Part shown: piece by piece, positions 1 through 64,000 of the stretch | How positions within the stretch are numbered: position 1 is the stretch's first letter | Layout: each line of letters opens with the position of its first letter | Origin: Bacteroidales bacterium | GTDB lineage: Bacteria; Bacteroidota; Bacteroidia; Bacteroidales; F082 | Assembly: GCA_021647205.1 (NCBI GenBank) | Contig: JAKIVD010000001.1 | Location: 248,001 to 312,000, forward strand | DNA: 64,000 bases | Reading direction: 5' to 3' | Position numbers and translations under genes: made by a program | The notes under the pieces: generated by a model | What the model saw: the letters and a program-made list of their open reading frames with translations, nothing else | The model's database searches: none | What the model was told of the DNA's origin: nothing

Positions 1-1498
1 CGGGATACTTTTCCACCACGGCCGAACCGGAGCTTGTCCCTGTGCAGTTTGCGTCTTCCACCTCGAGCAATACGTAGGTGCCCGAGTCGGAAACATGCAG
101 CAGATAGGGCGTGCTGTCGATGCCCGTAACCTGCCAGGTTGTGTTGCCGTTGGAATAAATGATGTCCCAGTCTGCTGTGCCGGTCAGGTCAACGGTCAGT
201 GCGGTGGAGTCGTCACCGCAGAGCGTGTCTCCGCCCGAGATGGCCGCCGTCGGCAGTGCGTGTACCGTCAATTCGGTATCACCATTTGCGGTGGTAAACC
301 CGTCGTCAACTTCAACATGGTAAAGGGTGGAGGTGTCGGGTGACACCAGGGGATTTTCTTCTTCAGAGCTCCAGGGCGGGTTACCGGCAGGGGTGGAGGT
401 CCACGAATAGGTGTAGTCACCCGACCCGCCACCGGCATTGGCAAAAAGTTGCGCCGTATCGCCATTGCAGTTTTCATCGGGCGCTGCCACCGGATTTACA
501 CTCAATGGCCCGCCGGAAACACTTACCTGCACATCGTCGGTGTTCTGACAGGATGTGGAGTCGTCCGTCACCTCCACCTCAAAATAGTTGGAAGTCGTAA
601 GGGTGACCGTCTGCGGATTTTGCACGTTGGGGTCTTCAAGTAGTTCGGGCGGTGTCCAGTAGTAGCTGTAACTTCCCGGGCCACCAAATGCAGCATGCAG
701 GGTGGTGCTGGTTCCGTATGGGATGATGGTATCGTTTCCGGCCTCAGCAACGGGAAGGGTGTTAACGCTTACAGCCAGCTGTACCGAAGAGCCGGTGTCG
801 CAGGGATTGGCACCAGCCACCGTAACCAGACCCGAAACGGCCGTATCAGAATAATTGACTGTGATGGCATTGGTGTTCTGTCCGCCGGCGATGGTGGCAC
901 CGGAAGGCACCGTCCAGAGGTAGGAAGTGGCATTGGGAATGGTATCCGTACTATAGAACACGCCCGGCGATGCCTGGCAAACGACGCTGTCGCCTGTAAT
1001 GTAAGCCGGTGCGCCGATGGCCCCGCAAACGTAGCCGTTGATGTAAAAATCTTCGGTTGGCAGGTCATTCAGTACATCGTAGTTGGCATCGGCATACTCG
1101 CAGGAACCACCGTCATCATACCAGGCAAGGGTGGTCGTGCCTGAAATATAGGTAAACTCGATGTCCATAATAGAACTGCCATCAGGCAGGGAAATACCGG
1201 CGCCGAACCAACCCATCAACAGCCGGTGGAAGCCGTTTCCAAGGTTGTTGTCATTAATAATAAACCAGCCAGGAATACCCGGGTTTTGCGATCCCTGCAC
1301 AAAATTCAGCACCGAATAGTCGTAGTCAAGGGTCAGCGAAATGGCGCCGATGTTGTTAAATCCGGTGACGGTGATGGGGACAATAAGGGAGCCCGTGTCG
1401 GGTTCGTTAATCGTTACAGCTGTGGTAATCGGTGCATCTTGTCCGTAAAAAGTGCTAATGGCGCAAAAAATGAGAGCCGAAAGAAAAAGTACCCGCAT
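1..1498 (-). CDS. Secreted cohesin/PKD-like surface protein, 3' end outside window
   Basis: The frame is open from an ATG at 1498 to the window edge (499 codons), so the C-terminus is missing. The product starts with a signal peptide (MRVLFLSALIFCAISTFYGQ). Residues of about 25-165 form a cohesin-like module (VPITVTGFNNIGAISLTLDY, then GSCEYAD and DFYINGYV) closely resembling the modules of the next gene. PKD/Ig-like beta-sandwich repeats follow, with motifs such as SYLWTVPSGATI and YSWTSTPAG. This is a typical secreted or cell-surface architecture in Bacteroidota. A T9SS sorting domain may lie beyond the edge but cannot be seen. It is the last visible gene of a minus-strand run of three surface proteins. 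The substrate or binding partner is unknown; the cohesin label rests on sequence pattern only. Confidence 0.8.
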   Translation of the reverse strand, partial: MRVLFLSALIFCAISTFYGQDAPITTAVTINEPDTGSLIVPITVTGFNNIGAISLTLDYDYSVLNFVQGSQNPGIPGWFIINDNNLGNGFHRLLMGWFGAGISLPDGSSIMDIEFTYISGTTTLAWYDDGGSCEYADANYDVLNDLPTEDFYINGYVCGAIGAPAYITGDSVVCQASPGVFYSTDTIPNATSYLWTVPSGATIAGGQNTNAITVNYSDTAVSGLVTVAGANPCDTGSSVQLAVSVNTLPVAEAGNDTIIPYGTSTTLHAAFGGPGSYSYYWTPPELLEDPNVQNPQTVTLTTSNYFEVEVTDDSTSCQNTDDVQVSVSGGPLSVNPVAAPDENCNGDTAQLFANAGGGSGDYTYSWTSTPAGNPPWSSEEENPLVSPDTSTLYHVEVDDGFTTANGDTELTVHALPTAAISGGDTLCGDDSTALTVDLTGTADWDIIYSNGNTTWQVTGIDSTPYLLHVSDSGTYVLLEVEDANCTGTSSGSAVVEKYP

Positions 1499-1737
1499 AA
1501 AATTGTTTAAGCTGTTAAAGTTTACCATAAACCATTACAAAAAAAAAGAATCACCAAGCTTTAATAAGAGGGAACCTGCTGTTTTAAAGCGTTTCAAACT
1601 CAAAAAACCTACGCCCCGGAAAATCATGGGGCGCAGGGTGCTGTAAATATTTTGAGAGATTTTCAATTGGTTCCATTGTTAATTTACAGCATATATTTAT
1701 TGTGTTTATTAATCCTGCTTAAACTAATAATCGCTTA

Positions 1738-4587
1738 TCAGGGCCCAATACCTACCACTTTCACATCTGTCTCGATGAAAAGGTTTGCGTTGTCGCCTAC
1801 TTTCAACTTGTAAAAAGTAAGCGTGTCGGGCGGTGGTGTAAAGGTGTAATTAACAGTTGGCCAATCTGTATCGCTTACCAGATTGGTAACCATTGTGTTT
1901 CGGGTAGCCGTTGTAGCTTCAATAAAATCACCGGCTCCTCCTGTCGTACCTTTAATTCCAATAGAAGCCCCTTCGTTGGTGTTGTGCGTACCGGCTGCAG
2001 CAGTACCATAGCAAAACTCGATGGCGTTGGTGGTTTCGTGCAGTTTAAGTTGGAAACTGATGCGTGAAGTAGAAACGGAGTTGTATGTCAGAACATTGTT
2101 CCATTCTACGGTAAACACCCGGTTGGGGGCCGTTCCTGAAGTCAGGTAGGAAATGCCTGAACTTCCGTCTGCCAATAGCTTATCCCACCACGGTGCCAGT
2201 GCATTGGCCGGGTCGGCAGCAAAAAACAGCCGGTCGTTTTCACCGGAGGTGAGGTCATCGCCCGAAAGGTCCATCGAAACCCATCCACTGGTACTGATTC
2301 TCAACTGCGTATAGTTGGTTCCTGCATATTCAAAGCTAAAGCCGATATTGACATCGCTGTGCGCATGGTCTCCTGTAGGGCCGGCCGAACCTCCCGAAAT
2401 GGGTGTCATCAGTGCGGCAGAAGTTGTTAACGAATAGTTCTGCACTTCATCTGCGGGCAGTACTCCTGCCGGAACGTATCCATCCACCGGGCCAATAAAT
2501 TCAACTTCGCCTGTACCAATTTCAAATACACCGGAATTCAACCAGTCGCCACCAACTTTTAACAATCCTGAACCGGCATTTACAAAAGCTTTCCCGGGAT
2601 TGATTGTCATGTCACCGGTAACAGTCATTATTGAACCGGCATCAAAATCAACACTTTTACATTGGTCTCCCAGGGTAAAGTCGCCTGTGTAAACCGGCCA
2701 GAATGACGGAACGGGTGTTGAAGGAATGGATACTGCACTCAGGCTGTTGGGGACCACATTATCGGACCAGTTAGAGGCCGTCATCCAATCTGTTGAAGTC
2801 AGTCCCGTCCAGGTAAAACCGGCGGGTTTCACCAATCCATCAATGTAATAATCTTTAGGTGGCTGGTCGTAAAGCACTGTGAACAAGGGGCCTGCCGTAA
2901 ATTCACAAGACCCTCCATCGTCAAACCATGATAAGGAAGAGGTTCCGCCCGAATAGCTAAAACTCAGGTAAATTAAAACCGTTCCGTTCGCAAGGTCAAC
3001 CGGGTTTGCGTTAAACCACCCTATCAATATCCTGCCGGGATTGGTGGCTCCTTCCGTAAAATTGACAGCAATATCGGGATGTGGGGATGCACCAAGATAA
3101 GTCAATACCCCCGGGTCATAATCAAGGGTCAGCGACAAGGAACTAATGTCAGTAAAGTCCCAGACCCTGAGCGGGACAGTGATTTGGGTTCCGGATACAA
3201 CGCTCATTGAATCGGCTTTGATTTGCGGCGACACCTGACCTGCGACCAGTCCGTCGAAATAATAGTCTCCAGAGGGTTCATCATAAAGTGAGTAGAACTG
3301 AGCATCTCCATAGTCGCAGGCAGTGCCGTCCGCTAACCAAACCAATGTTGTGGTTCCTGACACATAGGTAAATTCAATATCTGTAATCGCATCCATATCT
3401 GCTAATGAAACAGCAGTACCAAAATATGAAATGACAACCTTTCCGGTAGTACCATTGACCTGGTTGCTCAGGAATAGATTGTTGGCAAAAGCAGCATTGG
3501 GTGTGTGCCCGACAAAATTTATCACCGTTGCATCATATTCAAATGTCAAGGCAACGGCACCTATATTTTGAAAATCAACGACAGTAACTGGTACATTTAT
3601 TGGACCCGCTTGTGCAGTTGTAATCCCGGGGAGGTAAGTGCCGGGCGCTAATTGTTCAGCAACAATGCCGTCGAAATAGTAGTCTTCGTATGGCTTGTCG
3701 TACAAAGTGGTGTAAGCTGAATCACCGTATTCACATGCCGTACCATCGGTTACCCAGTTCAGCAGGGAATGGTTTCCGGAAAAAGGGACAGGTGCATAAT
3801 TAAAATGAAGATCGACCAGGGTAGTTCCATCGGCCAAGGTCTCCGGTATAAAATCAGGAGGAGCAGAAATCCAACTAATAACTATTTTGTACTTACCTCC
3901 GGCAGACGGCGAATTGCCAACAATCATGGCTGCCCCAAAGTTGCTGTGTGGAGTGCTTCCGGTAAAAGTCAGGATATTCGGGTCATATTCCAAAGTCAAA
4001 GCAATAGCTCCGATACCCCAGAAATTTTCTACCGTGATGGGCACATCTATCGGACCGGCCACAACATCCCCAATTTCAGGTGCCATGGTAGTTGGGGCAA
4101 CATGCGATGTAACAAACCCATCAACGTAATAATCGGCTGTGGGTGTGTCATTAAGCGGAACCAGGACATCATCGGCATACTCGCAGTTACTTCCGCCATT
4201 ACCGGCATTGTCCCATGAAAGCGAAGTTGATCCTGAAATATAACTAAACTCAACTTCTGCTAACTGGCTTTCGTCCGGTAAAGTTATGGCTCCAGCAACA
4301 GTTGTCCAACTGATGACAAGCTGTCCCGGGACTGATCCATCAATAGTCATTCCCGAAAAAGCCGGACTGGGTGTGGCACTTACATAGCTGATCACGGAAG
4401 GGTTGTAATCCAGCGTGAGTGTTATGCTCCCGATATTGTCAAAATTGCTGACTGTAACCGGAACATTGATAGTGCCCGCCGAAGCGTCAAGGACTTTTCC
4501 TGCAGTAGTGAGCGGCGCATTCTGTGAAAATCCTGACCTACCGATCAGAAACAATAAGCTCAAGAAAAATATATGTGTAATTTTCAT
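1738..4587 (-). CDS. Secreted protein with four tandem cohesin-like modules
   Basis: 949 residues with a signal peptide (cleavage near GFSQN). Four repeats of about 145 residues follow (roughly 25-160, 165-310, 313-450, 455-595). Each has the cohesin pattern (VPVTV.NF..IGA..LTLEYDP, then VISW and DGT.L..L.F.Y) and ends with a signature CEY/CDY plus D..P..DYY.DG. The fourth copy has CEFTAGP. From about 600 comes a WTGLTSTDWMTASNWSDN segment common in Bacteroidota surface proteins, then a beta-rich tail. Cohesins bind dockerins in cellulosomes; here the partner is unknown, although the adjacent giant protein has a dockerin-like segment. The protein stops at ETDVKVVGIGP without a recognisable T9SS sorting domain, so it may be truncated or anchored in another way. 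Confidence 0.85.
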   Translation of the reverse strand: MKITHIFFLSLLFLIGRSGFSQNAPLTTAGKVLDASAGTINVPVTVSNFDNIGSITLTLDYNPSVISYVSATPSPAFSGMTIDGSVPGQLVISWTTVAGAITLPDESQLAEVEFSYISGSTSLSWDNAGNGGSNCEYADDVLVPLNDTPTADYYVDGFVTSHVAPTTMAPEIGDVVAGPIDVPITVENFWGIGAIALTLEYDPNILTFTGSTPHSNFGAAMIVGNSPSAGGKYKIVISWISAPPDFIPETLADGTTLVDLHFNYAPVPFSGNHSLLNWVTDGTACEYGDSAYTTLYDKPYEDYYFDGIVAEQLAPGTYLPGITTAQAGPINVPVTVVDFQNIGAVALTFEYDATVINFVGHTPNAAFANNLFLSNQVNGTTGKVVISYFGTAVSLADMDAITDIEFTYVSGTTTLVWLADGTACDYGDAQFYSLYDEPSGDYYFDGLVAGQVSPQIKADSMSVVSGTQITVPLRVWDFTDISSLSLTLDYDPGVLTYLGASPHPDIAVNFTEGATNPGRILIGWFNANPVDLANGTVLIYLSFSYSGGTSSLSWFDDGGSCEFTAGPLFTVLYDQPPKDYYIDGLVKPAGFTWTGLTSTDWMTASNWSDNVVPNSLSAVSIPSTPVPSFWPVYTGDFTLGDQCKSVDFDAGSIMTVTGDMTINPGKAFVNAGSGLLKVGGDWLNSGVFEIGTGEVEFIGPVDGYVPAGVLPADEVQNYSLTTSAALMTPISGGSAGPTGDHAHSDVNIGFSFEYAGTNYTQLRISTSGWVSMDLSGDDLTSGENDRLFFAADPANALAPWWDKLLADGSSGISYLTSGTAPNRVFTVEWNNVLTYNSVSTSRISFQLKLHETTNAIEFCYGTAAAGTHNTNEGASIGIKGTTGGAGDFIEATTATRNTMVTNLVSDTDWPTVNYTFTPPPDTLTFYKLKVGDNANLFIETDVKVVGIGP

Positions 4588-4622
4588 AGTTTTAACATAT
4601 TAATTGTCATTTATTTAACCCT

Positions 4623-4644
4623 GGGTGTACCATTCGGCACACCC
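4623..4644 (-). terminator. Possible terminator hairpin after the giant surface gene
   Basis: Inverted repeat GGGTGT/ACACCC with a 10-nt loop, lying 17 nt beyond the stop of the giant gene and upstream of the next gene. There is no clear T tract, so it could be an attenuator or a processing hairpin instead. Confidence 0.4.
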
Positions 4645-4660
4645 GGTAAATGTTAAATAA

Positions 4661-7600
4661 TCAGTAACTATTAATAACTATTCGAATGGTACGTGAAACT
4701 ACTTGTCCGTTGGCCCTGACCCGAATATTTGCGGTGTAAACACCGGCATTGTTACCTAAGGCATGGAACTTGACAGTATGTTCACCCCTTTCTTGCAACT
4801 CGTCAACCAGTGTTTTCACAAGGGAACCGTACATATTGTAAATCTCCAGTTTCACTTCACCATCCACAGGAATATTGTAATTGATAAATGTAAATTCGTT
4901 GAACGGATTGGGGAAACTTTCAAGTGTTGTCCCTTTTAGCAGTTCAAGTTCTCCGATTCCCGTCACATCGTATTCTACGGTGTAGGTGCTCAGGACAACA
5001 TTTCTGATAACGTTGTATTGCGCGTCAGCCAATTCGTTGAGCGGGCTTGGACGGAGCGCAACCTCAATGATGTCACCACTGCCGAAGTTGTCTGTTGTAC
5101 GGAGTTTTAGCATGAGCAGGATATTTCCATCGGCATAATTAAAAGCCTGAAGGGAATTCCATCCAATCCTCAATTCATCTCCATCAACGTTAAAATCAAG
5201 TGCGCCTGCATCAGAAGGGATATTGTTGTTGATTATTAAGACATCCTCCACTGTAAGCAGGTTGGATGGAATATCAAGAATCAATGACAAAGCCGCTACC
5301 TGCATTGAAGCAGTAACTTTGATGGGGAGTTCAAATTCCATTCCGGCACCAGCAAAGATGGAACCATCGTAAGACAATACGAGGTCCGAATCAAATAGCG
5401 CTTTACCGCCCGGGTTTGTATTGCTTGCATCGAAGTCACCGACGCACAAACCATAGAACCCCTGGCTAACATCTGCCCCACTGACCACAACCTGGTTGGT
5501 TGAGGTCGGCGGGTTGGCACTGGACACATCGGGCTGTTTCCAGAAGGTCCATGCACTCCTGTCGAAGGCTGTTCCGTAAACAAAGTAGCCCTGGATGCGT
5601 CCGGCATCGGTGGCATTGATGCTGCTGCCGCTGCCAAAGGCGACGTCGCCTGCATTCCACCTGACATGCTCGATGTTAGACGGACTTGTCCACCACAGAT
5701 TCACCTGTCCGGCGTCAAGCGAGTTGATGCCGCCCACAGGCGCACTGGTTGTTACATCGATGGTGTAAACGCCATCCGGGACGAAGGTGAATTCGTAGTA
5801 ACCCGTTGCATCCGTTGTTGTTGAAGCAATAAGCGTCGGGCCATCCATGAGGTCCAGCGAAAGGCCGTTCAATGGCGTGTTGGCACCGTTGTGATAGGTA
5901 AAGTAGCCGCTGACGGTGTATCCGGCCGGATTGATGGTAACATTCAATGCATCGGAATTCGCAACACAACCGCTTATCAAATTGAGTTCGGTAACCATAA
6001 CGGTTCCTGTTCCGGGAGTTCCGGGCCACAATACCGTAATGGAACTGGTATTCTGACCACTTTGGATACTACCCCCGGTAACAGTCCATGTGTAGGCATG
6101 GAGGGGATTGGTGGTAGTTGAATAGGTTTCGGTTGTGTTAATCACAACAGATGCCGGCCCGACAACTTCCGGAGTAGGCAGCGCGATGAGCGTTACATCT
6201 TCCGAAACGGTTTCGGAGCAGAAAGTTCCTGCTGCATATTCGGTTACGGTAAGTGTTCCCGGAGAAACATCAAACCAGTCCACAGTGATTGAATTGGTAC
6301 CTTGCCCGGAAGCAATGGTGCCACCGTTTACATTCCATAGGTACGAATTGCCCGAAACCAGCGGTGTTGAGTAAATCTCACCGGTAGCGCCTGCACAAAC
6401 TTCAAAGTCGCCTGTAATTACAGGATCGGGCAGTGCATTGATGGTAACGTCATAAATACAATAATAATCGTTTCCAAAAACATCAGTGATGGTCCAGGTT
6501 ACGGTTGTTGTTCCGGTAGCAAAAACATGTCCATCTAAACTGGCCGATGCATTTTGGTCGTTGGTAATTGTGGTTGGACGACATTGGTCAACAACGGTCG
6601 GATCGAATTCAGTACCCACTGTGGTGTAGGTGTCTGTCGCTGTTTCATCGGCACAACGTACCTGGTCGCTCAGGCAAGTGATGTTGGGGTCGGGCAATAC
6701 ATAATAGTCGGTCATGGATGCATCATCCCACCATTGGAAGAAATCCACATCATCAGAAACAAGGTTGCCTAATCCACAAGTATTGTTTGGATTGTGGTAG
6801 GGGCCGGTTTCGTCACCCCACCAGTTAGCAGAAGCATCAACGTTTTCGCCGTCACTAATTACACCGCGTGTATGACCACTGATTGTATTGTGATGGATAT
6901 CAGTGCCCGTTGACAACCTGCCGGTAGCAGAGGTAAATACCCTGATCCCGTCAGCCTGAGTACCACCTGTTATTGTGTTATTGATAATGCTGGTATTCTG
7001 ACTTCCACCCAGACGTATTCCGGATTCCGTATTGCTGTTAATCGTATTGGCGTTAATGGTGTTATCATCTGCGTGATACAACTCAATGCCATGATCGAAA
7101 TTGTTCTGAACGGTATTGCTAATAAGGGTGTTTTCACTTGCTATTTCACCCAGGTAGATACCAACTTCAGAAACTGATATTATATTTCCATCGACGGTAT
7201 TTAGCCTACAACTTGTTGTATTTGCCGTATAGTAGTCGAGCAAAACACCATAAGATGTATTAAGTGTGATGATGTTGTCCTTAACAATATTGTTCGATGC
7301 ATCATCTAAAAGCGCAATACCAAACTGGTTGTTTGTGACCATGTTGTCATGTATATTACAATCATTTACACTAAACAGTGCGATCCCTGCATAATTGCCG
7401 ACACCCGTGTTTTGTATCGTAAATCCATGCATTGTGACATTATCAGCCGTAATTGTAACAACAGTTCCCAAATTATTACCATCAATTATTGGAGAAGGAG
7501 AAGCGGCGTTGGCTAGTGTCAGGTATTCTTTGTCCACCGTAATATTTTCAAGGAAAGTACCATTTCCAACAGTGATCACCTCCGGGTTGGCCAGGGTTGG

Positions 7601-10600
7601 CGTGGCATCGTCAATGGCATCCTGAATGCTACAATAGAAAGTGCCTTTGGTAACATTCTGAATCGGCAATGGTGATGACGGAACTCCCGTCGTCGTTGTC
7701 CACCAAGGCATGAAATCAACTGGGCCAATTACATCACTACCCAAACCGCAAGTATTATACGGATCGTTATACGGGCCTGAAGCATCGCCATACCAGTTGT
7801 TTTCTGCATTAATTGATAGAGCAGCATCGTTTTGAATTGCATATGTGGCAATGTTAATAAATTGATTATTATTAATTGTTACTGCCCCACAGCCAACATC
7901 CATATTACCAATCCAAATACCCTCTTCACAGTTTTTGAATGTACTGTTTGTTATGGTTGATGTCGGGCAATTTGGTGGAAAACCATAAATTGCCATTGCA
8001 TAGTATTGGTCTTCGAAAACATTGTTGTCCCAACTTACGTTTAATCCTGAATATTGATAACATCCCACACCTCCTGGAGATGTGTTATCTTCGGAATATA
8101 CAAAATTGTCATAAAAACTGATTGCACCGGGATTGTTTCCCCAACATGCTAAACCATATGCACGGTAATCTGAATGAACAGTACTGTAAGTTGGATTATT
8201 ATAAACTGTATTTTCATAAGCTTCGCCTTGACCATTGTCCCAGTAACCAATGCCAGCGAACATCCAACCGGCATCAATCTCATATGTGCCACCATAAAGA
8301 GTATTCAAGTATGCATCAAAATCAGGCCCGGCCGGAGTAAATGTAGATTGACTTGTTCCGCCAATATAAATTGCCGATTGTGCTCCTGAACGAACAATGT
8401 TATTACTTGCATAACCAGTTGCGCGCCCTAACACTTTAATGGCGTCACCTCCGTCATTCTCAAGCATATTAGTCACAATGTTGTTATCAATCACTACATT
8501 TGTATAATACTCCAACGTTCCTATTGTACCCGGAGTAGTTTCCACATGATCAACCAATATAGCTGTACTTCTGCTATATGTAGGATCAGTATAGCTACCC
8601 AGAACATCCCAAAATACCTGATTGTCCAAATCAACAGTAAAGTTCTTGAATGTTACATTAGAACTTGCAATCCTTACAATCGGAATATTGGCTCCCCGAT
8701 GTCCAGCATATCTGCTGTTCGGTGATTTGCTGCCATAGTGGTCATAGATTACCATAGTTGATGGAACCGGTGTTTGTATAATGGTTGTAGTAGGATCTGC
8801 GCCAATGAGTGAAATCTCTTTTTCAATGTTTACTTGTTCAATATAAGTCCCGGCGGCAACTTCTATATAATACCCATCCAGGGTTGTTGATGCGTCAATA
8901 CCCTCCTGGATTTTCATGTGGCTGCTAACGAGTGTACCTGTAGTGGAAGGATCATTATCGTAAACAAGTACTGGTCCGACTCCATCACATGAATAGTCAT
9001 TTGAAGTATCCCACCAGTACGATGTTCCAGTTGTATTGTTTACAATCAGGTAAGGCAGGAACTGTACATCACCAGAAACACTTGCGGCAACATCACCTGC
9101 ATTTTCACTGCCCCACCAGTTACAAGTGGCCTCAATATTATCTGTTGACAGGTTGTTGATACCAAGATTTGTTCCTGTTTCAACAAAAGAGTTGTTGTTA
9201 AATACATTTCCGGTATAAGATCCGCCGGTATTCTGAAGGATTACGCTGCCCAGTGTGTTATCATGAATACTATTATTGGTAAAACTATTAGCTGTTGATG
9301 TTTTACCTGTATAGCTTTCCATCATTACACCATACTTGTATTTATCAGATAAACCACCTGCACCATTATTATAAATTTCATTGCTGTTAATATCGCATGA
9401 GGTGGTGCTGACAATTTTCAATCCATTACGTGCATTATCAAAAATCATGTTTCCGGAAACTGTAAGAGCTGTAACTGCATCCTGGAAATTATGACTAAGC
9501 AATTGCAAACCATATTTCGTATTGGAATGAATCTCGTTATTATTAACCACTACACCTGTAACTGAACTTGCAACATTAACTGCAGATGCAATATAGATAC
9601 CATAGCTCATGTTTTGGTAACACTCATTGTTTGCAACAGAACCGTTAGTGATTGACTGGCTACCTGAAGTATATAAAGATATACCAGCAATATTATCTGT
9701 GCCGTCACCATTATTTGAACAATAATTATATTCGACAACCGGGGCAGTTACGTTACTCATAAATATACCATTTGCTGAGTTTAGATCAAGCCAGTTATAA
9801 CTAATATTAATGCCTGCCAATTGGCTTGCACCAACTACACCAATGCCACCATATAGGTTAACATTACTACCGGCGGCATTAATTACTTTAAATCCGTTAA
9901 CAGTTACATTAGCTGCTGTTATATACACACCATAATTACCACCATTGGCATCAATGGTAGAAATATTGGTAGTCCAGGCAGTGCCACGGGGATCGACATT
10001 GTACTGTGCGCCGCGTAATTCCAAGCTTTTATCAACGATGAGATTTTCTGTATAGATTCCATCATTCACATTCACTGTCCATCCTGCAATTGCAGCATCA
10101 ATACCACGTTGGATGGATGGCGTTGTTTCGGCACCTGCAAAACTGTTTACTGTTACATAATCGTTATTTGGAATGACTGTGACAAAGCCACGAGAGCTTT
10201 CATCGATTTTATGGATAATCGCATCTTCAATCGTAAATAACTCAGCAAGTGTGGCTGAACCTGAAGCAACACCCTCATATGTATTTCCACTGGAAGCATC
10301 TATGTCCATATCTGGGTCCACAAGAATCGCATAGCTGTAATTGCTCAAGGTATTGTTGTCAAGATCAACTAACGAGCCATTGTTCGTATCGTCAAATACT
10401 TTAATGCCATAATCAACATTTGTAATACTGTTGTTATAGAACTTTGTAAGTGCATTGTTGCCAGTATTTCTAAATTGAAGGCCAATTACATCTGCCCAAT
10501 ATGGATCGGTCAATGCGATTACTCCATCAACGTTATTGCCTGTGATAAATTCAACTTCAGGTGCAGCACCTGTTCCTGATGTTCCATGTGTCCTCACATG

Positions 10601-13600
10601 AATACCTATCCAATCACCACCACTACCTCTGGTTAAGTTATCATTGGCCGCATCTATATCTTCAGGAACAGTCAATCCAGTATTGTTTACTATTTCCCCA
10701 ACTCCTATGGTGCCTGGTCCTTTACCACCAGCAGGGGGTAAAACAGCAGATATTGAATTATTCGTATATGTCCATTTACCAGAACCAAGACTCGCATAAT
10801 TATGATAGATGCCGTTTACATATCCTTCAAAGGCATTGTTTTGAACAGTTCCAACATTCGGTTGTCCGTAGGGTTGAACTTGTATAGCAGCTGCACAATC
10901 TTCTACAGTATTTCCAGATACTGAACCACCTATTCCCTGTATGTAAATAGTGTGGTACAAACCATGATTATTTATACAATAGTTATTTGTAACTGTAGTG
11001 ACACGAGGAGTTAAGGCAGGATATGGTTCACCGTGCATCCATATTGAGATGTATGTAAATCCATCAACAATATTGTTGGAAACCTGGATGTTTGTTGCTT
11101 CCACACTTATAATTCCTGTAAGGTCTTCTCCGGCAACACCACCTGCATCACTTATTGTAAATCCATCAATCAAAACATCGTCTGCATTACTATATATGAT
11201 GGCGTCCCATCCCGTTGTGCCGACGGGGAATTGAATAATTGCTTCCGCAACCCGACTGCTACTTGTGCCAGATATGCCATAATTTGGGCCGCGCAATGCT
11301 ATAGATTTATAAATATATATTGTTTCTTCATAAGTCCCGGCGGCAACTTCTATATAATACCCATCCAGGGTTGTTGATGCGTCAATACCCTCCTGGATTG
11401 TCATGTGGCTGCTAACGAGTGTGCCTGTAGTGGAAGGATCATTATCGTAAACAAGTACGGGTCCGACTCCATCACATGAATAGTCATTTGAAATATCCCA
11501 CCAGTACGATGTTCCAGTTGTATTGTTTACAATCAGGTAAGGCAGGAACTGTACATCACCAGAAACACTTGCGGCAACATCACCTGCATTTTCACTGCCC
11601 CACCAGTTACAAGTGGCCTCAATATTATCTGTTGACAGGTTGTTGATACCAAGATTTGTTCCTGTTTCAACAAAAGAGTTGTTGTTAAATACATTTCCGA
11701 CATAAGATCCGCCGGTATTCTGAAGGATTACGCTGCCCAGTGTGTTATCATGAATACTATTATTGGTAAAACTATTAGCTGTTGATGTTTTACCTGTATA
11801 GCTTTCCATCATTACACCATACTTGTATTTATCAGATGAACCACCTGCACCATTATTATAAATTTCATTGCTGTTAATATCGCATGAGGTGGTGCTGACA
11901 ATTTTCAGTCCATTACGTGCATTATCATAAATCATGTTTCCGGAAACTGTAAGAGCTGTAACTGCATCCTGGAAATTATGACTAAGCAATTGCAAACCAT
12001 ATTTCGTATTGGAATGAATCTTGTTATTATTAACCACTACACCTGTAACTGAACTTGCAACATTAACTGCAGATGCAATATAGATACCATAGCTCATGTT
12101 TTGGTAACACTCATTGTTTGCAACAGAACCGTTAGTGATTGACTGGCTACCTGAAGTATATAAAGATATACCAGCAATATTATCTGTGCCGTCACCATTA
12201 TTTGAACAATAATTGTAGTCGACAACCGGGGCAGTTACATTACTCATAAATATACCATTTGCTGAGTTTTGATCAAGCCAGTTATAACTAATATTAATAC
12301 CTGCCAATTGGCTTGCGCCAATTACACCAATACCACCATATAAGTTAACAGTACTACCGGCGGCATTAATTACTTTAAATCCGTTAACAGTTACATCAGC
12401 TGCTGTTATATACACACCATAATTACCACCATTGGCATCAATGGTAGAAATATTGGTAGTCCAGGCAGTGCCACGGGGATCGACATTGTACTGTGCGCCG
12501 CGTAATTCCAAGCTTTTATCAACGGTAACATTTTCAGTATAGGTACCGGCAGCCACTACCACATAATAACCGTTTATGGTTGTGGTTGCGTCAATACCCT
12601 CCTGGATTGTCATGTGGCTGCTAACGAGTGTGCCTGTAGTGGAAGGATCATTATCGTAAACAAGTACTGGTCCGACTCCATCACATGAATTGGGTACGGG
12701 TTGGAAACCAGGCGTGCTTCCATCATCATCTGTTCCGTCCGTCAGGAAGGGCAGGAATTGGACATTCCCGTTCATACCGGCGGCAATTACGCCGGCATCA
12801 ATTGAGCCCCACCAGTTACAGGTAAGATCAATACTTAAAGTTCCTGCTCCGCTTGCATTTGCATTAGTTGTACTGCCGGTGATGTGGTTATTGTTTGCAG
12901 TAGTTGCGTTTGTGTACGAAGCTTCGGCTTCGCAGTTAAAGGCTTCAGTAGTACTGTTGTTGATATAGTTATTAGTAAAGGTAGCAGAACAATCAGAAGA
13001 GCCCCAACCAAAAAGACTTGTCGTAGTATAAACCCCTGTTTCTGCATTATTAACAGTATTTCGGCTAAACAGAGGCGTTCCTCCGACTTGCCCCGAGGCG
13101 CATAAACCTACGGAAACACCGCTAACTGTGTTTTCATACACCTCATTGTTAAGCCGGGATGCAAACACCCAGATTCCATACGAACCGGCTGTACCATTGC
13201 TTACTGTATTGTAGCGGATAGTGTCTGCCGTTGAACCGGCAGCATCGCCGTTATTATCTGTGTGAATACCACTGCCACAATTTGTAACCGTATTGTATTC
13301 GTAAGTAACACCTTTTGAGTGATTGGACACAATGCCATCGTTTGAATTACTGACGCTGTTGTATGAGAAAACCCCGGTACCGCTCCAGTTCATGATTGGT
13401 ATGGATTGTGCTTCACCTGCAACATTGGAAACAGTATTATTTGAAATATCAAAATCGCCACCTGTTGATGCATAAATACCACGCAAGTAGATATTTTGCA
13501 TTGTGATATGATTTACATTTAGATTGGTAAAGGAGCCAGCCGTAAAATCCTGTATAATACCGTTTCGTGCATCAATATCTGCACCGTTAACAACGGTTCC

Positions 13601-15034
13601 GCTCGTAAGACTTGGATTGTCCCCATCAATTGTCATATACTGAATAGTTACATCATCCGCCTGGATAAGCATCAGATTGCTTGCGCCGGCAGGTAATGAA
13701 CCTGAACTTCCGGGCATGGGAGCCGATAGTGTTGGCATAAGAACTACACCGGTTTCACTTTCTCCGGTAATTGTAATTCCCCTGTCAACAACAAGGTTTT
13801 CAATATAGGTTCCATTTGAAACAGCAATATTCTCGACACTAGTTGTACTCGCATCATCAATCGCTTCCTGGATGGTGCAATAGTAAATTCCGGTGGTTGT
13901 ATTTTGTACCAGACCTTCAACAGTAACCGCGTAAGCTGATCCTGTTCCTGCACATGAATTACCATCAGTATAGGTGGCAGTTACACTATGTGTGGTTCCC
14001 GGTGAATTGTCCCAGGTTATATCAATTGATTCGGTAGTTGAAGTACCCGTTCCTCCTACAATTGTCCACGAATAAGCTGTCATGCCTGTTTCTGTGGTAT
14101 AGGTTTCGGTTGCATTGGCACATATTGTTGTTGGCCCGCTAATTGTTGGAACCGGTAAGGCTTTAACATCAACATTTAAAGTTGTTGTATTCGAAGTACA
14201 TGTATTTCCGTCATCGAAATAAACACTTACAGTCCCTGCACCAGTTGCGCTGGTCCAGTCCACTGTAATCTGGTAAGTTCCTGAACCGCTGCTTATTGTT
14301 CCATTTGTAACCGTCCAGTTATAAGCGCTCATTCCTGCATCGGTTGTATACGTTTCGTTGGAGTTGAAACAAGGTGCAGTTTCTCCGGTTAATGCCGGGT
14401 TCACAGCAGCATTTACCGTCCATTTATACAAATTAGAAGCATCGCAGCCCCTGCCATCAGGGTCAGAACGGGTAGCCAATATTTGAACAATATCAGTCCC
14501 CGAAAGACCGGTTGTTGAAATTGCGGTTCCAGGAGTGTATGCACTCCAGCTTGTACCTCCGTCGGTACTGTATTCGTAGCTGTCAGTACAACTTGCAACC
14601 CCGCCGCTTCCTGCTGTTGCAATGCTGGCAGAAACATCTGTTCCGGCACATACAGCAGACTGGTTGGGTGATTTTGTCATGGTGGGTGCTGTGGGCTGTA
14701 CAACAACATTTGTTGTAAAATTCACAAAGGGTGAATAATCCGTCGCATCGAAGGCTGAATAAGATGTATTGCCCAATGCGGGTGTAACCAGATCAAAAGT
14801 TATCGTCCCGCCATTTCCTGGCAAAGTTTGAAGCAGCGCCCTCGAATCGGCTTGAGTCAAATTGTAGGTATGAGTGGCATCTGTGTTTGTAATAGAGATT
14901 GTAAACGAACCTCCTTCACACAAATCAATCTGATTGCTTCCGTCCCAGGCGGGGCTGGAGCTGACAACCTCTTGTCCAAACACATTGACGGCAAAAAATG
15001 CCATCAAAGCAAGTAAAAAAGTAATTTTTTTCAT
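4661..15034 (-). CDS. Giant T9SS-exported beta-helix protein with dockerin-like and cohesin-like segments
   Basis: 3457 residues with a signal peptide (MKKITFLLALMAFFAVNVFGQ). Order of parts: PKD/Ig-like domains (about 20-370); a very long right-handed parallel beta-helix region (about 380-2780) rich in NN.I..N...GI.. repeats (NosD/PbH1 type) and divided by CNWWGS junctions; a HYR-like domain with paired cysteines; two PKD-like domains; a carboxypeptidase-regulatory-like beta-sandwich (YTVSGYFTYHNG); a degenerate dockerin-like pair (INSLDAGQV and SINATDAGRIQGYFVYG); a cohesin-like segment (FELPIKVTASMQVAALSLIL); and a T9SS type A sorting domain (FPNPFNEF, ending VVSRTIRIVINSY). It is probably surface-exposed or extracellular. 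Parallel beta-helices of this kind often bind or cleave polysaccharide, but no catalytic residues can be assigned. The internal duplication is listed separately. Confidence 0.9.
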   Translation of the reverse strand: MKKITFLLALMAFFAVNVFGQEVVSSSPAWDGSNQIDLCEGGSFTISITNTDATHTYNLTQADSRALLQTLPGNGGTITFDLVTPALGNTSYSAFDATDYSPFVNFTTNVVVQPTAPTMTKSPNQSAVCAGTDVSASIATAGSGGVASCTDSYEYSTDGGTSWSAYTPGTAISTTGLSGTDIVQILATRSDPDGRGCDASNLYKWTVNAAVNPALTGETAPCFNSNETYTTDAGMSAYNWTVTNGTISSGSGTYQITVDWTSATGAGTVSVYFDDGNTCTSNTTTLNVDVKALPVPTISGPTTICANATETYTTETGMTAYSWTIVGGTGTSTTESIDITWDNSPGTTHSVTATYTDGNSCAGTGSAYAVTVEGLVQNTTTGIYYCTIQEAIDDASTTSVENIAVSNGTYIENLVVDRGITITGESETGVVLMPTLSAPMPGSSGSLPAGASNLMLIQADDVTIQYMTIDGDNPSLTSGTVVNGADIDARNGIIQDFTAGSFTNLNVNHITMQNIYLRGIYASTGGDFDISNNTVSNVAGEAQSIPIMNWSGTGVFSYNSVSNSNDGIVSNHSKGVTYEYNTVTNCGSGIHTDNNGDAAGSTADTIRYNTVSNGTAGSYGIWVFASRLNNEVYENTVSGVSVGLCASGQVGGTPLFSRNTVNNAETGVYTTTSLFGWGSSDCSATFTNNYINNSTTEAFNCEAEASYTNATTANNNHITGSTTNANASGAGTLSIDLTCNWWGSIDAGVIAAGMNGNVQFLPFLTDGTDDDGSTPGFQPVPNSCDGVGPVLVYDNDPSTTGTLVSSHMTIQEGIDATTTINGYYVVVAAGTYTENVTVDKSLELRGAQYNVDPRGTAWTTNISTIDANGGNYGVYITAADVTVNGFKVINAAGSTVNLYGGIGVIGASQLAGINISYNWLDQNSANGIFMSNVTAPVVDYNYCSNNGDGTDNIAGISLYTSGSQSITNGSVANNECYQNMSYGIYIASAVNVASSVTGVVVNNNKIHSNTKYGLQLLSHNFQDAVTALTVSGNMIYDNARNGLKIVSTTSCDINSNEIYNNGAGGSSDKYKYGVMMESYTGKTSTANSFTNNSIHDNTLGSVILQNTGGSYVGNVFNNNSFVETGTNLGINNLSTDNIEATCNWWGSENAGDVAASVSGDVQFLPYLIVNNTTGTSYWWDISNDYSCDGVGPVLVYDNDPSTTGTLVSSHMTIQEGIDASTTLDGYYIEVAAGTYEETIYIYKSIALRGPNYGISGTSSSRVAEAIIQFPVGTTGWDAIIYSNADDVLIDGFTISDAGGVAGEDLTGIISVEATNIQVSNNIVDGFTYISIWMHGEPYPALTPRVTTVTNNYCINNHGLYHTIYIQGIGGSVSGNTVEDCAAAIQVQPYGQPNVGTVQNNAFEGYVNGIYHNYASLGSGKWTYTNNSISAVLPPAGGKGPGTIGVGEIVNNTGLTVPEDIDAANDNLTRGSGGDWIGIHVRTHGTSGTGAAPEVEFITGNNVDGVIALTDPYWADVIGLQFRNTGNNALTKFYNNSITNVDYGIKVFDDTNNGSLVDLDNNTLSNYSYAILVDPDMDIDASSGNTYEGVASGSATLAELFTIEDAIIHKIDESSRGFVTVIPNNDYVTVNSFAGAETTPSIQRGIDAAIAGWTVNVNDGIYTENLIVDKSLELRGAQYNVDPRGTAWTTNISTIDANGGNYGVYITAANVTVNGFKVINAAGSNVNLYGGIGVVGASQLAGINISYNWLDLNSANGIFMSNVTAPVVEYNYCSNNGDGTDNIAGISLYTSGSQSITNGSVANNECYQNMSYGIYIASAVNVASSVTGVVVNNNEIHSNTKYGLQLLSHNFQDAVTALTVSGNMIFDNARNGLKIVSTTSCDINSNEIYNNGAGGLSDKYKYGVMMESYTGKTSTANSFTNNSIHDNTLGSVILQNTGGSYTGNVFNNNSFVETGTNLGINNLSTDNIEATCNWWGSENAGDVAASVSGDVQFLPYLIVNNTTGTSYWWDTSNDYSCDGVGPVLVYDNDPSTTGTLVSSHMKIQEGIDASTTLDGYYIEVAAGTYIEQVNIEKEISLIGADPTTTIIQTPVPSTMVIYDHYGSKSPNSRYAGHRGANIPIVRIASSNVTFKNFTVDLDNQVFWDVLGSYTDPTYSRSTAILVDHVETTPGTIGTLEYYTNVVIDNNIVTNMLENDGGDAIKVLGRATGYASNNIVRSGAQSAIYIGGTSQSTFTPAGPDFDAYLNTLYGGTYEIDAGWMFAGIGYWDNGQGEAYENTVYNNPTYSTVHSDYRAYGLACWGNNPGAISFYDNFVYSEDNTSPGGVGCYQYSGLNVSWDNNVFEDQYYAMAIYGFPPNCPTSTITNSTFKNCEEGIWIGNMDVGCGAVTINNNQFINIATYAIQNDAALSINAENNWYGDASGPYNDPYNTCGLGSDVIGPVDFMPWWTTTTGVPSSPLPIQNVTKGTFYCSIQDAIDDATPTLANPEVITVGNGTFLENITVDKEYLTLANAASPSPIIDGNNLGTVVTITADNVTMHGFTIQNTGVGNYAGIALFSVNDCNIHDNMVTNNQFGIALLDDASNNIVKDNIITLNTSYGVLLDYYTANTTSCRLNTVDGNIISVSEVGIYLGEIASENTLISNTVQNNFDHGIELYHADDNTINANTINSNTESGIRLGGSQNTSIINNTITGGTQADGIRVFTSATGRLSTGTDIHHNTISGHTRGVISDGENVDASANWWGDETGPYHNPNNTCGLGNLVSDDVDFFQWWDDASMTDYYVLPDPNITCLSDQVRCADETATDTYTTVGTEFDPTVVDQCRPTTITNDQNASASLDGHVFATGTTTVTWTITDVFGNDYYCIYDVTINALPDPVITGDFEVCAGATGEIYSTPLVSGNSYLWNVNGGTIASGQGTNSITVDWFDVSPGTLTVTEYAAGTFCSETVSEDVTLIALPTPEVVGPASVVINTTETYSTTTNPLHAYTWTVTGGSIQSGQNTSSITVLWPGTPGTGTVMVTELNLISGCVANSDALNVTINPAGYTVSGYFTYHNGANTPLNGLSLDLMDGPTLIASTTTDATGYYEFTFVPDGVYTIDVTTSAPVGGINSLDAGQVNLWWTSPSNIEHVRWNAGDVAFGSGSSINATDAGRIQGYFVYGTAFDRSAWTFWKQPDVSSANPPTSTNQVVVSGADVSQGFYGLCVGDFDASNTNPGGKALFDSDLVLSYDGSIFAGAGMEFELPIKVTASMQVAALSLILDIPSNLLTVEDVLIINNNIPSDAGALDFNVDGDELRIGWNSLQAFNYADGNILLMLKLRTTDNFGSGDIIEVALRPSPLNELADAQYNVIRNVVLSTYTVEYDVTGIGELELLKGTTLESFPNPFNEFTFINYNIPVDGEVKLEIYNMYGSLVKTLVDELQERGEHTVKFHALGNNAGVYTANIRVRANGQVVSRTIRIVINSY
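8843..10037. repeat. 1195-bp internal duplication, copy A
   Basis: This segment is almost identical to 11330-12524. Both copies run from ATAAGTCCCGGCGGC to CCAAGCTTTTATCAACG and have exactly the same length, with only scattered single-base differences. It lies in frame inside the giant beta-helix gene and encodes the block reading LELRGAQYNVDPRGTAW to STTLDGYYIEV. Confidence 0.9.
11330..12524. repeat. 1195-bp internal duplication, copy B
   Basis: Second copy of the 8843-10037 block, same orientation, starting 2487 bp downstream. Differences include AATTGTAGTCGAC versus AATTATATTCGAC and a few transitions. The near-identity implies recent duplication or ongoing homogenisation. Confidence 0.9.
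12588..12690. repeat. Short third copy of the duplicated block
   Basis: 103 bp starting GCGTCAATACCCTCCTGG and ending CATCACATGAAT, matching 11379-11481 and the corresponding part of copy A. It encodes the conserved junction with VLVYDNDPSTTGTLVSSH and IQEGID, which introduces each helix section. Confidence 0.85.
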
Positions 15035-15113
15035 AATGAATATTGTTTAGTTTACTATATTGTTTATTAATCTGTTTTTGCAAGTAAATCAGCAGGCTTT
15101 GACAAAGCTTCGG

Positions 15114-15449
15114 TCAAGGAATAAGGTGTCCCTTTAATTCTGCCAGCCCCATTGGGTTCTTGATTTTTTCAAAATTTAGCTGATTAAAAATCGTCAGCGC
15201 TTCTGCAAAGTCCTGACGGGCGCTTATGAGCACCTTGATATTTTTAAAGTAATCGTTGATATATTTTAAGACTGAAATGTCAGACAGCTTGTTGATTTTA
15301 ATAATTACGGTATCTATTTGCTGCTCATTCAGCAAACGGATAGATTCTTCAGTAGAATTGGAAAAAAAGTTGGTGGCATGAATTGTATGCGAGAATTCAT
15401 TAAATTCTTCGTGCATGGCAAAATCGCTGTTGATGAATAAAATATTCAT
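15114..15449 (-). CDS. Degenerate receiver-domain protein lacking the phospho-acceptor
   Basis: 111 residues from an ATG at 15449. A longer upstream extension is open, but residues MNILFINSDF align with the start of the neighbouring regulator (MNILILDDEQ), which supports this start. It aligns along a whole CheY-like receiver. The acidic pair DD at 7-8 is replaced by NS, and the phospho-acceptor Asp51 by Lys51 (VIIKINKLSD versus AILDIRLPEMDG). It therefore cannot be phosphorylated in the usual way and may act as a constitutive or decoy partner. It lies between the two-component pair and the giant surface gene, all on the same strand. The family is inferred by comparison with the neighbour only. 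Confidence 0.7.
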   Translation of the reverse strand: MNILFINSDFAMHEEFNEFSHTIHATNFFSNSTEESIRLLNEQQIDTVIIKINKLSDISVLKYINDYFKNIKVLISARQDFAEALTIFNQLNFEKIKNPMGLAELKGHLIP

Positions 15450-15703
15450 AAGTTTATGATTGGCAAGCCCAGATGGCAAAACTTGTGCCGAAGCCATATG
15501 TTGCAGGTGTTCAGGAAGTAACAGTAACATTCTTCGGGAGCCAATCCTGTTTCTGCCCAAAAGCGGGCACAAAATTTGGCTGATGCTGTTTGCTTGGAGA
15601 TTTCCGTTTAGGTATACCCCCTGTGGGTCAGGTGAGTAAATCCTGTCTGGGGATAAATGCCCGCTTCCGGCTAAGTGTAAATTACACTTAAAAAGATGGC
15701 TGA

Positions 15704-17092
15704 CTAAAGCACAGGTGATTTTTGGATATTAATATTCAATCTTTGAAGTTTCCTGTCAAGTGCCTGGCGGGAAATGTGGAGCAACTTTGCTGTTTTGGAC
15801 TTATTGTAATTGGTTTGCTGGAGTGCAAGCGTAATCGTATTTCTTTCTATTTGCTCTAAATGATAAGTTGTGCCAGAAGCATTTTTATGAATAAAAGAAG
15901 TAAACGACTGCTGCAAGATATCTGGAAAATGATTGATGCATAACTTGTCACCGTTGCACAGAATAACAGCTTTCTCAATCATGTGTTTAAGTTCCCTGAC
16001 ATTGCCGGGGAAGTCATGTTGAATTAAATGTTCTATCACGCTTTTATCAACCCGTCGTATTTTTTTCCGGAGTTGACCTGAAAATTGCTTTATAAAATAA
16101 TCAAGCAAGAGGGGTATGTCATCTATACGTTCTCTGAGCGGTGGAATGTGAATAACAAATGAGTTCAGCCGGTAGAATAAATCAGATCTAAACTTTTTTT
16201 CTTCCACCAACTGTCGGAGGTCATAATTAGTAGCCGCAATAATACGGACATCAACACGGTTCTCCGCAGTTTCGCCCAGCCTTGAGATCATTTTATTATC
16301 GAGCACCCTGAGGAACTTAGGTTGGTGGTGGACCTTCAGGTCGGCAATTTCATCAAGAAAAAGGGTTCCTTTATCTGCCACTTCAAACAAGCCCTTTTTA
16401 TGATTGATTGCACTTGTGAAAGAACCCTTCTTGTGACCAAAGAATTCGCTTTCGAACAACTCATCCGGAATTGTTGAACAGTTGACTGAATGCAGGGCTT
16501 GGCCTGCACGTTCGCTCAAATAATGTATTCCTCGTGCAACTACTTCTTTTCCTGTTCCGCTTTCTCCGGTAATAAGTACCGTTGTATGGCTTGATTTGGC
16601 CACGCTGTGCATGAGCTGGACAACGGTTTTCATTATTGAGTTTTTGCTGATAAAGGAAAAACCGATTTTTTCTTCCAGTTCTTTGGAAATAAGAGAGTAG
16701 CCGTTATTCGAAACTTTGAGGTTTCTGTTTAACTGGATGTGGTTTTTTGTCTTTTCAATGGTTCTTTGAATATCTTTGAGCTTGAAAGGTTTATTAAAGA
16801 AATCAATGGCACCTTCTTTCATTGCTTTGATGACGCTATCCATGTCGCCATGTCCTGTGATCATGATCACCTCAATATGAGGAAATGATGTTTTGACTTC
16901 TTTGAGGACTTGCAGCCCATCCATTTCCGGGAGCCTGATGTCAAGGATGGCAAGGTCGATTGGGTACTTATTAAGCACCTGAAATGCTTCTGAAGGGCGG
17001 GCTGCCGGAAATATGTCGTTACCTGCAGTACCGAGAAACTCATTCAATTCATCCCTGAACCCTTGTTCATCATCGAGAATTAATATATTCAT
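15704..17092 (-). CDS. Sigma-54-dependent response regulator, NtrC family
   Basis: 462 residues. An N-terminal receiver has the acidic pair DDE and the phospho-acceptor Asp51 (LAILDIRLPEMDG). A central AAA+ sigma-54 activation domain has Walker A GESGTGKE and GTLFLDEIADL. A C-terminal Fis-type helix-turn-helix follows (TAKLLHISRQALDRKLQRLNI). The sigma-54 contact loop normally reading GAFTGA is GSFTSA here, a departure from consensus. It should activate sigma-54 promoters after phosphorylation by a cognate kinase, most likely the large kinase encoded upstream on the same strand. Its targets may include the surface-protein genes further downstream; this is inferred from position. A stretch of 276 nt separates it from the kinase gene. 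Confidence 0.93.
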   Translation of the reverse strand: MNILILDDEQGFRDELNEFLGTAGNDIFPAARPSEAFQVLNKYPIDLAILDIRLPEMDGLQVLKEVKTSFPHIEVIMITGHGDMDSVIKAMKEGAIDFFNKPFKLKDIQRTIEKTKNHIQLNRNLKVSNNGYSLISKELEEKIGFSFISKNSIMKTVVQLMHSVAKSSHTTVLITGESGTGKEVVARGIHYLSERAGQALHSVNCSTIPDELFESEFFGHKKGSFTSAINHKKGLFEVADKGTLFLDEIADLKVHHQPKFLRVLDNKMISRLGETAENRVDVRIIAATNYDLRQLVEEKKFRSDLFYRLNSFVIHIPPLRERIDDIPLLLDYFIKQFSGQLRKKIRRVDKSVIEHLIQHDFPGNVRELKHMIEKAVILCNGDKLCINHFPDILQQSFTSFIHKNASGTTYHLEQIERNTITLALQQTNYNKSKTAKLLHISRQALDRKLQRLNINIQKSPVL

Positions 17093-17368
17093 AATGCAAT
17101 AGATTGGTCAAATCTAGTGTCTTGCTTTCTTAAAAAATGAAGAGACATTTCAGCTGGTTTCCCAAAACTTAGAAATCAAATCCGGCAACAAGCGAGCAGT
17201 TTAGGCTCAATGAAGTTGTCAAAAACAGGATTCTATCGGTCAGTAACGTGGTTATACTGCTTCAAACTGTTGTTTCATGAAAGCAATAAACAAATAAACG
17301 TAAAATACAAGTATGCAGGCTCGCTGAAAACCACTAAAAAAAAAAATAGCTGAAAACCACCAGTCTCC

Positions 17369-20347
17369 TCAGTTCATCTCTTTGTTAAAAGCGGATTTCG
17401 GGAATTCGATATTGACGCGCGTAAACTTTTTCCTTTTACTTTCAATACGGATGGCGCCTTTCATTTCGGTAATAATCCCATAAACGATAGATAAGCCCAG
17501 GCCTGTACCGATACCTTCCGGTTTGGTTGTAAAAAACGGATTGAAAATGTTTTCAAGGTTGTCTGTTTCGATCCCTGTTCCATTATCTTCGAACTCAACA
17601 AATATTTTCTCGTCGTTACAATGGGTCCTGATTCGTATTTTTTTGTCAAATGATTTGTCGGTCAGTAATGATTCTTTGTCCTCCAGTGCAAATTTTGCGT
17701 TAGAAAATAAATTGTACATTACCTGTTCCATCTTGGAATTATTTCCAAGTGTGAAGCCAAGGCCTTCCCCCAGGTCAAGTTCAATATGAATATTATTGTA
17801 ATAGTAGTGTTCCTCAATTGTTGAACATGACTTTCTAATCACGTCATTAATGTCAACCCTTTCAATAATTATCGACCTTTGATCGCGGGAAAAAATTCGG
17901 ATGTGATCGATAATCTCTTTTATTTTTTTTATGTTATCGGAAATGGAATTGAGCTTTTTGTCGAGGTATTTTTTCGATACATCTTGTCCGGACAGTTTAA
18001 AAAGAATATTCTCCAGTGATAAAAATATGATGCCAAGGGGCTGGTTAATTTCGTGCGCTACTCCGGCAGCCATTTCGCCGAGCGATTCAAGCTTTGATTT
18101 TTGGATCAGCAACTGATGTTTTTCCTGTATATCTTTCAGCGTTTGTTGCAACTCCTGATTTTTTTCCTTCAATTCGTTCTGTATATTGATCAGGGTGATC
18201 ATTTGCGTGATCCGGTTGCCGATGGATTCAAGAATCAGCCTTTCATGCGCCGTCAGTTCGACCTCCGATCTTGTTGCAAGGTTCAATACCCCAATGATTG
18301 AATCATCATGGACCAAGGGGAAAATAAAAATCGCTTTAATGCCTTCATCACTCAGGTTTTTCGGGAAGGGTATGTAATTTTTGCAGCTATGATACAGCGT
18401 TTTCTTTTGCTGAACCAGCTTAAAACGTTCCGACTTCTTCGGCACAAAACGCGATGCTTTGACAAAACCGTCACTCAGTCCGATGTTAAACACCAATTCG
18501 AGCCTCCTGGCATTTTCATTCATTAAATAAATTCCACCGGCATCAATCCATTCATACCTGAACAAGGTTTCAAATATCCGCGCAAAAGCATAGTCCAAAC
18601 CCACGGGGATGGTACTCAGGTAATCGATGCTGTACTGGATGTTCAGTAAATCTGAAAAGTGCTTTTTCTCTGTAATGTCATTAAACAGGATAAGGTCGGC
18701 AGTTTTGTCCTTCCACTTTGTTAAAACGCCCGAGGCCTCAATGGTTCTTGTTTCGCCTTTCTTTGTGACGATCCGTGTTTCGAAATTGTTTTTAACTTCC
18801 AGGCCTTTCAGTCTTGCTGCCAGTCTTGTTTTTGTTTCCTCAATTACGTCCGGATGGGTCAATGTTGTAATATTGGTTTTGTACAACTCGGCGACCGAAT
18901 AGCCGGTAATTGCCGCAGCTTTTTCATTGGCAAATAAAAGCCTGCCCTGTTTGTTAACAATAATGATTCCGCTGGGCACATAACGGGCAATGTGTTCGTA
19001 ACTGTCTCTGCTGATCTTTAGTTCTTTGGAAATCCTGACTTCCCCGGTGATGTCTTCGCTGATACCCAGGCTGTACGCAACCTCACCGTTCTCAAACAAA
19101 GGATAGATAGCGGTTCTTTGCCAAAACCTTTGTCCGTTCTTTTTTTTATTCTGATAGGTTCCTTTCCAGGTTTTCCCTTTCAAGACGGTCTGCTTAACTT
19201 CTTTCCTGATGGCACTCAGCTTTCTGTCGGAGATGTTAATCAATTGCTCTGCATTTTTTGTATCCTCCATGCTTATGCCAAGCATTTTGGTGAACATGGG
19301 ATTAACAAATTCGATCTTTTTCGTCTTCAGGTTGACTACCGATATCATCAGGGGGCTTTGGTCAACAGCTCTTTGGAATATTTTCAGTCGCTTCGAAACT
19401 TCTTTCCTGCGAATAATTTGTCCGAGGTTATTGGCAACGGTTGACAGAAACTGCTTTTTCGCAGGGGGAAAAGGGTTTGCGAATGTTTCCAGTGTTTTCA
19501 GAGGGTAATAAATGCAAATCTGCCCTGCATGCTCTTGCTGGAAGCATATTTCCATGCAATAGGTTTTTTTTGCTTTTTTGAGATTGGCGGAGCGAAAATG
19601 TTGGTTATTGTAAATGATCTCAACAAGTGCCTTCTCGTCCCGGTGGAAAGCCCTGGCAATACTATTTACTGTTTTGCTGAAAAAGGTTTCCATGGGGGTG
19701 TCCTCTTCTTCGCTATATGCGGCAATGGCAATCAGGCAGTCAAGTTCTTTAACCTTTTCAGTCAACATCAGGCTTTGCTCGTTCAGTTTCAGTATTGTAT
19801 TTACATTCTTGTCAATTTCATTCGAAAGTTCTTTGTAGGTTTTTTGAAGCAGGATTTTGTCTTGTTTTAGTTGCTGCGTAAGTTTCCCGTTTCTTTTTTC
19901 TAGTTGTGCATTCTTCTTCCTCAATGCACCGTTCTCCTGATTTAGCTTTGCAACTTTTAAGAATAACTGCTGAAACAAATATATTTTCGAAAGGAGATGG
20001 TTCTCATTACCGGAATCAAAAACGATGTCGTTTGTTCCGGCTTTGTAAAGACGATCAATTAGTTTATTTTCGGGATGGGAAGTCAAGCTTACAACAATGG
20101 GTGTATCCAGGTTATTTTTTGAGGAACGCCGTATTGCAGCAACAATTTTTTCGTCAGGAAATTCATCATTGTCCAGGCAAATAAAGATTAAGTTGAAGCC
20201 CTTCCTGTTGATGAGGTCATCAAAAGCTTTGACATTGGTTATTCTTGTGACATCAAGGTTTCTCCTCTGTATTTCTTTTTGTGGCACCTGCAGTACGCCG
20301 CCAGAGGAATCAGCAAGAATAACGCGGAACGGGCTGTTTATCTTCAT
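17369..20347 (-). CDS. Large cytoplasmic hybrid-type sensor histidine kinase (REC-like/GAF/PAS/PAS/GAF/HisKA/HATPase)
   Basis: About 992 residues from the ATG at 20347 ([16 protein letters not shown]). An in-frame start 45 nt upstream exists but the extension is not receiver-like. Parts in order: a receiver-like N-terminus with a possible acceptor in FICLDND; a long coiled coil (about 130-210); a GAF-like segment; PAS domains at about 340-450 and 460-580; a GAF domain (about 590-730); a second coiled coil; HisKA with the phosphorylated His in [12 protein letters not shown] (about residue 765); and a HATPase domain with N box ([10 protein letters not shown]), G1 (EDNGTGIE) and G2 (GTGLGLSIV). 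No membrane segments are seen, so it probably senses an intracellular signal. It probably phosphorylates the NtrC-type regulator encoded next. Confidence 0.92.
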
Positions 20348-20603
20348 GGTATTTGGTGTATATCCTGAAGCAAACTTATGAAATAAAAGCAATAAAGGTG
20401 TTTATGCCCGGCGGTATCGACGAACCAACCCGAGCAGTTTCGATTTGTTTTACCCGGAAACATGAGTAAGGTGAGCAGTCGGTTTGTTTCCTCCGGAATT
20501 GTGCCTGAGCAATCGGTTATGGATATTTGAGGTGTAGCCTTTTTACAGCCCTGTTGTCTTTCAGCGAGTATAGTACGTAAACAAAATACATGACAAAAAT
20601 GTT

Positions 20604-20633
20604 GAACAAAAAAAAACCGCCCTTTCCGGCGGC
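20604..20633 (-). terminator. Rho-independent terminator of the tRNA gene
   Basis: On the minus strand GCCGCC-GGAAAG-GGCGGT forms a GC-rich stem followed by a run of nine or more T, starting 8 nt past the tRNA 3' end. Confidence 0.85.
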
Positions 20634-20640
20634 TTCTCAG

Positions 20641-20712
<72 letters not shown>

Positions 20713-20852
20713 ATATATTTTTATTTCTTATGAACTCTTTTCAAACGCAAACCACCCCCGCCAACTATCGGGGCCGCCCTGCAATATCTTCATTTGCGGC
20801 TGCAAAGATATATTTTGTTTCTTTGCCGTGCAAACTTTTCACAAATAATTTT

Positions 20853-21734
20853 ATGTCCCACAAATCCGGTTTTGTCAATATTATCGGCTTGCCGAATGTC
20901 GGCAAATCAACCCTGATGAATGCACTGGTTGGGGAGAAGTTGTCAATCATTACTTCCAAAGCGCAAACCACCCGGCACCGGATTATGGGAATTGTCAATG
21001 GGGAAGATTTTCAGATTGTATATTCCGACACACCGGGGATTGTGCACCAGCCCGCTTACAAAATGCATGAGCTGATGAACAAGTACATCGAGACGGCATT
21101 GGACGATGCCGATATTATCTTGTTGGTAACAGAAGCGGGAAAGCCTTTTGGACAGGAAAGTGTTCTGGATAAAATCAGTCGGGCGAAAATCCCTGTTCTG
21201 TTGGTAATCAACAAAATTGATTTATCGGATCAGGAAAAAGTAGTGGAAGAAATGGAAGCCTGGAAGGAAAAATTGCCTTCAGCAGAAGCCATTCCCGTTT
21301 CCGCACTTAATAGTTTTAATATTCCCAAAGTGTTCGACCTTATCTTGCGCCACCTTCCGGAAAGCCCCCCTTACTTTTCGAAAGACGAGTTTACCGACCG
21401 CTCAATGCGTTTTTTTGTGTCGGAAATCATCCGCGAAAAGATACTGACCAATTACAAAAAGGAAGTCCCTTACTCAGTTGAAGTGGTGGTAGAAGAATAC
21501 AAAGAAGAAGCAAAAATTACCCGGATAACCGCCAATATTTTTGTGGCAAGGGAAACGCAAAAAGCAATCATTCTGGGGCATCAGGGAAAAGCCATCAAAA
21601 AGACAGGGACACAGGCCCGGCTGGATATCGAAGATTTTATCGGCAAAAAAGTATTCCTTGAATTAACCGTAAAAGTCAACAAAGACTGGCGCGATAATGA
21701 AAATTTGCTGAAACGCTTTGGCTACGATCATTAA
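20853..21734 (+). CDS. era: GTPase Era
   Basis: 293 residues from ATG 20853 (MSHKSGFVNIIGLPNVGKST). The frame is open further upstream, but that extension is not Era-like. G motifs: GLPNVGKS (P loop), DTPGI (G3) and NKID (G4). A C-terminal KH domain follows (EEAKITRITANIFVARETQKAIILG, with the GHQGKAIKK loop). Era binds the 3' end of 16S rRNA and assists 30S maturation. It is followed after 35 nt by der, so two ribosome-assembly GTPases are probably co-transcribed. Confidence 0.96.
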   Translation: MSHKSGFVNIIGLPNVGKSTLMNALVGEKLSIITSKAQTTRHRIMGIVNGEDFQIVYSDTPGIVHQPAYKMHELMNKYIETALDDADIILLVTEAGKPFGQESVLDKISRAKIPVLLVINKIDLSDQEKVVEEMEAWKEKLPSAEAIPVSALNSFNIPKVFDLILRHLPESPPYFSKDEFTDRSMRFFVSEIIREKILTNYKKEVPYSVEVVVEEYKEEAKITRITANIFVARETQKAIILGHQGKAIKKTGTQARLDIEDFIGKKVFLELTVKVNKDWRDNENLLKRFGYDH

Positions 21735-21769
21735 GAACCAAACTTTAAACTTTTTAACTTATACCTCAC

Positions 21770-23077
21770 ATGAGTAACACACTGGCCATAGTAGGACGCC
21801 CGAACGTAGGAAAATCAACCCTTTTCAACCGGCTCACAAAAACGCAGGAAGCGATTGTTGAAGCGGTTAGTGGCGTAACGCGCGACCGCATTTACGGCAA
21901 AAGCGATTGGAACGGCACTTTTTTTTCTGTTATCGATACCGGCGGATATGTCCACGGTTCGGATGACACTTTCGAAGAGGAAATCAGGAAACAGGTATTG
22001 TTTGCCGTTGACGAATCGGATGCAATTGTTTTCATGGTTGACAGCCGGGAGGGAATTAGTCCCTTGGATGAGGATGTTGCGAACCTGTTGCGGAAGTCAA
22101 AAAAAGAAGTGTTTCTGGTGGCCAACAAGGTGGATTCGCCAAACCTGGCCAATCAGGCGGGTGAATTTTATGCCCTCGGACTTGGACAGGTTTACCCCGT
22201 ATCTGCCATTAACGGAAGTGGGACCGGCGATCTGCTTGACGAAGTGGTGAAAGCTTTCAAAGCACAGGAAGAAGATGAAGACACCGAACTACCGAGAATC
22301 GCCATCGTCGGCAGACCCAATGTGGGAAAATCTTCCCTGATCAATACATTGACCGGTGAAGACCGGAATATTGTCACGCCCATTGCAGGTACCACACGCG
22401 ATTCCATCTACACCCGCTACAATGCCTTCGGGCATGATTTTATGCTGGTGGATACTGCGGGCCTCCGGAAAAAAGGCAAGGTTTACGAAAACATTGAGTT
22501 CTATTCTACCGTTCGCACCATACGTGCCATTGAAAAATCAGATGTCTGCATGGTGATGATTGATGCACAATCAGGCATTGAAAAACAGGACCTCAATATT
22601 TTTCATCTTGCCGAAAAAAACAAAAAAGGCATCGTGCTTGTTGTTAACAAATGGGATTTAGTACAAAAAGAAACCAATACCCACCTGGCCCTGGAAAAAG
22701 ACATTCGTGGCAAAATTGCCCCATTTAACGATGTGCCTGTCGTCTTTACTTCGGTAACGCAAAAGCAACGGATTTTCAAAGCACTGGAACTGGCTGCGGA
22801 GGTGTTTGACAAAAGAAGCAAAAGAATACCGACCTCAAAATTGAACGACACCCTGCTTCCCATTATTGAAAGCATTCCGCCACCGGCAGCTTCCCGGGGA
22901 AGGTATGTCAGGATAAAATATATCATGCAACTGAAAACGGCTACCCCGCAGTTTGTATTTTTCTGCAACCTGCCCGATGATGTCAAAGAATCGTACAGGC
23001 GTTTTCTGGAAAACAAAATCAGGGAGAATTATGATTTTACCGGCGTCCCCATCCGGTTACATTTTAGAAAGAAATAA
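21770..23077 (+). CDS. der: Ribosome biogenesis GTPase Der (EngA)
   Basis: 435 residues with the tandem GTPase domains that define Der. Domain 1 has GRPNVGKST near residue 9, DTGGY and NKVD. Domain 2 has GRPNVGKSS near residue 180, DTAGL and NKWD. A C-terminal KH-like domain follows (PQFVFFCNLPDDVKESYRRFLENKIRENYDFTGVPI). Length is normal for the family. It acts in 50S subunit assembly. It sits between era and an S4-domain gene, in a likely translation operon. Confidence 0.97.
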   Translation: MSNTLAIVGRPNVGKSTLFNRLTKTQEAIVEAVSGVTRDRIYGKSDWNGTFFSVIDTGGYVHGSDDTFEEEIRKQVLFAVDESDAIVFMVDSREGISPLDEDVANLLRKSKKEVFLVANKVDSPNLANQAGEFYALGLGQVYPVSAINGSGTGDLLDEVVKAFKAQEEDEDTELPRIAIVGRPNVGKSSLINTLTGEDRNIVTPIAGTTRDSIYTRYNAFGHDFMLVDTAGLRKKGKVYENIEFYSTVRTIRAIEKSDVCMVMIDAQSGIEKQDLNIFHLAEKNKKGIVLVVNKWDLVQKETNTHLALEKDIRGKIAPFNDVPVVFTSVTQKQRIFKALELAAEVFDKRSKRIPTSKLNDTLLPIIESIPPPAASRGRYVRIKYIMQLKTATPQFVFFCNLPDDVKESYRRFLENKIRENYDFTGVPIRLHFRKK

Positions 23078-23097
23078 CCGAAAAGAACATTGAAGCG

Positions 23098-23472
23098 TTG
23101 GAAACGGTACGAATTGACAAATGGTTGTGGGCAGTGCGCCTGTTTAAAACACGGTCGCAGGCAACAGAGGCCTGCAAAGGCGGAAAAGTTAAGATTGACG
23201 GGCATCATGTAAAACCCTCGCGCGATATCCAAACAGGCGATGAAATTGAAATCCAACTGGCTGCCTTGAAGAAAAAAGTAAAAGTCCTGCAAGTCATTAA
23301 AAACCGGGTTGCGGCCAAACTGGTCACCGATTTGGCGGAAGATTTAACCCCGGCGGAAGAATACGAACGCCTTGATATGATGCGCCGGCTGAACTACGAA
23401 AAACGAACACGTGGTACCGGCCGGCCAACAAAAAAAGACCGGCGGGAAATTGAACGGCTGAAAAGGGAGTGA
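23098..23472 (+). CDS. RNA-binding S4-domain protein (Hsp15/HslR-like)
   Basis: 124 residues. The N-terminal S4 domain reads RIDKWLWAVRLFKTRSQA...VKIDGHHVKPSRDIQTGDEI, followed by a basic tail rich in Lys and Arg (RGTGRPTKKDRREIERLKRE), as in HslR-type proteins that bind nascent-chain-blocked 50S subunits. No ATG is available near the start; a TTG at 23098 gives the expected N-terminus, 20 nt after the der stop, so translation probably starts at TTG. It is likely in one operon with era and der. Confidence 0.88.
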   Translation: METVRIDKWLWAVRLFKTRSQATEACKGGKVKIDGHHVKPSRDIQTGDEIEIQLAALKKKVKVLQVIKNRVAAKLVTDLAEDLTPAEEYERLDMMRRLNYEKRTRGTGRPTKKDRREIERLKRE

Positions 23473-23713
23473 GGGAGAATTTGAAAATGGGGTGATTTGG
23501 CAATAACGATTTAAAATGATGAAACACCCATGAAAGGTATTAAACACACCAGAAAATGATGAACAATACATCAGCACAGCTGCCACCAATAATTTGAATA
23601 ATTGAAACCAACATGCCAAAGCCTATTGACACACCTGCCTGACGGCAACCAGGCAAGGAAATGATTAATCTTTTCCCTGCGTCTTTGTGCTTTTGCGAGA
23701 AAATTATAAACAG

Positions 23714-24742
23714 ATGAAAAAGTACTTCAACATAACGCTACTTATTATTTTTAGTGTAGCTGTTTTCTCTTCCTGTTCCAGAATATCTTCGCGAAATTTC
23801 AGCTTTGCTTTTTACAATGTTGAAAACCTGTTCGACACCATTAATGATCCTGACATTCGGGACGGGCGGTACGTACCCGGCAGTGACCTTCAATGGGACA
23901 CTGAGAAGTATCTGCACAAATTAAACAACCTGGCCAGGGTGATGGCTGTTGTGGATTCGACGGGTTTCCCCTCTGTTTTCGGGCTGAGTGAAGTAGAAAA
24001 CCTTGCTGTTGTACGTGACCTGATAAAGCGGAAAGAACTAAAAAAAGCAGGCTACAAAATCCTCCACAAAGACAGCCCTGACGGGAGGGGAATTGATGTG
24101 GCGCTGTTGTACCGGCCCAAAATTTACAAGCCCCTGGAAACCTATTTTATCCGGCCGGTTTTCCCAACAGACCCTGAAAATAAAACCCGCGACATCCTTT
24201 ATTCCAAAGGCCTTGTGGGCGAAAAAGACACCATCCACATTTTTGTCAACCACTGGGTTTCGCGCTGGGGCGGACAGGAAAAAACAGAGCCGCACCGCAT
24301 TGCCCTCGGGCAGTTGCTCAAACAAACCGCCGATTCCATCTTCGAGCTTAACCCCAACGCCAACATTCTTATTGCCGGTGATTTGAACGACAATCCCACC
24401 GACAAAAGTATTGCGGTTTATTTAAAAGCTGTTTTACCTGTTGCCGACACCAAACCCCAAACTTTGTATAACCTGTCGCTGGCACCTTTTCAAAAGGGTG
24501 AAGGAAGTTTGTACTACAAAAGCTGGGACATGTTTGACCAAATCATCGTTTCGACCGCTTTACTCAAAGGTAGCGAGGGTTTAAAAACCACTTCCGACCG
24601 GCAAACCGTCATTAAAAAAGACTGGATGCTTTACCAACCGGAAAAAGGGCCGGAAAGGCCAAGCCGGACAGCAGCAAAGAATTACTACGGCGGTTACAGC
24701 GACCACCTCCCGGTTTTTATCAGCATGCATGTTTTAAAGTAA
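23714..24742 (+). CDS. Endonuclease/exonuclease/phosphatase-family lipoprotein
   Basis: 342 residues from ATG 23714 (MKKYFNITLLIIFSVAVFSS, then Cys21 of a lipobox), indicating a membrane-anchored lipoprotein. Motifs of the EEP fold: FYNVENLFD, GLSEVEN (metal-binding Glu), RGIDVALLYRP, FVNHWVSR, AGDLNDNP and GYSDHLPVFI (catalytic Asp-His). Such proteins cleave phosphodiester or phosphomonoester bonds; here the substrate is unknown. It is convergent with sucB, with under 50 nt between them. Confidence 0.85.
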   Translation: MKKYFNITLLIIFSVAVFSSCSRISSRNFSFAFYNVENLFDTINDPDIRDGRYVPGSDLQWDTEKYLHKLNNLARVMAVVDSTGFPSVFGLSEVENLAVVRDLIKRKELKKAGYKILHKDSPDGRGIDVALLYRPKIYKPLETYFIRPVFPTDPENKTRDILYSKGLVGEKDTIHIFVNHWVSRWGGQEKTEPHRIALGQLLKQTADSIFELNPNANILIAGDLNDNPTDKSIAVYLKAVLPVADTKPQTLYNLSLAPFQKGEGSLYYKSWDMFDQIIVSTALLKGSEGLKTTSDRQTVIKKDWMLYQPEKGPERPSRTAAKNYYGGYSDHLPVFISMHVLK

Positions 24743-24790
24743 AAGTACCCCAGGTTTGGGATTTCAGGAATATGGATGACCGAAGACTGC

Positions 24791-26056
24791 TTAAAGCCCC
24801 AGCAAAACCTCAACGCCATTTTTCCCGCCAAATAACATGGCAGCAGGATTTTCAAGCATTTCTTTCACCTTCACCAGAAAGCCGACCGATTCGCGGCCAT
24901 CTACAATGCGGTGGTCGTAACTCAACGCAACGAACATCATGGGATGAATTTCCACTTTTCCATTGACGGCTATGGGGCGTTGTACAATGTTGTGCATGCC
25001 GAGAATAGCACTCTGGGGCGGATTCAAAATAGGGGTCGACATCATCGAGCCAAACACGCCGCCATTGGTAATGGTAAAGGTGCCGCCCTGCATTTCTTCG
25101 AGGGTGATTTTGTTGTCGCGGGCTTTGATGGCCAGTTCTTTTACCTTGTCTTCAATACCTGCCAGACTAAGAATTTCTGCATTGCGAATGACCGGAACCA
25201 CCAGCCCTTTGGGCGAGCTGACGGCAATACTCACATCTACATAATCGAAAGTAACAACTTCCTCACCGTTTAATTGGGAATTGATGGCCGGAAAATAAGG
25301 AATGGCTTCGGTAACCGCTTTGGTGAAAAACGACATAAATCCCAACCCGACACCGTGTTGCTCTTTAAAAATCTCTTTGTACTTCTTCCTGATGTCCATG
25401 ATGGGTGTCATGTTCACTTCGTTGAAAGTAGTGAGCATGGCGGTTTCATTTTTTACCGAAACCAGTCGCTGTGCCAGTTTTTTGCGCAGCATCGACATTT
25501 TTACCGCTTTCGATTCGCGGCCTCCTGTCCAGTTTGATGAAGTTGCTGAAACAGCAGTTTGTCCTGCTGTGTTTTTTCTTTCAGTGAGTACGTATTCCAC
25601 ATCCTTTTTTCCAATGCGGTTGTTTTTAAAAAAGTCAACAAGTTCCTGTTCGCCAAGTCCTTCGGTTTCCATCAGTTTGCGTGCGAGCGGGGAAATGGTG
25701 AGTTCGATATTGCTTTTTTCGGGAGGGGTTTTTGGCTTGGGCTCTCTTGCGTTTTCTTCCGCTTTTGGTGCAACAGATGCTTCCTTTTTGGTTGCAGCTT
25801 TCTTTTTGGCCACCCCTTTTCCTTCTGTATCAATACTGGCAAAAATGCTGCCCACTTCCACCGTATCGCCTTCTTCGGCCAGTTGTTTCAGGGTCCCGCT
25901 TTCGGTAGCGGCAATACTCAGGGTAGCTTTGTCAGAGTCAATCTCCACAATATCCTGATCTTTTTCAACGTATTCGCCATCTTCCGCCAGCCAACCGGCA
26001 ATTTGTACTTCGGTGATGGATTCTCCCGGACTGGGTACTTTTATTTCTACAATCAT
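24791..26056 (-). CDS. sucB: Dihydrolipoyl succinyltransferase, E2 of 2-oxoglutarate dehydrogenase
   Basis: 421 residues. An N-terminal lipoyl domain carries the lipoylated Lys in [11 protein letters not shown]. An Ala/Lys/Pro-rich linker precedes the peripheral subunit-binding domain ([23 protein letters not shown]). The C-terminal catalytic domain has the active-site motif [11 protein letters not shown]. It transfers succinyl groups to CoA in the TCA cycle. The E1 gene sucA lies upstream on the same strand, but 314 nt and a small gene remnant separate them, and sucB has its own promoter directly at its start codon. The E3 gene is not in the window. Confidence 0.95.
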
Positions 26057-26060
26057 AATG

Positions 26061-26068
26061 CAAAATTA
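26061..26068 (-). promoter_or_regulatory. -7 box of sucB, predicted leaderless start
   Basis: On the minus strand TAATTTTG matches the Bacteroidota -7 consensus TAnnTTTG and is followed by CATT and then the sucB ATG. Transcription should begin at or next to the start codon. Confidence 0.6.
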
Positions 26069-26283
26069 GAAGAATATCTAATTCAATTGACACAACGACA
26101 TTTAAACAACAAAAGCGGCTGATAAATATAAAAAGAAGGGGCTTGGTAGTTGACCGTTTACTTTCATCAGCATCGTTTATTTGCTGAATGCTGTTTTAGT
26201 TAATCGCACGCTTAAACCGGATTTTCCTATTTTTGAAAAATCTGCAAACTGACAATAGAAAACTGAATAACAAAAAACGAAAA

Positions 26284-26427
26284 ATGAACCCAATCATCAG
26301 AAATATTCTGGCCATTCTTGGCGGCATCGTGCTGGGAAGCGCAGTAAAAAGGAATAGTAGTGGCTTTATTTTACTTCAACGGTTTCACCCCCGAATGAAA
26401 TTTGCTGTCAATCTGCTTCACTTTTAG
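26284..26427 (+). pseudogene. Remnant of a small membrane-protein gene
   Basis: An ATG at 26284 opens MNPIIRNILAILGGIVLGSAV, the start of a membrane protein with a Gly-rich first helix as seen in many Bacteroidota. After about 21 residues the frame continues as KRNSSGF..., which is not membrane-like and runs antisense into the 3' end of sucA. It looks like a 5' fragment whose body was lost. The original family assignment is from memory and is tentative. Confidence 0.45.
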
Positions 26428-29223
26428 TTCTTTCAGCTCTTTTTCAAATGATTTCCACTTGTTTCCAATACAGACCATTTCGCAGTCGTCATAAATGTAG
26501 GGGCAATCGCATTGGAAAAAAGTTTTGTCCACTATCTTTTGCTGTCGGATAACGTGAAATTTAGGCGAGCCGGTGGCCGGGCTGCCACTTGCCGGACGGG
26601 CAATCAATTCAAATTGCACATCTTTTATCTCTTTGCGGATGAACTCCCAGGGTCCCATATTGGCCGGTTCTTCCTGTACCCATAAATAGCGGGTAGCCTT
26701 GTCATACTTTTTAAAGATGTCATCAATCTGGTTCTTGGGGAAAGGAAACAATTGTTCAATGCGAACCAATGCTGTATTTTTATTCCCGAGTTTTTCTTTT
26801 TCTGCCAAAAGGTCGTAATACACTTTGCCACTGCAAAAAGCAAGGGTGGTTGTTTGAGAAACAACAGCGGTTGCATCGTCAATCACTTCCTGAAAACCAC
26901 CTTTGGTTACTTCTTCAGTTGTAGAAACACAGCGTGGGTGGCGCAGCAGGCTTTTGGGCGTAAAAATAATCAGGGGCTTGCGGAAAGGGCGGTGCAGCTG
27001 CCGCCGCAAAATATGGAAGAAATTGGCCGGGCTGGTACAATTGGCAATTTGCATATTGTTTTCGGCGGCCAGAATCAGGAAACGTTCGATGCGCGCGCTG
27101 GAGTGCTCCGGCCCCTGTCCTTCGTAACCGTGGGGCAAATACACAACCAGGTCGTTCATCACATTCCATTTGTCTTCGGCACTGCTGATAAACTGGTCGA
27201 AGATGGCCTGTGCCGTGTTGGCAAAATCGCCAAACTGGGCTTCCCAAATAGTCAAAGTGCTGGGTGAAGCCAGCGAATAACCGTACTCAAACCCCAGTAC
27301 ACCATATTCAGAAAGCAGGGAATTATAGACTTCGAAAGTTGCCTGTTTATTGCTGATGTGGTTTAGCGGGATGTATTTTTCAATTTTATCTTCAATACTT
27401 AAAACGGCATGGCGGTGCGAAAAAGTACCGCGTTCCACGTCCTGTCCGCTCAGGCGTACCGGAATGCCTTCGTTGAGCAAACTGCCATAAGCCAGTAATT
27501 CGGCCATGGCCCAATCCAGTTTTCCCTGATTCAAAACCAAATCGCCCCTTTGTTTTTGTAAACGGATGGTTTTGCGGAAGAATTTTTTATCAGCCGGAAG
27601 TTCGGTAATACTTTTCGTAATACTGAGCAATTCTTTTTTGGGAATGGCTGTTGCCGGCGAGCTCAAAAAATCAGTGTCGGTTGCCTTTCGGATGTCATGC
27701 CAGGTTTCTTCCAGAAAACTGTGAATGGATGCTTTGTCGCTTTCCCTGGATTTTACGAGGCTGGACTCTAATTTGTCGTTAAACGCTTTTTCGGCAGCCG
27801 CACAATCTGCTTCATCAACAACCCCTTCGGCAATCAGTTTCTCTTTGTAAATTTCGTAGGCGTTGGGGTGCTTCTCAATAAATTTGTATAAAATGGGTTG
27901 TGTAAAACGGGGTTCGTCACCTTCGTTGTGGCCGTATTTGCGGTAGCCCAAAATATCGATAAAAACATCTTTGTGGAACTTATTCCGAAATTCCATCGCC
28001 ATTTGGATGGCAAAAACAACTTCTTCGGCATCGTCGCCATTCACATGAAAAACAGGCGAGAGCGTGGTTTTGGCCACATCGGTGCAATAGGTGCTCGACC
28101 GGGCATCCAGGTAATCCGTTGTAAAACCAATTTGGTTGTTCACCACGAGGTGAATGGTCCCCCCGGTTTTGTAACCTTTCAGGTCCTGCATTTGCACTAC
28201 TTCGTAAACAATGCCCTGGCCGGCGATGGAAGCATCGCCATGGATAAGGATGGGGGCAATTTTGTTGGGGTCGCCCTGGTAAATCTGGTCGATTTTGGCA
28301 CGGGTAATGCCCTCCACCAGCGGGTCGACAGCTTCAAGGTGCGAAGGGTTCGGGGCCAGCGTAAACTTTACCTGTTTGTCGGTGCTGGTGGTCCGTTCGA
28401 TGGTAAATCCCAGGTGGTATTTTACATCACCGAGCAGGCCTTCTTCCTCGTATTCCACACCTTCGAATTCAGAAAATATATCTTTGAAAGGTTTTCGTAA
28501 AATATTGGCCAGTACATTGAGCCGTCCCCGGTGTGGCATCCCGATAATAAACTCCTGGATGCCCAGTTCCGAGCCTTTCTCCATAATAGCATCCAGTGCG
28601 GGAATGAGGGCTTCGACGCCTTCCAGCGAAAAACGCTTCTGGCCCGGAAATTTCTTTTGAAGAAACTTTTCAAAACCCACTGCCCGTCTTAGTTTTTGCA
28701 GGATGTATTTTTTTTCTCCGGAATTGTATTTTGGCCGGTTACGGGTTTTTTCAAAATTGTTTTGCAGCCAGTTGGCAATCTCAACATCCCGGATAAACAG
28801 GTATTCGACTCCGATTGAACGGCAATACGTTTCTTCAAGAAAAGCCTTGATGTCTTTGAGTTTGGCATCGCCAATGCCAATTTCGTTTCCGGCATGAAAA
28901 GTTTTATCCGCATCGGAATTGGACAAACCGTAATTTTCAAGAGCAAGCGTGGGAGCGTAGTCCCTCCGTTTTCTTACCGGGTTGGTTTTGGTGAACAGGT
29001 GCCCGCGCCGCCGGTAATCGTTAATCATGTTGATGACCTTGAATTCATCCGAGGTCTCCAACTGCCGGCTTGCTTTGGAAGGGTAGCTGCTGAGGGCAAA
29101 ATCGAAACCTTCAAAAAACTTTCGCCAGCCTTCTTCCACAGATGCCGGGTCGGATTTGAATTGTTGATAAAGCGTGTCAATCACAGCAGGGTCGGTGCTG
29201 TTTAAAAAGTCAAGGTTATCCAT
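26371..29223 (-). CDS. sucA: 2-oxoglutarate dehydrogenase E1 component
   Basis: 950 residues, normal for the family. The N-terminus has the E2-interaction helix (FLNSTDPAVIDTLYQQFKSDPASVEEGWRKFF, split here by the motif FEGFDFA). The ThDP-binding region includes GMPHRGRLNVL, HGDASIAGQG and GHNEGDEPRFTQP. The C-terminal part has LSGQDVERGTFSHRHAV and LPHGYEGQGPEHSSAR. It decarboxylates 2-oxoglutarate and succinylates the lipoyl group of SucB. Its stop overlaps antisense with the small remnant gene. Nearby korAB supplies a ferredoxin-linked route for the same substrate. Confidence 0.97.
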   Translation of the reverse strand: MDNLDFLNSTDPAVIDTLYQQFKSDPASVEEGWRKFFEGFDFALSSYPSKASRQLETSDEFKVINMINDYRRRGHLFTKTNPVRKRRDYAPTLALENYGLSNSDADKTFHAGNEIGIGDAKLKDIKAFLEETYCRSIGVEYLFIRDVEIANWLQNNFEKTRNRPKYNSGEKKYILQKLRRAVGFEKFLQKKFPGQKRFSLEGVEALIPALDAIMEKGSELGIQEFIIGMPHRGRLNVLANILRKPFKDIFSEFEGVEYEEEGLLGDVKYHLGFTIERTTSTDKQVKFTLAPNPSHLEAVDPLVEGITRAKIDQIYQGDPNKIAPILIHGDASIAGQGIVYEVVQMQDLKGYKTGGTIHLVVNNQIGFTTDYLDARSSTYCTDVAKTTLSPVFHVNGDDAEEVVFAIQMAMEFRNKFHKDVFIDILGYRKYGHNEGDEPRFTQPILYKFIEKHPNAYEIYKEKLIAEGVVDEADCAAAEKAFNDKLESSLVKSRESDKASIHSFLEETWHDIRKATDTDFLSSPATAIPKKELLSITKSITELPADKKFFRKTIRLQKQRGDLVLNQGKLDWAMAELLAYGSLLNEGIPVRLSGQDVERGTFSHRHAVLSIEDKIEKYIPLNHISNKQATFEVYNSLLSEYGVLGFEYGYSLASPSTLTIWEAQFGDFANTAQAIFDQFISSAEDKWNVMNDLVVYLPHGYEGQGPEHSSARIERFLILAAENNMQIANCTSPANFFHILRRQLHRPFRKPLIIFTPKSLLRHPRCVSTTEEVTKGGFQEVIDDATAVVSQTTTLAFCSGKVYYDLLAEKEKLGNKNTALVRIEQLFPFPKNQIDDIFKKYDKATRYLWVQEEPANMGPWEFIRKEIKDVQFELIARPASGSPATGSPKFHVIRQQKIVDKTFFQCDCPYIYDDCEMVCIGNKWKSFEKELKELKVKQIDSKFHSGVKPLK

Positions 29224-29312
29224 TTGATTTCATTACATCAATTCTGACAAAATTAGCAAATACTGGAAAACAGCTTTTCTATTTAGATTAATTCAAAATA
29301 AACAAAGGGGCG

Positions 29313-29338
29313 CAAAAAAAACCCCGCATGCGCGGGGT
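29313..29338 (-). terminator. Rho-independent terminator of the ferredoxin gene
   Basis: A perfect 7-bp stem ACCCCGC/GCGGGGT with loop ATGC, followed on the minus strand by a run of T, 23 nt beyond the ferredoxin stop. Confidence 0.9.
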
Positions 29339-29361
29339 AAGTTAATTGTTTGTTACGTGAA

Positions 29362-29529
29362 TTATTCCGGATGAATAGCCTCTACCGGACATACATCTGC
29401 ACACGCACCACAATCAGTGCAAAGATCGGGGTCTATTACATAAATATCCCCTTCGGTGATTGCTTCAACGGGGCACTCGTCGATGCAAGAGCCACAAGCT
29501 GTGCAGTCATCAGTAATTACATAAGCCAT
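29362..29529 (-). CDS. 2[4Fe-4S] ferredoxin
   Basis: 55 residues from ATG 29529 (MAYVITDDC). It has two classic cluster motifs: CTACGSCIDECP near the start and CTDCGACADVCP in the second half, for two [4Fe-4S] clusters. This is the clostridial-type low-potential ferredoxin that serves oxoacid:ferredoxin oxidoreductases. The divergent neighbour korAB encodes exactly such an enzyme, which suggests electron transfer from KorAB to this protein. A -7 box TATATTTG at 29558-29565 and a terminator define a single-gene transcript. Confidence 0.95.
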   Translation of the reverse strand: MAYVITDDCTACGSCIDECPVEAITEGDIYVIDPDLCTDCGACADVCPVEAIHPE

Positions 29530-29907
29530 AACTAAAAATTTTAAATTTAAAATTGCGCAAATATATTGCATTTGTTTAAACGCGAATAAGCAAATCCTTT
29601 TTTTTTCTCAATCTAATTAGCGGCTGAATTTACACTTTCATTCTGTCAGTAAATATTCAAGTTGCAGCCGTAAACCGGACAGATTCGGAAACAAACACGC
29701 CTGCTAAAATTTAGACTCATTATAATTTAGAAAACAACGGCTTTCACAGATCGCGGGCATTAAAGCCAAATTGTTAACAATGTGTTTGTTACCCCCTCTT
29801 AAACAAGGGATGCGGATGGTTTGGCCACTGTTGAGAAAATACTTGTTTGTTCGGTTTTCCGTCCAATAATAAATTTAAATTTGCCGCCATAACCAAATGA
29901 TGTTCTA
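29530..29907. other. Divergent intergenic region between ferredoxin and korA
   Basis: 378 nt without a gene. It holds a minus-strand -7 box TATATTTG (29558-29565) for ferredoxin and a plus-strand -7 box TAAATTTG (29876-29883) for korA, the latter 24 nt before the korA ATG. A clear -33 element at ideal spacing is not seen for either. The middle is AT-rich with no further structure that I recognise. Confidence 0.6.
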
Positions 29908-31755
29908 ATGACAGCAAAACTTGACAGGGTCGTCGAATTGGACCAGGCTGTAATACGCTTTGCGGGCGATTCGGGTGACGGAATGCAATTAACCGGAAAT
30001 TTGTTTTCCGACTCAACGGCCTTTGCCGGAAATGATTTCGCAACATTTCCTGATTACCCGGCCGAAATCAGGGCTCCCCAGGGGACGGTTTCAGGGGTTT
30101 CCGGTTTTCAGATCCACTTTGGGAAGACGGATATTCACACTTCCGGCGACCTGGCCGATGTTTTGGTTGCCATGAACCCGGCTTCACTGAAGGCCAACAT
30201 GCGCTGGATAACCAACGAGGCCGTTATTATTGTGGATACGGATTCGTTTATTGAGAAAAACCTTGTTAAAGCCGGTTACGAATCCAACCCTTTGATGGAT
30301 AATTCTTTAAGCGGCCATGTTGTTGTTCAGGCACCCATCACTACCCTGACCAGGGAAGCCGTTAAAGAACTGCACATCGATAATAAATCGGCACAGAAAT
30401 CAAAAAACATGTTCGCCCTGGGCATGATATTTTACATGTTCAACAGGACACTTGACCGGACCAACAAATTTTTCGAAACCAAATTTGCCAAAAACCCACT
30501 GGTTGTTGAGGCCAACAAAAAAGTACTCACATCGGGTTTCAATTTTGCCCATACCATTGAGGCTTTTGCCAATACATTTACAATCAAGCCGGCCTCCTTG
30601 GAAAAAGGTGTTTACCGAAATGTAACAGGAAACCTGGCCACGGCATGGGGATTACTGGCCGGTGCCGAGCGTTCGGGAAGAAAGTTGTTTTTAGGTTCTT
30701 ATCCCATCACGCCTGCTTCTGAAATCCTCCAGGAAATTTCGAGGCACAAACAGTTTTCCGCCATTGCTTTTCAGGCAGAGGACGAAATTGCCGGCGTGGT
30801 GTCAACCATCGGTGCCAGTTTTGCCGGGGCTGTTCCGGTAACCAGTACTTCTGGACCCGGCCTCTCCTTAAAAAGCGAAGCGCTGGGCCTGGCGGTGATT
30901 GCCGAATTACCGCTCGTTGTTGTAAATGTGCAGCGGGGTGGGCCTTCAACCGGGTTGCCAACAAAATCGGAACAATCGGATTTGTACCAGGCCTTGTTTG
31001 GACGGAATGGCGAAGCCCCTTTAATTGTCATGGCTGCCCAAAGTTCTTCCGACTGTTTTTATTCGGCCTACGAGGCTGTCAAGCTTTCCCTGGAGCACAT
31101 GACACCGGTTATTTTACTCACCGACGGCTCACTGGCCAACGGATCGGAAGTATTCCGAATTCCTAAAGTTGCCAGCCTTGCCGACATTAACCCGCCCATA
31201 GTTGAAGCAAACGATCCCGATTTTCAACCTTACCGGAGAGACCCTGTAAAGCTGAACAGGTTTTGGGCTATTCCCGGAACAGAAGGTTTGAGGCACCGCA
31301 TCGGCGGACTGGAAAAAGAAGATGGAAGCGGCAATGTTTCGCACGACCCGCTCAACCACGAAAAAATGAGTGCGCTACGGGAGGCAAAAGTGGAAAAAGT
31401 GGCCGATTACATCCCCGAACTGGAAATAGAAGGGGATGAAGATGCCGATTTGCTGGTCGTTGGCTGGGGAGGTACCCACGGGGTAATGCTCACTGCCCTT
31501 GAACAGTTAAGGGAAGAAGGAAAGTCTATTGGGATGGCACACTTTAAATACATTAACCCGCTTCCCAAAAATACGGCTGCGGTTTTTGCAAAATACAAGA
31601 AGATACTTGTTTGCGAAATCAATAAAGGGCAGTTTGTCAATTATTTAAGAATGCGCCTTCCTGAGTTTAAGTACGAGCAATACAACAAAATTCAAGGCTT
31701 GCCATTCATGGTAAAAGAACTTAAAGAAAAGTTTTCGGAATATTTAAGCAGTTAG
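29908..31755 (+). CDS. korA: 2-oxoglutarate (2-oxoacid):ferredoxin oxidoreductase, fused gamma-alpha subunit
   Basis: 615 residues. The N-terminal gamma domain begins VIRFAGDSGDGMQLTG and covers about 1-190. The alpha (pyrimidine-binding) part contains GSYPITPASEILQEIS, EDEIAGVVSTIGASFAGA, TSTSGPGLSLKSEALGLA and QRGGPSTGLPTKSEQSDL. The C-terminal domain contains VVGWGGTHGV. With KorB it converts 2-oxoglutarate and CoA to succinyl-CoA, reducing ferredoxin, and may also run reductively. korB starts 3 nt after the stop, so the two are translationally coupled. Substrate choice between 2-oxoglutarate and other 2-oxoacids cannot be settled from sequence alone. Confidence 0.92.
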   Translation: MTAKLDRVVELDQAVIRFAGDSGDGMQLTGNLFSDSTAFAGNDFATFPDYPAEIRAPQGTVSGVSGFQIHFGKTDIHTSGDLADVLVAMNPASLKANMRWITNEAVIIVDTDSFIEKNLVKAGYESNPLMDNSLSGHVVVQAPITTLTREAVKELHIDNKSAQKSKNMFALGMIFYMFNRTLDRTNKFFETKFAKNPLVVEANKKVLTSGFNFAHTIEAFANTFTIKPASLEKGVYRNVTGNLATAWGLLAGAERSGRKLFLGSYPITPASEILQEISRHKQFSAIAFQAEDEIAGVVSTIGASFAGAVPVTSTSGPGLSLKSEALGLAVIAELPLVVVNVQRGGPSTGLPTKSEQSDLYQALFGRNGEAPLIVMAAQSSSDCFYSAYEAVKLSLEHMTPVILLTDGSLANGSEVFRIPKVASLADINPPIVEANDPDFQPYRRDPVKLNRFWAIPGTEGLRHRIGGLEKEDGSGNVSHDPLNHEKMSALREAKVEKVADYIPELEIEGDEDADLLVVGWGGTHGVMLTALEQLREEGKSIGMAHFKYINPLPKNTAAVFAKYKKILVCEINKGQFVNYLRMRLPEFKYEQYNKIQGLPFMVKELKEKFSEYLSS

Positions 31756-31758
31756 ATT

Positions 31759-32793
31759 ATGGAAAATGCTATCCAGGAATTAAAGCTCACCAAAAAAGAT
31801 TTTGAGAGCGATCAGATGGTCAAGTGGTGCCCCGGCTGTGGCGACCATGCCATTTTAAAATCCGTCGAAAATGTGTTTCCCGAATTGGGGATTCCCAAAG
31901 AGAAATTTGTCGTTGTTTCAGGAATTGGTTGTTCCTCGCGTTTTCCATACTACATGAATACCTATGGTTTTCACAGTATTCATGGTCGTGCAGCGGCACT
32001 GGCCACAGGCATTAAACTGGCCAATCCCGAACTTAATGTTTGGATGATTACCGGTGATGGCGATTCGATGGCCATCGGTGGCAACCATTTTATCCACCTG
32101 GCAAGACGGAACCCCGATATCAATGTGTTGCTCTTCAACAACAAAATTTACGGCCTGACCAAGGGGCAGTATTCTCCCACAACGCCACAGGGATCAAAAA
32201 CCAAAACTTCACCGCAGGGCACTTTTGAGTCCCCGTTTAATCCGGGCGAACTCGTGATTGGTGCCCGTGGAAAATTCTTCGCCAGGGTGGTTGACACAAA
32301 TATGAAAATGATGTCACAGGTTTTTACCGAAGCCGCAAAACACAAAGGGGCATCCATCGTTGAGATTCTGGCCAACTGCGTCATTTTCAACAACAAAATC
32401 CACGGGCTGATTACGGGACGTGAAACGAAAAACGACAACCAGCTCTTTCTTGAGGCGGGCAAGCCCATGATCTTCAGACAGGAAAGGGACAAAGGCCTCG
32501 TGCTGAGGGGGACACAACTCGAAGTGGTGACCATTGGTGAGAACGGCATCACCGAAGACGACATTCTTGTCCACGACCCCACCAACCCCGACCCGGGAAT
32601 CCAAATGATGCTGGCCAATATGAAAGCCCCTGATTTTCCGGTTGCCCTGGGTGTCATTCGCTCTGTCAAGTCGCAACCACTCGAAGAAGCCATCTGGGCC
32701 TCGGTTAAACACGAAAAGGAAGTTTCACCGCTTAAGTCGGTAGACGATTTGCTGCATACAGGCAACACCTGGGAAATTGACAACGGTAAATAG
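31759..32793 (+). CDS. korB: 2-oxoglutarate (2-oxoacid):ferredoxin oxidoreductase beta subunit
   Basis: 344 residues. ThDP-binding beta subunit with WCPGCGDHAIL near the N-terminus, GIGCSSRFPYYMNTYGFHSIHGRA, and the ThDP/Mg motif GDGDSMAIGGNHFIH...NVLLFNN. The subunit pairs with KorA; the [4Fe-4S] cluster ligands of this enzyme class include the Cys residues of the N-terminal motif. It is co-transcribed with korA. The next gene, tilS, has its own promoter in the 50-nt gap. Confidence 0.94.
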   Translation: MENAIQELKLTKKDFESDQMVKWCPGCGDHAILKSVENVFPELGIPKEKFVVVSGIGCSSRFPYYMNTYGFHSIHGRAAALATGIKLANPELNVWMITGDGDSMAIGGNHFIHLARRNPDINVLLFNNKIYGLTKGQYSPTTPQGSKTKTSPQGTFESPFNPGELVIGARGKFFARVVDTNMKMMSQVFTEAAKHKGASIVEILANCVIFNNKIHGLITGRETKNDNQLFLEAGKPMIFRQERDKGLVLRGTQLEVVTIGENGITEDDILVHDPTNPDPGIQMMLANMKAPDFPVALGVIRSVKSQPLEEAIWASVKHEKEVSPLKSVDDLLHTGNTWEIDNGK

Positions 32794-32831
32794 TTACTGC
32801 CACTTCTTCAGACTTCTTTTCTCCCGTTTCG

Positions 32832-32839
32832 TACTTTTG
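32832..32839 (+). promoter_or_regulatory. -7 box of tilS, predicted leaderless start
   Basis: TACTTTTG (TAnnTTTG consensus) followed by CATT and then the tilS ATG, with the same 4-nt spacing as at sucB and rbfA. No convincing -33 element is seen. Confidence 0.55.
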
Positions 32840-32843
32840 CATT

Positions 32844-34208
32844 ATGCTAAAGGCGTTTCAAGGATTCATTGCCAAAAACAAACTTTGTTCGACCAGGGAC
32901 AAAATCCTGCTCGCACTGAGTGGCGGGGCGGACTCTGTTGTTCTGCTGACGCTTTTGCTGGAGAGCGGATATATTCCCGGCATTGCCCATTGCAATTTTA
33001 AATTAAGGGGGGCAGAATCGGATGCCGATGAGGATTTTGTCCGTTCTATCGCTTTGAAACTGAAACTCGAATTGTTTGTGAAGGTTTGTGATGCAGCGCA
33101 ATATGCCGAAGAAAAAAAATTAAGTGTCCAGGAAGCCGCCCGCAATTTAAGGTATGCCTGGTTTGAAGAAGTTAGCAGCCGGGAATCGTTCGGCCACATT
33201 GCCATTGCCCATCATCTTGACGACCAGGTTGAGACATTTTTTATCAATTTGTTCAGGGGGTCCGGGGTAGAGGGCTTAAAAGGCATGCCGCTAAAAAGAG
33301 GGAAAATTATTCGCCCGCTGCTGTTTGCAACAAGGCGGGAGATTGAGCAGTTTGCCACCATCAACGGCCTGAAATTCAGGGCCGATTCATCAAATACGTC
33401 TGATAAATATTTGCGGAACAGCATCCGGAACAACTTGCTTCCGGTGATGAAAAAGATTTCGCCGCAGGCCGAAACCCCCATCGCAAGAAGCTTGCAGTAT
33501 TTACAGGAGGATGCCCTGCTGTTTCAGCAATTGCTCAAGGAAAAAAGAGCAACTTTGCTCACCCGGAAGGGGGAAAATATCCACCTTCCGCTTTCTGGGG
33601 TAAAAAACCATCGGCCAACAGAAGCCTGGCTTTTTTACCTCCTGAAAGATTTCCACTTCAGCCGGGAAACAACAGACGGGCTTTACCGGCTTCTGCAAAA
33701 CGATGAAACAACACACAGCGGCAAGGTTTTTTATTCAGCAACGCACCAGTTGCTGATTGACCGCAAGCAACTGATTATCCGTAAGAGGAATCCCGAATCC
33801 CCCCCAAAATATTTTAGCATCCGGGAACATGACCACGAAATAAAAACCCCGCTTCACCTTCGCTTCAGTTTCGAAAAGAACAAGGAGAACTACCCTTTTG
33901 ATACCAATCCCTCCCTGGCATACTTTAATGTTGACAGATTGGCGTTTCCGCTCAAATTGCGCCGCTGGAAGCAGGGGGACCGTTTTGCCCCTTTCGGGAT
34001 GAAAGGCAGTAAGCTCGTCAGCGATTACTTTATCGACAAGAAACTTGACCGTTTTACCAAAGAAAATACCTGGCTGCTGCTGTCCGGGGAAGAAATCATC
34101 TGGGTTGTCGGCCACAGGTCTTCGGAGAGGTTTCGTGTGGGCAAAGGTTGTTCCGGGCTGCTAAAAGTTCAGGTTTTCGCTCAGGATAACCCAAAACATG
34201 ACAGGTGA
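32844..34208 (+). CDS. tilS: tRNA(Ile)-lysidine synthase
   Basis: 454 residues. The PP-loop ATPase motif LLALSGGADSVVLL is near residue 25. HCNFKLRGAESDADEDF and AHHLDDQVETFFINLFRGSG are diagnostic of TilS, as is the C-terminal domain with LRRWKQGDRFAPFGMKGSKLVSDYFIDKKL. It modifies C34 of the CAT-anticodon tRNA-Ile to lysidine, so that it reads AUA. It is an essential gene. It is followed by a strong hairpin terminator. Confidence 0.96.
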   Translation: MLKAFQGFIAKNKLCSTRDKILLALSGGADSVVLLTLLLESGYIPGIAHCNFKLRGAESDADEDFVRSIALKLKLELFVKVCDAAQYAEEKKLSVQEAARNLRYAWFEEVSSRESFGHIAIAHHLDDQVETFFINLFRGSGVEGLKGMPLKRGKIIRPLLFATRREIEQFATINGLKFRADSSNTSDKYLRNSIRNNLLPVMKKISPQAETPIARSLQYLQEDALLFQQLLKEKRATLLTRKGENIHLPLSGVKNHRPTEAWLFYLLKDFHFSRETTDGLYRLLQNDETTHSGKVFYSATHQLLIDRKQLIIRKRNPESPPKYFSIREHDHEIKTPLHLRFSFEKNKENYPFDTNPSLAYFNVDRLAFPLKLRRWKQGDRFAPFGMKGSKLVSDYFIDKKLDRFTKENTWLLLSGEEIIWVVGHRSSERFRVGKGCSGLLKVQVFAQDNPKHDR

Positions 34209-34227
34209 AAAAGGGAAAGAATGCCGG

Positions 34228-34271
34228 TATCAGTGCCTTTGGGCTTGAGCCCAAAGGCACTGATATTTTTT
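34228..34271 (+). terminator. Strong terminator after tilS
   Basis: A perfect 17-bp inverted repeat (left arm TATCAGTGCCTTTGGGC at 34228-34244, loop TTGA, right arm 34249-34265) followed by TTTTTT. The stem is unusually long and exact for a terminator. Confidence 0.9.
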
Positions 34272-34438
34272 GCCAAATCAATTCATTATCAGCATACGCT
34301 TTTTAAACCACCATATTTTGGCAATTGGCTGGTGCAACAGTTTCGTTTATCTGTAATCTTCATCTGTCAGGTTTTTCTGTTTTTACCGTCAGATTGTATA
34401 TTTTTGCACACCATTTAAAATGACCTAAAAGGGAACAA

Positions 34439-36457
34439 ATGAAAGGAAAAGTTTTAATATTACTGACCATTCTGGTCATGGCCGTCAACCTGGGGGCACA
34501 GATTCTGGAGCCCGTAAAATGGCAGTTTTCTTCCAACAAGATATCCGATACTGAGTACGAATTAGTATTTACGGCAAGTATCGAAAACAAGTGGCACCTG
34601 TATTCGCAAGACATTCCCATGGCACCACCGGCCACAACATTTACTTTTGAGGAGAGCGATGATTTTGAGCTGCTTGGACCGGTAACCGAAGAAAGTAAGG
34701 TCATCGAAGAGTTCGATCCCAATTTTGATATGGTGTTGAAATACTTTTCATTCGAAGCCGTTTTCAAACAAAAAGTCAAGTTGCTTTCAGAAGGTGCTGT
34801 GGTAACAGGCTCTTTGAATTTCATGTGTTGCGACGACACCAAATGCCTCCCCCCCACCGACGTTGATTACCGCTTTGAACTGGGAAACAGCCCTGTTTCA
34901 GCCCTTACAGAAGTGGACGAAGAAGACGGTGCTGTGCTTGCTTCTGCCGATATTTTGGGGCAGAAAGCTTCATTGTGGGGTTTCTTTATTCTTTCATTTC
35001 TTGGTGGATTGATTGCTATTTTAACCCCTTGTGTTTTTCCCATGATTCCAATGACGATTTCCTTCTTTATGAAGGATGGTGAAGACAAGAAAAAAGGGAA
35101 GATGCAGGCCTTGCTTTACGGTTTCAGCATCATTGCCATTTATACTTTTATCGGTTCGGTTTTGGCTGTTGTGGCCGGCCCCAATATCGCCAACTTTCTG
35201 AGCACACACTGGCTTCCCAACGTTTTGTTTTTCCTTATTTTCGTGATTTTTGCCTTTTCGTTTTTTGGCATGTTCGAGATTGTGATGCCAAGCTGGGCTG
35301 TCAACAAATCAGACGAAGGTGCCGACAAGGGTGGTTTCATGGGGCCGGTGTTCATGGCGCTGACACTGGTACTTGTTTCGTTTAGTTGTACAGGGCCAAT
35401 CGTGGGGACCATACTGGTTGAATCGGCCGGCGGGGCTGTAATAAAGCCCATTGTGGGGATGTTTGGGTTCTCGCTGGCATTTGCGTTGCCGTTTACATTT
35501 TTTGCTTTCTTCCCCTCATTGTTGCAGGGCTTGCCCAAATCGGGTGGCTGGCTAAACTCGGTCAAAGTAGTCCTTGGTTTTCTCGAACTGGCACTCGGGC
35601 TTAAATTTCTCAGCATCGCAGACCAGACTTACCACTGGGGAATACTGGACCGGGAGGTTTACCTCGCCATCTGGATTGTCATTTTCTTCCTGCTGGGTGT
35701 TTACCTGCTGGGAAAAATAAAATTTGTCCACGACTCGGATGTGCCCTTTGTTTCGGTGCCCCGGCTGATGCTGGCCATCTTTACTTTTTCCTTCGTGGTT
35801 TATATGATTCCGGGCATGTGGGGGGCGCCGCTGAAAGCACTTTCGGGATATATCCCACCACAAAGCACCCACGATTTCGACCTGCACAATGTCATCCGTG
35901 AAAATGTGAAAGCTTATGCCGGCTCAGGTGGCGGGGCCGAAGTAAACGAAGTTTGTGAACCCCCAAAATACCGTGACTTCCTACACCTGCCACATGGACT
36001 GGAAGGGTATTTCGATTACGACCAGGCGATCAAATGTTCCAAAGAACAAAACAAACCTCTTTTTATCGACTTTACCGGCCACGGTTGTGTCAACTGCCGC
36101 GAAATGGAAGCCAATGTGTGGTCTGACCCCCAGGTATTGAAACGGCTCCGCGAAGACTACATCGTGCTGGCACTTTATGTTGATGACAAGACAAAACTGC
36201 CGGAGGTTGAATGGATTACCTCGGAATATGACGGGAAAATGAAAAAGACCATCGGTAAAAAATATGCCGACTTTCAAATCACCAAATTCACCGTGAACGC
36301 ACAACCCTTTTACGTACTGATGGATGCCAACGGCGGTGTGCTTACCCAGCCCCGTGCTTACGACCTCGATGTAGATGCTTTTGTGAAATTCCTCGACAAA
36401 GGTGTGGAAAACTACAAAGCGGGAAAAACAGTCTTTAAGATTAAACAGGGTATTTAA
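34439..36457 (+). CDS. dsbD: DsbD-type thiol:disulfide interchange protein
   Basis: 672 residues. A signal peptide is followed by an N-terminal periplasmic domain (about 25-150) with cysteines in FMCCDDTKCLPP. An eight-helix CcdA-like membrane domain (about 175-470) has the conserved Cys motifs LTPCVFPMIPM and SFSCTGPIVGT. A C-terminal thioredoxin-like domain has CVNC in GHGCVNCREMEANVW. It carries reducing equivalents from cytoplasmic thioredoxin to the periplasm, for example for cytochrome c maturation, which this cytochrome-rich organism needs. A -7 box TATTTTTG lies at 34399-34406, 33 nt before the ATG. Confidence 0.93.
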   Translation: MKGKVLILLTILVMAVNLGAQILEPVKWQFSSNKISDTEYELVFTASIENKWHLYSQDIPMAPPATTFTFEESDDFELLGPVTEESKVIEEFDPNFDMVLKYFSFEAVFKQKVKLLSEGAVVTGSLNFMCCDDTKCLPPTDVDYRFELGNSPVSALTEVDEEDGAVLASADILGQKASLWGFFILSFLGGLIAILTPCVFPMIPMTISFFMKDGEDKKKGKMQALLYGFSIIAIYTFIGSVLAVVAGPNIANFLSTHWLPNVLFFLIFVIFAFSFFGMFEIVMPSWAVNKSDEGADKGGFMGPVFMALTLVLVSFSCTGPIVGTILVESAGGAVIKPIVGMFGFSLAFALPFTFFAFFPSLLQGLPKSGGWLNSVKVVLGFLELALGLKFLSIADQTYHWGILDREVYLAIWIVIFFLLGVYLLGKIKFVHDSDVPFVSVPRLMLAIFTFSFVVYMIPGMWGAPLKALSGYIPPQSTHDFDLHNVIRENVKAYAGSGGGAEVNEVCEPPKYRDFLHLPHGLEGYFDYDQAIKCSKEQNKPLFIDFTGHGCVNCREMEANVWSDPQVLKRLREDYIVLALYVDDKTKLPEVEWITSEYDGKMKKTIGKKYADFQITKFTVNAQPFYVLMDANGGVLTQPRAYDLDVDAFVKFLDKGVENYKAGKTVFKIKQGI

Positions 36458-36518
36458 CTCCTTTGGTGATATTGATAAATCCGCTGACTACCGGAAAAAC
36501 TTATTTTTACAAAAAAAG

Positions 36519-37070
36519 ATGACCCCATTAGACAAGGGTTTACAAAGAGTCGTACAAACCTTGGAAGAATTTGAAAAAATCAAATCCAAGCATCAAATAA
36601 CGGAAAAGGAAAAACAAACAATTGTCGGGACCCTTTATACGATTCTGCAATCAACTGGAGCCGGTTTGGATTTGCTGGTAAACCTGAACAGTGCGAGAAA
36701 ACATGTTGGAAACTGCTTTGAGGAACTACTCATCAAGGCAGTTTTCGGCGAAGTTGGCATCTCCAGTAAAAAAATCACGCTGAAAACTCCGTACGAAACA
36801 GAAGAGGGGGCAGAAACTTATAAATACAAGAATGACCTGGTTCTTTCGCCTTTTGAGGAAGTGAATTCTTCGTCGAAATTGATAGTTGTCTTGTCCGTTA
36901 AAACCACGTCAAAGGACAGGATGGGAAAAATCTTTATCGATAAAATGTTACTTGAAAGATTTGTCGGGCATCCGCTGAAAGAAATCGGTATCTTTTTAAA
37001 ATATTACACCTTAAAACTTAAACTAATGCGTGTGCCCGGGTATCCATTCCCGATTGCGCAGGTACATTGA
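36519..37070 (+). pseudogene. Truncated restriction-endonuclease-like (PD-(D/E)XK) protein
   Basis: 183 residues from ATG 36519 (MTPLDKGLQRVVQTLEEF). An earlier in-frame start would overlap dsbD. Features resemble type II restriction enzymes: GNCFEELLIKAVFGEVGI, then KNDLVLSP and LSVKTTSKDRMGKIFIDKML. Read as a nuclease core these give acidic Glu, Asp, and a S-x-K in place of E-x-K, with the KTTxKDR pattern of several REase families. After GIFLKYYTLKLKL the frame ends abruptly in the rbfA promoter, so the C-terminal part seems lost. No methyltransferase gene lies nearby. The nuclease assignment is by motif only. Confidence 0.5.
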
Positions 37071-37077
37071 AAAAACC

Positions 37078-37085
37078 TACTTTTG
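37078..37085 (+). promoter_or_regulatory. -7 box of rbfA, predicted leaderless start
   Basis: TACTTTTG fits TAnnTTTG; CCCC and then the rbfA ATG follow at once. The box overlaps the end of the truncated upstream gene, so rbfA is not dependent on it. Confidence 0.6.
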
Positions 37086-37089
37086 CCCC

Positions 37090-37434
37090 ATGGAAACAAA
37101 ACGTCAGGAAAAGATTTCAAAATTGCTTCAGCAAGACTTGGCAGAGATTATCCAGATGGAGTTGCGCCATGTTACCCGCGGTGCGATGGTAACGATAACC
37201 AAGGTGCATGTTACGCCCGATTTGTCGGTGGCTAAAACCTACCTGAGCCTTTTTGCCACAAACGATAAAGAAGCTTTGCTGGAAAACATCAAAAAACACG
37301 GCAGAGAAATCAGAGGCAAACTGGGAAACCGGGTCCGGCACCAGTTGCGCGTGGTTCCCGAATTGCGCTTCTTTCTGGATGACTCGCTGGATTACATTGA
37401 CAATATTGATTCGCTTCTCGAAGAAGAGAATTAA
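37090..37434 (+). CDS. rbfA: Ribosome-binding factor A
   Basis: 114 residues from ATG 37090 (METKRQEKISKLLQQDLAEII). KH-fold protein with the family pattern VTITKVHVTPDLSVAKTYLS, LRVVPELRFFLDDSLDYIDNID. Length is normal. It binds the 30S subunit and assists 16S rRNA processing. The start is chosen because the family begins with R.EKI...; the open frame upstream runs through the promoter. A SAM methyltransferase follows after 37 nt. Confidence 0.94.
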   Translation: METKRQEKISKLLQQDLAEIIQMELRHVTRGAMVTITKVHVTPDLSVAKTYLSLFATNDKEALLENIKKHGREIRGKLGNRVRHQLRVVPELRFFLDDSLDYIDNIDSLLEEEN

Positions 37435-37471
37435 ATATTGCAATACCAAACTAATGACCAATTAAACCCCC

Positions 37472-38296
37472 ATGCAATACGATCCCATTAAAAGAAAACT
37501 CGGCAAAGTATTTAACAGCTCGCCCGGACTCCGTAAATTGTTTTATAAACTCTTGGACTTGTTGTTGTTGCGCTCGTGGCACATCCGCAAAGCGATAAAA
37601 TCCTGGGAAAAAACGGTGCAGGGCACGCAGCAGATTCTCGATGCCGGTTCCGGTTTTGGGCAATACGATTACTACCTTGCTTCCCGAAATAAAAACTGGC
37701 AGGTGAAAGGGGTGGATGTGAAAGACGAACAGATTGAAGATTGCAATAACTTTTTCGGGAAAACAGGACTCGACAATGCGAGTTTTGCCGTTGCCGACCT
37801 GACCAAACTTGAAGAAAAACCAGAAACCTACAACCTGGTACTTTGTGTGGATGTAATGGAACACATTGAAGAAGACGAACTGGTACTCCGCAATTTTTAC
37901 ACAACGCTAAAGCCCGGCGGCATGTTGCTGATTTCCACACCTTCGGACCAGGGCGGCTCCGATGTGCACCACCACGATCATGAAAACGATGGCAGCCACT
38001 CATTTATTGATGAACACGTACGCGATGGTTACGGCATTGAAGAGATTGCCGATAAAATGAAACGCGCCGGGTTTAGTAAAACCGATGTGCACTATCAATA
38101 CGGCCCTCCCGGCAAACTTTCGTGGAAACTCAGCATGAAATTTCCCATCCTGATGCTTAATGCGTCTTATATTTTCTTCATTATTCTGCCCTTCTATTAT
38201 TTACTGACTTTCCCCTTTGCTTTGTTGTTGAACTGGATGGATGTGAGCCGGAAACAAAAAACGGGAACCGGGGTTGTGGCCAGGGCATGGAAATAA
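37472..38296 (+). CDS. Class I SAM-dependent methyltransferase, membrane-associated
   Basis: 274 residues. Rossmann-type methyltransferase with motif I ILDAGSGFGQYDYYLA near residue 55, motif II VKGVDVKDEQI, and motif IV/post motif NLVLCVDVMEHIEEDELVL with LKPGGMLLISTP. A hydrophobic C-terminal segment (ASYIFFIILPFYYLLTFPFA) probably anchors it to the membrane. The substrate is unknown; membrane anchoring suggests a lipid, quinone or polysaccharide precursor (inference). It lies between rbfA and an FtsX-type permease. Confidence 0.8.
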   Translation: MQYDPIKRKLGKVFNSSPGLRKLFYKLLDLLLLRSWHIRKAIKSWEKTVQGTQQILDAGSGFGQYDYYLASRNKNWQVKGVDVKDEQIEDCNNFFGKTGLDNASFAVADLTKLEEKPETYNLVLCVDVMEHIEEDELVLRNFYTTLKPGGMLLISTPSDQGGSDVHHHDHENDGSHSFIDEHVRDGYGIEEIADKMKRAGFSKTDVHYQYGPPGKLSWKLSMKFPILMLNASYIFFIILPFYYLLTFPFALLLNWMDVSRKQKTGTGVVARAWK

Positions 38297-38331
38297 TTAA
38301 TCCGGCCCTGAAGGACTGGAGAACCCATCAG

Positions 38332-38357
38332 TTTCCCTGAACTTCAGTTCAGGGAAA
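38332..38357 (+). terminator. Hairpin after methyltransferase gene
   Basis: Perfect 11-bp stem TTTCCCTGAAC/GTTCAGGGAAA with loop TTCA. There is no T tract after it, so termination is uncertain; it could instead be part of the leader of the downstream permease gene (ATG at 38389). Confidence 0.5.
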
Positions 38358-38388
38358 AACCTGATATTTGCAGTAAAATAAACCCGCA

Positions 38389-39618
38389 ATGCGCACCTCC
38401 CTGTTTATCGCCCGGCGTTACCTGGTCTCGAAAAAATCGCACAACCTGATCAATGTGGTTTCGATAATTTCGGTTGTGGGGCTTACCATTGGCACCATGG
38501 CGCTGATTGTTGTACTTTCGGTTTTCAATGGTTTTGAGGGGGTCATCAAATCTTTGTACGGCACGTTTAATCCCGACCTGGAAATCACCGTAAGCAATGG
38601 CAAGACCTTTCACTATCGGGAATTCCCAAACGAAAAAATAGCAAATCTACCAGGTGTGTTTGGCCTTGCCCCGGTAGTGGAAGAAGATGCCCTTTTTAAA
38701 TACCGCGACCAGCAATTTATCGGTACAATTAAAGGATTGCCTGCTGATTACAAACAAATGTCATCGCTTGACACCATGCTGATTGAGGGTACTTTTGTGC
38801 TACAGGAAGGGGAATCAAATTTTGCGGTTGCCGGTGCCGGGGTGGCCTGGTACCTTAATATCAACCTGAACGACGTCAGGCATTTGCTGTCGGTTTTTGT
38901 ACCCAAAAGGGGAAATGCTTCTTCCTTTCAATTCGAAACGGCCTTTAATAACGAGCTGATTCACCCGGCAGGAATATTCTCCATACAGCAGGAATTTGAT
39001 GAAAAGTATATTTTGGTTCCCCTTCGCTTTGCGCGAAAAATTCTGGATTATTCCGACGAAGTAACCTCTGTAGAAATTTTCATCGATAAATCAACTGATG
39101 TTGATGATTTACAGGCAGGAATCAGCAAAATATTGGGTGGGGATTTTGTCATTAAAAACCGTTTCCGGCAAAATGAGGCCCTTTATAAAGTCATGCGCTC
39201 CGAAAAAACGGCAATTTTTCTCATCCTCGTTTTTATCCTTATTCTCGCCTCTTTTAACATGATTGGTTCCATTTCCATCCTGATTGTAGAGAAACTAAAA
39301 GACATTGCGGTTTTGCGCAGCTTGGGGGCCGGTAAAAAACTAACACAAAGGATTTTTATGCTTGAAGGGATGATGATCAGTCTGATTGGCGGGGTGGCAG
39401 GTCTGGTTTTGGGATTTGCCCTGCTTTATTTGCAGCAGCAATTCGGCCTCCTTCAACTTGGTTCCGGAGGTGGTTTTATTATTGACGCTTATCCTGTAAA
39501 AATGAAGGCCGTTGAGTTTGTCGGTGTCTTCTTTGTCGTTCAATTCATCGGCCTGCTGGCCACCTGGTACCCGGTAAAATATCTTTTCCGCAAAGAGGTT
39601 GCGGTGAAGTTGAATTAA
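38389..39618 (+). CDS. FtsX-like ABC transporter permease (LolC/LolE type)
   Basis: 409 residues. A first membrane helix (NLINVVSIISVVGLTIGTMALIVVLSVFNGFE) is followed by a large periplasmic MacB-like domain (about 60-270). Three C-terminal helices follow, beginning FLILVFILILASFNMIGSISILIVEKLKDIAVLRSLG, with the coupling motif LRSLGA.KK. This is the layout of the LolC/E permease that extracts lipoproteins from the inner membrane. The ATPase subunit is not next to it, which is common in Bacteroidota. Confidence 0.88.
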   Translation: MRTSLFIARRYLVSKKSHNLINVVSIISVVGLTIGTMALIVVLSVFNGFEGVIKSLYGTFNPDLEITVSNGKTFHYREFPNEKIANLPGVFGLAPVVEEDALFKYRDQQFIGTIKGLPADYKQMSSLDTMLIEGTFVLQEGESNFAVAGAGVAWYLNINLNDVRHLLSVFVPKRGNASSFQFETAFNNELIHPAGIFSIQQEFDEKYILVPLRFARKILDYSDEVTSVEIFIDKSTDVDDLQAGISKILGGDFVIKNRFRQNEALYKVMRSEKTAIFLILVFILILASFNMIGSISILIVEKLKDIAVLRSLGAGKKLTQRIFMLEGMMISLIGGVAGLVLGFALLYLQQQFGLLQLGSGGGFIIDAYPVKMKAVEFVGVFFVVQFIGLLATWYPVKYLFRKEVAVKLN

Positions 39619-39798
39619 AATTATCAACGGATCGTTTTCTTTTTCCTCCCTTTCTTTTTGCTTTACCTTTTTTCATTCCTGAACCGGAAAAGCGTCTTTT
39701 TCGTAACCGGCACCTTCACTAAAGTTCATTGAAAATATATGAGAACAAAGATATACGCTACTAAGGATAAGCCTGTTCCGTTCACATTTATCTTTCTG

Positions 39799-39826
39799 TT
39801 GATGATGTAAAAAAGAAGTAATTTTG
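39799..39826 (+). promoter_or_regulatory. Promoter of the C25 peptidase gene
   Basis: TTG (39799-39801), 17 nt, then TAATTTTG (39819-39826): a Bacteroidota-type -33/-7 promoter 25 nt upstream of the ATG at 39852. Confidence 0.6.
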
Positions 39827-39851
39827 TCTTTCCTCAAACCAAATGCATATC

Positions 39852-42800
39852 ATGAAAAAATTACAATTACTCCTTGTCGCGGTTTTCATCTCGTCCGGTC
39901 TTTTTGCATCCGACTGGATAAAAATCAATTCGGACCAACCAAAGCCGGCTGACATTACATTGATTTCATCAAACATTAAAACCTCAACCCTTCATTTTTC
40001 GATGGAGGGTTTCTGGCAAAATGCTGTGCAAACCCCACAGGGTGAAGCCTGGGTAATCAGCCTGGAAGAAGGAGGCCGAAATTTATTAAAAGGCGCTCCC
40101 GATTTGCCTGTTTTTGCCAGCTCGATTATTATTCCCGGACAGGCAAAAATGCAAATGGAAATTGTTTCGGCCCGGTACAAAGATTTCGAAAATGTACTGA
40201 TAGCCCCATCAAAGGGTAATCTGCCCAGAACAATTGACCCTGCAACAGTACCCTACGAATTTGGACTGCAATACAACAGGGATGACTTTTATCCCGGCAA
40301 GCTATCACAATTGCGCGATCCTTATGTTGTGCGCGATTACCGCGGGCAAACAGTTTTGTTTCATCCCTTTCAATACAATCCCGTCACAAAAACATTACGG
40401 GTTTATTTTGATATTACTGTAAAAGTTATTGAGTCAGGTGTTTCTAGGGTGAATGCTTTGGATAAAAATTACCGGAATGTAAAAGTGAACAAGCAATATA
40501 AAGCCATTTACCAACATCATTTTCTCAATTACAATGCCACCGGAAGCAGGTACACACCCGTTGAAGAACAAGGCAATATGCTGATTATTTCTTATGGCGA
40601 TTTCATGGATCAGATGCAACCACTGATAGATTGGCGTATCCAGGCCGGAACACCGGTTGAAATGGTGAATGTAGAATCCATTGGCGGGTCGTCAGACATC
40701 AAACAATACGTTGCCGATTATTACAACGACAACGGGCTTACTTTTTTGCTGCTTGTTGGCGATGCTGCCCAGGTGCCTTCCAGCGTAATTGCGGGCAACG
40801 ATTCGGACAACGATTTTGCCTACGTGGCCGGCAACGACCACTACCCCGATTTGTTTGTCGGCCGCTTTTCTGCCGAAGATACCAACCACGTAAACACCAT
40901 GGTTCGTCGGACGCTGGATTACGAAAAAAACCCCATTGCCGACACGGCCTGGTACAGCAAAGCCATTGGCATTGGATCAGACCAGGGACCCGGAGACGAT
41001 GATGAATTGGACTACGAGCATATTCGAAATATTGCCGACTCCAATCTGTTGCCTTTTACATACATGCATACCTACGAACTATTTGACGGTTCACAGGGTG
41101 GTGAAGATGCCGACGAAAACCCCACGCCGGCTATGGTTACAACCGATATCGAATCCGGGGCCACCATCATCAATTACGTGGGGCATGGCAGCGATTATTC
41201 CTGGGGTACGAGTGGTTTTTCGATAAATCATGTCAACAACCTCACCAACACCGGAAAACTGCCTTTCATTTTTTCTGTGGCCTGTGTCAATGGAAATTTT
41301 GTCAACCAAACCTGCTTCGCCGAAGCCTGGTTGCGTGCCGAATACGATGACGAACCCACCGGTGCAATAGCTGCTTTTATGTCTACCATCAACCAAAGCT
41401 GGAATCCGCCCATGCGCGGGCAGGATGAAATGAACGATATCTTGACAGAAACCTACGAAGACAATATCAAACGGACCTTTGGTGGCATCGCCATGAACGG
41501 CTGTATGAACATGAACGATGTGTATGGTTCCGACGGGGATGTGATGACCGATACCTGGACCATTTTCGGCGACCCGTCGCTCGCCATCAGAACCGCTGTA
41601 CCTGATGACATGACGGTAACGCATCCTGTTGCACTGCAACTTGGTGATACTTCAATGGCCATAAGCTGCGATGCGGAAGGTACCCTGGCAGCGTTGACAA
41701 TGGAAGGCGAAATCCTGGGAACAGCAACTGTTGAAGGCGGATCGGCTACCATCACTTTCGATCCGCTTGATGGTTTGGGTTTTGCCGATTTTGTGGTTAC
41801 CGCCTTCAATTACCGCCCTTATATTACAAGTATCGAAATCATCCCTCCCGATGGCCCTTATGTGGTTTATGCAGCCCATGAAATTAACGATGCGGCCGGA
41901 AACAACAACGGGCAGCTTGATTACAACGAGAGTATTTTGCTTACTGTCGGACTGGTGAATGTTGGTAACGAGGATGCGATGGATGTGGACGCTACTTTGT
42001 TTGTCGAAAGCGAATATGTTCAATTCAACGACACAACGGAGTTTTATGGTACAATTGTGTCGAAGGATACCGTGTCGGTTACTGATGCTTTTGCTTTTGA
42101 TGTGGCCGGCAGTGTACCGGATGGTCAGGAAATTAAATTTAATGTAAGTGCACAGGACGGGGAAGGCCGTTCCATTTGGGAGTCTTCTTTTTATCTAACA
42201 GCGCACGCCCCCAAGCTGAATTTTTTAAGTTTCAGTATTGATGATTCGGAGGGCAATGGCAACGGTAAAATGGACCCGGGGGAAACGGTAAACCTGCTTG
42301 TGGATATTGTGAACAATGGTTCTTCTGCTGCATTTAATGTGATGGGCAACCTGCTTGCCGAAAGTGATTATGTGACGGTAAACAGCAGCGCACAAAATTA
42401 TGGAAACCTGGATGCGGCCGACACGGCACAAGCGGTTTACAGCGTAAGCTGCGAAGCGGATACGCCCGACGGACATCTTGCCCCCTTCTCTTTAAATCTG
42501 CTTGCTGACTTCAATATTACCGGAGAAGGCTCATTTCAAACTACGGTCGGACAAAAACCGGTTCTCTTGTTGAAACTGGCTGAGTCATCACCTTCTGCAA
42601 ACGAAATGCAGCTTTGCCTGGCCACATTGCAGGTGGGTTGCGATGAAGTTAGCGCGATTCCCGAAGACCTGAATACGTACCGCTCTGTTTTTGTGCTGCT
42701 TGGCGTTTATCCCGACAACCGGCAATTGAGCGATGTGGATGGCGAATTGCTGAAAGCATTCCTCCAGAATGGCGGCCGCGTTTATATGGAAGGTGGCGAC

Positions 42801-43442
42801 ACCTGGGCTTACGATGCACAAACGGCTGTTCATCCCTTGTTTTTTATTGAGGGTGTTTCAGATGGAAACGATGATTTGTCGGTAATAGAAGGACAGGCCG
42901 GAACGCTTGCCGAAGCATTTTCTTTTCCCTACGACGGCAATAACAATTATATCGATCAGATAGCGGCACAAGCCGGGGCAGACCTGATATTTATGAATGA
43001 TGCCCCCGCTTACGGAGTGGGTGTTTCGTACGAAAACCAAACCTACAAAACCATTGGCACTTCTTTTGAATTTGGCGGACTGACAGATCAGCAAGGCGGA
43101 ACAAAAGATGAATTGATGGCTGCTTACCTCCGGTTTTTCGGTATTACTTACGATTGGGTGGGTATCAAAAAAAACAGCAAAATATCAGTCCAAACTAATG
43201 TTTTTCCAAACCCGTTTAGCGACGAGGTAAGCATCAGCATAAAGCTGGAAAAAACGACCCGTGTTGAAATTGAAGTTTACGATTTGGGCGGAAAAAAAGT
43301 AAAAACCCTTGTTTGCAAGAAGCTGGATTCCGGAAACCACCGCTTTATTTGGGAGGCGAACGGCATACAACCCGGTATTTACTTTTCAAAGCTTACAATT
43401 GGCGACATAATAGTAACTAAGAAGCTGTTATTAATGAAGTAA
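39852..43442 (+). CDS. Gingipain-like C25 cysteine peptidase with T9SS sorting domain
   Basis: 1196 residues from ATG 39852 (MKKLQLLLVAVFISSGLFAS); an ATG 9 nt earlier is possible. A signal peptide and a propeptide-like N-terminus come first. The C25 catalytic domain (about 230-590) has the His of YVGHGSDYSWG at residue 445 and the Cys of FSVACVNGNF at residue 478, the catalytic dyad. Two Ig-like domains with DDSEGNGNGKMDPGETVNL-type Ca-binding loops follow, then a further domain and a type A sorting domain (VFPNPFSDEVSI, then GIYFSKLTIGD). It should be exported by T9SS and attached to the cell surface. It could be a digestive peptidase or a PorU-like sortase; PorU itself lacks its own cleaved CTD role, so a surface peptidase is favoured. 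Confidence 0.92.
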   Translation: MKKLQLLLVAVFISSGLFASDWIKINSDQPKPADITLISSNIKTSTLHFSMEGFWQNAVQTPQGEAWVISLEEGGRNLLKGAPDLPVFASSIIIPGQAKMQMEIVSARYKDFENVLIAPSKGNLPRTIDPATVPYEFGLQYNRDDFYPGKLSQLRDPYVVRDYRGQTVLFHPFQYNPVTKTLRVYFDITVKVIESGVSRVNALDKNYRNVKVNKQYKAIYQHHFLNYNATGSRYTPVEEQGNMLIISYGDFMDQMQPLIDWRIQAGTPVEMVNVESIGGSSDIKQYVADYYNDNGLTFLLLVGDAAQVPSSVIAGNDSDNDFAYVAGNDHYPDLFVGRFSAEDTNHVNTMVRRTLDYEKNPIADTAWYSKAIGIGSDQGPGDDDELDYEHIRNIADSNLLPFTYMHTYELFDGSQGGEDADENPTPAMVTTDIESGATIINYVGHGSDYSWGTSGFSINHVNNLTNTGKLPFIFSVACVNGNFVNQTCFAEAWLRAEYDDEPTGAIAAFMSTINQSWNPPMRGQDEMNDILTETYEDNIKRTFGGIAMNGCMNMNDVYGSDGDVMTDTWTIFGDPSLAIRTAVPDDMTVTHPVALQLGDTSMAISCDAEGTLAALTMEGEILGTATVEGGSATITFDPLDGLGFADFVVTAFNYRPYITSIEIIPPDGPYVVYAAHEINDAAGNNNGQLDYNESILLTVGLVNVGNEDAMDVDATLFVESEYVQFNDTTEFYGTIVSKDTVSVTDAFAFDVAGSVPDGQEIKFNVSAQDGEGRSIWESSFYLTAHAPKLNFLSFSIDDSEGNGNGKMDPGETVNLLVDIVNNGSSAAFNVMGNLLAESDYVTVNSSAQNYGNLDAADTAQAVYSVSCEADTPDGHLAPFSLNLLADFNITGEGSFQTTVGQKPVLLLKLAESSPSANEMQLCLATLQVGCDEVSAIPEDLNTYRSVFVLLGVYPDNRQLSDVDGELLKAFLQNGGRVYMEGGDTWAYDAQTAVHPLFFIEGVSDGNDDLSVIEGQAGTLAEAFSFPYDGNNNYIDQIAAQAGADLIFMNDAPAYGVGVSYENQTYKTIGTSFEFGGLTDQQGGTKDELMAAYLRFFGITYDWVGIKKNSKISVQTNVFPNPFSDEVSISIKLEKTTRVEIEVYDLGGKKVKTLVCKKLDSGNHRFIWEANGIQPGIYFSKLTIGDIIVTKKLLLMK

Positions 43443-43691
43443 AACGTTTTTAGTCGGTTATTTCTTTAACTAAAAACAGTTGCTTTTAAGGGCTTTTTCA
43501 TAAAAACAAGGCCTGTGAAGCTTAATTTTTCCTGCCAGCCTTTACTATCTTTTCACAAATTGAAGTATCTCATCAATTTTTCGTAATTTCGCCACCGTAG
43601 CCAGAATCCGGATTCTTCACGGAAGTTCAAATTTTGCACACCGGTTTTGCAGCTTCAAATAGAGTTTACAGCATATAACACTACCTGAGAT

Positions 43692-45509
43692 ATGAGCAAA
43701 GCACATTCTTTTCACATTCCTGTCATGGGCATTGGTTTTACCATTGACACGCCATTGAAGGTTTCTCCATACGGAATCGATTCGGTTATTTCGTTGGTTG
43801 ACGACACCCTTCTTGAAAAATTAAGGAAGATGTATTGTGAAAAATTTGAAATTCCTTATCACGAGATTACGGAAAAGTTTGAAGATTTCAGGGCAGAGCG
43901 AATTACTTCCTATCTGAATTTGATCAACAAGCTGGTAGAAAAAAAATTCGATGAGTTTAAAATTGCGGCAGCCGAAAAAGGGCAGGAGATAAAAGAGTAT
44001 TTCAGCATGTTGCCTGATTGCTCCGGCCTGAAACAGGAATTCCAGCACTTAAAAACGAAGTATCTTAACCTGGACGAAATCAGTAACTGGTTAAAAGACA
44101 ATTTATCAATGGGCAGTATTGATGTAAATATCATGACCAAAGTTGATAAAGAGAATTTTCTTAAAAATGAAAAACTGCCGGTAGAGTACAACGATGCCCA
44201 TGCGGCACTCAGGGGATATGCCAATAGTGATTTGAATTCTTCCATCATCCTTTCAGCGGGGATGAACACGCGCTTGTATGCTTATATTGAACAGTTTGAG
44301 GATTTTTATCCTGACAGGAACGGCGAGATTAAAAAGAAGATTGTTTTGAAAGTCAGTGATTACAGGTCGGCCTTGGTACAGGGGAAATTTCTGGCAAAGA
44401 AAGGATTGTGGGTTTCGGAATACCGGGTTGAGTCGGGCTTGAATTGTGGCGGCCACGCCTTTGCCACCGATGGTTACCTGCTTGGTCCGATACTGGCAGA
44501 GTTCAGGGACCATCGCAGGGAAATGACCGAAACAATTCACGAGGTACTTGTACGGGCGCTTTCCGGAAAAAACCGTACTGTGCCTGAAAAAGAATTGCCA
44601 TTAAGGGTTACCGCCCAGGGTGGTGTGGGAACGGCTGAAGAGCACCAATTCCTCATCGACGAATACCAACTTGATTCGGTTGGTTGGGGCACACCTTTTC
44701 TTTTAGTTCCCGAAGCAACGTCGGTTGACGATGCAACCCTGGTCCAGTTGGCAGAGGCGGAAGAAGAAGACTTGTATTTAAGTAATATTTCCCCACTGGG
44801 GGTTCCGTTTAACAGCCTGAGAGGGAATACCAAAGACCTTGAAAAGCTGACCCTCGCCGAAAATGGACGGCCGGGTAGCCTGTGCCCGAAACAATTGCTT
44901 GTTTCAAACAGGGAGTTTAGTGACAAAATGATTTGTACGGCTTCGCGTCGCTACCAACGCAACAAACTCAAAGCAATTGAAGAAGAGGGTGGTGACCCGG
45001 TTGAACAGCAAAAGATGCTGAATAAGGTCATCGACAAATCCTGCCTTTGCGTGGGCCTGGGCACTTCTGCTTTGTTGAAATACAAGCTTGATACCAAGAT
45101 AGAGGGAGAAGGCGTTTCGGTGTGCCCGGGGCCAAACATGGCCTATTTCTCAAAAATAATGAAGCTGAAAGAAATTACCGACCATATTTACGGAAGGGCA
45201 AATATGATGACACGGACCGATCGCCCGAATATGTTTTTAAAAGAACTGCGAATTTACATCGATTACCTGAAAAATAAAATAGAGGAAAACCAGGACACTG
45301 TTACTGATAAGCAGGAAAAATACCTGATGACTTTTGTAAAGAACCTGAAAGAAGGGGTGAATTATTATTACGGATTATTTGACGATTTTAAGCATGCTTT
45401 TGAAGACAAGAAAACAAGCATTTTAAATGAATTGGACAACAGTAATAAAGTATTGTATTTTCTCAGTTTAAAAATAAAAGATCTAAGGATGGCAACCGTA
45501 AGCCCATAG
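43692..45509 (+). CDS. Uncharacterised 605-residue protein, possible TIM-barrel (nitronate monooxygenase/glutamate synthase-like)
   Basis: 605 residues, cytoplasmic with no signal or membrane segments. The N-terminus PVMGIGFTIDTPLKVSPYGIDSVIS and the middle GLNCGGHAFATDGYLLGPIL, TAQGGVGTAEEHQFLIDEY and VGWGTPFLLVPEAT recall FMN-binding TIM barrels, where Gly-rich strands hold the flavin phosphate. Cysteines in NCGGH, SLCPKQLL, CLCVGLG and VCPGPN might bind a metal or cluster. A helical segment (about 60-135) and a helical C-terminus (about 500-605) flank the core. I do not recognise a named family. It is a single gene, 249 nt after the C25 peptidase, convergent with the CYTH gene. Confidence 0.6.
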   Translation: MSKAHSFHIPVMGIGFTIDTPLKVSPYGIDSVISLVDDTLLEKLRKMYCEKFEIPYHEITEKFEDFRAERITSYLNLINKLVEKKFDEFKIAAAEKGQEIKEYFSMLPDCSGLKQEFQHLKTKYLNLDEISNWLKDNLSMGSIDVNIMTKVDKENFLKNEKLPVEYNDAHAALRGYANSDLNSSIILSAGMNTRLYAYIEQFEDFYPDRNGEIKKKIVLKVSDYRSALVQGKFLAKKGLWVSEYRVESGLNCGGHAFATDGYLLGPILAEFRDHRREMTETIHEVLVRALSGKNRTVPEKELPLRVTAQGGVGTAEEHQFLIDEYQLDSVGWGTPFLLVPEATSVDDATLVQLAEAEEEDLYLSNISPLGVPFNSLRGNTKDLEKLTLAENGRPGSLCPKQLLVSNREFSDKMICTASRRYQRNKLKAIEEEGGDPVEQQKMLNKVIDKSCLCVGLGTSALLKYKLDTKIEGEGVSVCPGPNMAYFSKIMKLKEITDHIYGRANMMTRTDRPNMFLKELRIYIDYLKNKIEENQDTVTDKQEKYLMTFVKNLKEGVNYYYGLFDDFKHAFEDKKTSILNELDNSNKVLYFLSLKIKDLRMATVSP

Positions 45510-45605
45510 ACTTTCTGCCGGCAACGTATCCCGGCCTCCCCAACAATAAAAATAAACTGTGAAACAATTTCTCTTTCTACAGTTTTCGTACAGTTTCAAA
45601 GCCTT

Positions 45606-46076
45606 TTACCAGTTTTTAAACGGTTTCTTCCTGAGCATGGAGTTGAAGTATTTAGGATTTCCGGTAACCTCTTCACCCAGCCATTCGGGTTTGACAAATT
45701 GATGGTCTTCAGCGGGGAGTTCAATTTCGGCAACAATCAGCCCCTCGTTATCACCATAAAATTCATCAACTTCGAATTTGAGCCCGCCATCTTCGGGGAT
45801 GATGTAACGGGTTTTGTGGATAACACCCGGTTCGCACAGCGCAAGTAAAGTTTTTGCCTCTTCCTGCAAAATTTCTTTTTCCCACTCGAAGCGGGTGGTA
45901 CCGGAAGCGTTGACGCTACCCTTGATGGTGAGAAAGCCTTTTTCATCTTCGATCCTTATACGCACCGTCCGCCCGGGAACCGATGACAGATAGGCCTGGG
46001 TGATGCTCTTCTTTTTGGTTGCCATCGGTTTAAAGTCAGCCTTCACCAAGAACTTTCTTTCTATTTCCTGTGCCAT
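45606..46076 (-). CDS. CYTH-domain protein (triphosphate tunnel metalloenzyme)
   Basis: 156 residues. The hallmark ExExK motif is EIERKFLVK at the N-terminus. Further CYTH features are QAYLSSVPGRTVRIRIEDEKGFLTIKG, RFEWEKEI, KTRYIIP, FEVDEFYGDNEGLIVAEIEL and PEWLGEEVT near the end. Members hydrolyse inorganic triphosphate or thiamine triphosphate or act as class IV adenylate cyclases; for short bacterial proteins of this type, triphosphatase activity is most common. A 6-bp hairpin (46092-46108) precedes the gene. Confidence 0.92.
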   Translation of the reverse strand: MAQEIERKFLVKADFKPMATKKKSITQAYLSSVPGRTVRIRIEDEKGFLTIKGSVNASGTTRFEWEKEILQEEAKTLLALCEPGVIHKTRYIIPEDGGLKFEVDEFYGDNEGLIVAEIELPAEDHQFVKPEWLGEEVTGNPKYFNSMLRKKPFKNW

Positions 46077-46186
46077 GCCATGTTTCTTTTCCGGGATTTT
46101 TTATCCCGTCTGTCAAAAAATGAACTGTAAAATATTCTATTCTTCAAAAATAAGCAATGTTGTAAAACAGCAATGATAAGAAGCGT

Positions 46187-46838
46187 TTATAACGGGGCCT
46201 GCTTTCCGTTTTCCCGGAAATAATCAATCACGCTAAAGATACGCTTGTTCTTTGGTAATTCGCCGTTGATAATTGCAACATAAGTTTTGGCAATTTCGGC
46301 AAACACCTTTTTTGTTGGATGCAATTCATCGTACCAATATCGCCCCTTCCTTTTGTTCCTGTTTGTTTCCAGAAAATGATTGAAGCCCCTGACATCTACA
46401 TGGTAAATATTGGGATATTCTTTACCAAGCTCGATGAGTATTTCGTTGAAATCAAATATCATGGCCATGATAATGGATTCCCCGTAATCTTTTAGAAATG
46501 GGGAGGTTTTGTCGATGGGCTCATCCGATATCAGGTTCAAAATCCGTTCGTTTTCCAGCAAATCATTGCCGCCTCCACTCATGATAAAAACATCCGGTTT
46601 CAGTTGTAGATATTCTTTTTGGTACGTCCCGCTCGCAATCATATTGGCTGCCCGGTCGCCGCCCGATGCCAGGCTGAAAACGGCGAGATTGCCCTGTTTC
46701 ATCAGATTGTCGGTGATGTCTTTTAGAAACAAGGGAATCCAACAATAGATCTACAAAGTCTGCCTTTGATTCCTGTCTTGCATTTTGTGGGAAAGCATGG
46801 AGTCCGATGAGCAGAAAAAAAAGGATTACATATTTCAT
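46187..46838 (-). pseudogene. SGNH-hydrolase gene with frameshift and missing catalytic GDS block
   Basis: From ATG 46838 the product starts with a signal peptide (MKYVILFFLLIGLHAFPQNA) and SKADFVDLLLDSLV, then the coding continues in another frame from about 46732 (FLKDITDNLMKQGNLAVFSL). The shift lies around 46725-46745. The downstream frame keeps SGNH block II (SLASGGDRAANMIAS), block III (SGGGNDLLEN) and block V (DELHPTKK, catalytic Asp-His). The GDS block with the nucleophilic Ser, expected between the two pieces, is absent. So a short deletion plus a frameshift has inactivated the gene. Confidence 0.75.
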
Positions 46839-46875
46839 CGGAGATCGAAACATTATTGAAAAAACCGCTTGGCCT

Positions 46876-47202
46876 TTAAGGTATAAGTGTAAATAACATG
46901 ATGGTACCTACCCCGACAAATAAAGCGGAAACACCCACTTTCATTTTATCTTCGGGTAATTTTTTCTGCAAAGCAGGCCCAATCTGGCCACCAATTACCA
47001 CTCCCGGAATAGTAAAAATAACGATGTTTAAAATTTGGTTCATCACCGCTGTTTCAGCATGCACGGCAAATTCATAAAAATGCCCGACAGAAGCGACAAG
47101 TACCGTTATCACAACAATAAATACGGAGGTGCCACGGCAACCGGTGGTGGCAATGAGGATTGAAATGGGCAAGAGGTACCAGAATTCTAATGAGATTTCC
47201 AT
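46876..47202 (-). pseudogene. TauE/SafE-type permease gene with large internal deletion
   Basis: 108 residues, versus roughly 260-300 usual for this permease family. MEISLEFWYLLPISILIAT is the normal N-terminus and FIVVITVLVASVGHFYEF...NQILNIVIFTIPGVVIGGQIGP is the normal C-terminal half; the middle is gone. At the junction the sequence read in the neighbouring frame gives PPVAVA, the expected upstream residues. The join therefore involved a deletion plus a one-base change that later restored the frame. It is probably non-functional. Family assignment rests on the C-terminal glycine-rich helix. Confidence 0.65.
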
Positions 47203-47474
47203 TTTAATAAATTGAAATGAGTATTCACTAAAGAGAATTTATCATCCTAAACTTCTTCGTTGACAAAAAGCGACTGTATGATTTTCCTTTTCATTGTCAT
47301 AATTTTTTAGTTCACAATTGATACATGGGGCTTTTATACCCTTATTTTGTACTGATAGTCGAAAGGGACACCCACTCCTGACAAATGAAAAGAATTAAGA
47401 AATGATAAAACTGAAATAGCACGACAGTACGCTTATTCATGCATTTTGCCGCATGCAAAAGAAATTGAAAATAT
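47203..47474. other. Intergenic region upstream of mazEF
   Basis: AT-rich stretch between the permease remnant and the mazEF promoter. I see no further coding sequence, RNA or strong hairpin. Confidence 0.5.
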
Positions 47475-47505
47475 TTTGGAGATATACTTATTTTATATAC
47501 TTTTG
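47475..47505 (+). promoter_or_regulatory. Promoter of the mazEF-like pair
   Basis: TTTG (47475-47478), 19 nt, TACTTTTG (47498-47505): near-perfect match to the Bacteroidota -33/-7 consensus, 20 nt before the antitoxin ATG. An ORF start further upstream would fall inside the promoter and is rejected. Confidence 0.7.
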
Positions 47506-47525
47506 TGATATTTAAAAGAAACATT

Positions 47526-47756
47526 ATGAAAACTGTATCATTGAAAATTGACGATTCAATCTTCGTAGAAACTGAAAAGATTCTCTCCAAAATGAAAAAA
47601 CCCCGAAACAGATATATTAACGAGGCAATTGATTATTACAACAGACTTCAGAGACGTTTAATAATCGAGAAAAGATTGAAAAAGGAATCTGAACTTGTAA
47701 AAGGAAATTCTATGTCTGTACTTAAAGAATTTGAGGAGATTGATTATGTCGATTAA
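47526..47756 (+). CDS. Antitoxin of a MazEF-like pair (ribbon-helix-helix type)
   Basis: 76 residues from ATG 47526. The start MKTVSLKIDDSIFVETEKILSKMKKPRNRYINEAIDYYN matches the ribbon-helix-helix DNA-binding fold: a beta strand, then two helices. The charged C-terminal half would wrap the toxin. The gene overlaps the toxin gene by 11 nt, typical of translational coupling in toxin-antitoxin operons. Such antitoxins usually repress their own promoter. Confidence 0.85.
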   Translation: MKTVSLKIDDSIFVETEKILSKMKKPRNRYINEAIDYYNRLQRRLIIEKRLKKESELVKGNSMSVLKEFEEIDYVD

Positions 47757-48093
47757 ACAATTTGACATCTGGCTTGCAGATTTAAATCCACAGATTGGAA
47801 CAGAACCAGGAAAAACAAGGCCTGTTTTAGTCGTTCAGACTAATTTATTGAACAAAATTCCTCATCCTTCGACTATTGTTTGTCCCTTGACAACAAACGT
47901 AAAAAAGGACTCTGAGATTTTAAGGGTTCACCTTAGAAAAGGAATGGCCAAATTACATCAAGACAGTGATATAATGATTGATCAGCTTCGTTCCATCGAC
48001 AATAAAAGGCTGATAAAAAAAGTTGGGGAATTGTCTCGTGAATTTAGAGAACTGATTAAAGAGAACATTCAAATAATTATGGACTTAGAATGA
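47746..48093 (+). CDS. mazF: MazF/PemK-family mRNA interferase toxin
   Basis: 115 residues from ATG 47746 (MSIKQFDIWLADLNPQIGTEPGKTRPVLVVQTN). The PemK/MazF fold is shown by the N-terminal strand DIWLADLNP, GKTRPVLVVQ, TIVCPLTTN and the C-terminal DQLRSIDNKRLIKKVGEL. The conserved Arg of GKTRPVLV and the Thr/Ser of CPLTT are at the expected catalytic positions. It is a ribosome-independent endoribonuclease, blocked by the preceding antitoxin. The pair appears intact although it lies among decayed genes. Confidence 0.92.
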   Translation: MSIKQFDIWLADLNPQIGTEPGKTRPVLVVQTNLLNKIPHPSTIVCPLTTNVKKDSEILRVHLRKGMAKLHQDSDIMIDQLRSIDNKRLIKKVGELSREFRELIKENIQIIMDLE

Positions 48094-48247
48094 AAGAAAA
48101 AAGCACGACGGCACAACAAAAGCCCAAAAAAAATAGATGGAAATCTAAGCTGATTAATTCATAAACTATCCACTTTGACTCAATCTTGCCCCGTCCTAAA
48201 GGCGGGAAAATAATGCCTATTCATACAAGACTTGTGAATTATTCAGG

Positions 48248-49285
48248 CTAAATCAAATTCACATCACATATCACTTCGAGCAGTGCCGGGCCGTTGTGTG
48301 CTGCAATTTTTTGCATGGCACTTTCCAGTTCTCCCCTTTTTTCAATCCGGATGCCCAGTGCACCGCAATTGTTGGCGAAGTCGGCAAAATTGGGGTTGTG
48401 CATGTCTGTTTTCCAAACGTCGAGGGAAGCCGTTCGCTGTTCTTTTGAAATCTTTCCCAATTCCGAATTGTTGATCAGGATGTGCTTAATGGGCATATTG
48501 TATTTGACCAGGGTCGTGATTTCGGCCAGGTATTGCCCCAAACCCCCATCGCCCGAAAGCGACCAAACCGGGCGTGAATTTTTCACTGCCGCCCAGGCAC
48601 CCATGGCCGCAGGCAAAGCAAAACCAATGGAGCCAAGATAACCCGACATGAGTACGGATTGGTTTGTACATTCAAAATACCTGCCAAACGAATAGGTGTT
48701 GTTCCCGACATCCACTGCAATCACCGCATTTTCAGGGGTAATCCGGTTCATGGCATCAAATACGGCAATGGAACTGATACCTTTCCCCTCATCATCTATT
48801 GAGCGGTTTTCCTTTTCATCGCGCCAGATTTTCCAACGGGCAGCCACTTCGGGTCGTTGGTCAACAGTGTCTGTTTTTCCGGAAAGTTCTTTTTGCAACA
48901 ATTGACAAGTCACCCCGATTTCACCCCAGAGTGCCACATCAATTTTATGGAATTTGCTCAGGGCCATCGGGTCGAAATCAACCTGGATAATTGGCTTTTT
49001 GGGAGTGATCCCGGTGTGGTTCGAGAAGGAAGCGCCCAAAACAATCAGCAAATCACTTTCGTTCATAAACCAGGAAGCAATGGGGGTTCCGCTTCTTCCC
49101 AGTACGCCGCAACCAAGCGGATGATTATCGGAAATCAATCCTTTGCCCTTAAAAGTCGTAATCACCGGGCTGTTCATCATTTCCGCCATGCGGATGATTT
49201 CCGGCATGGAATACCTCGCGCCGTGCCCAACGATAATAACCGGCCGTTTGGCCTGGCGAATCATGTCCACAGCCTTGGCTAACAT
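48248..49285 (-). pseudogene. ThDP-dependent enzyme, PYR domain lost (3' part of a Rieske-ThDP gene)
   Basis: 345 residues. It has the central domain (RPVIIVGHGARYSMPEIIRMAE, VLGRSGTPIAS) and the PP domain with the ThDP/Mg motif SLSGDGGLGQYLAEITTLVKYNMPIKHILINN of acetolactate-synthase-like enzymes. These enzymes normally have about 550 residues and need an N-terminal PYR domain with a catalytic Glu, which is absent. The frame continues upstream as RITPFTISPPVEMLAKAV, the natural linker, and meets the Rieske coding sequence out of frame. The first ATG used here was probably internal originally. Confidence 0.75.
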
Positions 49286-49287
49286 TT

Positions 49288-49680
49288 CTACCGGTGGGGA
49301 AATGGTGAAAGGGGTAATTCTTCCATCATCACATCAGAAATGGTTTCCCGGTGCGGTTCTTCTTCCAGAAGGCCAACGAAGATGGCACCATTTTCTTCCT
49401 TCACTTTATAAGCTTCAACACCGTCATCAAAACCCGGTGCTTTGCCGGTGCAGGGATGGTAATCCCAACCATGCCAGGGACAGCGCAAGATGCCGTTTTC
49501 GATACTGCCTTCCCCGAGTGGGCCGCCCTGGTGGGGGCAGCTGTTGTTGAGGGCACAAATCTTTCCTTCGAAATGAGAAAGTGCAATTTGTTTGTGTCCT
49601 GCACTTACCGTGGTTACCCGGTTTTCGGGCAGTTCATCTTTGCTGTTGAGCACTTTGTACCAGACTGTTTTTTTTGCCAT
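49288..49680 (-). pseudogene. Rieske [2Fe-2S] domain, 5' part of the same deleted gene
   Basis: About 130 residues from ATG 49680 (MAKKTVWYKVLNSKDELPENRV). The Rieske cluster motifs CPHQGGPLGEG and CPWHGWDYHP are intact. The frame then reads ISDVMMEE, which in full-length relatives leads into a ThDP-enzyme PYR domain, but here it shifts to LPLSPFPHR and stops. The domain itself could still fold as a small ferredoxin-like protein. The parent would be a Rieske-ThDP enzyme fusion, a form I recall from soil and marine bacteria but cannot check here. Confidence 0.7.
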
Positions 49681-50558
49681 GGGGATGTGTGTTTTTTGTT
49701 GAAACAATCCAGCAATGATTTAATCCTGGACTGATAAAATGATTTTACTAATTCGCATTGTTCGTCTGCTGGTTCAGTTTTTAACAGCTCTGAATGTTTC
49801 AAAATAGCCCCGTTCCAGTCGGGCATCATCCAGTTTCCTCCATCCAAAGCGGGAAGTTTATCGATTCCTTCGACCGGCTTTTCAGACCAAAAGCTCAGGT
49901 AATAATAGGGCTCGTCAATCATACTGTCGGGGATGGCAAAACCGACACCAATGGTTTGGGCCATTTCGTCTTTTTCATTTTTTGAAATCACGTAAAAAGC
50001 GCCGGTATCAAAATGATGGGGCCATATTCTGATGGGTTCTTCTGATTCAAATTCTCCGGCAATTTCGTTGAGCACTATTTTGGCATTGTTGCGGTAGTTT
50101 GCATTTTCAAGAAAATCATTTTTATCTTCTATAGAAAAAACGGCCCCTTCATCCAGGGGATGAGCAGGGATTTCGTAGTGCAGTTCATTTTTGAAGTTGG
50201 TCACATTGATGCCCACATCAGCAAGGTTTTGCGTTAATTCCACAAAAACTTCTTTTTGTGTTTTTCCTTCAAGCCTTATTGTCTTTTTGGTGTTATTTGC
50301 TGCATCCAGAATGAGCAATTTCAGTTCTGTTAAATGTAATCCAACCCGCATACCATTGGGCAATTCGTTTCCCAGCAGTAAATTTTCACCGGGAATAAAT
50401 TCCACATTCGTATTGCTGTCATCGTCTTTTTGAGGGATTAAATGCCGTCCTGCCAGGGCGAGGAATTGGGTAGCATGGTGCTGTTGTTTCAGGGCTTCGT
50501 TCAGCTTGTCGTTGAAAGCTTGCTTTTGGAGTTTCCAGTCATTATTTGAACTTTTCAT
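49614..50558 (-). CDS. Uncharacterised protein, possibly DUF5996-like
   Basis: 314 residues from ATG 50558 (MKSSNNDWKLQKQAFNDKLNEA); an ATG 27 nt earlier is also possible. Features include a beta-rich first half (LLLGNELPNGMRVGLHLTELKLLILDA) and conserved-looking EPIRIWPHHFDTGAFY and IGVGFAIPDSMIDEPYYYLSFWSEKP, reminiscent of DUF5996 members. It is probably cytoplasmic. The C-terminal 22 codons overlap the Rieske start by 67 nt, an unusually long overlap that may mean the original stop was lost. Function unknown. Confidence 0.55.
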   Translation of the reverse strand: MKSSNNDWKLQKQAFNDKLNEALKQQHHATQFLALAGRHLIPQKDDDSNTNVEFIPGENLLLGNELPNGMRVGLHLTELKLLILDAANNTKKTIRLEGKTQKEVFVELTQNLADVGINVTNFKNELHYEIPAHPLDEGAVFSIEDKNDFLENANYRNNAKIVLNEIAGEFESEEPIRIWPHHFDTGAFYVISKNEKDEMAQTIGVGFAIPDSMIDEPYYYLSFWSEKPVEGIDKLPALDGGNWMMPDWNGAILKHSELLKTEPADEQCELVKSFYQSRIKSLLDCFNKKHTSPWQKKQSGTKCSTAKMNCPKTG

Positions 50559-50630
50559 TATTTTTGGTTTTATCAATTTGTTCATGTTTGACGCTTACAA
50601 AAGCAATTCCTGACAAACCAGATTGGTTCA

Positions 50631-51159
50631 CTATTCAGGGACCCCCGTTTCAAAAGGGTTTTCCGTGTCGTTGCTCCATTCGAACCAGCCGCCATCAAAA
50701 ACAGAAACCCGTGGCCAGCCCATCAACCAGGCATACAGCATGATAAACGCACAGCGGATGGCACCAATATGGCCGGCTGCACTTCCCGGAAATTCGTCGT
50801 CATTGTCGGGCTGCATGTATTTTCCGTAAAGGACAACCGTGGTATCGCTTGTAATTCCGTGTTGCTCCAGGGCTTTTTTCAGTTCTTCTGGTGTGCGGCG
50901 GTTTCATGTTTCGGGTGCTTCCAGCGCCAAAGTATCGATGTCGATGGCGCCGGGAATATGTCCGCTCAAATAGGCTTCGCGGTTGCGGTAATGGACATGG
51001 CAGACTTTTGGCACCTTTGATGTGGCCACCGCGCAATTCACCTTCCAGTTTCCAGCCATTGTAGGCATCAATGGGACGAAGGTCGATAATTTGCACATTC
51101 TTGTTTTCAAGCAATGGGATGAGTTGCGAGCCGGATACCTGATGGATTTTTTACGACAT
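50631..51159 (-). pseudogene. Rhodanese-type sulfurtransferase gene broken by two stops and a frameshift
   Basis: Reading from the probable ATG at 51159, codon 3 is TAA. Then KIHQVSGSQLIPLLENKNVQIIDLRPIDAYNGW is rhodanese-like up to GGHIKGAK. A one-base expansion in an A run (51006-51009 on the plus strand) shifts the frame; the rest continues as VCHVHYRNREAYLSGHIPGAIDIDTLALEAPET. A TGA at 50904-50906, where TGG (Trp) would fit, interrupts it. Downstream the same frame carries on with TPEELKKALEQHGITSDTTVVLYG and GWPRVSVFDGGWFEW. The gene is clearly non-functional. Parent: tandem-domain thiosulfate or mercaptopyruvate sulfurtransferase. Confidence 0.85.
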
Positions 51160-51305
51160 ATGGTATGTGTTTTGTTTGGCAAAACCAGACAGCGCTTCAG
51201 CCGCCGGAGTTGGAAATAAATGCCGAAGACAGAAAATTTGCCTCGCTGTTTGCAGGTTTGGTGAGCGAACTGTGGTTGGGCGACTATTTGTTGGCGGGAA
51301 CAGAA

Positions 51306-51336
51306 GACCCGCCGGGTTGAAAAAACCCGGCGGGTC
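51306..51336. terminator. Strong GC-rich hairpin, possible bidirectional terminator
   Basis: Perfect 13-bp stem GACCCGCCGGGTT/AACCCGGCGGGTC with a 5-nt loop, between the rhodanese remnant and the NDH-2 tail. No long T tract follows on either strand. Confidence 0.5.
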
Positions 51337-51353
51337 AAATAGAGACGGTTTTT

Positions 51354-51734
51354 CTAATGTGCTGCCGGTACGGCCAAACCGGACGCTTTGTTCTCCACAG
51401 TGCAACCTGCCATATTTTCTTTCTCCACATTTCTGATTTTCGGTTTGATGAGCAGGCGAAGGGATTGATCGTAAGTAAAGTAATTGAAGGACCAGTTCAG
51501 GAAAATGGAGAGGCGGTTTTTTACACCAACAATCATAAAAAGGTGTACTAACGACCAAAGAACCCAGGCGAAAAACCCTTTCATCTTTCCGAAAGGCAAA
51601 TCAGCAACAGCCAGGTTACGCCCGATGGTGGCCATGGAACCTTTGTCTTTGTATTCAAATTCTTTGGCCGTTTTTTTTGCTTTCAACCTGCCGGGAAATT
51701 TTTTCAGAAGAATATTTGAAAAATGAAGATGATT
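51354..51734 (-). pseudogene. C-terminal fragment of type II NADH dehydrogenase
   Basis: An open frame of about 125 codons without a start. It reads EFEYKDKGSMATIGRNLAVADL and FAWVLWSLVHLFMIVGVKNRLSIFLNW, the membrane-proximal end of NDH-2 enzymes, ending ASGLAVPAAH. The FAD- and NAD-binding parts (about 300 residues) are missing; upstream sequence is unrelated. An inactive remnant of a respiratory enzyme. Confidence 0.7.
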
Positions 51735-51799
51735 CTGGCAAAAAAATGCTGCCCGTCAGGTTTGTCCATTTTTCGTCTCAGGTCTCACAGTCTGAACCC

Positions 51800-51922
51800 T
51801 CACTTCTTCTCAATTTTATCGAGTATAGTTTGCTTTAGTCCATCCACATCAATTTTTGATGTAAGCGTCCAAATCGTTTTCCGGCAATCTTTAGCCGCAG
51901 GACGTAATACAAGTAGCTGTTT
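51800..51922 (-). pseudogene. Short unidentified coding remnant
   Basis: A 41-codon open frame with no start codon, ending in DVDGLKQTILDKIEKK and a stop. It reads like the C-terminus of a real protein (CRKTIWTLTSKIDVDG), but no family can be assigned. Confidence 0.35.
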
Positions 51923-51977
51923 CTACCCTGCCACGAGGTCTGTATTTTGCGTTGCCTCGGGCAATGCTCAACAAAGC

Positions 51978-52115
51978 TCAGGAAAGCTTATCAGGGAATA
52001 AACCCGTTGTATCCAGGGGCGAATCCGGAAGGTAAAATTTTAGAATCACATCAACGTCTTTTTTCCCCTTAGCCCAATCCGGCAAAGGCACATACCTCAA
52101 TGTGCGTTCAGTTGC
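51978..52115 (-). pseudogene. Short unidentified coding remnant
   Basis: A 46-codon open frame without a start, reading RTLRYVPLPDWAKGKKDVDV and ending GLFPDKLS. The composition is protein-like (VPLPDW, DVDVILKFYLPDS). Probably the tail of another decayed gene. Parent unknown. Confidence 0.35.
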
Positions 52116-52253
52116 TTATTGGCAATAATTATCATCAAACATGCCAACGCTTGACTGCTTATGCTTATTTCCCAAAAATAAAAATCAGGATATTTACACA
52201 GTTCTATCAATAATTACAATATTATTGATAATTTTATCCGGCATAAAACTTAG

Positions 52254-52269
52254 TTGGCAATGAATTTGA
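52254..52269 (+). promoter_or_regulatory. Possible sigma-54-like promoter of the cytochrome operon
   Basis: TTGGCAATGAATTTGA resembles the sigma-54 pattern TGGCAC-N5-TTGCA: the GG of the -24 element is followed, after the correct 10 nt, by GA instead of GC. It lies 92 nt upstream of the first gene, and a sigma-54 type regulator is encoded in the same gene cluster. The match is imperfect. Confidence 0.35.
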
Positions 52270-52360
52270 GGGGACATATTTTATTATGGTACAAATGATA
52301 ACTTTTTCTTCCGGTTTACTATGGAAAAGATTGGACGGTTTATCCCTGTTCGTCCCTAAA

Positions 52361-53383
52361 ATGCCCCATAAAAAGATGGTGGTTTTGTGCTTATCGTACT
52401 TGTTTTTTCTTTCTTCCATCTGGGCACAGAATCTGGTAAACGCAATAGATAGCAGTCAGGCTGAAATCAACCGGATCCGCTTTGTTGCTAAGTTTCCGCC
52501 GGAGAAAGGCGTTGTGCAAGAAGGCATCTTTGACCGGATTGGCGAGTTTCTTTTTGGAAAACAGCAGGAACCTGTACTTAGCAAGCCTATTTCGATTATT
52601 GCCAGTAATCCAGAATCGTATTGGGTTTTGGATCAGGGATTGGGGGTTTTGTTAAACATAAAAGATAACGTGGGTGAAATCCCCCGTTCGTTTAAAAAGA
52701 AATATTCTTCGCTGGTTGGTCTTTGCGTTTCCGCTGACAGCGTGTGTTTTTATACAGATTCCCGCTTAAACAAAATATTCGAGTTGAATGTTGGTAAAGA
52801 TGAAATGACAGAATTTAAACCTTCGACAGAATTATTTCAGCCCACAGGACTTGCCTACTCACGTATCAATGATGAATTATGGGTGGTGGAAACTGCTGCC
52901 CACCGTATTTCTGTTTTTAACCGGGAGGGGAAACTGATCAGGCAGATTGGAAAGCGGGGGGAACTCCCGGGAGAGTTTAATTACCCAACATTTATCTGGA
53001 TTGATAAAGCGGGAGTGGTTTACATTGTTGACTCCATGAATTTTAGGATTCAGATACTGAACAGCGATGGTGGGGTTATTACTGTATTTGGTGAAATAGG
53101 TGACGCAACAGGTTATTTCTCCCGGCCAAAGGGAATTGCAACAGATTCTTTTGGCAATATTTACGTTGTTGACGCCTTGTTCCATGCGGTTCAAATCTTT
53201 GATAAAAACGGAAATCTTTTGTATCATTTTGGGAAGCAGGGAAGGGAAGACGGACAGTTCTGGCTACCCACCGGAATTTTTATCGATGACAATGATTACA
53301 TATATGTAGCAGACAGCTACAACTCACGCGTTCAGGTGTTTCAACTTATTAACGGACAAACAAATGATTCCATTAAAGATTAA
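52361..53383 (+). CDS. Secreted NHL-repeat beta-propeller protein
   Basis: 340 residues from ATG 52361 (MPHKKMVVLCLSYLFFLSSIWAQ). Starting earlier at 52286 would put 25 non-signal residues before the hydrophobic core, so this start is preferred. After the signal peptide come NHL-type blades with the repeating pattern P.GI..D..G.IYV.D....R...F...G....FG, for example FSRPKGIATDSFGNIYVVDA and FWLPTGIFIDDNDYIYVADS. It is probably periplasmic or extracellular. NHL propellers bind proteins or ligands and occur beside multiheme cytochrome genes in other bacteria. It overlaps the following cytochrome gene by 20 nt and resembles the NHL lipoprotein at 59318. Confidence 0.88.
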   Translation: MPHKKMVVLCLSYLFFLSSIWAQNLVNAIDSSQAEINRIRFVAKFPPEKGVVQEGIFDRIGEFLFGKQQEPVLSKPISIIASNPESYWVLDQGLGVLLNIKDNVGEIPRSFKKKYSSLVGLCVSADSVCFYTDSRLNKIFELNVGKDEMTEFKPSTELFQPTGLAYSRINDELWVVETAAHRISVFNREGKLIRQIGKRGELPGEFNYPTFIWIDKAGVVYIVDSMNFRIQILNSDGGVITVFGEIGDATGYFSRPKGIATDSFGNIYVVDALFHAVQIFDKNGNLLYHFGKQGREDGQFWLPTGIFIDDNDYIYVADSYNSRVQVFQLINGQTNDSIKD

Positions 53384-55055
53384 ATTAACGCTCTTGTTAT
53401 TAGTGCCTGCGTGGTTGTTTTCGCAATCAATAGTCACTACGGTACACAATTTATCAGTAAGCGGTCCCGGAACGATTAAGGCAGTTAGCGAATCAGAGAT
53501 ATGCATCTTCTGCCATACCCCACATAACAGTAGTCCGTCGGGGCCCTTGTGGAACAGGAGTGATCCGGGTTTAAACTTCACGTTTTATAACAGCACGACA
53601 ACAGAGGCAACCATCGGTCAGCCTGACGGTGCTTCCCTGCTGTGCCTGTCCTGTCATGACGGGACCATTGCACTGGGAAGTGTTTTGAGCCGGCCTGCTA
53701 TCATCGATTTTACTGCAGGGATAACCATGATGCCTGTTGGCAATACAAACCTGACAACCGACATTTCCGATGATCATCCGGTTTCCTTTATTTACAATTC
53801 GGCTTTGGCCGCAGCAGATGGCGAATTGGTCGATCCCGTCAATTTACAATGGCCGGTTGTACTGCAAAACGGTAAAATGCAATGCACGGCCTGTCACGAC
53901 CCGCACACGAATATTTATACCGATTTTCTGGTTGTAACTACCCAGTATTCTAACCTCTGTAACGAGTGTCACGTAAAGGACTATTGGTTATCTTCCAGTC
54001 ATCGAAACTCAAATGCCGGCTGGAATGGCTCAGGAAACGATCCCTGGTTTCATACACCTTTTTCCACGGTTTCGGAAAATGCCTGCGAGAACTGCCACAA
54101 CCCGCACAATGCAGGGCGCAATCAGCGTTTGCTAAATTACCTGGCCGAAGAGAACAACTGCCTTGATTGTCATAATGGAAATGTGGCTTCCGAAGACATC
54201 AAAGTCCAGCTGAACAAACCTTATAACCATAATGTTTACAACTACAACCTCACGCACGATGCCTCGGAAAGTGCCCTGGTATTGACCAAACATGTTGAAT
54301 GTGAGGACTGCCACAACCCGCATGCAGCACGCAACCTGAGCGCAAGTGCACCTGACGTTCAGGGGTTTAATGTAGGAACGATAGGGATTAACCTCAGTGG
54401 CGGTGCCGTTGATCCGGTACAATACGAATATGAAATTTGTTTCAGGTGCCATGCCGACAGCCCCGATAAACCGGCAAGTCCTACGACACGACAGATTGAG
54501 CAAAACAATGTCCGCTTCGAGTTTGACCTTAGCAGCCCTTCTTTCCACCCTGTTGCCGGCCCCGGGACGAATCCTGATGTACCCAGCCTGATAGCACCAC
54601 TTACCGAAAGCAGCATGATTTATTGCACAGATTGTCATGCCAGTGATGGCACAGGTTCTCCGGCAGGGCCACATGGCTCTGTCTATCCGCAAATCCTAAA
54701 GTTCAATTATTCAACTGCCGATTATACCGTTGAGTCATACCAGGCTTATGAGCTTTGCTATCAATGTCACGACCGCAGTGTTATCATCAACCCCAACGGA
54801 AATGAATTTCAGCAAGATGTACATTATACACATATTGTAGAAGAAGATGCCCCCTGCAATGCCTGCCATGATCCACACGGCATCAGCAGTTCGCAGGGAA
54901 ACTCAACCAACAATACCCACTTGATAAACTTTGATATAAGTATTGTCAGGCCGATTCAACAAAATAAGTTAAGATTTGAAGACCAGGGTTCCTTTGCAGG
55001 GAGATGTTACCTCAGGTGCCATGGCAAAGGACACAATCCAAAAAGCTACAATTAA
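53364..55055 (+). CDS. Secreted multiheme cytochrome c, about 12 haems
   Basis: 563 residues with a signal peptide (cleavage near WLFSQS). Eleven CXXCH motifs are visible: CIFCH, CLSCH, CTACH, CNECH, CENCH, CLDCH, CEDCH, CFRCH, CTDCH, CYQCH, CNACH. A twelfth site, CYLRCH near the C-terminus, has three residues between the cysteines. Several motifs are followed by NPH or DPH, as in doubled-CXXCH domains. Residues 45-200 resemble the four-haem protein encoded at 58565. It should be exported and haem-loaded in the periplasm, then act in electron transfer at or outside the outer membrane (inference). It overlaps the NHL gene upstream; the sensor kinase gene follows 6 nt later. Confidence 0.93.
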   Translation: MIPLKIKLTLLLLVPAWLFSQSIVTTVHNLSVSGPGTIKAVSESEICIFCHTPHNSSPSGPLWNRSDPGLNFTFYNSTTTEATIGQPDGASLLCLSCHDGTIALGSVLSRPAIIDFTAGITMMPVGNTNLTTDISDDHPVSFIYNSALAAADGELVDPVNLQWPVVLQNGKMQCTACHDPHTNIYTDFLVVTTQYSNLCNECHVKDYWLSSSHRNSNAGWNGSGNDPWFHTPFSTVSENACENCHNPHNAGRNQRLLNYLAEENNCLDCHNGNVASEDIKVQLNKPYNHNVYNYNLTHDASESALVLTKHVECEDCHNPHAARNLSASAPDVQGFNVGTIGINLSGGAVDPVQYEYEICFRCHADSPDKPASPTTRQIEQNNVRFEFDLSSPSFHPVAGPGTNPDVPSLIAPLTESSMIYCTDCHASDGTGSPAGPHGSVYPQILKFNYSTADYTVESYQAYELCYQCHDRSVIINPNGNEFQQDVHYTHIVEEDAPCNACHDPHGISSSQGNSTNNTHLINFDISIVRPIQQNKLRFEDQGSFAGRCYLRCHGKGHNPKSYN

Positions 55056-55061
55056 TAGAAA

Positions 55062-56525
55062 ATGCGGCTATTCTCCTTTCGAACAATCATCACGGCAACC
55101 ATTTTTCTAATGGTAAGCACCATGTCTTTTTTTGCACTGTACATTTTTAACAGCTATATGGCCGGGGAAATGTACAAACATGCAGAGAAAGATATCCACA
55201 CCGGGATAAGCTTGATGCAGGGCCAGATTATCCATACTGTTTCCCAGTTCGGGGGAAAAGCTTTGCACCCTTTGCTGGATAATTTTAAAAGAGACAGCCA
55301 CTTTCAAAATATTTATGTTTTCAATTCGAATGACAGTCTTGTTTACCAGTCGGATACGACTTCCGCACATTTCGGAGAGCCGGCTTTTATAAAAACCGCA
55401 GATTTAAACGAGGACGTTTCAATAGAGTCTTTTACCTCCCGCTCCGATCCTAACCTACGGGCCTATATCCGTTTTCAGAATGCACCAAGTTGTCAACAAT
55501 GCCATAACTCTTCCAAAAAATATTTAGGCATGTTGGTCTTTGACATTCCTCTCGGGGATACAACTGAAAACATCTCAACGATGAGAAACTTCAGTATCTT
55601 ATATTCGGTATTGATTGTTTTCATTATTCTGGTTTCAGCATTTTTGGTACATTACCGCTTTGTCAAAAAATCCCTGTACAAATTTCATCGTTCCATTGAT
55701 ATAATTAACCAGGGCAACCTTGACGAGCGCTTGTCCATACCCGATTCCAAGGAACTTGGAAAACTTGGGAAAAGCTTTAATGATATGGTGGACACCTTCC
55801 AGAAAACACAAAAGGAACTCCAAATATATAACCAAAAGGAATTGGAGAACAAATATAAAATGGCCACCATTGGCGAAATGACAGCTCGTCTGGCGCATGA
55901 AATCAGAAACCCCATCACAGGTATTGCCAATGCTGCTGAAATTTTAGTAGAACATGTTCCCGAAGATGAGAACAAGCCCGTACTTGAAGAAATCCGCCGG
56001 CAGGCAGAACGCGTGAACAATGCCATTTCCAACATGTTACGGTTTTCCAAATCAACCAACATTACTTTGGAAAAGAATGACATCAACGAAATTATCAGAA
56101 ACCTTGTCTTTTTTGTTAAAAACCAAACGCACCATAAAAAAGTTGAATTCAAAAAAGAGCTACAGGAGAATATCCCGCTTTTCAGGTTCGATCAAGAGAA
56201 AATTGAAAATGTTTTACTTAACCTCGTATTAAATGCGATACAGTCAATCAGTGAAGCGGGAACTGTTACTTTTAAAACGGCTTTCGACACGGGAAAGAAA
56301 CAAGTCATTATAACCGTTGAGGATACAGGGGCAGGAATACCAGGACCTATCCTGAAAGATATTTTTAATCCCTTTTTTACCACCCGGACCGAAGGGACTG
56401 GTTTGGGGCTTGCCATTGCAAGGGAAAACGTGGAAAAGCACAAGGGTAAGATTTGGGCCGAAAGCGAAGAGTCGAAAGGTACCAAATTCTTCATAACTTT
56501 ACCTATTGATAATAAAAGTACCTGA
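55062..56525 (+). CDS. Sensor histidine kinase with periplasmic haem-binding motif
   Basis: 487 residues. Membrane helices lie at about 8-30 and 178-202, enclosing a periplasmic domain that carries a CXXCH motif, CQQCH at 144-148, so a covalently bound c-type haem is predicted. A HAMP region (VKKSLYKFHRSIDIINQGNLDERL) and coiled coil lead to HisKA with His279 (ARLAHEIRNPITG), then HATPase motifs NLVLNAIQSI, EDTGAGIP and GTGLGLAIA. It probably senses redox state, ligand or electron supply in the periplasm and phosphorylates the regulator encoded 23 nt downstream. It lies 6 nt after the cytochrome gene, so sensor and cytochrome are co-expressed. Confidence 0.93.
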   Translation: MRLFSFRTIITATIFLMVSTMSFFALYIFNSYMAGEMYKHAEKDIHTGISLMQGQIIHTVSQFGGKALHPLLDNFKRDSHFQNIYVFNSNDSLVYQSDTTSAHFGEPAFIKTADLNEDVSIESFTSRSDPNLRAYIRFQNAPSCQQCHNSSKKYLGMLVFDIPLGDTTENISTMRNFSILYSVLIVFIILVSAFLVHYRFVKKSLYKFHRSIDIINQGNLDERLSIPDSKELGKLGKSFNDMVDTFQKTQKELQIYNQKELENKYKMATIGEMTARLAHEIRNPITGIANAAEILVEHVPEDENKPVLEEIRRQAERVNNAISNMLRFSKSTNITLEKNDINEIIRNLVFFVKNQTHHKKVEFKKELQENIPLFRFDQEKIENVLLNLVLNAIQSISEAGTVTFKTAFDTGKKQVIITVEDTGAGIPGPILKDIFNPFFTTRTEGTGLGLAIARENVEKHKGKIWAESEESKGTKFFITLPIDNKST

Positions 56526-56548
56526 AAACAGGCATACCTGACAATTGT

Positions 56549-57922
56549 ATGAAACTACCAAAAATATTAGTTATTGATGATGAAAAACTGATCCGATGGT
56601 CATTCGAAAAGCAACTGAATTCCAAAGGGTATAAAGTCTTTACTGCCGAAACCGGTGAAGAAGGGATAAAACTGTTTGAAAAGCACTATCCTGATGTGGT
56701 ATTTGTAGATAACAGGCTGCCTGGCATCCAGGGACTTGAAGTTATCTCGAAGATAAAGGCGATAGATGAAGATGCCACTGTTGTTTTTATGACGGCCTAC
56801 GGCTCGATTGATACCGCTGTACAGGCGATGAAAGAAGGTGCTGCTGAATATGTCAACAAACCTTTTTCATTCGAGGAAATAAACCTGATAATTGAAAACA
56901 TTAAAAACAACCTGTGCATTGCAAACAAGGTGCTGTTGTCGCGGCGTGAACAACGAGAGGATATTACATTTGACCTGATTGTAGGCCAGTCGCAGGCTTT
57001 CAAAAAAATCATTAACATTTCAAAAAAAATAGCACGTTCCGAAACCACGACCATCCTGCTGCTTGGAGAGACCGGGACAGGAAAAGACCTGTTTGCCAGG
57101 GCAATTCACAATGAAAGCAACCGTAAAGACAGTGCTTTTGTGACGATTAATTGTTCAACCTTTCCCGACACCCTTCTCGAGAGTGAAATATTTGGCCACG
57201 AGAAAGGGGCTTTCACAGATGCTAAAAACCTGAAAAAAGGACTTTTTGAAATTGCCGAAGGCGGAACTGTTTTCCTGGATGAAGTTGGCGAAATAAACCT
57301 GACAACACAGGTAAAACTACTTAGCGTATTGGAAAACAGGGTCATCAAGCGACTGGGAGGAACGGTTGAAATCCCTGTTGACATTCGCATTATTGCTGCC
57401 ACCAATAAAGAACTGAAAAGGTCGGTTGAGCAGAAAACTTTCAGGGAAGACCTGTATTATCGCTTAAAAGTATTTCAAATCGACCTGCCCCCCCTGAGGG
57501 AACATATTGATGATGTCCCGCTACTGATTGATTATTTTATCAGTCAGTTTAATGAACACTTTCATAAAAACATAACAGGGATGAATCATTTAGCAGAAGA
57601 GTTAATGATCCATTATCACTGGCCCGGCAACATCAGGGAGTTGAGAAATGTGATGGAGCATGCGGTTATTCTGGAAAACTCTGATGAAATTCAGGTCGAC
57701 TCGCTGCCAGGCGATATCACGAAGGCGCTGATCAAACAGGAAAAACCAAACGGCGCTTATCAGTTTGTGCTTCCTGACGAAGGTATTTCACTCGATGAGA
57801 TGGAAAAACAAATGATCTTGCAGGCGCTGGAAAAAACCAACCAAAACCAGTCGAAAGCCTGTAAATTGCTTGGAATATCCCGCGATACACTGAGGTATAA
57901 AAAGAAAAAATACAATATTTGA
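56549..57922 (+). CDS. Sigma-54-dependent response regulator of the cytochrome cluster
   Basis: 457 residues. The receiver has DDE at the start and acceptor Asp54 (VVFVDNRLPGIQG), and Lys in VNKPFSFEE. The AAA+ domain has Walker A GETGTGKD, the loop GAFTDA (consensus GAFTGA) and FLDEVGEI. The C-terminal Fis-type helix-turn-helix reads KACKLLGISRDTLRYKKKKY. It should activate sigma-54 promoters, probably those of the surrounding cytochrome genes, in response to the haem-sensor kinase. Full-length and apparently intact. Confidence 0.94.
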   Translation: MKLPKILVIDDEKLIRWSFEKQLNSKGYKVFTAETGEEGIKLFEKHYPDVVFVDNRLPGIQGLEVISKIKAIDEDATVVFMTAYGSIDTAVQAMKEGAAEYVNKPFSFEEINLIIENIKNNLCIANKVLLSRREQREDITFDLIVGQSQAFKKIINISKKIARSETTTILLLGETGTGKDLFARAIHNESNRKDSAFVTINCSTFPDTLLESEIFGHEKGAFTDAKNLKKGLFEIAEGGTVFLDEVGEINLTTQVKLLSVLENRVIKRLGGTVEIPVDIRIIAATNKELKRSVEQKTFREDLYYRLKVFQIDLPPLREHIDDVPLLIDYFISQFNEHFHKNITGMNHLAEELMIHYHWPGNIRELRNVMEHAVILENSDEIQVDSLPGDITKALIKQEKPNGAYQFVLPDEGISLDEMEKQMILQALEKTNQNQSKACKLLGISRDTLRYKKKKYNI

Positions 57923-57928
57923 AGAAAT

Positions 57929-57964
57929 GGGGCATTTCACCCAATTGCATGGGCTATTTCACCC
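57929..57964. repeat. Pair of 14-bp direct repeats after the regulator gene
   Basis: GGGGCATTTCACCC (57929-57942) and GGGCTATTTCACCC (57951-57964) differ at two positions, and their starts are 22 bp apart, about two helical turns. Each is flanked by GGG and CCC. The spacing suits a dimeric DNA-binding site such as an upstream activating sequence, but the function is unproven. Confidence 0.4.
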
Positions 57965-58518
57965 GTTTTCCACTTTTTACAACATCTCCCCAACTGTGGA
58001 CCAACCCCCAAACAGCAGAACGATTCTAAATGATTTAGCAGTTGCTACTACGCAGCGCTGAAAACCATATTCAGGAATACTGGAATCTGAAGGGGTTAAA
58101 ACATAAAGCTAAGGATACGTATCCTGTCAATCTCCAGTTCATTCGATTACTGTACGTGCGGTTTACATACACGGTTTTCTGTTTCAACAAAAAACCTTAC
58201 TAAATGCCTCAAACAATTCCCTCCCCATTAACAGCCTGGATGAATGCCCGTTATTTAATCACAATTCCTGATTTCAACACAGTTCAATATCTCGTAATTA
58301 GTATTGCTCTTCACCCTGCTTTCAAACAGGTCATCTAAACTATTCTTCCTAAAGCAATAATGAAAAATCCCTTTATTTGTACTGCACATTACTGCATTTG
58401 GAAAAATTAATTAGTTTTGCCCTGACTAATCTTAATAAACAAATCATTTTTAAGCGTGCCGCCTATTTGGATACATTCTAAATTTCTGAAATCTCAATAA
58501 CAGGCACAGGTTTTGTTG
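57965..58518. other. Long intergenic region upstream of the four-haem cytochrome gene
   Basis: About 550 nt with no convincing gene, tRNA or terminator. It probably contains regulatory DNA, since it separates the regulator from the next cytochrome gene. A partial sigma-54-like match (AGGCACAGGTTTTGTT) lies near 58505. Confidence 0.5.
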
Positions 58519-58526
58519 TAGTTTTG
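58519..58526 (+). promoter_or_regulatory. Possible -7 box of the four-haem cytochrome gene
   Basis: TAGTTTTG fits TAnnTTTG, 38 nt before the ATG at 58565. No clear -33 element is present at the normal spacing. Confidence 0.4.
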
Positions 58527-58564
58527 CCAAGTGTGAATTTATTAACCAATTAAAACATAAAGAA

Positions 58565-59173
58565 ATGAAAACACTAATTAAATTATTTGCAGTAGTAACT
58601 TTAGCCTTTACAGTCCAATTAAGTATGGGTCAGATTAGCGGAACGAAGCATGACTTCAGTACAAAAGGCTGGAACCCCTCAGGGGAGATTTGCATTGTAT
58701 GCCACACCCCTCACAATGCCATTACCGGTGCAGAACCGTTGTGGAACCATGAACTTTCAACAGCAACTTACACAGTGTACTCCTCCTCAACGATGGATGC
58801 AACACCTGGTCAGCCGAATGGAAACTCCAAGTTATGCCTGAGTTGCCATGATGGAACAGTTGCTATTGACAATTTCGGTGGTGCAACAGGTGGAAGTCAA
58901 TTTATTGGGGGCAATAAGAATCTTGGTACCGACTTAAGCAATGACCACCCGATTTCCTTTACTTATGATGCAGCATTGGCTGGTACTGATGGTGGATTGT
59001 TTGACCCCACTACAACCAACTCAGGTTTAGGTGGAACAATTACCGCCGATATGTTGTTTGCCAATGAAATGCAATGTGCATCATGCCATGATGTACATGA
59101 TGACACAAATGGAGATTTTCTTGTTATGAGTAATGCAGCAAGTGCCTTGTGCCTTACCTGCCATAATAAATAG
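58565..59173 (+). CDS. Secreted tetraheme cytochrome c
   Basis: 202 residues with a signal peptide (cleavage near SMGQI). Four CXXCH sites: CIVCH, CLSCH, CASCH and CLTCH. The sequence around them (CHTPHNAITG, LWNHELSTATY, ATPGQPNG, CLSCHDGTVA, DLSNDHPISFTYDAALAGTDGG) matches the first part of the 12-haem cytochrome at 53364, so the two are paralogues. It is a single transcript with its own upstream region and a terminator behind it. Exported; its role as a soluble electron carrier is inferred. Confidence 0.92.
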   Translation: MKTLIKLFAVVTLAFTVQLSMGQISGTKHDFSTKGWNPSGEICIVCHTPHNAITGAEPLWNHELSTATYTVYSSSTMDATPGQPNGNSKLCLSCHDGTVAIDNFGGATGGSQFIGGNKNLGTDLSNDHPISFTYDAALAGTDGGLFDPTTTNSGLGGTITADMLFANEMQCASCHDVHDDTNGDFLVMSNAASALCLTCHNK

Positions 59174-59208
59174 GGGCTTCAGCTAAAACTTATTTGTAAT
59201 CTTTTACT

Positions 59209-59238
59209 AAAAAGGCGGTTTTTTAATCGCCTTTTTTT
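59209..59238 (+). terminator. Terminator after the tetraheme cytochrome gene
   Basis: AAAAAGGCG, a 10-nt loop, CGCCTTTTT and more T: a classic intrinsic terminator; the A and T flanks would also work on the minus strand. Confidence 0.85.
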
Positions 59239-59317
59239 AATTTACATAAGGTCGGATGAGCTTGCAATCAATTATGACAATTTCGTATCTTTAACCCGTC
59301 AAAAAAGATAAAACCAG

Positions 59318-60391
59318 ATGAACAGAAATCAAGTTACAATCTGCCTGCTTGCCGGTTTAATAGCCTTGCTTTCCTTTTCGTGTTCACGACGTATGAACAA
59401 GAATTTGTCAATTGATGATATTGTCATTTACCCCGCCCCGCCCGACACCGCACGGATACAATTCCTGACCACTATCAGCTCTTCGCTGAGTGTTACGGGC
59501 AAGCGTTCCGGTTTGGGCCGTTTTTTATTGGGTGAGCGTGAAAATCTGGGTATTTCGAGACCCTATGGGCTGGCCATACACAAAGGAAAGGTCTATATTT
59601 GTGATACACAGTTAAACGCACTCGAAATCCTTGACTTAGACAAGCACAGTTTTTCCTATTTTGTACCGGGGGGCAGAGGGCAGTTAAAAAAACCGCTCAA
59701 TTGTTCAGTAGGCAAGAATGGTTTTTTATATGTGGCCGATGCCAAACGACGGCAGGTTGTTGTATTTGATGCCGATGGCAAATATGTGAACAGCTTTGGT
59801 GAGAGCGACAACTCCAAACCTACCGATGTATTTGTGAAGGATGACAAAATCTGGGTTACCGATTACAATAACCACCGGGTTGATGTGTACAGCACCGATA
59901 CCTACGAGAAGCTGTATTCCATTCCGGATTCGGAACCCGGAAACGGTGATTATTTGTATTCTCCAACAAGTATTTATGTGAGCGATGAAAATGTTTACGT
60001 CGTTGATTTTGGTGATTTCAAGGTAAAGGTTTATACGCACGGGGGGGAGTTCATCAGGTCGGTAGGAAGTTATGGCCGTTCAATCGGGCAGTTTGTCCGG
60101 CCAAAAGGAATTGCTGTTGACAGCAGCGAGAACCTCTACGTTGTCGATGCTGGTTTTGAAAATACGCAGATATTTAATAAGGACGGGCAACTGCTCATGT
60201 TTTTTGGGGGATCCTATAAGAAGTCCGGAGATATGTGGTTACCGGCCACTGTAACCATCGACTATGACAATTTGGAATTCTTTCAGGATTTTGCTCACGA
60301 AAGCTTTGAGCTGAAATACCTGATTTTCGTAACCAACCAATATGGCCCTGATAAAGTTAATGTATATGGTTATGTAGAGCCGAAAAAATAA
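59318..60391 (+). CDS. NHL-repeat lipoprotein
   Basis: 357 residues. Lipobox LLSFSC with Cys22, hence a lipoprotein. Five or six NHL blades follow, such as ISRPYGLAIHKGKVYICDT, KPLNCSVGKNGFLYVADA and FVRPKGIAVDSSENLYVVDA. It resembles the NHL protein at 52361, including the segment before the first blade (RFLLGERENLGISRP versus EFLFGKQQEPVLSKP). It is probably bound to the outer membrane. The next gene encodes a five-haem lipoprotein only 17 nt later, so propeller and cytochrome may assemble together. Function unproven. Confidence 0.9.
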   Translation: MNRNQVTICLLAGLIALLSFSCSRRMNKNLSIDDIVIYPAPPDTARIQFLTTISSSLSVTGKRSGLGRFLLGERENLGISRPYGLAIHKGKVYICDTQLNALEILDLDKHSFSYFVPGGRGQLKKPLNCSVGKNGFLYVADAKRRQVVVFDADGKYVNSFGESDNSKPTDVFVKDDKIWVTDYNNHRVDVYSTDTYEKLYSIPDSEPGNGDYLYSPTSIYVSDENVYVVDFGDFKVKVYTHGGEFIRSVGSYGRSIGQFVRPKGIAVDSSENLYVVDAGFENTQIFNKDGQLLMFFGGSYKKSGDMWLPATVTIDYDNLEFFQDFAHESFELKYLIFVTNQYGPDKVNVYGYVEPKK

Positions 60392-60408
60392 TCTATTAAT
60401 TATAATAA

Positions 60409-60975
60409 ATGCGCCGGGATTTCTATTCAAAGGCTTTGATTCTTTTTGCCGTAGTTGTATTTATTATCGCTTGTACACCAAGATCAAGTTATAAATCTCT
60501 TTCAGTTTTTTTCGATGGTGTGCCAAATCCTGATGTTATTGACAGTATTGCCCGGGCTGACTCACTCAGCAAAATTGCAATGACCAAAGATGCCCCTGCT
60601 CGTGACCGTGTGCGCACGGAATATGTATTTCATCCGCCTTATGTGGACAAAGAATGCGCAAGCTGCCACGATCAGGGGCAGATGGGGAAATTGCTTGAGC
60701 CCATGCCCGGACTGTGTTACCAGTGTCACGAAGATTTTGCTGATCAATTTGAGGTGCTGCATGGGCCGGTCGGGGGAGGATTTTGTACAGAATGTCATAA
60801 CCCGCACCTTACAAAAGATAAGCATTTACTTGTCAGGACCGGGCAGGATTTGTGTTTAGGTTGCCATAATACAAACGATGTATTTAGTAATGAAGTACAT
60901 GAAGACATTGAAGATGCCGACTGTACAGAATGCCATAACCCGCATGGGGGAGACGACAGGTTTATATTTAATTAA
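60409..60975 (+). CDS. Pentaheme cytochrome c lipoprotein
   Basis: 188 residues. A lipobox ending IIAC gives Cys22, indicating lipid anchoring. Five CXXCH motifs: CASCH, CYQCH, CTECH, CLGCH, CTECH, spaced 20-30 residues and often followed by NPH. This is the doubled-CXXCH pattern. It could relay electrons across the periplasm or at the outer-membrane surface to the beta-barrel partner encoded 14 nt downstream. Same operon as the NHL lipoprotein upstream. Confidence 0.93.
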   Translation: MRRDFYSKALILFAVVVFIIACTPRSSYKSLSVFFDGVPNPDVIDSIARADSLSKIAMTKDAPARDRVRTEYVFHPPYVDKECASCHDQGQMGKLLEPMPGLCYQCHEDFADQFEVLHGPVGGGFCTECHNPHLTKDKHLLVRTGQDLCLGCHNTNDVFSNEVHEDIEDADCTECHNPHGGDDRFIFN

Positions 60976-60989
60976 TAAATCAGGGGGTT

Positions 60990-62960
60990 TTGAAAACAAG
61001 AAGTTTCATATACCTGTTACTACTAATTTCTGTTGAATGTTCAGGACAAAATGGGGGTACGCAATACAAATTCTGGAACCAGGAGTCCTTAAAAGGAGAA
61101 ATTGGGTTAAAAGGGCACTACAGGAACCTGTTTCAGGAATTGGGAAATGGCTTTGAAGTAAAAGGGCGCGGCACGCTCCTTTCGGGGGGGCTGCTGTTAG
61201 AATCTGTCAGTTCCATTATTCGTCCCGGTATCCTGGGGATTGACTTTGAACTCGAATACAATCCCGAAAAACTGAGTGCTGCTTATACCTCCATTCCTGA
61301 CCGCACTGATGTCAGGACATTGAAAAGGCTCAATCTTAGAACCATATTCTTTCAGGAAAAGAAACTTTCCTTTCATGCCTTTGTAAACCTGAGCGAGAAT
61401 TTTATTAACCGTGAGAATTTTTCCAACTCACGAACAAAGAGAAAATACTTCGGTGGTGGATTTATATTTAAAAACAAAGTGCTCCCATTCTCGGTCGACT
61501 ACGAGGAAGGCAACTGGGACCAGGTGGAGATTGAGACAGGGCGCACCTTCTCCTACTGGCAGCGCAGTGTTAAAGCCAAAGCCTCACGATCCTTTTATGC
61601 TAAAGACAAACACCGTTTAAGCTACTCTTTTGACGACTATATTCGTGTTGAATCTTATTCGCTTGTACCCCGCCGAAACAAGATTCATTATATAATTTTA
61701 AACAGCACCTTCTTTTTAGACAGGAAAAAGAATTATCACCTGACAACCGTAATTTCAGACTTCAACCAGAAAGGGACCAATGATCTTAACAGGCTTCAGG
61801 CTTCCGCAAACCTGAACATGACTCTACACCAAAGTCTTAAACTCACAGGAAGTTATAATTATTTAGATACCCGCGACCCACTTTTCAGGCTTTATCAAAA
61901 CAATGCAAGGCTCAACCTCGAGCACCGACTCTTTGAGAGCCTGAGGACCAATGTTTTTACTGAGGTCATATTCAACAGGCATTCTATCTACCAGGAAGAT
62001 GATTACAGGCTGGGGTTCGACATTAATTATACGAAAAAAATACCCCTACACGGACTCCTTAATGTAAGTTACAGGTACACATACCGCAATTTCAACAGAA
62101 CCAGCGAGCCCATTCCGCTGAGGATAATTAACGAAGAGCATGTATTAGCCGATGATCAAATTGTCTTGTTGGATAAGCCTTTCGCCGAAAAGGAAACTGT
62201 TATCGTGAAGGACGTAACCGGTACCATTATTTATCAATTAAATTTCGATTATTTACTAATTGAACAGAATAATTACATAGAAATCAAACGAATACCGGGA
62301 GGCCAAATCCCGGATAAAGCAACCGTCTTGGTTGATTACACAACTACACTTCCCGGCAATTACAGCTTTCTTTCAAACAGCCAATCCCTTTACATCAGCG
62401 TTATGTTGTTCCGGCAGTTCATCGAACTTTACTATCGCAGGAATAAACAGAATTACAGTAATGTTGAGAAAACACTACCCGTTGCTTTAAATTATTTTAC
62501 GGAAAACATTTATGGTCTCAGGTTTAATATCGCAATTGCCCGGTTTGGCGTTGAGTATAACGACTACAAGAGCAATATTATTCCGTTCCAGCTACTCAGG
62601 TTTTTTATCAACCTCAATTGGCGTATCAACGATCGGCTTTTATTCTCCCTGACAGGGAATACCAGGTATTACCTGACTATCGGTGAACGGGTTAATGAAT
62701 TGTATGCCGACGTCTCGGGCAGGTTGGCCTACAGTTTTACTTCAAGAATTAAGCTGAACCTGGAGGTTCTCTACAGGGATCAAAAAGGATATCAGATTGA
62801 CCTTGATTATCTCTCTGCCCGCTCGGAGCTGACCATGATTGTAAGAAAGGTTTATATTACGCTTGGTATTGAAGCATACCGCCGAATTTATCTTAATAGG
62901 GAGACCATCAAGTTCGGCGGAGCCTATGTGAGTATTGTAAGAAAATTTAAAATGCGTTAA
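60990..62960 (+). CDS. Large predicted outer-membrane beta-barrel protein, possible cytochrome porin
   Basis: 656 residues. Start is a TTG at 60990, preceded by AGGGGG 3-8 nt earlier; no ATG fits. A signal peptide (LLLLISVECSGQ) is followed by alternating, aromatic-rich strands along the whole length, e.g. YHLTTVISDFNQKG, LTGSYNYLDTRD, LNVSYRYTYRNFNR, and it ends YVSIVRKFKMR with an aromatic and hydrophobic last strand. This is the composition of outer-membrane barrels. There is no TonB box or plug domain. Between five- and many-haem cytochrome genes, a porin-cytochrome role like MtrB or PioB is plausible, but no direct homology was established. Confidence 0.75.
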   Translation: MKTRSFIYLLLLISVECSGQNGGTQYKFWNQESLKGEIGLKGHYRNLFQELGNGFEVKGRGTLLSGGLLLESVSSIIRPGILGIDFELEYNPEKLSAAYTSIPDRTDVRTLKRLNLRTIFFQEKKLSFHAFVNLSENFINRENFSNSRTKRKYFGGGFIFKNKVLPFSVDYEEGNWDQVEIETGRTFSYWQRSVKAKASRSFYAKDKHRLSYSFDDYIRVESYSLVPRRNKIHYIILNSTFFLDRKKNYHLTTVISDFNQKGTNDLNRLQASANLNMTLHQSLKLTGSYNYLDTRDPLFRLYQNNARLNLEHRLFESLRTNVFTEVIFNRHSIYQEDDYRLGFDINYTKKIPLHGLLNVSYRYTYRNFNRTSEPIPLRIINEEHVLADDQIVLLDKPFAEKETVIVKDVTGTIIYQLNFDYLLIEQNNYIEIKRIPGGQIPDKATVLVDYTTTLPGNYSFLSNSQSLYISVMLFRQFIELYYRRNKQNYSNVEKTLPVALNYFTENIYGLRFNIAIARFGVEYNDYKSNIIPFQLLRFFINLNWRINDRLLFSLTGNTRYYLTIGERVNELYADVSGRLAYSFTSRIKLNLEVLYRDQKGYQIDLDYLSARSELTMIVRKVYITLGIEAYRRIYLNRETIKFGGAYVSIVRKFKMR

Positions 62961-62963
62961 CAG

Positions 62964-64000
62964 ATGTGGAAATATGTACTGTCGGTGTTTTTGTATGTTT
63001 CATCCCCCGGATTAGAAGTTTTGGGGCAAAATGATGAAACAGGAGAAAAGTCTTGTCTTGATTGCCATCAGGAATTAATGGCAAACCGGAAAGTACACCC
63101 ACCCGCAGAAGAGGACTGTAGTTACTGTCACGAACCTACTGGGAATGAACATCCTGCCGAAGGTAAAAGAGGCTTTAAGCTGGCCGATCAAATGCCGGAC
63201 CTGTGCTATATGTGCCACGATGAAAATACGGAAAAAAATATTCATGCCCCGGTTGAGGCCGGAGAATGTGTGATGTGCCACTCGCCCCACAGCAGCCCAA
63301 ATTCGGCCTTGCTGTTGGCCAGTCCGATAGCCAGCCTGTGTTTCGAATGCCACGACCGGGACGAAATTATGAAACACAATGTTGAGCATGCGGCGGTGAG
63401 TGAAGGCGACTGTCAGAATTGTCATAACCCGCACCAATCCAACAACCCTTCGTTGTTAAACGCCCCAATGCCCACCCTGTGTTTCGATTGTCATGAAGAA
63501 ATTATACAGGGGCAGACAGCCAAATATTTGCATGCACCTGTTGAAGATGATTGCCGGAACTGTCACTTTGTGCACGGGTCCAAAGAAAAGAAGTTGTTAG
63601 ACCAATCCGTTCCTGATCTGTGTTTCGAGTGCCATGACCAGGAAGAAATAATGAAACACAATGTAATGCACCAACCGGTGGAAGACGGGAATTGCCTGGA
63701 CTGCCACAATCCCCATCAATCCGATCAGCGGGCAATGCTTCAAAGCAGCTTACCGGATCTATGCTTTACTTGCCACGACCAGGTAGCCGAAGAGATGAAG
63801 GCAAAACACCTCCATCCCCCTTTCGAGGACGATTGCAGAAACTGTCACCTTGTTCATGGATCAACAGAAAAGAATCTATTGGACTTGTCCACAACTGATC
63901 TTTGTTTCGACTGCCATGATGATGTTAAAGAATCCATTGACTCCCAACCTGTTGTTCATGGGGCAGTAAGCATTAAAAAAACCTGTGCAAATTGTCATTC
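62964..64000 (+). CDS. Multiheme cytochrome c with at least 14 haems, 3' end outside window
   Basis: 345 codons from ATG 62964 to the window edge, starting 3 nt after the barrel gene. A signal peptide (cleavage near VLGQN) is followed by 14 CXXCH sites, beginning CLDCH, CSYCH, CYMCH, CVMCH, CFECH and ending CFDCH, CANCH. From the third they alternate between LCFECHD-type and CRNCHFVHGS- or CQNCHNPHQS-type sites, forming a doubled unit about 50 residues long that repeats at least five times. This is the DmsE/doubled-CXXCH style seen in electron conduits. It is probably the largest haem protein of the cluster and continues beyond the edge. Confidence 0.93.
   Translation, partial: MWKYVLSVFLYVSSPGLEVLGQNDETGEKSCLDCHQELMANRKVHPPAEEDCSYCHEPTGNEHPAEGKRGFKLADQMPDLCYMCHDENTEKNIHAPVEAGECVMCHSPHSSPNSALLLASPIASLCFECHDRDEIMKHNVEHAAVSEGDCQNCHNPHQSNNPSLLNAPMPTLCFDCHEEIIQGQTAKYLHAPVEDDCRNCHFVHGSKEKKLLDQSVPDLCFECHDQEEIMKHNVMHQPVEDGNCLDCHNPHQSDQRAMLQSSLPDLCFTCHDQVAEEMKAKHLHPPFEDDCRNCHLVHGSTEKNLLDLSTTDLCFDCHDDVKESIDSQPVVHGAVSIKKTCANCH

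Follow-up and report, generated by a model that had tools for sequence, protein, structure and literature searches.

Whether cohesin-like and dockerin-like modules encoded side by side in a Bacteroidales genome could build an assembly on the cell surface is the question raised by the window, a stretch of 64,000 nucleotides (contig JAKIVD010000001.1, positions 248,001 to 312,000). It contains three genes that run in the same direction on the minus strand, the giant orf C being followed by orf B and orf A (Table 1). The initial annotation saw in them cohesins, a degenerate dockerin and T9SS export, and proposed a surface assembly formed in a cellulosome-like manner.

Domain content of the three genes

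The four cohesin-like modules initially noted in a single protein are the four Pfam cohesins of orf B, which scores 93.1 bits against PF00963 (cut-off of 24.1) and corresponds to the multi-cohesin scaffold of a cellulosome. Orf A is partial solely because the window ends within it (the full protein has 669 amino acids), and the one cohesin ascribed to it was recovered by an iterated profile. Orf A itself falls below the PF00963 cut-off and its homologue in another locus (L053) passes it with 28.3 bits; orf A is 40% identical over 439 amino acids (E 7e-86) to the cohesin protein downstream of the relative in that locus.

HMM searches, which the initial annotation had suggested as a check, support it through PF00963 on orf B and TIGR04183 on orfs A and C but are silent on the C-terminal end of orf C, where Pfam matched neither a dockerin (PF00404) nor a cohesin (PF00963). 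Structure prediction had been suggested as well. The predicted model of orf C residues 3036-3457 (422 residues, built from 33 aligned sequences) has a mean pLDDT of 89.9 and a pTM of 0.74, and the best single-domain PDB matches of its cohesin segment in Foldseek are cohesins over the whole domain. The model thus supports a cohesin fold for the segment before the T9SS tail, as first proposed. The dockerin of orf C is aligned with 32 homologues, of which several, unlike orf C, score above the Pfam threshold for Dockerin_1, and a profile of the CarboxypepD_reg-like (reg) and dockerin modules retrieves solved dockerins by sequence (4dh2_B, 7.6e-8; 2ccl_B, 1.6e-7). The Foldseek matches of the X-dockerin model are dominated by the CnaB-like module and hence are no test of the dockerin fold. 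This CarboxypepD_reg/CnaB-like module directly precedes the dockerin, the place held by the X module in X-dockerin pairs.

The module order reg, dockerin, cohesin and T9SS tail recurs in relatives of orf C (family search and 84,980 species genomes), and all relatives with this order in the named-genome scan are MAGs of Bacteroidales or other Bacteroidota. A short protein of this type (about 410 amino acids) is encoded in locus L015 (2145-3377) and would be a handy minimal protein for experiments; many genomes of the family encode relatives of comparable size. The beta-helix region of orf C contains direct repeats (8843-10055 and 11330-12542, 1213 bp each, 97.9% identical) that mark a recent duplication of some 400 residues within the protein.

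T9SS type A sorting domains are present on orf A (TIGR04183, 45.0 bits against a cut-off of 23) and orf C, and the genome encodes SprA. The surface anchoring typical of a cellulosome is therefore represented by orfs A and C, and the T9SS export first proposed for the locus applies to these two proteins but not to orf B. Searches of orf B with Pfam and the TIGR04183 profile gave no T9SS sorting domain; its known export signal is the signal peptide alone, and its passage out of the cell is presumed. A frameshift that would have truncated orf B was ruled out: a homologue from the same genus (68% identical over 385 amino acids) stops at the same C-terminus (KVVG[IV]GP), indicating that orf B is complete. 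Directly upstream of orf C, on the same strand (15704-20392), lie a sigma-54-type response regulator and a PAS/GAF histidine kinase, which may possibly regulate the cohesin/dockerin locus.

Table 1. Features of the three genes, with positions in the window
Feature	Position	Strand	Content or evidence
Orf A	2..1528	-	Cut by window edge; signal peptide, one cohesin, PKD_6, T9SS type A tail beyond window
Cohesin of orf A	1055..1438	-	Iterated cohesin profile, E 7e-26 (window sequences possibly among its training set); Pfam sub-threshold, 17.6 bits (PF00963 cut-off 24.1)
Orf B	1738..4587	-	949 aa; signal peptide, four cohesins, C-terminal half without known fold, no sorting domain
Cohesin B1 (orf B)	4135..4521	-	Pfam and iterated cohesin profile
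Cohesin B2 (orf B)	3685..4101	-	Iterated cohesin profile
Cohesin B3 (orf B)	3283..3648	-	Iterated cohesin profile
Cohesin B4 (orf B)	2869..3231	-	Iterated cohesin profile
Giant orf C	4661..15034	-	3457 aa; signal peptide, PKD-like domains, parallel beta-helix (NosD-like), X-like module, permuted dockerin, cohesin, T9SS tail
Beta-helix region of orf C	6815..13867 (approximate)	-	Pfam Beta_helix and NosD, 12 and 11 stretches
CarboxypepD_reg/CnaB-like (X-like) module of orf C	5744..5920	-	Sub-threshold Pfam match; Foldseek to SdrD B domains, CnaB2 and X-dockerin 4wi0
Permuted dockerin module of orf C	5423..5734	-	Homologue alignment, PDB profile matches; own-genome profile match, E 2e-28 (window's own sequence included in profile)
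Second half of calcium loop 1, GGINSLD (loop positions 6-12)	5714..5734	-	Alignment
Calcium loop 2, DVAFGSGSSINATD	5606..5647	-	Two residues longer than usual, ligand-poor
First half of calcium loop 1, GDFDAS at module end (positions 1-5 after glycine)	5423..5440	-	Alignment; model pLDDT >90
Cohesin of orf C	4967..5374	-	Model, Foldseek, iterated cohesin profile
T9SS type A sorting domain of orf C	4664..4915	-	TIGR04183, 23.8 bits (cut-off 23); genome search, 30.3 bits (cut-off 27)

Chain order of the dockerin

Type I dockerins are arranged as loop 1 (12 residues), helix, linker, loop 2 and helix. In orf C and its 32 homologues the module opens in the middle of loop 1 (xGGVNATDA, positions 6-12) and continues with a helix, loop 2 and a second helix; after an insert of 30-50 residues it closes with GDVNGS, a glycine followed by positions 1-5 of loop 1. 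The two pieces, which in orf C are GGINSLD and GDFDAS about 100 residues apart, join without gap or overlap, and their register equals that of loop 2 of the same proteins. The first half of loop 1 stands at the end of the module in 33/33 sequences, among which the canonical run of loop 1, helix, loop 2 and helix was not encountered. As judged from sequence, the orf C dockerin is a circularly permuted type I dockerin with the break inside calcium loop 1. The segment first described as a dockerin-like pair belongs to a real dockerin but covers its second calcium-loop/helix unit only; the partner of this unit lies beyond that segment, as GGINSLDAGQVNLWW upstream and GDFDAS downstream.

Both halves of the loop are strongly conserved. 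In the 33-sequence alignment, part of which was gathered by a scan using the C-terminal motif, the C-terminal piece has D at position 1, N or D at position 3 and S or T at position 5 in every sequence, and the N-terminal piece has N at position 9 in 31 sequences and D at position 12 in all 33; D12 of loop 1, D12 of loop 2 and the G-D of the C-terminal piece are invariant, as would be expected. As a check on this use of the motif, 56 different dockerins from a single MAG were collected by profile without the motif scan (two of them cut fragments), and these have D1-(N/D)3-(S/T/N)5 in 54/56 and G6-N9-D12 in 55/56 cases. When the two pieces are joined, loop 1 of orf C reads D-F-D-A-S followed by G-G-I-N-S-L-D, with D, D, S, N and D at positions 1, 3, 5, 9 and 12. 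The ligand set is complete only in this reading, whereas loop 2 (DVAFGSGSSINATD) is degenerate, so that the lack of several calcium ligands pointed out initially holds for loop 2 and not for loop 1. The idea of a decaying, degenerate dockerin was dropped once the homologues had been aligned.

Comparison with solved structures points the same way. When GDVNGS is moved to the front, the rejoined profile matches 1ohz_B, its best cellulosomal match, end to end (positions 1-56 to 2-57, 45.0 bits), whereas the control profile in native order gives a partial match of 37.5 bits. The top PDB match of both orders is 8x39_A, a serine-protease chain with dockerin-like repeats (46.7 bits rejoined and 39.4 native), and for 4dh2_B there is no gain from rejoining (29.1 versus 29.2 bits). 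Chains that end with a permuted dockerin stop 0-4 residues past the C-terminal motif in nearly all cases, which argues that the motif is part of the dockerin module, and it is modelled confidently within the module (pLDDT >90). Sequence and model confidence together suggest that a single calcium ion is enclosed by both half-loops.

Among the 150 Pfam Dockerin_1 matches listed for the order, 106 start at model positions 1-5 and 44 at positions 8-11, with none at 6-7; the early-start examples that were read directly end shortly after the last helix and lack GDVNGS. Other genomes of the order (G175, G220, G441, G247 and G350) have dockerins of canonical order in abundance, and thus two dockerin types coexist in the order. 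No account of a permuted dockerin was found in the open-access literature, outside which most subscription journals lie; the type is widespread in Bacteroidota and apparently undescribed so far.

Dockerins and cohesins across genomes

The genome to which the window belongs encodes five dockerin proteins by profile search, two of them with weak dockerin matches. Four have a cohesin directly after the dockerin and one has three cohesins and a terminal dockerin; all five contain cohesins and none has a recognised catalytic domain. The three-cohesin protein (contig C12, locus L013, 9090-10862) ends in an X-like/dockerin pair without a sorting tail and lies within a cluster of five cohesin-bearing genes, four of which have T9SS tails. 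It looks like an adaptor. Two other candidates were rejected: a sub-threshold dockerin match in a 316-amino-acid protein of different architecture (contig C31), probably due to chance, and a protein of contig C42 that has only a CarboxypepD_reg-like domain.

A cohesin gene directly follows the dockerin-cohesin gene in 22 of the 37 cases with enough downstream sequence, the window included, and in 16 of these the following gene is cohesin-only; six of the cases come from closely related rumen genomes. Of 393 genomes of the order, 91 have the permuted dockerin, 94 a Pfam cohesin and 71 both. A cohesin is accordingly present in 71/91 genomes with the dockerin and in 23/302 of the others (Fisher p 3e-39, uncorrected for relatedness). 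The permuted dockerin also extends beyond the order, to other genomes of the phylum. The cellulosome-like assembly initially envisaged is therefore supported by cohesins and a dockerin in adjacent genes, by gene order and by co-occurrence, but its enzyme-carrying side is missing from this genome; as no dockerin-bearing enzyme is encoded there, the term cellulosome would overstate the case.

Dockerin-bearing catalytic subunits are found in a relative, the MAG RA.bin97 (G266), which encodes 97 permuted dockerins (loci L097 and L103-L151), a number similar to the counts in cellulosome producers. Many of its chains end in a dockerin, a cohesin and a T9SS tail, and others end at the dockerin without a tail. 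Among these tailless proteins are C25 (gingipain-type) and M14 peptidases, a metallophosphatase and a heparinase II/III-like protein. A gene for three cohesins and a T9SS tail lies directly after a dockerin-cohesin gene in RA.bin97, and in another of its loci (L085) there are four dockerin-terminal genes in a row. It is somewhat more probable than not that permuted dockerins form a separate class in Bacteroidota, wired to T9SS-displayed cohesins, and that in species like RA.bin97, where they are attached to peptidases, a phosphatase and adhesins, they organise a full enzyme-bearing surface complex within a phylum that is usually described as without cellulosome parts.

Proposed assembly and comparison with known systems

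The three genes of the window probably encode a T9SS-exported assembly on the cell surface whose proteins are joined through cohesin-dockerin pairing, with a circularly permuted type I dockerin as one side of the pair. In this assembly, T9SS would export the orf A and orf C proteins and anchor both at the surface through their tails. Orf B with four cohesins and orf A with one, encoded just downstream of orf C, would supply five further cohesins, and the dockerin of orf C would dock into those of orf B or orf A. The cohesin of orf C itself could receive a dockerin from elsewhere, such as the one on the three-cohesin adaptor, so that large adhesin-like proteins would be linked into chains or branches. 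The dockerin chain starts in the middle of calcium loop 1 and ends with the missing first half of the loop, and the halves would close on one calcium ion.

The main rival to assembly in trans is a latch in cis, whereby the orf C dockerin binds the cohesin that follows it in the same chain and stiffens or protects the end near the T9SS tail, docking in trans being minor. Only about 12 residues separate the two modules, their pairing is maintained throughout the family, and the pTM of the 422-residue model gives a weak hint of a fixed arrangement. However, the linker has a pLDDT of 56, suggesting mobility; there are also chains that finish with this dockerin and have no cohesin after it, and in many genomes the next gene is a cohesin gene of its own, so that the latch is considered unlikely. 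Alternatively, the modules could be calcium-stabilised adhesin spacers that serve stability or display without binding each other specifically. Non-cellulosomal cohesins and dockerins are known from many organisms, and the dockerin proteins of the window's genome, all with cohesins and none with a recognised enzyme domain, would suit such a role. Gene adjacency and the co-occurrence of dockerin and cohesin in genomes speak against it, as do the RA.bin97 enzymes that have a dockerin alone and no T9SS tail, and this reading is held to be quite improbable.

The permutation itself could also be questioned, in that half of loop 1 may have been lost and the terminal GDVNGS may be an unrelated calcium or turn motif. 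The halves are joined by sequence logic only, and some short-type homologues have a weaker C-terminal motif (e.g., GDVEGEW). Yet positions 1-5 and 6-12 fit without gap or overlap and are both nearly invariant, the rejoined profile aligns over its full length with solved dockerins, and the motif is confidently folded with the module in the model, which makes this explanation very unlikely.

A permuted dockerin class would give bacteria with a T9SS a modular means of hanging enzymes and adhesins on one another. It would also add a new cohesin-dockerin pair to those available for protein engineering, and nature provides in this dockerin a clean test of whether two distant chain ends can close a calcium loop. 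Polysaccharide degraders of the Bacteroidota have been said to lack cellulosome components (PMC5831590, PMC6247017), although counts for rumen bins of Bacteroidetes do include cohesins and dockerins (PMC6071333). Some under-counting would be accounted for by a class of permuted dockerins that Pfam recognises only partly.

A T9SS-anchored scaffoldin, together with a C25 dockerin peptidase, has been proposed in another phylum, the Cloacimonadota, for Ca. Stygibacter (PMC8542988). As far as the part of that paper on Ca. Stygibacter goes, its scaffoldin likewise has tandem cohesins and a C-terminal surface-attachment domain, and its dockerins are on enzymes that include a C25 gingipain-like peptidase, as in RA.bin97; scaffoldin and dockerin enzymes are separate there, and that section describes neither a permutation nor dockerin-cohesin tandems. 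The non-cellulosomal cohesin of Archaeoglobus fulgidus (2xdh) is among the nearest solved cohesins to that of orf C (23% identity, TM-score of 0.64), but it is archaeal and without T9SS. The protein from which it comes also has a dockerin in cis.

The X-dockerin pair of cellulosomal scaffoldins (4wi0_B, 4u3s_B and 2b59_B) resembles the end of orf C in having an Ig-like X module directly before the dockerin, and the family profile spans both modules of 2b59_B with matched spacing, if weakly (E 0.03). The front module in orf C is nearer to CnaB/SdrD-B and CarboxypepD_reg domains. With the clostridial type I dockerin and cohesin (PF00404 and PF00963) the system shares two calcium-loop/helix units in equal register and a predicted cohesin fold (Foldseek TM-scores, target-normalised, of 0.72 to 6kgc_A and 0.74 to 4uyp_A). 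It differs in a chain order that is, on sequence grounds, permuted inside calcium loop 1, in the strand-containing insert of 30-50 residues before the last motif, in the dockerin-cohesin tandem within one chain, and in the T9SS tail that stands in place of the Gram-positive anchoring of the clostridial system.
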